Below, piece after piece: positions 1 to 41,013 of a DNA stretch of 41,013 nucleotides. The position numbers were made by a program, and so were the translations under genes. The notes under the pieces were generated by a model. That model was not told where the DNA came from, ran no database searches, and saw nothing but the letters and a program-made list of their open reading frames with translations. The stretch spans positions 1-41,013 of the forward strand of contig JAHJDJ010000221.1 in assembly GCA_018812585.1 (NCBI GenBank), given 5' to 3'. The DNA is from a bacterium. Its GTDB lineage: Bacteria > Electryoneota > B3-LCP. Position 1 is the stretch's first letter. Each line of letters opens with the position of its first letter.

Positions 1-126
1 TGATATTCCAAACCGCTCAATTCGATTCCAAACTTCAACTAGTGGATCTTCACATGCGAAGTAACCACCTCTTTGAAATGATCCTTCATGTTGTTGTCTA
101 AGTACCGATACGCCTGTTACTGGCAT
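1..126 (-). CDS. Partial hypothetical protein cut by window start
   Basis: An open frame starts at an ATG ending at base 126 and runs 42 codons to the window edge without a stop. The visible protein begins MPVTGVSVLRQQ and includes a Gly-Gly-Tyr-Phe-Ala-Cys stretch and a Val-Trp-Asn-Arg segment. A weak AGAG ribosome-binding sequence lies a few bases upstream. I recognise no family. It lies beyond the first copy of a double-hairpin repeat that separates it from the membrane protein gene upstream. The frame is short enough to be chance, so the call rests on the start and the unbroken frame. Confidence 0.4.
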   Translation of the reverse strand, partial: MPVTGVSVLRQQHEGSFQRGGYFACEDPLVEVWNRIERFGIS

Positions 127-154
127 AGATGAATCTCTTTTTTATTGTGTTTCC

Positions 155-223
155 TCGGGTGTCATGGCCAGACCATGACACATTTCATCAGTCGCGGAAG
201 TCTCCGTGACAGCTAAGCGAAAG
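155..223. repeat. 69-base double-hairpin (REP-like) repeat, copy 1
   Basis: The copy holds two inverted repeats: TGTCATGG...CCATGACA and a second hairpin around CGGA...TCCG. A second copy of equal length lies at 918-986 and matches at about 60 of 69 positions by eye. This copy ends exactly where the stop codon of the membrane protein gene (224) begins. Extragenic palindromes of this type are known as REP elements in many bacteria. Whether this family moves or has a role is unknown. Confidence 0.75.
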
Positions 224-745
224 TTAATTAGTTTTAGAACGGATTAACTTTATATATATGACCATTAGTGAGATAACAGCAAGTGAAATAGATATAACTT
301 CAAGTGAAGATTCTAAAGTGTCAGAATCTCTGAGACTTACGACAAAGTGACCCGCAATGAGCAAAGGACCGATAGACCAACTGCTGATGAGGTAATATTT
401 CCAGTCAAAGCATCGCCAATGTTTGGAAGACTGTATGAATTTACTCTCCCAATTGAACTGCAATCCAGGATTCTTATCTTCTATATGATTTTTAATGAAT
501 TTTCCAGCGTCTCTTATCCAACCAAGGTTCTCTAAGATTATAAAATCAAAGAGAAAAGCAAAAATTGATGAAACTAAAAAAGCAGGGATTTGTTTGCTAC
601 CACAAGTTGACGAAATAAGGAAGGACAAAACACCTCCTACTAACAAAAATTTATAGACCACAAGTGAATAGTGGGTTTGAACTCTCTGATTAATCTCATT
701 TCTTATGCTTTCAAAATATTTTAGGGTCAAATCATCTATATTCAT
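224..745 (-). CDS. Uncharacterised membrane protein, about four TM segments
   Basis: This is a 173-residue protein. The ATG at 745 is chosen over an in-frame start at 775 because GGGAG sits six bases upstream of it. An N-terminal charged helix carries an Arg-Asn-Glu-Ile-Asn-Gln-Arg motif. A hydrophobic pair follows (about residues 32-75), then a soluble loop with Asn-Trp-Glu, and a second hydrophobic pair (about 120-165). From memory, the pattern of Glu-Ile-x-Gln-Arg, two TM segments and Trp-Glu resembles a widespread, unstudied membrane family found near mobile genes; that is not verified. The gene is visibly more AT-rich than its neighbours and lies between two copies of a 69-base repeat, which suggests acquisition. 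Function is unknown. Confidence 0.65.
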   Translation of the reverse strand: MNIDDLTLKYFESIRNEINQRVQTHYSLVVYKFLLVGGVLSFLISSTCGSKQIPAFLVSSIFAFLFDFIILENLGWIRDAGKFIKNHIEDKNPGLQFNWESKFIQSSKHWRCFDWKYYLISSWSIGPLLIAGHFVVSLRDSDTLESSLEVISISLAVISLMVIYIKLIRSKTN

Positions 746-840
746 TTTCCACTCCCTTTTGATGCGGTCTTGCATATTTCTTAATGTGGCGGTCTGTATA
801 CATGAGCGTCTGGGCTATATCATACCAAGTTTCCCATAGA

Positions 841-915
841 AGTTACACTCCCCACCCCCAAATTGTCAAGTATAAATTCAAGAGATTTTTAAAAGCTTTT
901 CTGCTTTGTTTTTTA
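841..915. repeat. Dispersed repeat R2, copy a
   Basis: This stretch begins with TTACACTCCCC and contains TAAATTCAAGAGATTT and a GCTTTTCTGCTTTG segment. A diverged second copy lies at 998-1068. The two copies bracket the second double-hairpin repeat at 918-986. No coding frame across it looks real. Confidence 0.6.
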
Positions 916-917
916 TC

Positions 918-986
918 TCGGGTGTCATGGCCACGCCATGACACATTCCATCAGGCACGGAAGACTCCGTGACAGCCTCGCGAAAG
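918..986. repeat. 69-base double-hairpin (REP-like) repeat, copy 2
   Basis: The first hairpin has a perfect nine-base stem, TGTCATGGC and GCCATGACA, around a three-base loop. The second pairs CACGGA with TCCGTG. It is the same length as the copy at 155-223. The differences in the first hairpin fall at and next to the loop, which suggests the stems are under constraint. Confidence 0.75.
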
Positions 987-997
987 CACTCCCAAAA

Positions 998-1068
998 CTT
1001 ACACTCCCCCACACCCAAATGTCAAGCATAAATTCAAGAGATTTCTGAAAGCTGTTCCGCTGCGTTTA
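998..1068. repeat. Dispersed repeat R2, copy b
   Basis: This is the second copy of the element at 841-915, sharing TTACACTCCCC and TAAATTCAAGAGATTT. It runs directly into the GC-rich palindrome at 1076-1098. The 444 bases from 776 to 1219 hold only these repeats and the flgM terminator; I see no gene there. Confidence 0.6.
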
Positions 1069-1069
1069 T

Positions 1070-1101
1070 GATAAACCCGGCTGGGCGAGCCAGCCGGGCC
1101 A
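1070..1101. repeat. GC-rich palindrome, copy 1 of 2 in the window
   Basis: A nine-base perfect stem, CCCGGCTGG and CCAGCCGGG, encloses GCGAG. The same hairpin with the same ATAAA lead-in occurs near 25811-25836, about 25 kb away, so this is a dispersed element. There is no T-tract after it, so it is probably not a simple terminator. Confidence 0.7.
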
Positions 1102-1171
1102 CCCGTCACCTTGCCTACGGGAAAGGACCTTTCGCAGCGTTGGAATTCGGGTGAGATCCGTTTGAGGGCAA

Positions 1172-1200
1172 TAAAAAAGGCGCTGTTGCCAGCGCCTTAA
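1172..1200 (-). terminator. Intrinsic terminator after flgM
   Basis: On the minus strand a nine-base stem (AAGGCGCTG with CAGCGCCTT, four-base loop) is followed by six T residues. It lies just beyond the flgM stop codon and would end the fliC-fliD-fliS-flgM transcript. Confidence 0.88.
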
Positions 1201-1219
1201 GGTGGTTGGAAAAATAGGT

Positions 1220-1675
1220 CTAACTATCCCGTTTGATGATTCTGCGGGCAGTTTCGCTCAGAATGTCTTCCTGATCATAGTAGCCGCTGTTGAGACGATC
1301 GCGCGCCTCCTCTACCTTGTCAGGACGAACTTTTTCACCTGTCATTTTCTGCAATGCAGCGGGATCGTTCACGATTTTGTCTGCCACAGCCTTGATCACA
1401 TCAGGTTTTTCGTAGAAGCCTTCGGCTAATTTACGACGCACCTCGGCGACTTTTGTATCTCTGACTTCTGGCAGCTCTTCCAACAGCAGACGCGCATCTT
1501 CAATCATCTGCGCGTCGAGCTTGCGCTGCTGATCGACTTGCAGGGAATCTTCTTTGATGCGCTCAATCGCATGTTGTTCGCGTTCAATGCGCTCGGCTGG
1601 CTTCTGTTCCTGGACCTGTTTGCGTCCAATAGAACCAATGCCGGATTCGGGTGTTATTCCTTTGACATTCGCCAT
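1220..1675 (-). CDS. flgM: FlgM-like anti-sigma-28 factor with duplicated C-terminal motif
   Basis: The 151-residue protein starts at the ATG at 1675, which has GGTGAT upstream; an in-frame GTG at 1687 is less likely. FlgM binds the flagellar sigma factor FliA and is exported once the hook is complete, releasing late gene expression. The first third is polar, as expected for an exported disordered tail. Residues 60-104 carry the family pattern ARLLLEELPEVRD, VRRKLAEGFY and a following helix. Residues 116-149 repeat that helix pattern (VRPDKVEEARDRL, SGYYDQEDI), matching at about 12 of 34 positions. The protein is longer than the usual 90-110 residues. It is last in the fliC unit, so the anti-sigma factor is probably made from the promoter it restrains. 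Confidence 0.82.
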   Translation of the reverse strand: MANVKGITPESGIGSIGRKQVQEQKPAERIEREQHAIERIKEDSLQVDQQRKLDAQMIEDARLLLEELPEVRDTKVAEVRRKLAEGFYEKPDVIKAVADKIVNDPAALQKMTGEKVRPDKVEEARDRLNSGYYDQEDILSETARRIIKRDS

Positions 1676-1739
1676 AGTGATCACCACATCTCAGTATCAA
1701 TTTTTAATTTACGAATTAAAACCCGGTAATGCAAGAGAT

Positions 1740-2129
1740 TTAATCCACCATAGCGGATTCTTTCTCGAAGACCATCACCCAGGTATTACGCATGTCTGTC
1801 AGCACCGTAATGACGCTGTCCAGAACTTCGGTGTCGTTATTCAGATTCGCCAGCGTCAACTGGTGTCCCAGGAAAGTATACAGCTTGTTCAAGCTTTCGG
1901 CAACGTCCTTGCCTTTATCCATATCCAGTGACTTACGCAATTCGGCGATGGCGTCATAAGCTTTCTGAATGGCGACGCCTTTTGTGCTGACCTGGCCAGA
2001 GACCATTGCTTCGCGGGCTTCGCGGCAGAAACGGGTCGCTGCATCGTAGACCATGAGGATGAGCTTTTTCTGATCAGCCGTTTCGACTTTTACCTGATTG
2101 TAGGCATTGTAAGGATTGTACACACTCAT
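1740..2129 (-). CDS. fliS: Flagellar export chaperone FliS
   Basis: The 129-residue product fits the family. FliS binds the C-terminal end of flagellin in the cytoplasm and stops it polymerising before export. The N-terminus MSVYNPYNAYNQVKVETADQ and the segment KKLILMVYDAATRFCREA are typical, and the all-helical composition fits the FliS four-helix bundle. The ATG at 2129 is preferred over a TTG at 2135 because AAGGTGG lies six bases upstream of the ATG. It follows fliD by 27 bases and precedes flgM, a standard late flagellar arrangement. Confidence 0.93.
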   Translation of the reverse strand: MSVYNPYNAYNQVKVETADQKKLILMVYDAATRFCREAREAMVSGQVSTKGVAIQKAYDAIAELRKSLDMDKGKDVAESLNKLYTFLGHQLTLANLNNDTEVLDSVITVLTDMRNTWVMVFEKESAMVD

Positions 2130-2156
2130 TTTCAACCACCTTTCTATTCCTGTATA

Positions 2157-3794
2157 CTATAATCCGGACATTACAGACGAGACATAACTCCCGGTTGTCT
2201 GCAGGCTATTAATGAGTAATTCCATGTTGAGGAATTCTGCTTCTAATTGCTGTTGTTTTATTACCAGACGCTCTTCCCAGCGTTCGATCTGGCGGTCCAG
2301 ACTTTCGATTGCGTCTTCGATGCCATCTTCGGCGATCTGAACCGTGCCGTCAATGGGATCAGTAACGAAGTCCAGATAATTATTAATCTGAACGGCTGCC
2401 CCGGTCTTTAAGGTGATCGTCGCTGAAACAGATCCTGCGCCGCCGCCCGGGTTGGTAAATTCAATACGCATACCTGCTTCAGCTTCACCGCTTGCCCCAA
2501 CGATATAGTCGCCTTCGATAGAGGCTACATGACCGTTAATAGTGGCGCTAGTGAGATTTCCACCGGCATCATAATTGGCGATCACTTCGTACTCGCCGCC
2601 CTGCGTCTGTTCGGTGCGATAAAAAAAGGATAAATTGTTACTGGTTGAGCTGGAGCTGAAGGCGAATATTTCTCCCACTTCCTGGAAATCTTCCTCCAAG
2701 GCATCCTGCAATTTATCGTCATCAATTTCAAGCATCCCGTTGTTTCCCAGTTCGACTCCTGCTTCTGATAGACTGCGATAAATGTCGCCGTCGGCCAGAC
2801 CCGGGATGGTCGATGCAATAATCGATTGAATGCTGCTTTTTATGTTGATGGCGCTGCCATTGCCAAATAACGGGCTGGCTTCTTCCGTCTCCGCGTTATA
2901 TTTGGTCTGAAGCTGGATCTGACCGACCGCCTCATTGTAGGCATCGACGAAGGCCTGGATTTTATCTTTAACAGCATCATAATCGTTGGCGACGGAGAGA
3001 TCGATGGCGCTGCCGATATTTGTCGATTTGAGAATAATCGTCAAGCCGGTAATCGCGTCAGAAACCTCATTTGATTCGCTCTCAATCCAGGAGCCGGAAG
3101 GATAGCCATCGATGCGGAATTGTGCATTTTGCGCTGATTGGGTGGGTACGCCACCCCAGTTGCCGCTTTCGAAGCCACTTAGGGTGTTGGGCGGGTTTGC
3201 TGCTAAGGTAATCGTGTTATCTGCTCCCGATGCACCAGTCAAAACCAAGTGATAAGCCGTTCCAGTGCCGCTGCCATCGTTGAGCATCGTAGCAGTCACT
3301 TCTTCATTATCAATATCGTTATTAATAAGTTGCGCAAGCTCTGCTAAGGTGGTGCCATCAGGGACGTTGACAGTATAGTCAGTGCCGTCGTAGTTATAGG
3401 CAAAAACCAGATCACCGCCCGAGCTGTTGACCGGGGTCGTATTTTCATCGGCCCAGCCATCATGAGTCCATTTTTCGGCTCGAGCTAACTGGTTAACCTC
3501 CAGTGAATAGCTGCCAGAAATGGCTCCGGCTTCAGCGGAAACGGTAGCAATATCGGTATCGCTGGAGCTGGCAGATTTTACCAGAACTTCATCCACTTCA
3601 TCCATACCCTGCATGGTTGATTTAAGAGACAACAATTTGGAATTGATCGACTGCCAGGCTTCCAGTTTGGATTCGTAAACTTCTTTACGATCCTCCAACT
3701 GAACCATGGGCATGCTTTCGATCTGCATCATCAATTGGATAGTTTCCTGCCAATCGATGCCGGAGGCTAATCCTGTGACTTGTCCTGTTGGCAT
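2157..3794 (-). CDS. fliD: Flagellar filament cap / hook-associated protein 2, FliD
   Basis: This 545-residue protein forms the cap at the filament tip that guides insertion of exported flagellin. The N-terminus (VTGLASGIDWQETIQLMMQIE, then a coiled-coil prone region to about residue 75) matches the FliD N-terminal domain. The C-terminal region has the FliD pattern of a long helix (residues 490-535) ending near QTTGSYVSSVMSGL. The central part, rich in Gly, Ser, Asn and Asp, fits the surface-exposed domains. The ATG has GGTGAG upstream. It lies 149 bases after fliC, separated by a strong hairpin, and just before fliS. Confidence 0.93.
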   Translation of the reverse strand: MPTGQVTGLASGIDWQETIQLMMQIESMPMVQLEDRKEVYESKLEAWQSINSKLLSLKSTMQGMDEVDEVLVKSASSSDTDIATVSAEAGAISGSYSLEVNQLARAEKWTHDGWADENTTPVNSSGGDLVFAYNYDGTDYTVNVPDGTTLAELAQLINNDIDNEEVTATMLNDGSGTGTAYHLVLTGASGADNTITLAANPPNTLSGFESGNWGGVPTQSAQNAQFRIDGYPSGSWIESESNEVSDAITGLTIILKSTNIGSAIDLSVANDYDAVKDKIQAFVDAYNEAVGQIQLQTKYNAETEEASPLFGNGSAINIKSSIQSIIASTIPGLADGDIYRSLSEAGVELGNNGMLEIDDDKLQDALEEDFQEVGEIFAFSSSSTSNNLSFFYRTEQTQGGEYEVIANYDAGGNLTSATINGHVASIEGDYIVGASGEAEAGMRIEFTNPGGGAGSVSATITLKTGAAVQINNYLDFVTDPIDGTVQIAEDGIEDAIESLDRQIERWEERLVIKQQQLEAEFLNMELLINSLQTTGSYVSSVMSGL

Positions 3795-3824
3795 ACTCTC
3801 ACCACTTTGTTTGCATCAGGGGTA

Positions 3825-3854
3825 GGGATCTTCGGGGACACCCCCGAAGATCCC
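3825..3854 (-). terminator. Strong hairpin between fliC and fliD, no T-tract
   Basis: Thirteen paired bases, GGGATCTTCGGGG with its complement, enclose a four-base loop. There is no run of T residues on the minus strand after it, so it is not a classical terminator. It may partly terminate transcription or protect the 3' end of abundant fliC mRNA, lowering fliD output relative to flagellin. The rest of 3795-3943 shows nothing else I can name. Confidence 0.55.
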
Positions 3855-3943
3855 AACTTTATGTTATAATCTCTCCGCATGAAGAAGGAGACTATTGCAC
3901 AGACTCTGAATGAGTTAAACAGTTAGTTCGCAGATGATGCGGT

Positions 3944-4777
3944 TTACGAGACTAAACCTGCAACCAACTGCGGTACCATATTGGCTTGTGACAACATGGA
4001 AATACCGGTCTGCATCAAGATCTGGGCACGAACGTAGTTGGACATTTCCGAGGCGATATCAGCGTCACGAATCATGGATTCGGAAGCTGCCGCGTTTTCA
4101 CGGGATGTCATCAGGTTGCTTAGCGTTCCCTGCAGACGTTCGACGTAGGCTCCGATTCTGGTACGTTCAGTATCCTTCAAATCAATAGCCGTATCGATGG
4201 CTCCGATGGCATTCTGAGCGTTGGTCGTGCTCGTAAGCGTCAGGCTACTCACCCCCAGAGAGGATGCTGTCATGCTGCTAAATGTGACGTGGTAGTAGTC
4301 CTCATTCTGTACGTTAAACGTACCGATATGGAATTTCACACCAGTACTTGAGTAATCGCCGTTCAGCAGATTGAGACCGTTGTAATTCGTGACATTGGCA
4401 ATTCGGGTCAATTCTGAGCTCAACTGTTGGAATTCAACGTTGAGCGCTGCACGGTCCGAGGACGTCAGTGATCCGTTTGACGCTTCTATTGACAGAGCGC
4501 GCATACGAATCAGCAGTTCGTCCATGGTTGCCAGGGCGCCTTCCGCAGTCTGCATCATATTGATGTTGGCATTGGCGTTTCTTTCCGCTTCATCCATTGA
4601 CGCAATCTGTGCGCGGAAGCGTTCCGAAATCGCCAAGCCTGCGGGGTCATCCCAGGCATTGTTGATCCTTAACCCTGACGACAAACGCTGCACTGCCTTA
4701 TCCAGATCATTCTGGGTATTCCAGATGTTGCGTTGGGCTGTCATGGAAAGGATATTGTGGTTGATGCGTGTACTCAT
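3944..4777 (-). CDS. fliC: Flagellin (filament protein)
   Basis: The 277-residue filament subunit has the conserved N-terminal domain (MSTRINHNILSMTAQRN, then RLSSGLRINNAWDDPAGLAI and NANANINMMQTAEGAL) and C-terminal domain (RIGAYVERLQ, then ESMIRDADIASEM and QILMQTGISMLSQANMVPQLV). The variable middle is short, so the filament probably has little beyond the D0-D1 core. The ATG has an excellent AAAGGAGG ribosome-binding site. A sigma-28 type promoter lies about 55 bases upstream. Six glycosyltransferase genes lie upstream in the neighbouring operon, so this protein is the likely glycan acceptor; that is inferred from position. The Ser- and Thr-rich stretch around residues 165-190 is a plausible target. 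Confidence 0.97.
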   Translation of the reverse strand: MSTRINHNILSMTAQRNIWNTQNDLDKAVQRLSSGLRINNAWDDPAGLAISERFRAQIASMDEAERNANANINMMQTAEGALATMDELLIRMRALSIEASNGSLTSSDRAALNVEFQQLSSELTRIANVTNYNGLNLLNGDYSSTGVKFHIGTFNVQNEDYYHVTFSSMTASSLGVSSLTLTSTTNAQNAIGAIDTAIDLKDTERTRIGAYVERLQGTLSNLMTSRENAAASESMIRDADIASEMSNYVRAQILMQTGISMLSQANMVPQLVAGLVS

Positions 4778-4830
4778 CCTTTTGACCTCCTTTTAGTAGT
4801 GGATTCAGAGTCCACCCCTGTGCATCAATT

Positions 4831-4858
4831 ATATCGGCACAGAGAACTTTAATCTTGA
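4831..4858 (-). promoter_or_regulatory. Sigma-28 (FliA) type promoter for fliC
   Basis: On the minus strand TCAAGATT is followed by 12 bases and GCCGATAT. The known consensus is TAAAGTTT, 11 bases, GCCGATAA. The -10 half matches seven of eight and the -35 half six of eight, with one extra spacer base. It lies 54 bases upstream of the fliC start, in the only gap of useful size. The presence of flgM in the same unit supports a FliA-controlled class. Confidence 0.75.
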
Positions 4859-4912
4859 GGACTCAATTTTTCCACTGACCGGGAAATCGGAGGCCAAAGA
4901 GCGTGTCTCAGG

Positions 4913-5341
4913 CTATCCCACTGTATTTAAGAAGCGCGGATTCGTCGTCTGTTTTTGTCTGTAAAGACTTAATGTTTGACGCCCCAGGCGTATATCCTGA
5001 ATGTGTTTCCTATACTGCTGGATTTTTTCGGTTAAATCGCTGATATATACTGTATTTTCAGCTTGTATTTCTGTCAAGAATCCCTTGGCATAAGCCGTGT
5101 TATCCGGTTGCAAAACAGCAGAATTTTCACTATTCAGAGTTGCCGCCAGGGCTCGCAGCAAATCGTTTCGTTCTTCAATGGCACATTCAGTATTTTGCCA
5201 GTCACAAGCTTCTATGTACCGTCCCAACCGCTGGCTGGACTGGCGTAGAAGATCCATTAACTCAGGTCGCGACATCGCGACAGCTACGCTTTCATCTTCC
5301 AGGATCATTTTCATACTCTCAATCATGCTAAGCCGATGCAA
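4913..5341 (-). CDS. FliT-like flagellar export chaperone
   Basis: A helical protein of up to 142 residues. The pattern of two helices, a central SDLTEKIQQYRKHI segment and a closing IRLGRQTLSLYRQ resembles FliT-family proteins, whose C-terminus usually has a Gly-x-x-Ala/Leu-x-x-Tyr element. FliT chaperones bind FliD or other late export substrates. The start is uncertain: a TTG at 5341 directly follows the stop of the upstream gene, while an ATG at 5326 is also in frame; neither has a strong ribosome-binding site. It is the last gene before the fliC promoter, close to fliD, which fits the role. The family call is from pattern memory. Confidence 0.6.
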   Translation of the reverse strand: MHRLSMIESMKMILEDESVAVAMSRPELMDLLRQSSQRLGRYIEACDWQNTECAIEERNDLLRALAATLNSENSAVLQPDNTAYAKGFLTEIQAENTVYISDLTEKIQQYRKHIQDIRLGRQTLSLYRQKQTTNPRFLNTVG

Positions 5342-6019
5342 TTACGCTAGTTCCAGTTCAAGTTCCTGTTCTTTTACTGGCTTGTTTTGTGGTTGTGTGA
5401 GCTTCAAGATTTCCGGGATAATCTGACGCCAATCATGTAATGCAGGAATCAATTCGTACTCCAGCAAGTCCGCAAGCAATACCCAGTCCTGATCCGATTG
5501 AGCATCGATCATGTTGTCCAGCACGGCAAACAGTGCACGACGGCTTTCGGCAATTGTCTTCTCAGTCAAGCCATCGGCTGCCGGCACGGTTACTAATTCA
5601 TAGCTGAGCCCCAGCAGCCGCCGGCAAGTTTCCATCGTATGCATGAATACCTGCAGACCGTCGATGCTGCGCAGATAAGATTCGTTCGATCGTTCACCAC
5701 GACTCAAACGGAACAGATCTGATGTACTCTGCAGCTCCTTCAAGAGTTGCTCGAGAAAATCAGCGACGCTGAATAATGTGGATCTTGCCAGCAGCCGCGG
5801 ATCACCGGTTTGCACTTCGAGTTTTTCGATGTCGCCAACCGGTAAATCATCGAGGGTGGCGCGATCCTTCCCAGTAATATCTTCTCCGTTAAGCTTGACT
5901 GAAAGGACACTGTCTCCCGTTTCTGCCGCTTGATCTGACAATTTCTGCATCAGTTGACCGAAGAATTGAATTTCTTCTGTCGGAATCTCTGCAGCACGAT
6001 TATTTAGGTTTACCTGCAT
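5342..6019 (-). CDS. Conserved-looking flagellar-locus protein of unknown function
   Basis: A 225-residue cytoplasmic protein with no signal peptide or membrane segment. Residues 38-72 (VLSVKLNGEDITG, then LPVGDIEKLEVQTGD) look like a small beta-rich module, possibly beta-grasp-like. The remainder is helical and includes DQDWVLLADLLEYELIPAL. It follows the last glycosyltransferase by 36 bases and abuts the FliT-like gene, so it is probably co-transcribed with both. GGGGG sits near the ATG as a ribosome-binding site. I do not recognise a named family. Its position suggests a role in filament assembly, chaperoning or modification, which is inference only. Confidence 0.6.
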   Translation of the reverse strand: MQVNLNNRAAEIPTEEIQFFGQLMQKLSDQAAETGDSVLSVKLNGEDITGKDRATLDDLPVGDIEKLEVQTGDPRLLARSTLFSVADFLEQLLKELQSTSDLFRLSRGERSNESYLRSIDGLQVFMHTMETCRRLLGLSYELVTVPAADGLTEKTIAESRRALFAVLDNMIDAQSDQDWVLLADLLEYELIPALHDWRQIIPEILKLTQPQNKPVKEQELELELA

Positions 6020-6055
6020 AGAACCCCCAAGAGTACCTGTTAAGTATATTTAGAT

Positions 6056-7351
6056 CTAAATTAACTTCCACTGCTCTGCCACCGTGACCATCTCTGCAAT
6101 GCGGCGCTGATAAGTATGATCGGCCAATACACGAGCCCGACCTTGCGAGATAACGCGGCTTCCTGCATCAGGATGATTACGGTAGAATTTCCATTTATCG
6201 ATCATTTCGTCACTGTCTGCGAAAGTGACGACTTCTTCCCCGGGTTTGAAATAATTGGCGATATCGGCCTGCTCATCCGTGAACAGTAATCCTCCAGCAG
6301 CGGGAACGTCAAAGCAGCGCTGATTCAGTCCGCGCGGCATTTGTACCCCCGTCACATTAAGGATTGCGCCCGCCTGTCGGTACACATCTGCCAGATGGTG
6401 ATAATAATCGACCGATGGTAAAATGCGTGTATCGCCATTCAGAGCTGTTTTCCAGCCATCATCTCCGTATACTGTCAGCGGTTTGACTGCCGGAGATTGT
6501 GAAATAGACTGTAAAGACTTGGAACGCAGAGCTTTTGTGGCCAGAAGAACCAGAGCCGATTCAACCAGGAGCCAATCTGCGGTTTCGTGTTCATGCGCGC
6601 CATTTAACGTTGGAGACCAGGTCGTGCCGGAAGCCATAGGCTTGACTGCTTCACGGATTGGTTTCAAGACATCCCAGGCGGGCTGTTTACAGTATTGCGG
6701 AACTGAAAGGGACAGCAGAAACCGCTGCGCTAATTCAGAAAAGATCTTCTCGGAGATATCAGTTAAATTCGGACGAAGGCTATCCGGTAACAGGGCTATC
6801 GCTTTTTCCACTGCATTTGTCATAGAGTCGCCGACGAAAACCAAGGGGGCAGCCGATGGCATCGCTGCGGCCAAATCACCCCGATTAAAAATACTGGGAT
6901 CGGTCGCCAGAGGCAAGCTGTGTATTTTATTGAAGCCCAGACTTCCCAGCCAGTCTGCGTAACTGTCATCCCAGAGGAAGATGCCGGTGCGGTCGTTGAC
7001 GTTAATCAGACTATCAAGAAAAATGTAGCGAGGGCTGTCGACATACCAGACCAGCGAAGGTAATTCCAAAGCTTCCAGGAGATCATTCAACCTGCCATCC
7101 AGATCGAAGCCCAGATGATTAATGGTTATCAAGGCGTCGGGCCGGCATTTTTCAACCGCAGTGATAATCATATCGAGGAAGGTATCGTAGGGAGACGAAT
7201 CCTTCAGCGGCGTCTCAGCCGAAATAGACAAAGTCACGACGACCAGGGTGTGACCTTCCTGCTGAATCGCCGATGCGATTTCCCGTGTCAGGAAATAGCC
7301 TGCATCGACCAGCAGCAGTGTCTTTTCATTTATCGCTGAGGGATTCATCAT
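6056..7351 (-). CDS. CgeB-like glycosyltransferase
   Basis: The 431-residue protein has a GT-B style layout. The N-terminal half begins with a TLLLVDAGYFL strand and includes PSLVWYVDSPRYI, the aromatic-Asp-x-Pro element common in the CgeB/DUF3880 group. The C-terminal half carries GLNQRCFDVPAAGGLLFTD and ends in the HTYQRRIAEM segment seen in Glyco_trans_1_2 domains. It would transfer a sugar from a nucleotide donor; the sugar and acceptor are unknown. An AGGGTG ribosome-binding site precedes paired ATG codons. It is the last of six glycosyltransferase genes between flgL and fliC, nine bases after the preceding gene. Confidence 0.8.
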   Translation of the reverse strand: MMNPSAINEKTLLLVDAGYFLTREIASAIQQEGHTLVVVTLSISAETPLKDSSPYDTFLDMIITAVEKCRPDALITINHLGFDLDGRLNDLLEALELPSLVWYVDSPRYIFLDSLINVNDRTGIFLWDDSYADWLGSLGFNKIHSLPLATDPSIFNRGDLAAAMPSAAPLVFVGDSMTNAVEKAIALLPDSLRPNLTDISEKIFSELAQRFLLSLSVPQYCKQPAWDVLKPIREAVKPMASGTTWSPTLNGAHEHETADWLLVESALVLLATKALRSKSLQSISQSPAVKPLTVYGDDGWKTALNGDTRILPSVDYYHHLADVYRQAGAILNVTGVQMPRGLNQRCFDVPAAGGLLFTDEQADIANYFKPGEEVVTFADSDEMIDKWKFYRNHPDAGSRVISQGRARVLADHTYQRRIAEMVTVAEQWKLI

Positions 7352-7360
7352 ACTGACACC

Positions 7361-9151
7361 CTAAATAACCTCTCGAACAGGTTCAAAATCCTGAATTTCA
7401 ACTTCTGATTTGAGCGGCAATAGAGGCGACAAAGATGATAGTGCTGATATCAAGGCTAATGACAAATTCTGCAGTCTTTTATAGATGCGATGTGTGGCGC
7501 GGGAAAGCTCACCCATTTCGTCCCCGATCAAATTCTGCTTGTTAAAAACGAAATCAAGGACTAATTGATTGACCGCCGGCAGTCGAAATCCCATCTGAGT
7601 GATAGACTCGTCAATCCTGAATAGCTCTTCGCCAGCCCCCTTAAGCTGTTGTGGGTCAATGGTTGCATCCTCGGCAGCCATCTCCAGAACTTTGCAATTC
7701 AGTTGGCCATCAAATGCCAGTTCACTCAGTTGCTGAAGCGCCGTTTCTGCTTCTTCGATTCCGGGGCGGAAAGTTGCTTCCTCCGGCGGAGCATAATCTT
7801 CCAGAATTACTTTCAAGGCTTCATAATCCAGGCCATTCTCCGGGAGACTCTGCGGATTTGTCAATACCTGTTTCCAGAGCATGCGGGAACAGAGAGCAAT
7901 CAGATCCTCAGGCTTAAGAGAAGGCTGTAATACGGGGCGAAGCAGCCAGAAACCATCGGCGTCAAAATCGGTGCGCCAGATGTTGACGTCATGGTACGCG
8001 GTATCCTGGGCCCAGTGCTGTGGATTGTCCGCTGATTCGTTCAGCATCCAGGCTGCAGTCCGATAGATGATATCCGGAGTGACGGCCTGCTGACAACGGA
8101 AGTCGCTGCATTTCACGTGGAAACTGCACGGGTAACAGGATAGATTTGCTTCCACTACGAAGTGATCTTTGGCATAGGGTCCCGTTTCGTGAGATAGAGC
8201 GCTGCCAAAACAGAGTGACAAAACAGGCGTTCCAACGGCGGCTGCCACGTGCTGCGTGCCTGTGTCATTAGTAATCAGGAGGTCCAATTTCTGAAGCGCA
8301 GCTCCCAATGAGGCGACATCGGTTTTGCCCGCCAGATTCAAGGCATGGTTCCCCAATGGTGCGCATACTTCTGCTGCCAGACCGGCTTCACTTTTCGTGC
8401 CGAAAACGACGATGCCAGCATCCAGCTTTTCTACCAGATTTTGGGCCAGGGATGCGAAAGACTCCGTCGGCCACCTTTTACAGTCGAGAGAGGCGCCGGG
8501 CTGAATTCCGATTTTAAATCTGGATTGATTCTGCTCCCAAGCTGCGAACAACTTATCTGCCTGTTGCACCGCTTCAGGTTTCACCGTGAAGCTTAGACGA
8601 TACTTACCGAAAGGATGACTCGAGTCATGCGGCTGACGGATCTCATCATCGACGTCCAAAGACATCCCCAGGTTGACGTCTACCAGATTGATGCGATTAT
8701 AATGGCGGTTAAGGTTGCCGATAAAGAAGTATTTGGACCAGGGGTGTTCAATACGCCTAAAGCCTTCAGCATCCAGAGTTAACCCGTGAATATTGGGGAC
8801 ATTAAGCAGATAGGACAACAGGGCTGAATGGCGCGAGTGTGAAAGATTGTATAGCGAGGTAAAATTCTCCTGGTGCAATTCGACAAGATAGCAATCCAGT
8901 TCCTGAAGGCGGCGGGGAAGCAAGCGCACTGCTTCCTTTGAGATGGCAATGGCAGCGTTGAAATCAAATGGGATGACACGATCAATTTCGGGGATGAGAT
9001 CGCAAATCTCCGTAAATCCGGAAACTGCGAAATAACATAGCTCGTGATCCGGGTGTTTCGCCTGCAGCGCCTGCAGCAGGGGAGTTGTCTGGATGATGTC
9101 CCCCATCCGGGTCATGTTGACGATTAATATTTTTCCTGTTTTTTCAGTCAT
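7361..9151 (-). CDS. GT9 (heptosyltransferase-like) glycosyltransferase with helical C-terminal extension
   Basis: This is a 596-residue protein from the ATG at 9151, which lies 13 bases after the preceding stop; longer in-frame starts up to 9196 would overlap that gene. The N-terminus ILIVNMTRMGDIIQTTPLL and the motif DLLITNDTGTQHVAAAVGTP are signatures of the ADP-heptose:LPS heptosyltransferase (GT9) fold. A Cys cluster (CYPCSFHVKC, then C) matches the family's C-terminal Cys region. Residues from about 420 to the end are an extra, mostly helical region absent from classical enzymes of about 350 residues. Given the flagellar operon, the acceptor is more likely a flagellar protein than LPS (inference). 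Confidence 0.82.
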   Translation of the reverse strand: MTEKTGKILIVNMTRMGDIIQTTPLLQALQAKHPDHELCYFAVSGFTEICDLIPEIDRVIPFDFNAAIAISKEAVRLLPRRLQELDCYLVELHQENFTSLYNLSHSRHSALLSYLLNVPNIHGLTLDAEGFRRIEHPWSKYFFIGNLNRHYNRINLVDVNLGMSLDVDDEIRQPHDSSHPFGKYRLSFTVKPEAVQQADKLFAAWEQNQSRFKIGIQPGASLDCKRWPTESFASLAQNLVEKLDAGIVVFGTKSEAGLAAEVCAPLGNHALNLAGKTDVASLGAALQKLDLLITNDTGTQHVAAAVGTPVLSLCFGSALSHETGPYAKDHFVVEANLSCYPCSFHVKCSDFRCQQAVTPDIIYRTAAWMLNESADNPQHWAQDTAYHDVNIWRTDFDADGFWLLRPVLQPSLKPEDLIALCSRMLWKQVLTNPQSLPENGLDYEALKVILEDYAPPEEATFRPGIEEAETALQQLSELAFDGQLNCKVLEMAAEDATIDPQQLKGAGEELFRIDESITQMGFRLPAVNQLVLDFVFNKQNLIGDEMGELSRATHRIYKRLQNLSLALISALSSLSPLLPLKSEVEIQDFEPVREVI

Positions 9152-9164
9152 AATTCTAATAGCT

Positions 9165-10763
9165 TCAGGCGTTAATTGCATCGTTATATAAGGCAAATTC
9201 TGGTTGATTGTCTCTGATCGCGGTGTAATTGATCAACAAACGCTGTATCCGGGTCAGTCTTTGTAACAGATTTTCCTGAGCCGCCAGCGCTTTCTCTATT
9301 GGTGAAAAATATTCCGCTGAAGAGTTGAAGCATTCGATACGGTACAGATCAAATAGCGGTCTGAATGAACTGAATTCATCAGCCAGGCTAAAGATTTCGG
9401 ATGATAAGGTGTCCTGATAATCGCCACGGTCGAGCTGTTCCTGCAGTCGTCCCATTGACTGCTGTACTGCTTCCAGTAGTTTCTTCTCCAGAATAGTGAT
9501 ATTATCCCGGTATTGGCTGATAATCTCAGCGTTAACATTCTTATTAAAACCTGGCACAGTACCTGTGGAAGGGAACAGACCCTGGAGCGCAGTTCTCCAG
9601 AACAGCCGCAGTTGATCTCCCTTCTTCGGCTGACCTGCGAGAGTCAAACATCCAGACGGATCAAAGACCGTATTTTTGATGCTGACGTCAGCAACTGGCT
9701 GCAGATTAGCCTCAGTCAGCAGATGCCTTATTGAATGCAGAACGATTTCAGGCGTCACCACAGCATGACAGATAGGATTATTACAACTGCCGGATTCGCT
9801 GCAGGGATGGCAATCCAGATCTGGCTCAATAGTGACTCCGTGGCTGGTATAAGGCGCGGTATCCCAGGCTGACGCCATGGCGAGGTATAAACCGACGCAT
9901 GGTTTTCCAAGCAGCGCCGCTAAATGCAGGGGACCAGAGTCCTGCCCGATAAAAATATCGCATGAATCGATTACCGCGGCCAGTTGTGCCGGATCTGTTT
10001 GACCGCAGAGATTCACGACAACGTTTCCGACTACATCTGAAATGGATTGAGCATCAGCGATTTCACTCTTTGTTCCGACCAGAACAACCTGAGCTGACAT
10101 TTCGCTGGCCAGCAATCTAATGGTTTCCTTCCAGGATGGAACCGGCCACTGGCGAAGCGGATGATTAGCGCCCATGGCAACGGCGATACGAATTCGTTGA
10201 GCCGCTGCGGGAATGATTTCTGCCACGTGGCGCTGATGATCAGCGGATATGTCAATATCTTCAAAAGCGCTGCACTGATCAGAGGCAATTTTACGGTTCA
10301 GATCAACCAGATTGAATCCGTTGCAGGAGCGTGATTCCAACAGGCTAAAAAAGTAGCGGGTCCAGTGCGGTTCAAGGATTTCATCATCATTCCGCTGGAT
10401 CAATCGCCCGCGCACCGGTATGTCTGGGAACGAAGCCGCTAAAACTCCAGAAAACCTTGTATGTGTCAGGTTGACGATCACGTCGGGTTGGTACGTTTCA
10501 ATTGCTTCAAAGAGCGGAACGAGGGAGGCAACTCCCTGCTGGACAGCGGCTTGATCAAGACGCATGATATGCAGCAGTTCATCGCCGTCAAAGGGGATAA
10601 TTTCGTCCACACAGCGATGCAATTTCGCTAAAGAGACGAGATCGTCCGGAACCAGTAGAGCAATTTCATGGCCGCCGCTGGTGCGGTGTAGATCAGAGAT
10701 TGCCGGAAAGGATTGCAGCAGATCTCCGAAACGTGCTAAGGCTATGACAAGCGCTTTGGCCAT
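9165..10763 (-). CDS. GT9 (heptosyltransferase-like) glycosyltransferase
   Basis: The 532-residue protein begins ALVIALARFGDLLQSFPAI, the GT9 N-terminal motif, and carries CDIFIGQDSGPLHLAALLGKP, the donor-site motif of that family. Its Cys segment (CHPCSESGSCNNPIC) parallels the next gene. The last 150 residues are helical with long amphipathic stretches, again beyond the usual family length. It starts directly at the stop codon of the preceding gene (TAAATG). Together with the next gene it may represent an old duplication; the two share layout but differ in sequence. Confidence 0.82.
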   Translation of the reverse strand: MAKALVIALARFGDLLQSFPAISDLHRTSGGHEIALLVPDDLVSLAKLHRCVDEIIPFDGDELLHIMRLDQAAVQQGVASLVPLFEAIETYQPDVIVNLTHTRFSGVLAASFPDIPVRGRLIQRNDDEILEPHWTRYFFSLLESRSCNGFNLVDLNRKIASDQCSAFEDIDISADHQRHVAEIIPAAAQRIRIAVAMGANHPLRQWPVPSWKETIRLLASEMSAQVVLVGTKSEIADAQSISDVVGNVVVNLCGQTDPAQLAAVIDSCDIFIGQDSGPLHLAALLGKPCVGLYLAMASAWDTAPYTSHGVTIEPDLDCHPCSESGSCNNPICHAVVTPEIVLHSIRHLLTEANLQPVADVSIKNTVFDPSGCLTLAGQPKKGDQLRLFWRTALQGLFPSTGTVPGFNKNVNAEIISQYRDNITILEKKLLEAVQQSMGRLQEQLDRGDYQDTLSSEIFSLADEFSSFRPLFDLYRIECFNSSAEYFSPIEKALAAQENLLQRLTRIQRLLINYTAIRDNQPEFALYNDAINA

Positions 10764-12593
10764 TTACACAACTCCCTTTTCAACACCCCAGCGACGAAAT
10801 TCATTCAGCAATAGAATCATAGCTTCGGTACGCTTCAATTGGCCTTCGCCTTTTTCTAAATCCGCGGCAATATCTTCCAGTGTCAGCGGACCTCGTCCCA
10901 CAAATTGCTGCATCACCTGCGCCAGCTCGCTTTCAACGCCAGCTTCGGTAATCAGGTCTTCAGCAGTGGGCAGACCTCCACTTTTGGGTTCCCATTGCGG
11001 ACAACGTCCGGCAATGACGCCCAGCAATTCAGACATGCGGTGTTCGTAGGTATGCTCCTTTAAGGTCCTGGCGCGGGCGGCTTCAGCCATTTCGATACGC
11101 TCCTGGGGATTTTCCAGGTAATGGGCAGCTTTATCGCGAAATTCCTGCAGCGAAGAAAAGGTATCGACTTCAGATCCAATATCGTAATTATCTGCCAAAT
11201 ACTTGCGCTGATCCACAAGCTGGAAAGCTCCACAGGCTGCCAGTTCAAAGGTGCGTGGATTCAGGAAATCGCCAAATGGATTCACCCCGGAATGGAATGT
11301 GGAAGAGTGGAGATTGACATTGATTTTAGTGGCATTGAAGATCTTGACCGTGTCTTCTGTGGAGATCCTGGCGCCTGCACGCTGCAGGATTCTATTTAAG
11401 ACGCCTGATTTCTCCCAATCGCTTCCCCAGAGCTTGAAATCGTAATCCAACAGACCTGTAAAGAAATCACGACGATTAAAATATCCGGCGCCAACATGCG
11501 ACAGATCGCTGCCAAACTCACTCAGTTCTTCTGGTGACAGGTTCAAGGGCAGATGTACATGGGGATCGGCAGCCACTGGTAGATAGTGTGGCTGGCGGCA
11601 TCCGATCTCCATAAGTTTTTGTTCAAATTCGCCCTTTTGAATGATAAAGAAGTGATCAAAATGAAGTGCTATAGATTGCCAGTAGGGCAGCAGTTGGTAA
11701 TCTTCGACAAACCAGAACGCGGTCTGAATGTCTGCCTTCTTCAACTCTTGCAGAACTTCAGGAGTCGCGGGTGATTGGGCGATCCATAGAACCAGGTCAG
11801 CACGTAAATCCAAAGCTCGCGCGGTAACCATTTCAGCTAACAAAGTCGTCAACCCGGCATTCAGACTGGCAGCATGCTGCTTACTGGACGTCAAGCCGTT
11901 TATCAGATCTAATCCACCGCGAAAGACACTGTTATCCAGAATTTCACAGCGATGTCCTAAGTTATTGAAGGCATTTTGTATATAGGTGGTCATCGGCAGG
12001 GTTCCGCCATAGATGGGTGAAACCAGCAGGATTTTATAACCCCCGCGTTTCGCTGCTTGGCGGGTGCGAAGCTGACCGGATAATGTAATGTAGTATTCAG
12101 GGAACAGATCGGCTGAAGCCGGATGTACCAGACAGTGAAATTTTGTACTTTCAGTGAGATCATTGATTTGTTGCAAGGTAGAAGTTAAATTTTCACCAAT
12201 GATGAAGCGCAGTCCAGCCTGAAAGGTATCTGGAGATCGGTGGCTTAGAGCGGCAGCAGCCAGAGAAACATCCTTCTCAATAACGACCACTCGCTCGGCG
12301 GGGACTCGCTTTAACAACTGCTCAAGATGGTAGCCAAAGCCCATTCCTGCGACGATATACAGGGATTTGCCGTCATCCTCAATTCCCAATGAAGCGAACC
12401 ATTTCTCTGCTTCCGCGGCAGGTTCATAGGTACTATGCAGCGCTTTTCCTTGAATGACTGGCACTGGAGAACCGTTACGGGCAGTCTTCACCTCTATACT
12501 GCTCGACTGGTAAGCTTTGAGCAGTTTATCGCCGAGGGCTGGGTCTTGATCGGCGACACGCTTCAGGTTTTTTTCAAAGTAATTAGAATCCAT
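10764..12593 (-). CDS. Fusion of Maf-like N-terminal domain and CgeB-like glycosyltransferase
   Basis: In this 609-residue protein, residues 1-175 resemble the N-terminal part of motility accessory factor (Maf) proteins. They carry a NLKRVADQDPAL helix, TARNGSPVPVIQGKALHS with a following TYEP and EAEKW, and the Gly-rich VAGMGFGYHLEQLL with VVVIEKD. From residue 186 (YKILLVSPIYGG) a CgeB/DUF3880-like glycosyltransferase begins, with AFWFVEDYQLLPYW and a C-terminal NPRTFELAACGAFQLVD and EHTYEHRMSEL. Maf proteins are needed for transfer of nonulosonic acids to flagellin in several bacteria. Here the Maf sugar-transferase centre seems to be replaced by a different glycosyltransferase, with the N-terminal part perhaps serving flagellin recognition (inference). 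Confidence 0.78.
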   Translation of the reverse strand: MDSNYFEKNLKRVADQDPALGDKLLKAYQSSSIEVKTARNGSPVPVIQGKALHSTYEPAAEAEKWFASLGIEDDGKSLYIVAGMGFGYHLEQLLKRVPAERVVVIEKDVSLAAAALSHRSPDTFQAGLRFIIGENLTSTLQQINDLTESTKFHCLVHPASADLFPEYYITLSGQLRTRQAAKRGGYKILLVSPIYGGTLPMTTYIQNAFNNLGHRCEILDNSVFRGGLDLINGLTSSKQHAASLNAGLTTLLAEMVTARALDLRADLVLWIAQSPATPEVLQELKKADIQTAFWFVEDYQLLPYWQSIALHFDHFFIIQKGEFEQKLMEIGCRQPHYLPVAADPHVHLPLNLSPEELSEFGSDLSHVGAGYFNRRDFFTGLLDYDFKLWGSDWEKSGVLNRILQRAGARISTEDTVKIFNATKINVNLHSSTFHSGVNPFGDFLNPRTFELAACGAFQLVDQRKYLADNYDIGSEVDTFSSLQEFRDKAAHYLENPQERIEMAEAARARTLKEHTYEHRMSELLGVIAGRCPQWEPKSGGLPTAEDLITEAGVESELAQVMQQFVGRGPLTLEDIAADLEKGEGQLKRTEAMILLLNEFRRWGVEKGVV

Positions 12594-12610
12594 TTGCAGA
12601 TTCGCTATCT

Positions 12611-14464
12611 TTAATTCTGTTTTGACTCCAACGGGGGAGTTTGGTCTAAAGGCATGCTAATATTATTCAATGTCCTTTTTCTAATGGCCTTTTCCGATCC
12701 GTCCGGCATGTGATCGGCTACTGATGCTCTGCAGCTATGCAGGACATGGGTCAATATCTGCTGCCATTCGTCCTCCCTCAGAGGAAGGCTTTCAACCTGT
12801 TCCCATTTATCTGCATCGGTAAAATTGACCAGATAGTGCGTCAACTGCCGCAAAGCTTCTTCCCTGCGGTGCGAATTCAGCAGCAGTATGCCTAACCAGA
12901 CATTCAGCTCGGCATTCCAGGGTTTATGCTTCAGTGCCTGTTCAGCAAACAGAACTGCGAATTCAGGAGAACCATTTTCATCCAGCAATTTGGCACAATG
13001 ATAGTAGGGATCGAACGATTTAGGTTTTAAGGCAATCGCCTCTTGATAGCAGTCGAATGCATTCCAGCGCACGGGATGATCCAGCGACCGATCTACACCG
13101 GTTTCCAAAAGCCAGCCGGCCTTTTCCATAATCTGACCGAAGCAGATAAAATCCTGATGATTAAGCGGCTTTCCTCGCGTCAGTCTTTCAATCAACTTCT
13201 GACTAAGTTTCTTCAGGCGGAAATGATGGCTCAGTTTTTCAATTTCAGCAGCGGCAGAAGGGTAAAGTTTCTGCTCCCAATGAACCCAGAAGGCCGCCCA
13301 ACGAGAGCGCATATGACACGGATCAATTTCCCGTGAGCGCCGCAGCGATTTTAATGCATCATGATGGCGTTCTTGTTTTAATGCTTCCACCGCTAATTCA
13401 TAATGCAGCTCCGCCGTTTCACAACCTCTTTCGATCTGTAACATCAAGAGACGAATGCTCTCCGATTTCAGTTGCCCGATGGGTTGCTGCGGCCAGCGAT
13501 TGGATTGTTCCAGAAACGATTTCCCCAGCGCGATAGAACGGCTGCCGTTTAACTGCTTTTTTCTTTTATCACTGATAAATTGTTGGACTTTGTCAATCAA
13601 TGTCTTGGCGCGATGATCCACAGTATGTTTGTCAAGAACGGCATTCATCCCCTGCTGTGCAATCTTTTCCCTGAGCTGATCATCCTGGAGTAACGTCTGG
13701 GCCGTTGCGATGATATTTTCGGGAGTATAGCTGACCAGGTGTTCCCAGTTGTTGAAGAGATGGTCGAATGAGCCGCCATTTTCTTCTGTCAGGAGACAAG
13801 CCCCAGTCGCCATGACCTCGAATGTTCGCAGATTAATTCCGGGGAATAGATTTTCGTTAAGCACAATTTTAGACTGGTTGTACACTTGCACGACGTCAGC
13901 CGGACTGACTGCCCTACGCCCTTCGCCATCAAGAACGGCCACATTGAAATGCTTCTGGAGTTCCTGCAGAATCCAGGTGCGCTTAGGTCGGCGGTGGTGA
14001 TTTAACGACCCGACAAATGCGATATCGTGAAGCTTTTCGGTCTCGACTCGCTTGTAAATGTATGGATCAGCCGCTAAGGGCAGCCAGTGAAAGCGCTCTT
14101 TCCGGTCCGGATAGTGCGTTTGCAGTTTATCCACCTGCTCAAACTGATCGAGAAAAGTAAGGTCGCAAGCTGCGGCGAAATCTTTTTGCCAGAAAACGTT
14201 CATCGGGGCATCTACGCCGAAGAAGACCAGCGGAATGGTTATATTTTCAAAGCCTGTAACCGCGGTGCGTAGATTGATTGCATCTGATACCAGAACGATA
14301 TCCGGTTGAAAGGGACACCGCTCAAGGATCTGCTGTATGTGAACCGGCCTCAATTCCAGTTGCAGGTCGGCTTCCGGCGCAGGGCTGGCGTAAAAGACCT
14401 CGCAGTCAAATACGTTTCTCAGACTGTGCAGAAAGTACCCATCGTTCAGCAGTAAGATGCGCAT
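12611..14464 (-). CDS. CgeB-like glycosyltransferase with TPR-like C-terminal region
   Basis: In this 617-residue protein, residues 1-300 form a CgeB-like glycosyltransferase: MRILLLNDGYF, VFFGVDAPMNVFW, HWLPLAADPYIYKRV, FVGSLNHHRRPKRTWIL, then NLRTFEVMATGACLLTE and HTVDHRAKTLID. Residues 340-560 have repeated helix pairs of TPR type (LHYELAVEALKQERHHDALKSL, FAVLFAEQALKHKPWNAELN). TPR regions often bind protein partners, and in known O-GlcNAc transferases they bind acceptor proteins. The start overlaps the preceding gene by 19 bases and has AGGAT upstream, suggesting translational coupling. Confidence 0.8.
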   Translation of the reverse strand: MRILLLNDGYFLHSLRNVFDCEVFYASPAPEADLQLELRPVHIQQILERCPFQPDIVLVSDAINLRTAVTGFENITIPLVFFGVDAPMNVFWQKDFAAACDLTFLDQFEQVDKLQTHYPDRKERFHWLPLAADPYIYKRVETEKLHDIAFVGSLNHHRRPKRTWILQELQKHFNVAVLDGEGRRAVSPADVVQVYNQSKIVLNENLFPGINLRTFEVMATGACLLTEENGGSFDHLFNNWEHLVSYTPENIIATAQTLLQDDQLREKIAQQGMNAVLDKHTVDHRAKTLIDKVQQFISDKRKKQLNGSRSIALGKSFLEQSNRWPQQPIGQLKSESIRLLMLQIERGCETAELHYELAVEALKQERHHDALKSLRRSREIDPCHMRSRWAAFWVHWEQKLYPSAAAEIEKLSHHFRLKKLSQKLIERLTRGKPLNHQDFICFGQIMEKAGWLLETGVDRSLDHPVRWNAFDCYQEAIALKPKSFDPYYHCAKLLDENGSPEFAVLFAEQALKHKPWNAELNVWLGILLLNSHRREEALRQLTHYLVNFTDADKWEQVESLPLREDEWQQILTHVLHSCRASVADHMPDGSEKAIRKRTLNNISMPLDQTPPLESKQN

Positions 14465-15897
14465 GCTCTATCCTGCAGGGTTTGGTTGATTGTTTTGGCG
14501 CCCGGCTGCGGTGGTTTCATTGTCTGAAGACGACGCAGCGCTGTTTTGCGTTGATTCTCCCGAATCTGCATTGGCACGTTCAGGGGTAAGGGCAAAGTCG
14601 TCAATTCCGCGGTCCAGGTTTCATAGAACTTATCCAATAAGGGGTGAGCGTGAATTGGGCCATTCCTGATTTCGGGAGTATCCTGCAAGATTCCTTTACA
14701 ATAACGCGCCAGGTTTTCTGCTTCAGGGTGATCAGATAATCCGCTTAGATTTCTAAAATGGTTTTCCCCATCCTGTGAATAGGATCGATAAAGTTCAATA
14801 TTTTGAGGCAGTGAGCCTGCGGATGTCGAATCTGGATGCAAAAGAGTGTATATTAAATTTCCCATATCCGTGGTTTCCTCAAAATAGGATCGACACTGAT
14901 ATTGACAGCGTTCCGCCATTGCTGAAGAGCAGGGATAATCTCGGCAACTGGGCGCCAGCGCCCAGTGATTCTGCCCATAAGGACCGGTTTCATAAAGGCC
15001 AGCTTCGGCAAAGTAAATGCCTACTAGCGGCGTCTTCAGCGCCGCCGCCCAATGAAGCGGCCCGGTATCCACAGAGACGATTCCGTCAATTTCTTTCAGC
15101 ACGCCAAGAGTCTCAAGCGGCGATGTTTTTCCGATCAGGTTCAGTACCGCCTGGGAATTCCCATACAAGCTGCCGTAAAATCCATCTGCCACTGACAATT
15201 CGCTTTTTGCTCCTAAAAGAACCAGTCCGATATCACCATGCTGCTGGATAGCATTCCAATAACCTGCCCAGGTTTGCGGTGAAATGCGCCGATTATGGCC
15301 GCCTGATCCAAGTAAAAATGCAAAGATCCGCGTAAGTCCCTGCTGATAAAGTGGACTTAATACGTTTTTAGCAAAGTGTGTACCTTTTTCAGGAACAGTA
15401 GTTTCCAGGGATCTCCGTCTCGTCGGCTGCTTTGCCAGATAGCGCCATAAATCAGCCAAATGGATGCGGCCAACAGGTCTGAACCAAGCCATGGCGCGCA
15501 GGTAACTGCGCATTAAGAGCAGTTCCGAAGTCAACCAAATATGCGGTGATTTAAACCAATACAAAGCGGTCAATGCATCTGTCGCCGAGTGGTCATTCAG
15601 AGCAAATACCTGGTTGAACTCTCCTGCATCCAAATCACTAAGTTCACGGAGTTCCGAAAGCATCTCTGGAAGATGAACAGGCCCCTGGATGCATTGGCTG
15701 CGCCACAGCGCGGTGTCAATCGGCCTTATTTCGCCGATATTCGGGAGGAGTTCTGCCCAGTCAGACACCACGGCATCGCAGATGAGCGTGATATTCTCGT
15801 CAACCGGAAGGGATTCCAGAAGCGGCAACATCTGGATGATATCACCCAGACGCGCCATTTGAAAGATCCCCGTTTTATGTTCCGGCTTTGCTGTCAT
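14446..15897 (-). CDS. GT9 (heptosyltransferase-like) glycosyltransferase
   Basis: The 483-residue protein has GIFQMARLGDIIQMLPLLESL at its N-terminus and DGIVSVDTGPLHWAAALKTPLVG in the donor-binding half, both GT9 hallmarks. A Cys-containing segment (DYPCSSAMAERC, then QC) follows as in the other two GT9 genes here. The final 100 residues are polar and unlike the classical family. It is the first gene of the glycosylation island and starts 20 bases after flgL, so the island is fused to the flagellar operon. Confidence 0.82.
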   Translation of the reverse strand: MTAKPEHKTGIFQMARLGDIIQMLPLLESLPVDENITLICDAVVSDWAELLPNIGEIRPIDTALWRSQCIQGPVHLPEMLSELRELSDLDAGEFNQVFALNDHSATDALTALYWFKSPHIWLTSELLLMRSYLRAMAWFRPVGRIHLADLWRYLAKQPTRRRSLETTVPEKGTHFAKNVLSPLYQQGLTRIFAFLLGSGGHNRRISPQTWAGYWNAIQQHGDIGLVLLGAKSELSVADGFYGSLYGNSQAVLNLIGKTSPLETLGVLKEIDGIVSVDTGPLHWAAALKTPLVGIYFAEAGLYETGPYGQNHWALAPSCRDYPCSSAMAERCQYQCRSYFEETTDMGNLIYTLLHPDSTSAGSLPQNIELYRSYSQDGENHFRNLSGLSDHPEAENLARYCKGILQDTPEIRNGPIHAHPLLDKFYETWTAELTTLPLPLNVPMQIRENQRKTALRRLQTMKPPQPGAKTINQTLQDRACASYC

Positions 15898-15917
15898 AAC
15901 CCGATGATTCTGTAGAA

Positions 15918-16847
15918 TTAGCCAATAAACTGTGCCAGGGACGGTTGAATGATCATGCCGCCCACATTCAGGGCAACCTGATAAGCATTCTGTTCCAACG
16001 TCATATTTGTTATCGCTTCCACCAGATCGGTATCTTCCTGCTGAGACAACTGGCCGGTTAAGGTAGTCTTTTCCGCCAGCAATGACATTTCCAGATTATT
16101 GAGGCGGGTTACCCGGCTGCCAATCAGAGTGGTCATGTCGGATACATTTGCCATGATATCATCAATCTGGGGAATGATGTCACCGACTGTCTGTATATCG
16201 CCGCCGTTCAATGCATCGCGCAGATTGATCAATGTTTGGAAGATGTCTTCGTCACCGGAGACGCCGTTCGGCTGAAATAGTTCAGCTCCATTGATATTGA
16301 TCTGAATCTGTTCCCCAGTATCAATCTGACGCATAATGGATCCATCGATCCCATTCGCATTCGACGTTACACTGGTAATATTTCCGGTGATGGGGTCACG
16401 TATGGCGTTGAAGGCTGTTTCGGTGGTGTTCGTACCGCCGAAAATCGTCTTACCGCCGTAGTCACTATTTGACAAGGAATAGAAATTTTCCAGATAGCCG
16501 TTGATCTCTTCTGCCAGCATCGCCATCCCTTCAGGGGTGATTGCTTCATTGCTCCCTTCGACGGCATCGGCTCTGGCTTCGGTCAACATTTCGTACATTG
16601 ACTGTAGAGATTCTTCGGTATTGATCATCCAGGATTTACCGTCCTGCAAATTTTCCTGATATTGTTCATTCTGGTTAAGGGAATTTCGTAGTCTCAGAAT
16701 CATCCCTGCTGCCGCGGGATCGTCAGAAGCATAGTAAACCCGTTTCCCTGTAGAGATTTGATTTTGCAAATCATTTAAGTTTCGCATTCTCTCATTTAAG
16801 GTGTAAATGAGATCATTCATCTGCATCTGGTTTGTGATGCGCTGCAT
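15918..16847 (-). CDS. flgL: Flagellar hook-filament junction protein FlgL
   Basis: The 309-residue protein forms one of the two junction layers between hook and filament. The N-terminus (MQRITNQMQMNDLIYTLNERMRNLNDLQNQISTGKRV, with SDDPAAAGMI after it) and C-terminus (LEQNAYQVALNVGGMIIQPSLAQFI) are typical of FlgL/HAP3. The ATG has GGAGAGGAT upstream. A response regulator gene separates it from flgK, an unusual insertion in an otherwise standard flgK-flgL order. Confidence 0.95.
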   Translation of the reverse strand: MQRITNQMQMNDLIYTLNERMRNLNDLQNQISTGKRVYYASDDPAAAGMILRLRNSLNQNEQYQENLQDGKSWMINTEESLQSMYEMLTEARADAVEGSNEAITPEGMAMLAEEINGYLENFYSLSNSDYGGKTIFGGTNTTETAFNAIRDPITGNITSVTSNANGIDGSIMRQIDTGEQIQININGAELFQPNGVSGDEDIFQTLINLRDALNGGDIQTVGDIIPQIDDIMANVSDMTTLIGSRVTRLNNLEMSLLAEKTTLTGQLSQQEDTDLVEAITNMTLEQNAYQVALNVGGMIIQPSLAQFIG

Positions 16848-16877
16848 TGTTATCCTCTCCAGTTATGCTTCTTCAGG

Positions 16878-17264
16878 TCAACCTGCGAGATTTTGCACTA
16901 TCCACTGTAATTCATCGATATGAAACGGTTTGAATAAAATGCGATCTATCTCCCGGTTGCGGAGCATCTGGTGTACGTCATCGCACTCATAGGCTGTCAT
17001 CAAGGCCACCGGTAAATGTGGAAACTGCTTGCGCAGCCGACGCGCCAGATCGATCCCATCCATACCTTTCATGCGTAAATCTGAGATGACCAAATCCACT
17101 GGCGTGTTCAGCACCAGATTCAGCGCAGCTTCAGCGCTGTCCGCGCCGCAGGTAGAATATCCAATTTCTGATACCATTTCCATGACTACATCACGAATTC
17201 CATCTTCATCATCGACGATCAAAACTGTCTTGGATTCAGGATGGTTTTTGACGTCGCTTTTCAT
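16878..17264 (-). CDS. Stand-alone CheY-like response regulator receiver
   Basis: This 128-residue single receiver domain has no output domain. The expected residues are visible: acidic pair Asp18-Asp19 in IVDDEDGIRD, phosphoacceptor Asp62 in VISDLRMKGMDG, Thr90 in VALMTAY and Lys112 in ILFKPF. It could act by binding a partner, as CheY and Spo0F do. It lies between flgK and flgL within the operon, with AAGGTG before its ATG, so it is made with hook-junction proteins. The cognate kinase is not in the window. It could regulate the sigma-54 activator, motor switching or a checkpoint; the sequence does not decide. Confidence 0.9.
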   Translation of the reverse strand: MKSDVKNHPESKTVLIVDDEDGIRDVVMEMVSEIGYSTCGADSAEAALNLVLNTPVDLVISDLRMKGMDGIDLARRLRKQFPHLPVALMTAYECDDVHQMLRNREIDRILFKPFHIDELQWIVQNLAG

Positions 17265-17305
17265 GTTTTCACCTTAAATTAGTGATCCTGTCTCAGCTAC
17301 ACGCA

Positions 17306-18691
17306 CTAAGTCCTAATCGCCAATAGAGTCGATATCATCTGATCGGTTGTGGCTAAAAACTTGGCGATAGCAGTATAGGCCTGCTGATAGCGGATCAGAT
17401 TTGCCATTTCTTCGTCAATGGAAACACCTTCGGCTGAGATCTGCCAGTTCTCCATCTGCTGCATGGCCACTTCACTCTGGTTCAATTCATCCTGCGCGGT
17501 CTGCTTCAGAGCGCCCAGGTCAGCGGCGATAGCGCTGTAATAACCTCCGATGCTGGTCGTGCCGTTTTCCATGACCAACTCATTTTGGAGGTTGTAAATT
17601 TCCAGCGCTATATCGTTATTTCCGGGTGTCCCATCAGAAGACGCCGCGATTTTGTCGCTGCTCTGCAAAATCTCAGCAGATAAGGCGATATCTTTCGCGC
17701 CGGTGGTAGAAGGGTCAAAAAAGTTATTGCCTGATGATCCGTCCAGACCGTAACCGGTGATATGAATCGCGTTTAGATTATTTACTAATCCATTGGTGAA
17801 TTCATCCAGTTCGTTGATTAATTCTGGAATAACCTCATCGCGCACCAGCATTAAAGCTGCGATTTCGCCGGAGCGAATTGCTGCATCACTGCCATTATGC
17901 GCCCAGACGACGTTGTGCAGTTTGGCTTCATCGCCGGAAATTTCCTGCAGTTGCAACTGTTTGGCGGTATCGTCGTAGACCAGGATCTGTCCGCCAAGCC
18001 AGATCGTCATATCGCCACTGGCTTCATACTGAGTTTCGATATCCACCAGTTTGGAGAGTTCTCCGACCAGCAGATCGCGCTGATCCATCAGATCGTTGGG
18101 TGACATCCCCTGATTCACCTGATTAGAAATAGTATTGTTCAGGCTGGCAATTTGAGCAGCGATGGAATTGACGCCATAAATCTGACTTGATAGTTGGGAA
18201 TCGAGATCTCTCTGCTGATTTTTCAGGTCATCATACAGTTCGTTCAGAGTGTTGCCAAGCTGTTCACCTTTCTGTTTTAAGGCTGTCCGCGAGGAGGAAT
18301 TTTCGGGATCGTTCGCCAGATCAGACCATGCTGACCAGAATTCATCGAGAACTCCACTAACGCCATACCCCGAGGTTTCGCCCAGAATAGTTTCAACTTG
18401 CGCCAGGGCAGTATTCTGGAAGTCGAGAAAACCCTGGTTTTCGCGTTCAGCCAGGACCATACGGTCCAGATACTGGTTGCGCATGCGCGTGATAGAAACC
18501 ACGTCCGAACCCATACCGAAAAACTGACCCTGGTATTCATGGGCGGGTGTGAAGGCTTCCATATCCGCACGCTGGCGAGTGTAGCCGGGCGTATTGACAT
18601 TGGCAGTATTATGCATGGCGGTGTTCATGGCCCACTGCTGCGCCATCAAGGACCGCTTGGCGATATCAATCGCATCGAATAGAGTCGGCAT
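17306..18691 (-). CDS. flgK: Flagellar hook-associated protein 1, FlgK
   Basis: The 461-residue protein is the first junction layer on the hook. It shows the N-terminal rod/hook-family motif (LMAQQWAMNTAMHNTANVN, then TPGYTRQ) and GVSGVLDEFWSAWSDLANDPE, which is characteristic of FlgK. The C-terminus (GVSIDEEMANLIRYQQAYTA, then IAKFLATTDQMISTLL) is the classic HAP1 end. It is somewhat shorter than enteric FlgK (about 550 residues), mainly in the middle. It follows flgN by 38 bases. Confidence 0.96.
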   Translation of the reverse strand: MPTLFDAIDIAKRSLMAQQWAMNTAMHNTANVNTPGYTRQRADMEAFTPAHEYQGQFFGMGSDVVSITRMRNQYLDRMVLAERENQGFLDFQNTALAQVETILGETSGYGVSGVLDEFWSAWSDLANDPENSSSRTALKQKGEQLGNTLNELYDDLKNQQRDLDSQLSSQIYGVNSIAAQIASLNNTISNQVNQGMSPNDLMDQRDLLVGELSKLVDIETQYEASGDMTIWLGGQILVYDDTAKQLQLQEISGDEAKLHNVVWAHNGSDAAIRSGEIAALMLVRDEVIPELINELDEFTNGLVNNLNAIHITGYGLDGSSGNNFFDPSTTGAKDIALSAEILQSSDKIAASSDGTPGNNDIALEIYNLQNELVMENGTTSIGGYYSAIAADLGALKQTAQDELNQSEVAMQQMENWQISAEGVSIDEEMANLIRYQQAYTAIAKFLATTDQMISTLLAIRT

Positions 18692-18729
18692 CCTGCATTA
18701 ACTCCGGTTATTCGGTACAGTCCGATGAG

Positions 18730-19290
18730 TTAGAGAACCTTGTTGACTAAAACATTGGTGCCATTCTGGCGCGCCTTCTGTCCCGATGGATCGTACATCT
18801 GCGAAATATCGGAGGCATCGATCATCCAGCCGATGTTCTTCTGGATAAAATCGAGGCTGCGCTTGACCAGCATCTGGTTGACACGATTGGAGCGCCGAAT
18901 CTTTTCGACGAGGCCGGACAGGTCTTCTTTTAAGGCTTTCAACTCTTCAGATACATCACCCAGCGTCATTTCGATCAGATGCGTCAGCGTAATTTCGTCT
19001 CCGCTCATCCCTTGAGACAAAGCAAACTCATTGACTTTGGCAATGCGCATCTGCTCCAGTCGCTTGATTTCATCGATGAGATCTTCCTGACGTTCTACAG
19101 TGCCCTGAAATGCTTCAATATCATCTGCCAGGAGATACTTTTTCTGATGATTCAGATGATTCAGGAAAGAGTTCAGCACCTTCTCCTCATCCCGGATCAG
19201 AGCAACCAGTTCCTGAATGAAAGTATCAAGGGTCTTGTGATCCCTGGTGTGGGATGCCTTGATGGATGTTGCTGTTGCTTCGGACATCAT
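18730..19290 (-). CDS. flgN: FlgN-type export chaperone for FlgK and FlgL
   Basis: The 186-residue protein is all helical, with a long N-terminal coiled-coil region (FIQELVALIRDEEKVLNSFLN, ERQEDLIDEIKRLEQMR) and VEKIRRSNRVNQMLVKRSLDFI near residue 135. These fit the FlgN family, which guards FlgK and FlgL before export. Its place directly before flgK supports this. Paired ATG codons overlap the end of the preceding flgJ by four bases, and AAAGGTC lies upstream. Confidence 0.88.
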   Translation of the reverse strand: MMSEATATSIKASHTRDHKTLDTFIQELVALIRDEEKVLNSFLNHLNHQKKYLLADDIEAFQGTVERQEDLIDEIKRLEQMRIAKVNEFALSQGMSGDEITLTHLIEMTLGDVSEELKALKEDLSGLVEKIRRSNRVNQMLVKRSLDFIQKNIGWMIDASDISQMYDPSGQKARQNGTNVLVNKVL

Positions 19291-19664
19291 TCTTGACCTT
19301 TTATTATATCAGATTGAATCTTCGTATTATTATCATCGGGTATGATCTGCTGAGCCCGATTGAGTTGGCGGTAAAGCGTTTCAGCCAATCCCATTCCGCC
19401 GCCTTCAGACAGAGACTTGGCCAGATTTTCCCGGATCATTTCACCATAAAATTGAGACGCTGTCCCTTCCGATACCATGGACCTTTCGAGCTTTGCTTCC
19501 CGCAGTATTTCATTCAGCATCACTTCCTCGAAATCCTGGCAGACCTGCAGAAGTTGATCTTTGTCCGATTCTGAGGCGGGAGGATTGGTGATTCTGCGTT
19601 CTGCCTTGGAAGCCTCGAACAGAGTCTGTTGAACCAGTAATTGTATGGAGTCAGGGGAACTCAT
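19287..19664 (-). CDS. flgJ: Rod-binding protein FlgJ, N-terminal domain only
   Basis: A 125-residue protein carrying only the FlgJ rod-binding domain: QVCQDFEEVMLNEILREAKLE, then a FYGEMIRENLAKSL segment and GGGMGLAETLYRQL. The C-terminal peptidoglycan hydrolase domain of enteric FlgJ is missing, as in many other phyla, so wall opening for the rod must be done by a separate enzyme not seen here. It begins ten bases after flgI. Confidence 0.9.
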   Translation of the reverse strand: MSSPDSIQLLVQQTLFEASKAERRITNPPASESDKDQLLQVCQDFEEVMLNEILREAKLERSMVSEGTASQFYGEMIRENLAKSLSEGGGMGLAETLYRQLNRAQQIIPDDNNTKIQSDIIKGQE

Positions 19665-19673
19665 CGTCTTCCT

Positions 19674-20783
19674 TTATATAATAACCAGATCAGCTTGCAG
19701 TGAACCGGCTTCTTTTAACGCCTGAAAAATCGCGATCAGGTCAACCGGAGTGACACCCAAACTGTTCAGCGCAGCGGCAACCTCGCCGATGCTGGTTCCT
19801 TCCGGTATGGCGACCATGGGAGTTTGTGATTCATTGACCGTGATCTGATCCAGCGGCCGCACTACCGTATTCCCTGAAGAGAACGGCCCTGGCTGAGAAA
19901 TGATTGGAGCGGAGTTGACCGCAATGGAGATCGATCCGTGAGTGATTGCCGCGGGCCGCAGGCGCACGTTTTCTCCGACGACGACTGTACCGGTGCGTTC
20001 ATTAATGATCACGCGGGCGGGAACGTCAATTTCGAGTGTCAACGCTTCCGCGGCTGCGATGAATTCGATTTCACGACCGTTGCGATAATCCTGCGGCACT
20101 TGGATTTCAATCCCGCTGGCATCGACCGCGCGAGCTATGTCTGTGCCGAATTGCGTGTTAAATGCTTCTACAACCCGCTGCGCTGTTGTAAAGTCCGGCG
20201 CATTCAAATTAAAGCGCATGGTCCCCTGATCGAAAGCCAGAGTATCGCCTGCACGTTCAGCGACACCACCATTGGGTACTCGACCCACAACCGTGTAATT
20301 TTTTCGAGCTGACACGCGGCCAGACTGAATGTTGAATCCACCGACCGAAATCGGTCCCCTGCCACTACCCCAGACGACACCGTCAAGCTCGGATAAGGGC
20401 GTCGGCAGCAGAGTTCCACCTGCCAGGCTGCTGGCATCACCGATGGAACTGACCGAGATGTCAAAACGAGTGCCGGGACGCACAAAAGGATGCATCTCCG
20501 CGGTGACCATGACTGCGGCTACGTTACGCGGCTGAATGTCATCCGGATTGACGGTAATACCAAAACGGACCAGCATATTTGCCAGGGATTGTTCCGTAAA
20601 AGGTGACCTGTACCGATCACCTGTGCCGTTCAACCCGATAACCAGCCCGTAGCCTATGACTGATTTCGTGCCTGCTCCTTCAAGCTTGGCGATATCTTTC
20701 AGCCGCACCTCTGCCGTTACTGAAGTCAGTAGCAGACACAGGAACAGACATATAATCAGCGATGATTTTAACACACGTCTCAT
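19674..20783 (-). CDS. flgI: Flagellar P-ring protein FlgI
   Basis: The 369-residue protein has a signal peptide ending near LLLTSVTAEVRLKD for export to the periplasm, where it forms the bushing ring in peptidoglycan. Family motifs are clear: RLKDIAKLEGAGTKSVIGYG, LNGTGDRYRSPFTEQSLANM, NVAAVMVTAEMHPFVRPGT, and the C-terminal GVTPVDLIAIFQALKEAGSL. The length is normal. It sits between flgH and flgJ as in many flagellar operons. Confidence 0.97.
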   Translation of the reverse strand: MRRVLKSSLIICLFLCLLLTSVTAEVRLKDIAKLEGAGTKSVIGYGLVIGLNGTGDRYRSPFTEQSLANMLVRFGITVNPDDIQPRNVAAVMVTAEMHPFVRPGTRFDISVSSIGDASSLAGGTLLPTPLSELDGVVWGSGRGPISVGGFNIQSGRVSARKNYTVVGRVPNGGVAERAGDTLAFDQGTMRFNLNAPDFTTAQRVVEAFNTQFGTDIARAVDASGIEIQVPQDYRNGREIEFIAAAEALTLEIDVPARVIINERTGTVVVGENVRLRPAAITHGSISIAVNSAPIISQPGPFSSGNTVVRPLDQITVNESQTPMVAIPEGTSIGEVAAALNSLGVTPVDLIAIFQALKEAGSLQADLVII

Positions 20784-20796
20784 GGTTATATCCAGA

Positions 20797-21396
20797 TTAG
20801 AATATTTTGTTGATCAGCTTTGTAATCCAGCCCGGCTTGGATGCAGAATTAACGTCACCTTTGCCAGTGTAGGATATCTCGGCATTGGCGATGCGATAGG
20901 AATGGACTGTATTCTGCCCGGAAACGTCTTCGGGTCGAATCGAACCTTTCAGCGTCGTAACCTGCTTCTCACCATTTACTTTTATTTCGCGCGTGCCTTC
21001 TATGACGAGATTGCCGTTCTCGGTAATTTCCACGATCCGGGCGCTCATGGTCCCTTCCAGGCTGCCCATACGCTTAGTGCCGCCGCTGCCGTCGTATTTG
21101 TTTCCCCAGCCGGCGCTGGCGCCGTAGTTGATGTCGGAAAGGTCACCGGCGCCTGAGGCAGAAGCTCCGAAATCGTTGTCGTTTTCCAGCTCAGTGCCAG
21201 CTTCCTGCTCACCGATGGAATATTCCACGATCAGAATGGTGACGACGTCCCCGACTTGATAAGCACGCCGGTCGGAAAACATGGAGCGGGCGATGTTTTC
21301 GGAGAATTTTTTTTCACCAGCTTCTCCGATGGTTGTGCCGACTAATAGTAATATCAAAGCCAGCATAATCCTGTGGATGATAGTTTTTTGCATCAT
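20797..21396 (-). CDS. flgH: Flagellar L-ring protein FlgH without lipobox cysteine
   Basis: A 199-residue protein. The N-terminal hydrophobic stretch (LALILLLVGTTIGEAGEKK) looks like an ordinary signal peptide. FlgH is normally an outer-membrane lipoprotein with an acylated Cys after the signal; this protein has no Cys anywhere. The rest fits the family: MFSDRRAYQVGDVVTILIVE, MSARIVEITENGNLVIEGTR, VTTLKGSIRPEDVSGQNTV and IANAEISYTGKGDV. It pairs with flgI next door, so the ring is still expected. It may be held in the outer membrane without a lipid anchor. Confidence 0.93.
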   Translation of the reverse strand: MMQKTIIHRIMLALILLLVGTTIGEAGEKKFSENIARSMFSDRRAYQVGDVVTILIVEYSIGEQEAGTELENDNDFGASASGAGDLSDINYGASAGWGNKYDGSGGTKRMGSLEGTMSARIVEITENGNLVIEGTREIKVNGEKQVTTLKGSIRPEDVSGQNTVHSYRIANAEISYTGKGDVNSASKPGWITKLINKIF

Positions 21397-21416
21397 GATC
21401 TGTCTCGCATCGATTT

Positions 21417-22148
21417 CTATTCCAGGCTCACATGGTCTGCATCCACGACCACCGCCCGCATTCTCTGACCGTTATTATTTAATCGTACCCAAATTTCCTC
21501 GCCCAGAGCTCCGGCTTCGAGGGCTACCGCTGAGGCTTTGATAGCGAAAGCTGATCGGTCGATCACGATCTCTACCCCATCCCCCTTCTGTACGAGGGAA
21601 ATCGGTTTGACCTGGTCCCATCGAATGGGGGAATCCGCGGATAGATAGCGCACGACTTCCATCCCGATCACATGCTCCGGATGGAGTACAGCGCTGCGCA
21701 GGTGAATCGAACTTAATTCAATTTCCTGTATGCGGATATTCTCTGCGGTTATTTTTTCACCGCGTTTCAGCATCTTGACAGGGATGGCAACGGTTCCGTA
21801 TAGTTTAGCTTCAACACAAAGATGCTGCATCGCCCGGTGACCAGCGGCATCGCAGCAAAGCAGGGAAATGACTTGGCGTCCGGGCATCAGTTGGCGAGGC
21901 TGCTGTAAGATGATTTCCAGAGGCAATTTACCCAAATCAGCGATTTTCTGCTGTGGCTCGGTAAACTGCACCGTAACCTTAATTGAATCACCAGCTATCG
22001 TGTTGAATAGTTGCGTTAAAACAGGCGTCAACTCAGCAACCCGGGCATTCGAGTTGTTGACCACGGTTGTTAAATCGGCGGCAGGCGCGGCTGCCGCAAA
22101 CAACGACAACGTCAGCAGGATGAAACTTATATTAGACCTTTGATTCAA
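21417..22148 (-). CDS. flgA: P-ring assembly chaperone FlgA
   Basis: The 243-residue protein has a signal peptide (SFILLTLSLFAAAAPAADL) and a C-terminal SAF-type domain: VAIPVKMLKRGEKITAENI, VVRYLSADSPIRWDQVKP, and a final GDGVEIVIDRSAFAI. FlgA assists FlgI polymerisation in the periplasm. The start is a TTG; AAGGTG lies five bases upstream and overlaps the flgG stop codon, which favours this start and translational coupling. Its place between flgG and flgH is a common order outside the Enterobacteria. Confidence 0.93.
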   Translation of the reverse strand: MNQRSNISFILLTLSLFAAAAPAADLTTVVNNSNARVAELTPVLTQLFNTIAGDSIKVTVQFTEPQQKIADLGKLPLEIILQQPRQLMPGRQVISLLCCDAAGHRAMQHLCVEAKLYGTVAIPVKMLKRGEKITAENIRIQEIELSSIHLRSAVLHPEHVIGMEVVRYLSADSPIRWDQVKPISLVQKGDGVEIVIDRSAFAIKASAVALEAGALGEEIWVRLNNNGQRMRAVVVDADHVSLE

Positions 22149-22156
22149 GCTGCACC

Positions 22157-22945
22157 TTAGCGTTTCAGATTGACCGCTTCTTTCATCATTTCGTCCGCGG
22201 CTTTAATGCCCTTTGAACTGATTTCGTAGGCTCGCTGCGCAGTAATCATATCGACCATTTCCTCCACCACGGAGACATTCGAGCCTTCCAGAAATCCCTG
22301 CTCTATATCACCGAAACCATCACGCCCGGCTTCGCCTCGAATGGGCGGGCCTGAAGCCAGCGTTTCATGATAGAGGCCTTGCCCCGCTGAGGTCAATCCT
22401 GCGGGATTGACAAAGCGGGCTAATTCAAACTGACCAACTTCATCCGGCATGGTCTGGCCCGCGGAGATGATGGACACAATCCCTTCGCGGCTGATTAAAA
22501 TCTGCTGAGTATCAGGCGGCACTTCGATGGACGGCTCTAACATGTAGCCGCTGGCAGTCACCAGTGTGCCGTTAGGATTCAGTTTGATTTGACCGTCGCG
22601 GGTATAAGCTACGTTGCCATCCGGCATCTGTACCTGCAGAAACCCGTTGCCGGTAATCGCGACATCCAGGGCGTTGTTAGTTTCCATCAGCGTTCCCTGG
22701 GCAAAACTACGGGTATTAGCCACCGGTCGAACACCATGTCCGATAGATAACTCAACGGGCTCAATGGTATTTGAGCTTAGGGAGGCATTGGCGGGTCGCA
22801 GCACCTGGTACATCAAATCCTGGAACTGCATCTCCATCTTCTTGAATCCGGTCGTGTTGACGTTCGCCAGATTATTGGCTATGTTATCCAGATTCAATTG
22901 CTGGGCGAACATGCCGGAAGCTGCGGATCTTAAGGCTCTGATCAT
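22157..22945 (-). CDS. flgG: Distal rod protein FlgG
   Basis: The 262-residue protein is the normal length. It begins MIRALRSAASGMFAQQLNLD with NIANNLANVNTTGFKK, the rod signature, and ends FLEGSNVSVVEEMVDMITAQ with RAYEISSKGIKAADEM. These are strongly conserved FlgG motifs. FlgG forms the distal rod that crosses peptidoglycan and outer membrane and is threaded by the FlgI and FlgH rings encoded downstream. Confidence 0.97.
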   Translation of the reverse strand: MIRALRSAASGMFAQQLNLDNIANNLANVNTTGFKKMEMQFQDLMYQVLRPANASLSSNTIEPVELSIGHGVRPVANTRSFAQGTLMETNNALDVAITGNGFLQVQMPDGNVAYTRDGQIKLNPNGTLVTASGYMLEPSIEVPPDTQQILISREGIVSIISAGQTMPDEVGQFELARFVNPAGLTSAGQGLYHETLASGPPIRGEAGRDGFGDIEQGFLEGSNVSVVEEMVDMITAQRAYEISSKGIKAADEMMKEAVNLKR

Positions 22946-22963
22946 TTTATTTTATCTCCTGAA

Positions 22964-23707
22964 TTATTTCACTGCACCGAGTTCGTTGACGGCTTTCCCC
23001 AAAGTCGTATCTTGAGCTAAAATAGTCTTAGCCGCCGCCTCATACAGCTTGTTGATATGCAGCATATCAGCCATCTGCGATATGATGTTGACGTTGGATT
23101 CTTCGATAAACCCGGGATGCAGGTTGGGCAGCTCGAGTTGAATCGGTTCCTGATCAGCCGTCAGCAAGCCGTCTTTCAAGTGTGACATTTTCGTCGATGA
23201 ATCAAAGCCGACAATCAGCAGCCGGTCGAGGGCTTGTTCTGCCGGGGCATCGGCAGGTTTCAGGTAAAGCTCGCCTACTTGGTTGATTTTCAGATCGCCG
23301 TCAGGAACGTAGGACATGCCCTGTTCAGTCATGACGCGGTAACCCGTTGAGGTCACCAGTTCTCCGCTGGCGTTCAACTGAAAGCGGCCGTCTCGGGTAT
23401 AAGCCAAACCGGAACCGGTTTCGACGACGAAGAATCCATTTCCCTGAACCGCAACATCCAGTGGGTTGCCGGTATGCTTCAGACCCCCGTTCTCGGTCAA
23501 TCCTCCATTTGCGCTCTCGGCCACTGGGTAGGCTTGCCCCATGGCTGCAGGATGCGGTTCGACAGCCTGATCCAACATGGAACGGAAAACGACCTTTTCA
23601 GCCTTGAATCCCACAGTGCTGGCATTCGCCAGATTGTTGGTGATGGCTTCCAGATTGCGCTGGCGGGCTAACATCCCGGTTGCTGAGTGATAGAGTCCTT
23701 TAATCAT
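22964..23707 (-). CDS. flgF: Proximal rod protein FlgF (FlgG-like)
   Basis: The 247-residue protein begins MIKGLYHSATGMLARQRNLE, with AITNNLANASTVGFKAEKVV following, and ends EESNVNIISQMADMLHINKL. It is a second rod/hook family protein next to flgG and matches FlgF in length and order. It is the first gene after the sigma-54 type promoter, with the ATG about 35 bases from the -12 element. An FlgG-paralogue annotation would also fit. Confidence 0.93.
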   Translation of the reverse strand: MIKGLYHSATGMLARQRNLEAITNNLANASTVGFKAEKVVFRSMLDQAVEPHPAAMGQAYPVAESANGGLTENGGLKHTGNPLDVAVQGNGFFVVETGSGLAYTRDGRFQLNASGELVTSTGYRVMTEQGMSYVPDGDLKINQVGELYLKPADAPAEQALDRLLIVGFDSSTKMSHLKDGLLTADQEPIQLELPNLHPGFIEESNVNIISQMADMLHINKLYEAAAKTILAQDTTLGKAVNELGAVK

Positions 23708-23742
23708 GGTCGCAAGAATCCTATTAATCCACTAAAGGTTTT

Positions 23743-23758
23743 TGCAAGTAACATGCCA
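23743..23758 (-). promoter_or_regulatory. Sigma-54 (RpoN) promoter of the flagellar operon
   Basis: The minus strand reads TGGCATGTTACTTGCA. The consensus is TGGCACG, four bases, TTGCA or TTGCT; only the sixth base differs. The invariant GG and GC are exactly ten bases apart. The predicted start site is about 12 bases beyond the GC, leaving a leader of about 25 bases before flgF. No other sensible promoter lies between here and the fliC promoter, so it may drive the whole run down to 4913. An enhancer-binding activator such as FlrC or FleQ would be required and is not in the window. Confidence 0.85.
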
Positions 23759-23769
23759 TCAACCTTAGT

Positions 23770-23784
23770 TACTGTTTTACAGTA
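23770..23784. promoter_or_regulatory. Perfect inverted repeat just upstream of the sigma-54 promoter
   Basis: TACTGT and ACAGTA are separated by three bases. The site is centred about 45 bases upstream of the predicted start site, close to the -24 element. It could bind a dimeric regulator. It is nearer than typical enhancer sites, so a repressor or accessory factor is as likely as an activator. No binding protein can be named. Confidence 0.4.
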
Positions 23785-24041
23785 CTATAGAGGATTTTCT
23801 GTCTGACTTTAAGGGGGTAAGGGATGCCTATGAGGATCAAAGAAGGGAGTTTTTTTCCGCTTTGGGAGAAACTGGTTCAAGGGTCATTCAGAAAGAGGGG
23901 AAAAGGGCTAAAGTGGGGGGTGAAAATGGAACATTCCGAGGGTATAAAACCTGCCAGAGGCACGTAAACCCCCGGCTATTTTTGTGGATGCACTTTTCCC
24001 CTGAACTGCAGATAACGCTGATTTCGCTGATTTCACAGATT
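23785..24041. other. Intergenic stretch with no gene seen
   Basis: No convincing frame exists on either strand. The plus-strand frame at 23862-24161 runs through a terminator and tandem repeats and into the next gene. Any distant enhancer sites for the sigma-54 activator would be expected here, roughly 80-200 bases upstream of the start site. A short ATTTCGCTGATTTCACAG run near 24020 looks like intergenic repeat debris. Confidence 0.6.
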
Positions 24042-24067
24042 AAAAAACGCCCCGATCGCTCGGGGCG
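24041..24067 (-). terminator. Intrinsic terminator after beta-helix protein gene
   Basis: An eight-base GC-rich stem, CGCCCCGA with TCGGGGCG, has a four-base loop and is followed on the minus strand by six T residues. The plus strand also has a short T run, so it may work both ways. The same stem with another loop ends the metallopeptidase gene at 26255-26280. Confidence 0.88.
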
Positions 24068-24069
24068 CT

Positions 24070-24116
24070 TTTACTGTTTACTGTTTACGGCTCACGGTTC
24101 TCGGCTCACGGTTCTC
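24070..24116. repeat. Short tandem repeats in the 3' untranslated region
   Basis: Three heptamers (TTTACTG, TTTACTG, TTTACGG) are followed by two perfect copies of the 14-base unit GGCTCACGGTTCTC. The array fills the space between the stop codon of the beta-helix protein gene and its terminator. Heptamer arrays also sit at the same place in the metallopeptidase gene. Confidence 0.8.
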
Positions 24117-24126
24117 GGTTTACCAT

Positions 24127-25527
24127 CTACTTCATTAAAACCATCTTGCCAACCGCGCTGAACTCTCCGGCGGTGAGGCGATACAGATAGATCCCTGACG
24201 CCAGTTGCGAGCCATCGAAGGTGACTTCGTGGCTGCCTGCATTGCGGAAGCCATCGATCAGCGTAGCAACTTTCCTCCCGGAAATATCATAAACCGACAG
24301 GTTGACTTCACTGCCTGCTGAAAGCTGAATGCTGATGGCTGTCGTGGGGTTGAAGGGGTTGGGGTGGGCGTTAATTGATAATTGACTTGGAACTGCGTTA
24401 GCTCCGGGATTAAGTCTAATTGCGAGCGATTGATCGTAATAAAACGCTCCTATGTCACTGATCGTGCTGTCGGGATCAAACGGAGAGACTGGATCTCCTG
24501 CATCAATGCAGGGAGAATTGGTTGAAAGCGAGTAATTGCTTTCGGGCGGATTCTGGAACAGCGGATCTTCGAAGACGTTATAGTAAGCGTCGCAGGAATC
24601 TCCGTTGGCGTTGACTGTGATCATCACGCCTAAATTCCCGATGGGATTGTCCCAGAAATCTTCGTATTGATTGTCAAAAAAATCGCAGTAGGAGATTGAA
24701 GTGAATGGAGAGGATACGAAGCGGATACCGCCGCGTCCGTAATTACCCGCCACGATGGTATTCTTGATTGTCGGATTAGAATCGGCAACATAAATCCCGC
24801 CACCACCGCTAGTTGCTGTCGTGCCACACTCGTTTCCAACAATTGTGCAATTCAGGATGACCGCGGTGGAATAGTCGCACACAATTGCTCCGCCCTGCCA
24901 CAAGGTCACGTTTCCCGAAAAAAGGCAATTTCGGACAATGGGATCGCAGGTGTTCAGGTATAATCCCCCACCCCTTGGGCTGAAGGTTCTGATGGCTGTG
25001 TTATCTGTAAACTCACAATAAGCAATCTCCGGAACGGATTGATAGCAGTACACACCTCCACCAAAGACTGCATCGTTATTGCGAATGGTGCAATGAGTCA
25101 ATACTGGATGGGAATTCTGGCAGAGGATCCCACCACCGGTCATGTCGGGCCAACTGCCCGCGGCATATCCCTGCTCGATGATGCAGTAACTCAAATGACT
25201 GTTATCCGGCGCATCAACAAACCGTATCCCGTGCCAGCCTTCGCTGGTATCGGCAGCAGTAAACAAGATCGAATCTTCTTCGGCGCCTTCTGCGAGTAGC
25301 CAGCCGTTGACGATCAGCTTATGATGTCCCTGGAAATTGATCTCAACTCCGGGATCAATGGTAAGTGTATCGTTCGCCAGGACAGTGATTTCTCCTTCAA
25401 TCAGATAGGGTGATCCAGAAATATCCCATGACCCTGAAACATCGCCTCCTGGTATGGTTGTCTGAGTATAGCCACTTGTCGAGATAGCTAAAACTATAAT
25501 AATGATAAACGATAACTTCCGTTTCAT
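24127..25527 (-). CDS. Secreted parallel beta-helix protein with C-terminal sorting-type domain
   Basis: The 466-residue protein starts at the ATG at 25527, where GGAGGGTGAG lies immediately upstream; the frame could extend four codons to a GTG inside that site. A signal peptide (KLSFIIIIVLAISTSGYTQ) leads into repeats of the right-handed beta-helix type (CTIRNNDAVFGGGVYCYQS, YCEFTDNTAI, NCLFSGNVTLWQGGAI, NCTIVGNECG) across about residues 100-330. The last 85 residues start HPNPFNPTTAISIQLS and end SGIYLYRLTAGEF, a FlgD-Ig or type IX secretion-like tail common in FCB bacteria. It is probably an exported or surface protein binding or cleaving polysaccharide; no catalytic residues are obvious. 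It has its own promoter and terminator. Confidence 0.85.
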   Translation of the reverse strand: MKRKLSFIIIIVLAISTSGYTQTTIPGGDVSGSWDISGSPYLIEGEITVLANDTLTIDPGVEINFQGHHKLIVNGWLLAEGAEEDSILFTAADTSEGWHGIRFVDAPDNSHLSYCIIEQGYAAGSWPDMTGGGILCQNSHPVLTHCTIRNNDAVFGGGVYCYQSVPEIAYCEFTDNTAIRTFSPRGGGLYLNTCDPIVRNCLFSGNVTLWQGGAIVCDYSTAVILNCTIVGNECGTTATSGGGGIYVADSNPTIKNTIVAGNYGRGGIRFVSSPFTSISYCDFFDNQYEDFWDNPIGNLGVMITVNANGDSCDAYYNVFEDPLFQNPPESNYSLSTNSPCIDAGDPVSPFDPDSTISDIGAFYYDQSLAIRLNPGANAVPSQLSINAHPNPFNPTTAISIQLSAGSEVNLSVYDISGRKVATLIDGFRNAGSHEVTFDGSQLASGIYLYRLTAGEFSAVGKMVLMK

Positions 25528-25572
25528 CTCACCCTCCACAATAAAATAACGTTAATTTATACGTAGATTTGC

Positions 25573-25601
25573 AATATACGATATTCAAAACGGGTTGTCA
25601 A
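25573..25601 (-). promoter_or_regulatory. Vegetative promoter of the beta-helix protein gene
   Basis: On the minus strand TTGACA is followed by exactly 17 bases and TATATT. The -35 is a perfect consensus and the -10 matches five of six bases. It lies about 45 bases upstream of the start codon. Confidence 0.85.
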
Positions 25602-25649
25602 GTTAAATTTTGGCTCAAGAACGATTTTGTTATTGTCACAATAATCTCA

Positions 25650-25760
25650 GGTTTTTCGGGCAGGAAATGCTCGCGATAGGTCGCGAAGATTGCCACACTT
25701 CATCCCGACTGGACGGGATTTCGTTCGCAATGACCGTGTTTTATTGATTTCGTTGGATGC
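25650..25760. repeat. Intergenic hairpin-rich debris
   Basis: This stretch includes TCGCGATAGGTCGCGA, a short ATCCCG...CGGGAT hairpin, and ATTGC...GCAAT arms. The style resembles dispersed intergenic repeats rather than coding DNA. A minus-strand frame of 85 codons (25647-25904) crosses it and the next palindrome and is not credible. Together with the entries to 26250, this covers the gene-free region 25602-26254. Confidence 0.45.
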
Positions 25761-25810
25761 CGCCTGAGGCATTCCTTCGGAACAAGACCTGACGAAACTC
25801 AAGACTATAA

Positions 25811-25836
25811 TAAACCCGGCTGGTCGAGCCAGCCGG
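25811..25836. repeat. GC-rich palindrome, copy 2 of 2 in the window
   Basis: Eight paired bases, CCGGCTGG and CCAGCCGG, enclose TCGAG. The lead-in TAAAC and the whole hairpin match the copy at 1070-1101, with changes in the loop and at the flank. Confidence 0.7.
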
Positions 25837-26073
25837 ATCACGCTCAAGCCAGCCACCAGCCCGGTGCCCCACAGCTTGCGGTGGGAATGTAGGTTGTACC
25901 ACAAAGCCCCCCCCTAATCCGTGAAATCCGTGTCATCCGTGGTCGAGACAATTTCCCCTATCTCCATTTTTCCACATTTCTCTTGCATATCAAACAATAA
26001 TGTTGTATATTACATATAAATTCCTCACATAATCCTCAATAGACTACGACTATGCACAACATTCACTCAATAG

Positions 26074-26132
26074 CCGTAGTCGGGCTCGTCCCTGAGCCCG
26101 ACTGTCGGGGTGAGAGACCACCCCGACTACGG
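26074..26132. repeat. Composite palindrome with two alternative folds
   Basis: Two adjacent hairpins are visible: a ten-base stem (AGTCGGGCTC, 26078-26087 with 26094-26103) and a nine-base stem (GTCGGGGTG, 26104-26112 with 26119-26127). The outer ends CCGTAGTCGGG and CCCGACTACGG are also perfectly complementary over 11 bases, so an enclosing fold competes with the two inner ones. It is probably a dispersed extragenic palindrome. Confidence 0.7.
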
Positions 26133-26164
26133 ACCTTACAACTTGCTTTTCCAAAATTCTTGAC

Positions 26165-26250
26165 ATGACAAATCTGTCATCACCTTCCACAAATCCCCGC
26201 ACAAAGGGATGACAAATCTGGCGGACACAAAAAAGTGGCAGACAAATCTG
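26165..26250. repeat. Three spaced copies of GACAAATCTG
   Basis: The copies start at 26167, 26211 and 26241. The first lies in a perfect inverted repeat, ATGACA AATC TGTCAT, and the third is followed by TCAT as well. The copies lie beyond the terminator of the metallopeptidase gene, outside any transcript I can define. Function is unknown. Confidence 0.6.
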
Positions 26251-26254
26251 TCAT

Positions 26255-26280
26255 AAAAAACGCCCCGATACCTCGGGGCG
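26255..26280 (-). terminator. Intrinsic terminator after metallopeptidase gene
   Basis: CGCCCCGA pairs with TCGGGGCG around a four-base loop and is followed on the minus strand by six T residues. The stem is identical to that at 24041-24067; only the loop differs. Confidence 0.88.
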
Positions 26281-26283
26281 CTC

Positions 26284-26310
26284 CACTAACCACTAACCGC
26301 TAACCGCTAC
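26284..26310. repeat. Heptamer tandem repeat overlapping the metallopeptidase stop codon
   Basis: Four units are seen: CACTAAC, CACTAAC, CGCTAAC and a partial CGCTAC. The array begins at the gene's stop codon and reaches almost to the terminator stem. It has the same unit length and position as the array after the beta-helix protein gene. Short heptamer arrays of this kind are well known in cyanobacterial genomes. Confidence 0.75.
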
Positions 26311-29300
26311 TTGAGCAGCATCACCTTGGAAATGCTGTTGAATTGGGTATCGGCGGAACCTTCGGCTGAAAAGCGCAGGAAGTACATTCCCGAAGCGAAA
26401 TCGGCTGCGTTCCAGACGATGGATTGGAAGCCGGCGCCGTACTGCGCATCAATCACATTCCCCAGGAATTGACCCTGCAGGTTGTGGATTCCGATGGTCA
26501 CGTGAGCCGCCTGCGGCAGTTGGAACGGGATGGTCACCGCTGGATTGAAGGGATTCGGATAGGGCTGATGCAGCGCAAAGGCTGTCGGTAAACCCTCCAC
26601 CAATGTCTCCGGTTCAAGCGCGGTTTCCAAGCCGAACCAGGCGATAATGCTGGTCAGCACTATTTCACGAGTGGTCGATTCTGCGAGCCCTGAGATGGCT
26701 TCCGCGCCGAACGCAAAAGTGACTGTTTTGAAAGTCCCTGAATCGTACTTCACCGCGCCCGGCCGGTGCTGCGGATCGGTCTGGTAGTGATAAATCTCCT
26801 CTGCGCCGGACAGCGCTGCGACAGAGCCCGGTGAGGTCTGGTTGTTGGCTGCGGTGGCGCCGAATATCATCACCCATTGTTCATCCGTGATGGGATCGCC
26901 GGGGACGCCCTCTAAGACCAGACCATTGGGAATGTCACCTTCGATGGGGTCAGCTTTCAGGTAATCGCTGAAGAAAGCCGATGGCCCGATATCTTCGACC
27001 AGGTTCTGCCCGGAGAGGAAAAGGTTTCCCCCGTTATCCAGATAATCTGCCAGATTGACGCGGTCGCTGCCGGTCAATGTATTGGCCAATTCGTCACCTG
27101 TAAACCAGAAGACGGCGTCAAAGCTGTTCAGGTAGTCCAGCGGAACTTCGCCTGAAGCGGCTACCTCATAGAGGGCGAAGACCTGATCATAATTGCGCAG
27201 CGCGGTGTCGTAGAAGTTTTCATAGCTCATCCCACCATCATCGTCAATGACGACGATTTCGGGGTGCCCGACGATGATTTCAATCTGATCGGTAACGGTA
27301 TAACTGCCGCCATTGGCAGATATTTCAAAGACGATATCTGTGAAGCAAAGCTCGGCATCAGCGGCGATAGTAATCAGCAGGTTGGTCGGCGCCTGCACCA
27401 TCCCGCCTGCGGGAACGTCACCCATAATGAAGATTTGTGGGGCGAAAGACAGATCCGGATCTTCGCTGGTAACGGTGACGGTAACGTCTTCTGCTGCGGG
27501 GGGATAGAGCCAGCGCAGATCACTGATGCTGAAAGTCATGGACAGCACTTCGTTGGGATCGAAGAAACCGTCGCCATTACCGACCGAACCTCCCGTTCCA
27601 TTTTCAACGATGTCGGTCGGCGTGATCTCCAGAATCGGAGCTAATCCAGGACCGATGCCGTGCATATCGAAGGCTTCGTAGATTTCATTGTGATAGGGAC
27701 CTCCATTGGACAGATCGCCGTCATCATCGGCGGTAACCAGAACGTCGACGAAGTAATCTTCGAACGTTTCAGACCAGAGATATTTGGCGAAATGCAGCAA
27801 TGAATCTGCGGAAGAGGCACCCAGTAACTCGCGTAAATCCCAGAACGCTCCACCAATAATGCGGCCATCCGCGTGAACTTCGCCGGCCCAGTTTTCCGGC
27901 ATACGCAGCGTGTTATCTAAATCGCGCATCACCTGGCCGTTGGTGAATAAGCCGCCTTCACCCATCTGTGATTCGTCCGTAATCGTACAAGCGAAATAAT
28001 CCGACCAGCCTTCATTCATAGCGCCGGGTTCACCGGTATAGGGCAGCAGATACCAAGGGTAGATGTGGTCAGTCACGCCATGAGTGTATTCATGGTAGAT
28101 GACGTCACAGAAAAGGGCGAAATTGCGGAACGTTCCAGCGCCCTCGCCGAAGAAGATGCCGTTGCCATTCCAGAAGGCGTTCTCGTAATTGTCACCGTAA
28201 CCCACTATAGCAGGCAGTGGAAAATCGAGACCACTGAATGGGGGATCCAAAATGTCATAAAAACCATGGACAAAATCAACATGATAGTACATGTTGAGTT
28301 CATCCTGACGCCCCATGGTATAATCCCAGATCCAGTTATGCGGTTGTCCGATTATCGCCTCTCCGATATAAGTGGCGTCGTCACCATCTTCCCAGTTGAC
28401 GTTGACCCAATGGCCATAGAGCTGTCCGATTATGGGAAAAATCGTGCCGGATCCCGGTGTAAAGAGATAATCTCCATTATCGTCTGTATAGGTATTATCC
28501 GATCCGATATACACCTGCTGGTTGGTCATAGGCCAGACCTGCGGTTCATCGTCCCAGTAATGAGGCAGCACCAGTCCCAGCACGGTGCCACTGACGTCGT
28601 CAAAGGCGACGTTGTTGTACTTCATCAGCACAGCTCCAGACTGCGCGTCTACCAGGCCAGCCGGACGGTATTCTGGAAGGGGTGATTCGCCTAAAAGCTG
28701 CCAGGCCGGGATCAGTTCAATGACGCCATCATGGTCAACGGGAAACAGCACTTTGCGACTATTTGACAGGCGTGTATCCGCTAAATCGCTCAGCAGAGTC
28801 AGAGCCGTTTCAGGATTCAAAGAGAAACTGCTGTTTACCAATTCTGTTGGAAAAAGGCGGCTAGAGAGTGATGAAAGACGGCCATCCGCCGTTATTCTGA
28901 CTGTCAATTTAGCGCCATAGACTGGAATGCCACCATAAGTTTGCTGGAGATTGACAACCCAGAGATTCTTTAATTTCTGTGTATTCGAGGGGATGAATCC
29001 CAATCGATTGTCGTTCAGCCAACCGTTGGTGATTTCCCGTGCCAGGTTGATGGCGATATTCTCAGCCGAAGCCGGGTCATCAAGTGATGCACTCAGCTTT
29101 ACCGGATTGCCGGCTGCGATGAAACTGACGTCTGGCCCATTAGATCGCACACCGCGCCAATCGGATCCGGCAGGAATGACGGCTAAATCTTGTGACGTCA
29201 GAGGATAAGCGATGGGATTCTGGATAAGTGACAGATCAGCCGTAACTTTCTTGAGGTTGGCTTCGGACTGTACTGCAACGCTAATCCCCGTAAAAGCAAC

Positions 29301-29345
29301 TACTGCAAAAAACAGACACAGCAGGCGGTTCAAGTTTGCGGACAT
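26307..29345 (-). CDS. Secreted M4/M36-like zinc metallopeptidase with C-terminal sorting-type domain
   Basis: The 1012-residue protein starts at the ATG at 29345. An upstream in-frame ATG at 29408 lies inside the -35 box and is rejected. A signal peptide (LLCLFFAVVAFTGISVAVQS) is followed by a propeptide-like region (residues 30-230, with LWVVNLQQTYGGIPVYGAKL as in FTP/PepSY propeptides). The gluzincin centre is HEYTH at residues 418-422, with the third ligand Glu445 and Asp449 in NEGWSD. Residues 570-700 look beta-rich. Residues 700-890 (VVIDDDGG, FWFTGDELANTL, LADYLDNGGNLFLSGQNL) resemble a glutamine-amidotransferase-like fold. The last 85 residues carry PYPNPFNPAVTIPFQLPQ. It is probably a secreted, self-processed protease for protein scavenging. 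It has its own promoter and terminator. Confidence 0.88.
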   Translation of the reverse strand: MSANLNRLLCLFFAVVAFTGISVAVQSEANLKKVTADLSLIQNPIAYPLTSQDLAVIPAGSDWRGVRSNGPDVSFIAAGNPVKLSASLDDPASAENIAINLAREITNGWLNDNRLGFIPSNTQKLKNLWVVNLQQTYGGIPVYGAKLTVRITADGRLSSLSSRLFPTELVNSSFSLNPETALTLLSDLADTRLSNSRKVLFPVDHDGVIELIPAWQLLGESPLPEYRPAGLVDAQSGAVLMKYNNVAFDDVSGTVLGLVLPHYWDDEPQVWPMTNQQVYIGSDNTYTDDNGDYLFTPGSGTIFPIIGQLYGHWVNVNWEDGDDATYIGEAIIGQPHNWIWDYTMGRQDELNMYYHVDFVHGFYDILDPPFSGLDFPLPAIVGYGDNYENAFWNGNGIFFGEGAGTFRNFALFCDVIYHEYTHGVTDHIYPWYLLPYTGEPGAMNEGWSDYFACTITDESQMGEGGLFTNGQVMRDLDNTLRMPENWAGEVHADGRIIGGAFWDLRELLGASSADSLLHFAKYLWSETFEDYFVDVLVTADDDGDLSNGGPYHNEIYEAFDMHGIGPGLAPILEITPTDIVENGTGGSVGNGDGFFDPNEVLSMTFSISDLRWLYPPAAEDVTVTVTSEDPDLSFAPQIFIMGDVPAGGMVQAPTNLLITIAADAELCFTDIVFEISANGGSYTVTDQIEIIVGHPEIVVIDDDGGMSYENFYDTALRNYDQVFALYEVAASGEVPLDYLNSFDAVFWFTGDELANTLTGSDRVNLADYLDNGGNLFLSGQNLVEDIGPSAFFSDYLKADPIEGDIPNGLVLEGVPGDPITDEQWVMIFGATAANNQTSPGSVAALSGAEEIYHYQTDPQHRPGAVKYDSGTFKTVTFAFGAEAISGLAESTTREIVLTSIIAWFGLETALEPETLVEGLPTAFALHQPYPNPFNPAVTIPFQLPQAAHVTIGIHNLQGQFLGNVIDAQYGAGFQSIVWNAADFASGMYFLRFSAEGSADTQFNSISKVMLLK

Positions 29346-29379
29346 AATTAACCCTATATTTTTATCCCTTGCCTGGCAT

Positions 29380-29408
29380 AATATACGGGAGAAATCACGA
29401 TTTTGCAA
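29380..29408 (-). promoter_or_regulatory. Vegetative promoter of the metallopeptidase gene
   Basis: On the minus strand TTGCAA is followed by 17 bases and TATATT. The -10 matches five of six and the -35 four of six. The predicted leader is about 28 bases, with AGGG before the ATG at 29345. The -10 hexamer is the same as that of the beta-helix protein gene. Confidence 0.7.
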
Positions 29409-29414
29409 TGCTAA

Positions 29415-29439
29415 AACAGAAAAAAAGCAAATTTCTGTT
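29415..29439. terminator. AT-rich hairpin after the radical SAM gene
   Basis: AACAGAAA and TTTCTGTT form an eight-base stem around nine bases, followed on the minus strand by a short T run. It is the only candidate end for the division-cluster transcript before the next promoter. The stem is weak, so partial read-through is likely. Confidence 0.45.
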
Positions 29440-29449
29440 ATAAAGGATG

Positions 29450-31024
29450 TTAATCGTGCGGATGAATGACTTTCCAGGGCAGGATGTAGTCGGTATCTGC
29501 AGGAGCTAAATAGGGAGTTAGGTCCAGATTATCCAGACGAATCTGCTGATTGAACGAGCGGGATGATTTTTTAGCGGCAATTAAAACTTCGCCGATACGG
29601 CGGTCGCCGCGCGACAGCAGGACAGCAATCTGTTCCATGCGCGTCGATTCAAAACGAACGTCCACGCGAGAAAGCGGCTTGATGGCATCCTTTATCTGTT
29701 TTTTTACATGATCAAGGGTTGGAATCCCAGCGAAGGGCTCTCCTTCCCAAGGGGTAAAAGGTTTTGGGATAAACGATGCGACGCTTAAGTCCAGGAACAG
29801 CGAGCTTGGAGTTTCTTTCCGCAGCCAGGTTATTAATCTGGCGATGGAATCGGCTGGTTCCGCTTCCGGCAATCCTATCAGAAAATACATGCGCAGGTGA
29901 TTAATGCCTTTTTCCGCGGCGATTTGAGCGAGCTTCAAAATGTCAGCGTCGGTCGCCTTTTTACCTAATTTGAATCTTTCACCTTCACTGCCGGCTTCAG
30001 GAGCGATAGTCAATGATCTGAAACCTCCTTCTGTCAACAGATCCAGAAGCTCAGCATCGGTGCTTTCAATGCGCAGGGAAGACAGTGTAATTTCTTTGCC
30101 ACTCAAAAGAACATGCGCGACGATCTGCTTCAATCTGGGATGATCACCGACCGCGGCTCCGACCAAACCCACTTTCGGAGCCGTAAGGCAATGGGTCGAA
30201 TCGATAGTATTAATAATGGCGTCAGCCGAAGCAAAGCGCGCTGAGAAGGCTGCGCAGGCCGCGCAGAACTTACAGCGTCGCGGGCAGCCGCGCGTGGTTT
30301 CGATCAGAAAACAGTCACCGAAATGGCCGTCGGGATGAACTACCGTGGAAAATGCAGGATGCTCAGTGAAAGATTCATACCGGGCGGGTGTAACCATGCG
30401 ATCCTCTTGATCCGGAATCCATAGAAAAGGAAGGGCTGAACTGGCTTGCAGTAACTCTGGACGGCTGCCGGATTGTTTTTGCCAGTCAGCATAAAGGCTT
30501 ATCCAGGGGAGAATAGCATCTTCGCCTTCGCCCAGTATTGCCAGGTCCAACAGAGGGGCCCAGGGGGCAGGATTCAATGTCAACGTGATACCACCAGCGA
30601 CGATCAGGGGTCTGCCCTGACGTGAACCTGCTTCAGGTTCAATGCCGGAAGCGATCAAGGCATCGATAACAGCAGGGAGGTCTAGTTCAGTGCTGGAAGA
30701 TATGAAGATCAAGGGAAAAGCGGATAGGGGCAAACCGGTTTCGATGCCCTCGGGTTCACTGGGATGACGCGGATCCCAGACGGCCCGATCGCATAAAAAA
30801 TCCCCTGCTGTATTCAGGCGATCCCAGATAGTCAGGAAGCCTAAGTTGGCTATGGCGTTCGGAAATGGCGCGGGAAAAAGGATGACCGCATGAGTCTGTT
30901 TCCTCGACAGCCTGACCTTCCGGAGCTTGCGCTCAACAGCAGGGGAATGATTGCTTTTTCTTTTATCTTTTCGGGAACGGATCACATCATTTGAAATTCG
31001 TATAAATAATGATACGTGCTTCAA
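29450..31024 (-). CDS. Radical SAM protein with B12-binding-like N-terminal region
   Basis: The protein is up to 524 residues long. The [4Fe-4S] motif is C247-x3-C251-x2-C254 in TRGCPRRCKFCAACAAF. Downstream motifs SLTIAPEAGSEGERFKLGKK and INHLRMYFLIGLPEAEPADS are those of B12-binding-type radical SAM proteins (the TIGR03960/YgiQ-like group). The N-terminal 200 residues resemble the B12-binding fold (FPNAIANLGFL, LIVAGGITLTL, LGEGEDAI), but no Asp-x-His-x-x-Gly cobalamin motif is visible. The reaction is unknown. The start is uncertain: a TTG at 31024 gives the longest frame, and the basic first 40 residues may not all be translated. It lies 30 bases after ftsZ and is probably co-transcribed with the division genes. 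Confidence 0.82.
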   Translation of the reverse strand: MKHVSLFIRISNDVIRSRKDKRKSNHSPAVERKLRKVRLSRKQTHAVILFPAPFPNAIANLGFLTIWDRLNTAGDFLCDRAVWDPRHPSEPEGIETGLPLSAFPLIFISSSTELDLPAVIDALIASGIEPEAGSRQGRPLIVAGGITLTLNPAPWAPLLDLAILGEGEDAILPWISLYADWQKQSGSRPELLQASSALPFLWIPDQEDRMVTPARYESFTEHPAFSTVVHPDGHFGDCFLIETTRGCPRRCKFCAACAAFSARFASADAIINTIDSTHCLTAPKVGLVGAAVGDHPRLKQIVAHVLLSGKEITLSSLRIESTDAELLDLLTEGGFRSLTIAPEAGSEGERFKLGKKATDADILKLAQIAAEKGINHLRMYFLIGLPEAEPADSIARLITWLRKETPSSLFLDLSVASFIPKPFTPWEGEPFAGIPTLDHVKKQIKDAIKPLSRVDVRFESTRMEQIAVLLSRGDRRIGEVLIAAKKSSRSFNQQIRLDNLDLTPYLAPADTDYILPWKVIHPHD

Positions 31025-31054
31025 GCCAACTGAGTAGAGTTATCGTTAGCTTGA

Positions 31055-32254
31055 TTAATCCATCTGCTTTCTCAAAAAAGCCGGGATGTTATGATCATCC
31101 AGGTTGATGGGGCTGACTGCCGGTCTCTCGATAGAGAGCTTTTTTGCGCTGGTCGTCGCATTCATCCCTTCAGCCTTCAGCGATGGAATCTGCACTGTGG
31201 GCCGTTCTGTCACTAACCTCTGAGGACGATAAGCAACCCGACGGTTGTTTTCATCTAAAGGCTTATATTCCTGATTGAAATCCCTCTTTTTTTCCTCTTC
31301 GTGGTGATTGAATCCGGTTGCGATGACAGTGACCCGGACTTCATCTTCCATGGTCTGATCGATGACAGCGCCGACGAAAATATTAGCGTCATCTCCGACA
31401 GCATCATAGACTACGTTGGACGCTTCATTGTAATCATCGAAGCTGAGGTTTCCGCTGATATTGGCGAGAACCGCCTTGGCTCCCTTGATACTGACGTCTT
31501 CCATGAAGGGAGAGGCGATGGCGTGTTGGGCTGCTTCGATGGCACGGTTGTCCCCGTATGCCACACCGACACCCATGAGTGCATCACCACCTTGCGACAT
31601 GACTGTTTTTACATCCGCGAAATCGAGATTGATCAAGCCCGGCACCATAATCAGATCACTGATACCGCGGGTCGCCTGTAAAAGCACTTCATCTGCCTTG
31701 GAAAAGGCTTCAGGCAGCGGCGTCCCTTTTTCAATGATTGTGACTAACCGCTGATTAGGGATTAAGATCAGGGTATCGACATGCTCTTTAAGGCTGTTGA
31801 GTCCTTCCTCGGCGCGCATCATTCTCTGGCGCCCTTCGAAAAGAAACGGCTTGGTTACCACGGCAACCGTCAAGATACCCATGTCACGAGCAACCTGGGC
31901 CACCACGGGAGAAGCACCGGTTCCTGTGCCGCCTCCCATTCCTGCCGCGATGAAGACCATATCGGTATCCATCAAGAAGTCATAGAGTTTGTCTCTGTCT
32001 TCTTCCATCGCCTGGCGTCCAACTTCCGGATCAGCTCCAGCGCCAAGGGCTGTTTTACCGATATGCAGTAAGCGGCCAGCTTTCGACATATCCAGCGATT
32101 GGACGTCGGTGTTAATGGCAATAAATTCCACGCCCTGCAAATTCGAGGAGATCATGCCGTTGACGGCGTTGTTCCCTGCGCCGCCTATGCCGATGACTTT
32201 GATCCGGGCGGATTTTTTGTCATCGTCGCCAAATCTTATTCTCAGTTCCTCCAT
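31055..32254 (-). CDS. ftsZ: Cell division GTPase FtsZ
   Basis: This 399-residue tubulin homologue assembles the division ring. GTP-binding motifs are GIGGAGNNAVNGM (residues 22-34) and the tubulin signature GGGTGTG (107-113), with NLDFADVKTVM as the T7-loop region. The variable linker (about 320-385) leads to the conserved C-terminal peptide HNIPAFLRKQMD, which binds FtsA and other partners. The ATG has GGAG upstream. It is next to ftsA and is the final division gene of the cluster. Confidence 0.98.
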   Translation of the reverse strand: MEELRIRFGDDDKKSARIKVIGIGGAGNNAVNGMISSNLQGVEFIAINTDVQSLDMSKAGRLLHIGKTALGAGADPEVGRQAMEEDRDKLYDFLMDTDMVFIAAGMGGGTGTGASPVVAQVARDMGILTVAVVTKPFLFEGRQRMMRAEEGLNSLKEHVDTLILIPNQRLVTIIEKGTPLPEAFSKADEVLLQATRGISDLIMVPGLINLDFADVKTVMSQGGDALMGVGVAYGDNRAIEAAQHAIASPFMEDVSIKGAKAVLANISGNLSFDDYNEASNVVYDAVGDDANIFVGAVIDQTMEDEVRVTVIATGFNHHEEEKKRDFNQEYKPLDENNRRVAYRPQRLVTERPTVQIPSLKAEGMNATTSAKKLSIERPAVSPINLDDHNIPAFLRKQMD

Positions 32255-32297
32255 GTCCGCTCCATTCCTTTATATAGCCATTTTTTTCTGATATGTA

Positions 32298-33587
32298 TTA
32301 GAAGAAATCCGCTAAGATTTTTCTGAAATTATCGAATTTTGTATTGCCCATACGCATCGCCTTGCGCCTTTTGCGCGGCGCCCGCAACCCCCGAATTTCA
32401 GCGTCCTGCTGACGCGCTCCGTGCAGCACAATACCCGCAGCGGTAGCATGGGCCGGTGAGTCTGCGACTTCGCTCAAACGCCCCAGCCCTTTGGGTTTGC
32501 CTAATCTGGCAGGCAAGGCAAATATTTCTTCGGCCAGATCAACGGCTCCGGGAATCAATGAGGCTCCACCAGTTAAAACCACTCCCGCGGTTAATTTCTG
32601 CATGAATTCCGCTTGTCGCAGATCTCTGATAACCAATTCATAGATCTCTTCCATGCGCGGCTGAATGATAGAATAGATGATATCTTTGGTGACATGCCGG
32701 TCCGGGCGATCATCGCTGCCGGAAAGAACCAGAGGCTCATTGCTGCTGATCTGCGATGGATGTGCGCAGCCATGTTCCAGTTTCAGAGCTTCTGCTTCAG
32801 ATCTTGGGATACGCAAGCCATGCGCCAGATCGCGGGTGACGCTTTCACCGCCCAGCGGAACTACAGACGTATGCCGGATGGCGCCTTCGTGATATACTGC
32901 GATATCCGTGGTGCCGCCACCGATATCGACGACAACGACTCCCAATTCTCGTTCATCTTCCGTCAGTACAGCAAGACTGGCAGCCAATGATTGCAACACC
33001 AGTTCAATCGGCTGGATCTTAACTTCCTGCAGGCAGTACATGATGGTTTGTACCGCGGCGACGGCTGCAGTGACGATGTGGACGTTGGCTTCGAGGCGCA
33101 AACCAACGATGCCCACCGGATCTTTGAATCCTTCGCGGTTATCGACGAGGAAATCCTGAGGAATGACGTGCAGCACTTCACGGTCTGCCGGGAACTGGAT
33201 GGTCTGGGCAGTTTCGATGACACGCTGAATATCTTCGTGTCCGATTTTATTGCCGGTGCCGTTGTTAGATCTGCCGACGGCGATCATGCCTTTGGAGTTG
33301 ATCGACCTGATGTGATCGCCGGAGATGACGGCATAGACAGATTCTACGCTGACGTCTGCCATGCGTTCGGCTTCTTCTATGGCGGAAATAATGCTGTCAA
33401 CGGTCTGTTCAATGTTGACTACAACTCCGTGTTTCATCCCTACTGAAGGACTGGCGCCCATACCGATCACATTCAGCTTCGAATCGACGCGCTCAGCAAT
33501 AATCACTGTCGTATTGGATGTGCCCAGATCCAGTCCGACTAAGACATCCTGATCTTTTTCGCCTGACACTCTTTTTCTGCCACCCAT
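32298..33587 (-). CDS. ftsA: Cell division protein FtsA
   Basis: The 429-residue actin-family protein tethers FtsZ to the membrane. Visible motifs are VGLDLGTSNTTVIIAE (phosphate 1), VVVVDIGGGTTDIAVYHEG (phosphate 2) and GVVLTGGASLIPGAVDLAEE (adenosine). The C-terminal amphipathic helix KFDNFRKILADFF is the membrane anchor. The basic stretch APRKRRKAMR just before it is a linker. The gene order ftsQ-ftsA-ftsZ is standard. Confidence 0.97.
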   Translation of the reverse strand: MGGRKRVSGEKDQDVLVGLDLGTSNTTVIIAERVDSKLNVIGMGASPSVGMKHGVVVNIEQTVDSIISAIEEAERMADVSVESVYAVISGDHIRSINSKGMIAVGRSNNGTGNKIGHEDIQRVIETAQTIQFPADREVLHVIPQDFLVDNREGFKDPVGIVGLRLEANVHIVTAAVAAVQTIMYCLQEVKIQPIELVLQSLAASLAVLTEDERELGVVVVDIGGGTTDIAVYHEGAIRHTSVVPLGGESVTRDLAHGLRIPRSEAEALKLEHGCAHPSQISSNEPLVLSGSDDRPDRHVTKDIIYSIIQPRMEEIYELVIRDLRQAEFMQKLTAGVVLTGGASLIPGAVDLAEEIFALPARLGKPKGLGRLSEVADSPAHATAAGIVLHGARQQDAEIRGLRAPRKRRKAMRMGNTKFDNFRKILADFF

Positions 33588-33624
33588 GTCCGCCTCTTGA
33601 TTATGGTGTTAACCAGGCGCTGCC

Positions 33625-34443
33625 TCAGCTCTGGTGTCTTTTTACGATGACTTGATCTGTAAAGCGCAAATCGATGGACTTTATGTCCTGAATACCCGAC
33701 TCGCCGCCTTCGTACAGGAAAAAAGAATATAGCTTCAGCGTTTGTTTCCAATTCGGTTCCGACCCTAAGATAATGCGGGTCTTGCTTTTGGCTGCATGCA
33801 GGGTAATCAGCCCTTCTGGGCTCCAGGTTACTTCGGAAATGACGTCCCAAAGAGCTGGCAGCCGATATTTCAATCGATCCAGGTATTGCAAGGCACCGAG
33901 CAGAACCTCATCGTTCACGGTTTCACCCGCTCTTTCAGGGATCCGCAATTTGCGGGTTACCAGCGGCAGGTTCAAGGACCCACGCCATAAGCTCAGGGGC
34001 AGTAAGGACCCCGCGCTATCCATCGCCCAGAGTTCCTCGCCGTTTATCAAAGCAACGGGAAGTTTTTCATGGATAACAACAACCAGTTTATCAGGTAACC
34101 TGCGGTAAACCTCTGTGTCTTTAACCCAGGGATGCCGTTCCACTGAAGATTCAATCTGAGCTAAATTTATTTTAAATTGATTCTTATTAATTACGTCGGG
34201 GATCAGCTTCACCAAGTCATCCTCAGTGGTAAAGTGAACGCCTTCAAGGCAAACCTCATGCACCATTAAGGATTCTCTACAACTGAGCCAGCTCCAGAGA
34301 TGTGGACGAACCTGATAGCTGCCGATCACCAGAACGGTCGTCAGAACTAAGGCAATTAAGATACTGCCCATCAACCGCCGCCGACGGCGAACGATCTCCC
34401 GCTTGCGGGGTTTCTGCTTCTTACTGTTTTGATCAGGAGCCAA
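33625..34443 (-). CDS. ftsQ: Cell division protein FtsQ / DivIB
   Basis: The 272-residue protein has a very basic cytoplasmic tail (residues 1-24), one membrane segment (LMGSILIALVLTTVLVIGSY), a POTRA domain (VCLEGVHFTTEDDLVKLIP, with RHPWVKDTEVYRRLPDKLVV) and a periplasmic C-terminal domain. It links FtsB and FtsL to the divisome. The start is a TTG with GAGG six bases upstream and overlaps the end of murB by 11 bases, suggesting coupling. Sequence divergence is normal for this family; position and the POTRA motif make the call. Confidence 0.9.
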   Translation of the reverse strand: MAPDQNSKKQKPRKREIVRRRRRLMGSILIALVLTTVLVIGSYQVRPHLWSWLSCRESLMVHEVCLEGVHFTTEDDLVKLIPDVINKNQFKINLAQIESSVERHPWVKDTEVYRRLPDKLVVVIHEKLPVALINGEELWAMDSAGSLLPLSLWRGSLNLPLVTRKLRIPERAGETVNDEVLLGALQYLDRLKYRLPALWDVISEVTWSPEGLITLHAAKSKTRIILGSEPNWKQTLKLYSFFLYEGGESGIQDIKSIDLRFTDQVIVKRHQS

Positions 34444-35335
34444 TTAATTCCTCATCCGTGAAACCGATTAAGATGACTTCCCTTTTAAGAGATATCCCTG
34501 ATAGTTCGAAGACACGCTGTTTCACAGTTTTTATAATACTTAATACATCCCCCGCCTTCGCACCACCGAGGTTGATAATAAAATTCGCGTGCTTCTCCGG
34601 GATCTGCGCTTGCCCGACGGTATAACCCTTCAGCTTGGCCGCTTCAATCAAGCGCCCCGCGAAATCAGCTTCCGGGCGTTTGAATACCGATCCGCAGGAG
34701 GGCCACTGTAAAGGCTGCCTATTGCGCCGTAAAGCAGTAATTTCTCGGACATGCTGCATTAGTTTTTCTGCATCATCCTGCTGCAACTGAAACGCTGCGC
34801 TGATCACTATTTTGTTGTCCAGACCTGGGGCCAGGCGGTAATCAAATCCGACATCTTCAGGTTTCATAGATTCGATAGACTGATTTTCGTCGATTATCTC
34901 CAGGGAAAGCAGGGTGTTACTGATCTCCTGTGAAAAGGCGCCTGCGTTCATCTTCAAGGCGCCCCCCAGCGTTCCTGGGATTCCGATCAACGCTTCGACG
35001 CCGGCAAAACCTGCCTGTGCGGTCTGGCGGACAAAAGGAGTCAGTTTAACCCCAGCGCCGGCCGTCCAGACGCCTGACGATTCATCGACCTTGACTTGAT
35101 CCAGAAATTTATGTAAATGAACGATAAGTCCATCGAATCCGCGATCCGACACCAGCAGATTTGTGCCAGCTCCTAAAATGAAGGTTTCGACCTTCTCATT
35201 TTCGGCCCAATGCAGCGCTTTAAGCAGATTATCTCGGTCTTCGGGAGCTGTATAGTACTGTGCCGGACCTCCGATCTGATAGGCTGTCAGCGGCGCCAGT
35301 GGAACTGCCCGCCGAATGAAGGGAGGCAGTTTCAC
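34433..35335 (-). CDS. murB: UDP-N-acetylenolpyruvoylglucosamine reductase MurB
   Basis: The 300-residue flavoenzyme reduces the enolpyruvyl group to give UDP-MurNAc. FAD-binding motifs are ETFILGAGTNLLVSDRGFDG and GIPGTLGGALKMNAGAFSQE. The segment PSCGSVFKRPEADFAGRLIE includes the catalytic Ser region, and PEKHANFIINLGGA includes the C-terminal Glu region. The start is a GTG overlapping the murC stop (GTGA). The order murC-murB-ftsQ is common; a ddl gene often found between murB and ftsQ is absent. Confidence 0.96.
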   Translation of the reverse strand: MKLPPFIRRAVPLAPLTAYQIGGPAQYYTAPEDRDNLLKALHWAENEKVETFILGAGTNLLVSDRGFDGLIVHLHKFLDQVKVDESSGVWTAGAGVKLTPFVRQTAQAGFAGVEALIGIPGTLGGALKMNAGAFSQEISNTLLSLEIIDENQSIESMKPEDVGFDYRLAPGLDNKIVISAAFQLQQDDAEKLMQHVREITALRRNRQPLQWPSCGSVFKRPEADFAGRLIEAAKLKGYTVGQAQIPEKHANFIINLGGAKAGDVLSIIKTVKQRVFELSGISLKREVILIGFTDEELIGS

Positions 35336-36714
35336 GATGTATCGCCTCCACTCAGCGCGGAAAACAGCTCATTGCAGATTTTCCAGATGCTGCCAGCGCC
35401 CAGGGTTATCACCATGTCTTCAGGCCGGATAAGCTTTTGAAGCGCCGGGACTACATCCTGAAGATCAGCAATGTAATAGATATTTCGGTGACCGGCTTTG
35501 ACCGCCGCGTCGGCAATCAACTGTCCCGTGACGCCTTCTAAGGGCTCTTCCCGAGCGGGATAGATACCGGTTATAACAATCACGTCGGCAAGCGCCAGGG
35601 CAGATCCAAAATCATCTGCAAAGTCCCGCGTTCTGGTGAAGAGATGCGGCTGAAAGACAGCCACAATGCGACGCTTCCACCCATTACGAGCTGCCTTCAA
35701 TGTCGCTTCTACTTCAGTCGGATGATGTGCGTAATCATCGACAACCAGCACACCGCCTGCTTCTCCTTTGATTTCAAAGCGTCTCTCAACGCCGCGGAAA
35801 CTGGCTAAAGCCTTCTTTATCGCCTTAAAGTTTATTTTCAGCTCTTCGGCGACGCCGATCGCAGCGAGCGCGTTTTTTACATTATGTAAGCCTGGTTGGT
35901 TCAAAGTCACAGAGCCGCGTTTTGCACCGCGAACCGTCACGTCGAATTTCGAGGTTAAACCCTCGAAGACTGGATTCTCGGCCATAATATCGGCTTTTTT
36001 ATCCAGACCATAGGTCAATATCGGACAGCGTATGTCGGGAATCAGGGAAGCCACTGAGGGCTCATCCAGACAAAGAACAATTGACCCATAAAACGGCACC
36101 CGATCTGCAAATTGCAGGAAGGCTTTACGAATTTCAGCCAGATTCCCGTAGGTATCAAGATGTTCCGTTTCCAGTGTCGTAATCACGGCAATAGCTGGCG
36201 TTAAGCGCAGAAATGAGCGATCATATTCATCGGCTTCAGCCACCAGAAACTCACCTGATCCTAAGCGTGCGTTGGTTGCCAGAGATGTTACCTTGCCTCC
36301 AATAATGAAGGTCGGGTCCATCTCAGCTTCAGTCATCACTGCGGCAATCATGGAAGTCGTCGTGGTTTTACCGTGAGTTCCTGCGACCGCGATGCCGTAT
36401 TTCATGCGCATCAATTCACCCAGCATCTCGGCTCTGCGAATGGTGGGGATGCCTGACTTGCGAGCGGCGACCAATTCAACATTATCGGATTTGACGGCTG
36501 AAGAATAGACGACTAATTCAGCGCCTTCCACGTTTGCTGTCTGATGCCCGCGGTGGATTTCCGCGCCGAGACCTCGCAGCCGCTCTATCAGCTCAGAGTC
36601 GTTCAGATCCGAACCGGTCAAACGAAATCCTTGATTCATGAGCACTTCTGCGATCCCGGACATGCCGATGCCGCCAATGCCGATCATGTGAATATTTTTC
36701 AGTCTAAAAAACAA
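35332..36714 (-). CDS. murC: UDP-MurNAc:L-alanine ligase MurC
   Basis: The 460-residue ligase adds L-Ala to UDP-MurNAc. The N-terminal Rossmann motif is HMIGIGGIGMSGIAEVLM. The ATP P-loop is GTHGKTTTT (residues 112-120). The central EADEYDRSFL segment and VVDDYAHHPTEVEATL are family signatures. The only start that keeps the usual N-terminus is a TTG at 36714, four bases after murG, so expression may depend on coupling. Length is normal. Confidence 0.97.
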   Translation of the reverse strand: MFFRLKNIHMIGIGGIGMSGIAEVLMNQGFRLTGSDLNDSELIERLRGLGAEIHRGHQTANVEGAELVVYSSAVKSDNVELVAARKSGIPTIRRAEMLGELMRMKYGIAVAGTHGKTTTTSMIAAVMTEAEMDPTFIIGGKVTSLATNARLGSGEFLVAEADEYDRSFLRLTPAIAVITTLETEHLDTYGNLAEIRKAFLQFADRVPFYGSIVLCLDEPSVASLIPDIRCPILTYGLDKKADIMAENPVFEGLTSKFDVTVRGAKRGSVTLNQPGLHNVKNALAAIGVAEELKINFKAIKKALASFRGVERRFEIKGEAGGVLVVDDYAHHPTEVEATLKAARNGWKRRIVAVFQPHLFTRTRDFADDFGSALALADVIVITGIYPAREEPLEGVTGQLIADAAVKAGHRNIYYIADLQDVVPALQKLIRPEDMVITLGAGSIWKICNELFSALSGGDTS

Positions 36715-36718
36715 AGGT

Positions 36719-37807
36719 TTAAGCTTCCAGATTACAGGTTCTTATCAACTCGTCTGCTATCAGTTCTGCGGCATTTTGTCTGGGCATAGTACCTAATGCA
36801 TCTTTCATGGCTGCTAATTTTTGCGTATCCTGCAGTAGAGTTAAAATTTTATCATATAGTATTGCAGTATTCAATTCCTTATGGAGTAAGACTTCCGCTC
36901 CGCCGTTGCTGGCATAAACTTCAGCGTTATACCTTTGATGATCACCCGCGGCATAAGGATAGGGAATCAGCAGGGCCGGCACCTGTGATACCTGCAATTC
37001 TGATAACGTCATCGCGCCGCTGCGGCAAATCGCCAGATCGGCTGCGCCATACGCGGAGGGCATATCATCGATATAAGGACGCGCAATCAGTTTACCGGGT
37101 CCTTCCCAACCCTCAGGCTCGGTTTGGTCTTGATAACCTCTACTCCAGATAAGATTGCAGATTTTAGAAAGATCAGCCAGTTTTTCAGCGATAGCATTAT
37201 TAATGCTGATCGCTCCTTGTGAACCGCCAAACACCAGGAGTGTCTGCAGCTCACTATTCAATTCCCATTTTTGGACTGCCGCGGCTCTGTCAATCTGCTT
37301 AAATTCCGTTCGCACGGGATTACCGATATGCATCCAGTTGATGGCTTCCGGCAGATGCCGCGCCGCTTCTTGAAAATTCAGAAAGACGCGGGTCGCTGAT
37401 CTTGCCAGCAGACGGGTCGTCACGCCGGGATAGCTGTTCTGTTCCTGCAGGAAAATGGGGATTCTCCGCAGTGACGCCATGCGTAAGATCGGGCCGCAGA
37501 CATAGCCTCCCGTTCCCAGAGCGGCCCGGGGATTAAACCGGCTTATGATATTCCAGGACTGCGCCAATGACGTAACGACCTTGAACGGGAAGAGCAGATT
37601 AGAAAGAACTTTGCGCCGATGAAAACCAGATAACCACAAAAATTCGATATCAAAATCATGCTGCGGGACTATTTTGGCTTCAACGCCGTTTTTAGTCCCC
37701 ACAAACAGCACTTCAGCGCCGCATTGACGCAGCACCTCGGCAACCGCCAATCCGGGGTACAAATGCCCCCCGGTGCCTCCACCGGCAATCAGCACGCGAG
37801 CGGCCAT
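36719..37807 (-). CDS. murG: Lipid II synthase MurG
   Basis: The 362-residue membrane-associated glycosyltransferase adds GlcNAc to lipid I. Motifs are VLIAGGGTGGHLYPGLAVAE at the N-terminus, FLQEQNSYPGVTTRLLA, LVFGGSQGAISINNAI and the donor-site CRSGAMTLSELQVSQVPALL with PYPYAAGDHQ. The ATG at 37807 overlaps the ftsW stop by one base (TGATG) and has GGGGAGG upstream, so it is preferred to a TTG at 37810. Confidence 0.97.
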   Translation of the reverse strand: MAARVLIAGGGTGGHLYPGLAVAEVLRQCGAEVLFVGTKNGVEAKIVPQHDFDIEFLWLSGFHRRKVLSNLLFPFKVVTSLAQSWNIISRFNPRAALGTGGYVCGPILRMASLRRIPIFLQEQNSYPGVTTRLLARSATRVFLNFQEAARHLPEAINWMHIGNPVRTEFKQIDRAAAVQKWELNSELQTLLVFGGSQGAISINNAIAEKLADLSKICNLIWSRGYQDQTEPEGWEGPGKLIARPYIDDMPSAYGAADLAICRSGAMTLSELQVSQVPALLIPYPYAAGDHQRYNAEVYASNGGAEVLLHKELNTAILYDKILTLLQDTQKLAAMKDALGTMPRQNAAELIADELIRTCNLEA

Positions 37808-38952
37808 CAACGCCTCCCCGGTGGGATCGCAAACCGTGACACATTCAGGATCAGTCCGCAGGCGATTAGATTAGCAACTAACGCGCTGCCGCCATAAGAA
37901 ATAAAGGGCAAAGGCAGCCCGGTGACGGGTAGAAGTCCCACAGTAACCGCGATGTTGACAAAGGCAAAGAGGGTAACCGATACCGTCAAACCACCTGCCA
38001 GAAGAAACCCGAATTGATCCGGCGCTCGCATGGCGATGCGAATGCCCCGCCACAAAAACAGGATAAACAGCAAGATCACAATTGCCGCGCCAATAAAGCC
38101 GCGCTCTTCACAGAGAATTGAAAAGATAAAATCGCAGTGCGCTTCGGGCAGAAAATCAGATTTCTGACCGCTCATCCCGAATCCTATTCCCCATAGCTGA
38201 CCGCTGCCCACTGCAATTTCGGATTGGATCGCCTGATAGTTACTGCCCAGAGGATCTGCATGGGGATCCATGAAACTTAAGAGTCGCTTCACCCGATAAG
38301 GTTGTGCGATGGCCAGCAGCGCTCCCGCGGGAATGACCGGCAGCCCAGCAACCACAAGGTGCCACCATTTTGCTCCTGCGAGGATTAAAATGATCAACCC
38401 GGAGATCAATAGCATCAGCCCCGCTGAGTAGCTGGGTTCAACCATGACCAAAGCAGTGAAAGTGATTACCCAGGACAAAGGAATCAGAAAACCGGTGAAG
38501 GACTCTTTCAGACGTGAGGCATTTCTGGCGCACCAATTCGCGAGATAGAGGATTAGCGCGATGCGCGCGAACTCAGAAGGCTGAAAGCGAATTCCCCCGA
38601 TCGTCAACCAGCGATGGACGCTGGCTCCATTGAACAGCACAATTACCAGAACTGCTAACCCGATAAAAAGAGCGATTAAGCTGAAAAACTGAAAACGACG
38701 GTAATCGATTTTAAAGGCAAAAATCAGCAGGAGTACACCGATACCCAACCGTAATAAATGCTGCCGTAGAAAGAAATAGGGATCCCGATAGGTTTCAAAT
38801 GCCATCACGAAGGAGGAACTGAAAACCATCAGGAGGCCCCAGGCAAGCAATCCGATGACTGCCATTAAGAAGAGGCGGTCGCCATAGGGATTGACCGGTT
38901 CATCGAAATTGAATCCGACAACCTGATTCTGTTTCTTCACTTTTCGAGGCAT
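37807..38952 (-). CDS. ftsW: Septal peptidoglycan polymerase FtsW (SEDS family)
   Basis: The 381-residue protein has about ten membrane segments. SEDS signatures include WLTIGGIRFQPSEFARIALI, SNYQAIQSEIAVGSGQLWGI with GFGMSGQKSDFLPEAHCDFI, and LPFISYGGSALVANLIACGL near the end. FtsW polymerises lipid II glycan strands at the septum together with PBP3. It overlaps murD by 16 bases. RodA is a relative, but placement between murD and murG identifies FtsW. Confidence 0.96.
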   Translation of the reverse strand: MPRKVKKQNQVVGFNFDEPVNPYGDRLFLMAVIGLLAWGLLMVFSSSFVMAFETYRDPYFFLRQHLLRLGIGVLLLIFAFKIDYRRFQFFSLIALFIGLAVLVIVLFNGASVHRWLTIGGIRFQPSEFARIALILYLANWCARNASRLKESFTGFLIPLSWVITFTALVMVEPSYSAGLMLLISGLIILILAGAKWWHLVVAGLPVIPAGALLAIAQPYRVKRLLSFMDPHADPLGSNYQAIQSEIAVGSGQLWGIGFGMSGQKSDFLPEAHCDFIFSILCEERGFIGAAIVILLFILFLWRGIRIAMRAPDQFGFLLAGGLTVSVTLFAFVNIAVTVGLLPVTGLPLPFISYGGSALVANLIACGLILNVSRFAIPPGRR

Positions 38953-40334
38953 TTCTGGAATATTTGCTGTTTGAAAACTCGACCGCGTTCTTCGTAGTTT
39001 GTGAATTCATCGAATGAAGCGCACATGGGCGATAACAGTACGACGTCGCCTTCGTCCGCCAGTGAATAAGCCATATCTACTGCCTGGCGCAAAGATGTGA
39101 CACGCCTGACATTCACTTTTCCTTTCCAACCTTTTTCGAGAGTCGGACCGGCTTCACCGAAAAGTATCGCTTGTTTGACTTTTTTAGCAACCTGGGGCAC
39201 TATTGAAGCGAAATCGCTGCCCTTGTCTCTGCCGCCAGCCAGGAGAATTATGGGACGTGTGAAACTGGCTAAGGCGACCAGACCGGAAGCCATATTCGTC
39301 GCCTTCGAATCGTTGACGAACAACACGCCGCGATATTCACAGACCTGTTCGATGCGATGTGCGACGCCTCTGAAGGACTTCAAGGAGGACACCAGAGCCT
39401 CATGTGGAAACCCTAAGTCGATAGAAGTGGCGGCCACTGCCAGCGCGTTTTCCAGGTTGTGCTTTCCGGGTAAACTAAGGTTTCTCTTGTTAATAATTGT
39501 CATGGTCTTCCCGCTCTTATTGATTACAACATCTGATTCAATGATGCCTGCGGCATCACCTGAGGGTTCATCCAACCCAAATGGAAATAAACGACTTGCT
39601 GCTTTTGGGACTCGATTAAGAACTTCAGCGTCACAGCGATTGTAAATCAAGGTCTCTTGTTTCGTCTGGTTCGCAAAAATGCGGCATTTGGCATCCATGT
39701 AGTCATCGTAAGAGTCATATCGATCCAGGTGATCCGGTGAAAAATTGGTTATGATCGCCACTTGCGGTCTGAAGCGGACGATATTTTCCAGTTGGAAGCT
39801 GGACACTTCTACGATGGCGAACTCTGCGGAGCTCAACGTTGGCGCGACATCAGAAAAAGGTGTCCCCACGTTTCCGCAGACCGCGCCGCTCAATCCTGCC
39901 CGTTCAACGAGATCACCGATCCAGTTTACGGTCGTAGTCTTGCCATTACTGCCGGTGACTGCGATGATTTTCGCCTGACAAAACCAGGATGCTACTTCTA
40001 TTTCTGAAAGAACTGTAACCTTATTTTCAACGGCTTGCCGCAGGATTGGCGCGGTCCACGGAATACCTGGGCTGCGCAGCAGAAAGTCGCAGTCAAGCAG
40101 ATTCTCTGAATGACCGCCCAGCTCCGTTCTGATACCCAAAGACGCCAATTCAGCAGCATGCTTTTCCAGCTCAGCATTGCGGCCGCTGTCACTGACGGTT
40201 ACCTGGCAGCCAGCTTGATGCAACAGTTTGGCAGCGGACACGCCGGTTCTGGCCATCCCCAGGATGCTGACCCGCATTCCTCTTAAATTGGGTGGTAGTT
40301 CAACCCATCCCAGAATATCAGACGGCGATAGCAT
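38937..40334 (-). CDS. murD: UDP-MurNAc-Ala:D-glutamate ligase MurD
   Basis: The 465-residue ligase adds D-Glu to UDP-MurNAc-L-Ala. The N-terminal nucleotide fold has RVSILGMARTGVSAAKLL. The P-loop TGSNGKTT is at residues 127-134. Later motifs include ITNFSPDHLDRYDSYDDYM, LPGKHNLENALAVAATSIDL and VLFVNDSKATN with LLAGGRDKGSDF. The ATG lies eight bases after mraY. Length is normal. Confidence 0.97.
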   Translation of the reverse strand: MLSPSDILGWVELPPNLRGMRVSILGMARTGVSAAKLLHQAGCQVTVSDSGRNAELEKHAAELASLGIRTELGGHSENLLDCDFLLRSPGIPWTAPILRQAVENKVTVLSEIEVASWFCQAKIIAVTGSNGKTTTVNWIGDLVERAGLSGAVCGNVGTPFSDVAPTLSSAEFAIVEVSSFQLENIVRFRPQVAIITNFSPDHLDRYDSYDDYMDAKCRIFANQTKQETLIYNRCDAEVLNRVPKAASRLFPFGLDEPSGDAAGIIESDVVINKSGKTMTIINKRNLSLPGKHNLENALAVAATSIDLGFPHEALVSSLKSFRGVAHRIEQVCEYRGVLFVNDSKATNMASGLVALASFTRPIILLAGGRDKGSDFASIVPQVAKKVKQAILFGEAGPTLEKGWKGKVNVRRVTSLRQAVDMAYSLADEGDVVLLSPMCASFDEFTNYEERGRVFKQQIFQKCLEK

Positions 40335-40342
40335 AACGTCGC

Positions 40343-41013
40343 TTAGCGTATTTTAAAGGTTGTCAAAGATATCAGTATCAGCAGAATTTGGATAATCCAG
40401 AAACGCACCACTATTTTGGATTCCGGCCAGCCGATCTGTTCAAAATGATGGTGAATAGGAGCCATTCTGAATACCCGTCGACCTTCACCGAACCGTTTGC
40501 GTGTATATTTGAAGTAGCCTGTCTGGATAATGACCGACAGAGCTTCTATAACAAAGATACCACCTATGATCACCAGCAGGAATTCTTTCTTTATGAGGAT
40601 GGCCAACGTGCCGATAGCGCCCCCCAGCGCCAGACTGCCGGTATCACCCATGAAAATCTGCGCGGGATGCGCATTGAACCAGAGAAATCCTAATGCTGCC
40701 CCCATTAGAGCGGAGCAGAAGACGGCCAATTCTCCGCAACCTTCCAAGTAGATGATATTCAGGTAGCCGCTGAACTGGATATGTCCAGAAACATAAGCGA
40801 TCAAACCAAATGCGGTGGCCGCGATCCCGACCACACCGATAGCCAGACCATCAAGGCCGTCTGTCAGGTTGACTCCGTTCGATGTAGCGGTGACGATAAA
40901 GATGATCATGGGCACGTAAAATATGCCAAAATTAAATAGAGCATTTTTAAAGAAAGGAACCGTTGTCTCAGTGATATACTGCGAGAAATTAACGCCCAAC
41001 GATTTCGGGGCAA
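40343..41013 (-). CDS. mraY: Phospho-MurNAc-pentapeptide transferase MraY (C-terminal part)
   Basis: The frame stays open to the window edge, so this is the last 223 or so residues of a protein of about 360. Diagnostic motifs are [12 protein letters not shown] (catalytic Asp region), [20 protein letters not shown] (catalytic loop) and [20 protein letters not shown] (the His-His-His loop). Several membrane segments separate them. MraY makes lipid I from UDP-MurNAc-pentapeptide and undecaprenyl phosphate. A TTG at 40999 is in frame but is inside the gene and is not the start. Confidence 0.96.

Follow-up and report, generated by a model that had tools for sequence, protein, structure and literature searches.

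The analysed window is a stretch of 41,013 nucleotides from an uncultured member of the candidate phylum Electryoneota (LCP-89/AABM5-125-24); the genomes considered are MAGs from organisms not in culture. The interval from flgL to fliC contains three GT9 and three CgeB-like glycosyltransferase genes, followed by a gene for a 225-aa protein (unk225) and a FliT-like gene (unk142). In the direction of transcription, on the minus strand, the order is flgL, GT9a, CgeB+TPR, CgeB2, GT9b, GT9c, CgeB3, unk225, unk142 and fliC (Table 1). The gaps from flgL to unk142 are, in this order, 20, −19, 17, 0, −32, 9, 36 and 0 nt, that is, a single strand throughout with no gap above 36 nt. The original prediction of three GT9 and three CgeB-like genes in an unbroken run with overlaps or very short gaps is borne out, the two families by PF01075 and PF13524 matches above the curated cut-offs. 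The −32 nt overlap between GT9b and GT9c rests on a TTG start of GT9c at 9196 (611 aa); the other possible start, ATG at 9151 (596 aa), abolishes it. The glycosyltransferase genes sit inside a flagellar locus, as those of flagellin glycosylation islands do. Profile matches (Pfam and NCBIfam) revealed no nucleotide-sugar synthesis genes in 4913–15897, as had been claimed for the island.

Table 1. Features of the flgL–fliC region and its promoter-like sites, in the direction of transcription.
Feature	Position	Strand	Description	Evidence
Sigma54-type promoter upstream of flgF	23743..23758	-	Candidate start of the whole hook-junction-glycosyltransferase transcript	TGGCATG-N4-TTGCA
flgL	15918..16847	-	Bounds the island upstream	TIGR02550, 225.9 bits, above cut-off
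GT9a	14446..15897	-	GT9-family glycosyltransferase, 483 aa	PF01075, E 1.8e-13; RLGD and DTGPLH motifs kept
CgeB+TPR	12611..14464	-	CgeB-like GT-B glycosyltransferase, 617 aa	PF13524, E 1.9e-23; C-terminal TPR matches at 351-544
CgeB2	10764..12593	-	CgeB-like glycosyltransferase, 609 aa; N-terminal region weakly Maf-like	PF13524, E 3.7e-37
GT9b	9165..10763	-	GT9-family glycosyltransferase with C-terminal extension, 532 aa	PF01075, E 5e-22; CHPC...C...C motif at 318
GT9c	7361..9196 (or 9151)	-	GT9-family glycosyltransferase with C-terminal extension of ~230 aa	PF01075, E 2.4e-29
CgeB3	6056..7351	-	CgeB-like glycosyltransferase, 431 aa	PF13524, E 3.2e-28
unk225	5342..6019	-	Beta-grasp-like N-domain and four-helix bundle (predicted), 225 aa	Conserved; structure prediction, pLDDT 92.8
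unk142	4913..5341	-	FliT-like small helical protein, 142 aa	PF05400 in positional orthologues
Sigma28-like promoter of fliC	4831..4858	-		TCAAGATTAAAGTTCTCTGTGCCGATAT; similar boxes in relatives
fliC	3944..4777	-	Flagellin, 277 aa, candidate substrate	PF00669, E 3.5e-41

The GT9 proteins match PF01075 above its cut-off and carry, as read from the translations, the N-terminal GD and the D-S/T-G-x-x-H motifs of the family. The GT9 tree resolves three orthologue groups, with GT9a in a starred clade together with relatives from families f2, f4 and f5, but not how these groups connect at depth to the genome's remaining GT9s. The C-terminal extensions of GT9b and GT9c are homologous to each other (hhalign E 6.8e-13). 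Both proteins also have a four-Cys segment, a trait shared by GT9s of standard length that this genome encodes (L136, L137). The GT9 similarity starts at residue 4 in GT9b and at residue 22 in GT9c, too early for an N-terminal beta-barrel of the TibC type (ca 97 residues), which is absent from both. A scan of viral contigs with GT9c gave no relatives.

Since LPS is the best-known setting of GT9 enzymes, it is important to consider that the genes might make an LPS core, a capsule or another surface glycan and that the flagellar operon is a mere location. The scores against the LPS heptosyltransferase models (TIGR02193/02195/02201) can be read both ways: GT9c reaches 105.9 bits with the heptosyltransferase II model, the best value, but the equivalog cut-off is 134.6 and none of the island GT9s reaches that of any of the three models. 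Eight further GT9 matches are found on other contigs of the genome, and LPS can therefore be served elsewhere; the GT9s of standard length elsewhere in the genome (315–384 aa) lack the long C-terminal extensions. Together with the distribution described below, this makes the surface-glycan reading very improbable.

All three CgeB-like proteins exceed the curated PF13524 cut-offs, and CgeB2 is the best-conserved member of the island. A sequence search with CgeB2 against the PDB gave chance-level matches only, whereas its AlphaFold2 model (pLDDT 91) confidently predicts a GT-B fold, with a best PDB match of E 2.5e-9. Two details had been missed previously, namely the C-terminal TPRs of one CgeB protein and a weak Maf N-terminal domain on another. 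The latter, PF20157 (Maf_flag10_N), is matched by CgeB2 of the window at E 7e-4, below the cut-off, and by 7 of 27 CgeB2 orthologues, with a best E of 1.3e-7. The Maf catalytic domain PF01973 was absent from all island proteins of the window in the profile search.

No Pfam or NCBIfam entry matches unk225, and a Foldseek comparison of its model with the PDB returned generic four-helix bundles only (best E 0.069). The Nitrospirota counterpart is a bundle-only form, and a diverged version occurs in family f8 near fliA-type regulators, without CgeB2. Relationships of unk225 to FliS, FlgN, the FliT-like protein and the GT9 C-terminal extensions were considered, and hhalign shows none of them. A built-in flagellin chaperone in the GT9 extension is, on this result, unsupported. 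As predicted, the gene of this uncharacterized protein is followed by a small one, which lies just outside the interval originally given. The label FliT-like stands in part: the copy in the window does not match FliT (PF05400), while matches exist for 5 of the 12 positional orthologues, the strongest at E 1.1e-5.

We now consider how the locus is conserved. Synteny of the island extends to each of the five genomes sampled from the same family, and the island recurs with variations across the Electryoneota. The same-family genomes retain the block flgL, glycosyltransferase array, unk225, fliC, and families f2, f4 and f5 have it in varied form. A clear flagellin is encoded in 34 of the 39 Electryoneota genomes, and CgeB2 is present in exactly those 34; the five genomes without it have no flagellin or a single weak match (Fisher p = 1/575,757, hand-computed and with kinship ignored). 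Outside the phylum, all 50 CgeB2 genomes tested have flagellin. This exact co-occurrence is not what would be expected of enzymes serving LPS or a capsule. The long GT9 (GT9c) directly follows CgeB2 at every one of the 80 named loci, among them loci from Nitrospirota, Nitrospinota and Thermodesulfobacteriota, and in several other lineages the pair stands beside fliC/fliD/fliS or motA/motB/FlbD-like genes. The conserved core would be CgeB2, GT9c and the 225-aa protein with its predicted beta-grasp/four-helix fold. In Nitrospinota, however, the pair is remote from flagellar genes and lacks an accompanying unk225, so position alone cannot fix the target. Since the core occurs next to flagellar genes in several other phyla too, it very probably puts sugars on the filament protein before export.

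The mode of action is a separate question, compatible with flagellin as the target. Each enzyme might add one sugar at its own site, with no joint oligosaccharide. The number of enzymes does differ among relatives (GT9b is absent from one same-family genome, L023), as separable modifications would allow, but the fixed CgeB2-GT9c pair and the fusion of GT9c and CgeB3 into a single ORF in family f5 (L035 4567–7629, 1020 aa) suggest consecutive steps. We regard independent action as the less likely mode, though one to be taken seriously.

The genes from position 23707 to 4913 all share a strand, no gap between them exceeds 41 nt, and they lie downstream of the sigma54-type site before flgF. At the same place, 7 of 8 relatives have TGGCAC-N5-TTGC. 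In each of the 14 relatives examined for it, a box reading GCCGATA, GTCGATA or much like these precedes the main-cluster fliC. The conserved sigma54 and sigma28 sites and the synteny support the claim that the island lies behind the flgF promoter and is transcribed together with the genes of the hook and junction. Within the island there are 23 sigma70-like sites on both strands, against ca 15 expected, and an internal promoter may thus be present.

This arrangement could also mean that the substrate is another exported axial protein, FlgL, FlgK or the hook, given that flgK and flgL precede the island genes within one sigma54 operon and that the sigma28 promoter divides these genes from fliC. 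However, unk225 and the FliT-like gene stand on the fliC side, and family f4 retains the order glycosyltransferase array, unk225, merR-like gene, fliC. The Ser/Thr enrichment is, moreover, located in the centre of the flagellin, where the segment has 34% Ser/Thr compared to 16% elsewhere. In known flagellar glycosylation systems flagellin is the main target. An axial protein other than flagellin is on these grounds an improbable substrate. The proposed flagellar role is upheld by the conserved synteny, the exact co-occurrence with flagellin and the conserved promoter sites: the island genes belong to the flagellum and probably act on flagellin.

As to the donor sugar, both halves of HldE are encoded beside the second flagellin gene of the genome (fliC2), and hldE adjoins merR-fliC2 in two families despite differing flanks. 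These ADP-heptose genes hint at heptose as the donor; the neighbourhood could also be inherited synteny. HldE serves LPS too, and NeuB-type synthases are encoded elsewhere in the genome. The expectation that the donors come from elsewhere holds for the window but not for all relatives, some of whose islands (e.g. L044) hold a GDP-mannose-4,6-dehydratase-like gene and, as a separate gene, PF01973 (Maf/MptE-like).

From gene content, synteny, promoter-like sites, co-occurrence and predicted folds we infer a scheme for substrate, adaptor, order of action and donors. We consider it likely that the island is a sigma54-transcribed, cytoplasmic flagellin O-glycosylation system in which flagellin is held by an adaptor and glycosylated on Ser/Thr by GT-B enzymes. 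The island would share the sigma54 promoter with genes for the ring, the hook-filament junction and chaperones, and its enzymes would therefore be present before sigma28 turns on fliC. The protein unk225, proposed here as a flagellin/enzyme adaptor, and the TPRs of the second enzyme would keep flagellin close to the enzymes. These would link a glycan to Ser/Thr in the central segment of FliC, a short and exposed one, and then lengthen it; FliS/FliT-type chaperones and the flagellar exporter would take over afterwards. The GT9 donor would most likely be of the ADP-heptose type, from the general HldE pathway.

One can speculate further that in Electryoneota, Nitrospirota, Nitrospinota and several Thermodesulfobacteriota the flagellins bear an O-glycan that contains heptose and is made by GT9 enzymes. 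The CgeB2-GT9 machine behind it would have evolved separately and would have its own four-helix (plus beta-grasp) adaptor to present flagellin, so that the system would be a kind of protein O-glycosylation distinct from Maf, FlmG and BAHT. This wider proposal is tentative, and we hold it less likely than its opposite. If the reading of the island is right, flagellin glycosylation in several little-studied phyla would be the work of an ancient fixed cassette, not of variable islands acquired recently, and the enzymes in use would come from families outside Maf and FlmG. The cassette, made up of CgeB2, GT9c and the small adaptor, lends itself to testing, and a role is offered for unk225, a conserved protein that today has no family.

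The use of GT9 enzymes on a flagellar protein had been called unusual, but precedents exist: predicted GT9 genes occur in the flag-2 loci of 70 strains of Enterobacterales (PMC6993521), and the heptosyltransferase TibC glycosylates autotransporters (PMC4358343). As in the Geobacillus FGI (PMC5109656) and flag-2 VR1 (PMC6993521), the glycosyltransferase genes lie in a flagellar locus near hook-junction and flagellin genes, with GT9 members in flag-2. Unlike these variable cargo regions, the present island has a fixed CgeB2-GT9 pair and a beta-grasp/four-helix protein over several phyla; it also lacks donor-synthesis genes, an absence that is not decisive, such genes being common but not universal in flagellin glycosylation islands. 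TibC/AAH (PMC4358343), the BAHT enzymes, are heptosyltransferases that put heptose on a surface protein, and the four-Cys segment of GT9b and GT9c may correspond to their four-Cys iron finger, although standard-length GT9s of the genome have such a segment as well. The GT9s here differ in that they lack the N-terminal beta-barrel, have no autotransporter next to them and carry an additional C-terminal domain.

FlmG of Caulobacter crescentus, whose TPRs bind flagellin (PMC7591256), likewise modifies flagellin and combines TPRs and a GT-B domain in one chain. Its TPRs are N-terminal and its transferase domain C-terminal, whereas the protein of the window has the reverse order, and FlmG is a flagellin transferase for pseudaminic acid, while the island has five more transferases. 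A link to the Maf transferases is the Maf N-terminal domain matched by some CgeB2 orthologues; in place of the PF01973 catalytic domain, the window proteins have a CgeB-type GT-B domain. For Maf-2, PMC13317340, citing Unay et al. 2024, describes a co-encoded factor, GlfM, and such a small co-encoded flagellin-recognition factor is the model that we propose, by analogy, for unk225.

Between flgL and fliC, the flagellar genes of the window enclose, in this order, GT9a, a CgeB-like enzyme bearing TPR repeats, CgeB2, GT9b, GT9c, CgeB3 and two small proteins of 225 (unk225) and 142 residues. Pfam and NCBIfam recover the three GT9-like (PF01075) and three CgeB-like (PF13524) genes of the original prediction, and assign no family to the small proteins. 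The packing is also as tight as predicted, with gaps of −32 to 36 nt within the island and at most 41 nt between neighbours from flgF to the 142-aa gene; the first larger gap of this run, 135 nt, lies ahead of fliC.

The enzymes had been expected to be made alongside the hook-junction proteins, with flagellin following, and the promoter motifs support this order. A sigma54 site precedes flgF (TGGCAC-N5-TTGC at the same position in 7 of 8 relatives), and a sigma28-like box precedes fliC, identical or closely similar in 14 of 14 main-cluster relatives checked, so the enzymes would be made before flagellin. Judging by motifs, sigma70-type sites may also lie inside the island. Separately, four same-family genomes retain the response regulator that separates flgK from flgL, the hairpin between fliC and fliD is possibly an attenuator keeping the cap protein below the flagellin level, and one of the two sorting-tail proteins directly upstream of the operon is a beta-helix protein.

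Features of the window and of related loci
Feature	Location	Strand	Description
Flagellar genes	23707 to 1220	−	all on one strand
Sigma54 site	23758-23743	−	TGGCATG-N4-TTGCA, about 35 nt ahead of flgF
Sigma28-like −10 box	before fliC		GCCGATA
Response regulator	16878-17264		single-domain
Hairpin	3825-3854		perfect, 13 bp
Type IX secretion sorting-tail proteins	24127-25539; 26307-29408
fliC2 locus	source genome G000, contig C296, L055:11303-14481		flagellin gene 84% identical to fliC, merR-like gene upstream
Tariuqbacter fusion ORF in the island	L033:3747-7931		1394-aa ORF joining GT9, DUF3880/CgeB and radical-SAM domains
merR-like gene, family f4	L044:16170-16544; L046, L049-L051, L053		between unk225 and fliC
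Diverged unk225, family f8	L041:3991-4632; L042:1090-1593		adjoins FliA-like sigma and sigma54-activator genes

The source genome is a 3.85-Mb draft of 383 contigs; its family mates are assigned to candidate division LCP-89, and more distant genomes of the phylum to Electryonea, Tariuqbacter and AABM5-125-24 (PMC10439189), some being otherwise named. The flgL-fliC island is found in 5/5 same-family genomes. One (G005) is missing GT9b, and in another (G002), where the ORF map is partly disrupted, an HMM search still recovers the members except GT9b. Families f2, f4 and f5 have it too, with altered gene numbers, fusions and replacements: GT9c and CgeB3 are a single protein in f5, and the f4 island includes a gene resembling GDP-mannose-4,6-dehydratase and another of family PF01973.

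CgeB2 follows flagellin closely. It is present in 34 of 39 phylum genomes, and the five lacking it are the same five with no flagellin or one weak match, probably a FlgL-like protein. Flagellin occurs in all 50 non-phylum genomes with CgeB2, carrying CgeB2 being their sole selection criterion. A long GT9 directly follows CgeB2 in 80/80 named loci. In Nitrospirota, and in Thermodesulfobacteriota including relatives of Geobacter, the pair adjoins genes for flagellin, the cap, FliS or the motor (motor and FlbD-like neighbours were identified by eye from sequence starts). The Nitrospinota genomes also encode flagellin, but there the pair is not beside flagellar genes and the small protein is missing; at L079, L087, L099 and other loci a ~1130-aa CgeBTPR-like enzyme clusters with CgeB2 and GT9c, with no recognised flagellar genes or small protein nearby. 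Family f8 keeps a diverged unk225 despite having no CgeB2 and little or no flagellin.

The CgeB2 model (pLDDT 91) resembles the GT-B enzymes TreT and HepE (E 2.5e-9 and 3.8e-9), and 7 of 27 orthologues match the Maf N-terminal domain over their N-terminal region. All three GT9 proteins retain the GD motif and the D-S/T-G-x-x-H motif. A C-terminal extension is common to GT9b and GT9c (hhalign E 6.8e-13, between family sets split by best BLAST hit that may overlap somewhat), and the source genome's remaining GT9 proteins, where recovered whole, have the usual length for the family (315-384 aa).

For unk225, an AlphaFold2 model from 29 orthologues (mean pLDDT 92.8) gives a four-helix bundle at residues 74-207; residues 1-73 are predicted, from the strand-helix order, to be a beta-grasp-like unit. 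Comparison with solved structures gave nothing below E 0.069. The Nitrospirota version, ~142 aa, aligns to the bundle alone. Following the examples of the FlmG TPR domain (PMC7591256) and of GlfM (PMC13317340), we propose unk225 as an adaptor that would link flagellin to the enzymes.

As to sugar donors, both HldE halves (ADP-heptose synthesis) are encoded in the source genome, each above the curated cut-off. The split hldE is divergent from the second flagellin gene, fliC2, its first half 0.6 kb away; fliC2 has no sigma28-like box, the merR-like gene lying directly upstream instead. The fliC2-merR-hldE1 order recurs in four same-family relatives and, with differing outer flanks, three f2 genomes; L181, from f5, did not show it. 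An isomerase resembling GmhA, which scores under the equivalog cut-off, and NeuB-type synthases are also encoded. ADP-heptose is therefore a possible and mildly favoured donor for the GT9 steps, and nonulosonate donors are possible as well. The merR-like gene of the f4 island, related to that before fliC2, is possibly a flagellin-specific regulator.

In the limited literature searched, where absence is no proof, no paper was found on the CgeB2-GT9-small-protein cassette or linking CgeB to flagellin modification. Glycosyltransferase islands in flagellar loci are, as a class, well known (PMC5109656, PMC6993521). In 70 strains the flag-2 loci are predicted to include GT9 members (PMC6993521), so the original view that GT9 use for a flagellar protein would be unusual was too strong. 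We regard the island as a variant of an already known kind of flagellar glycosyltransferase island.
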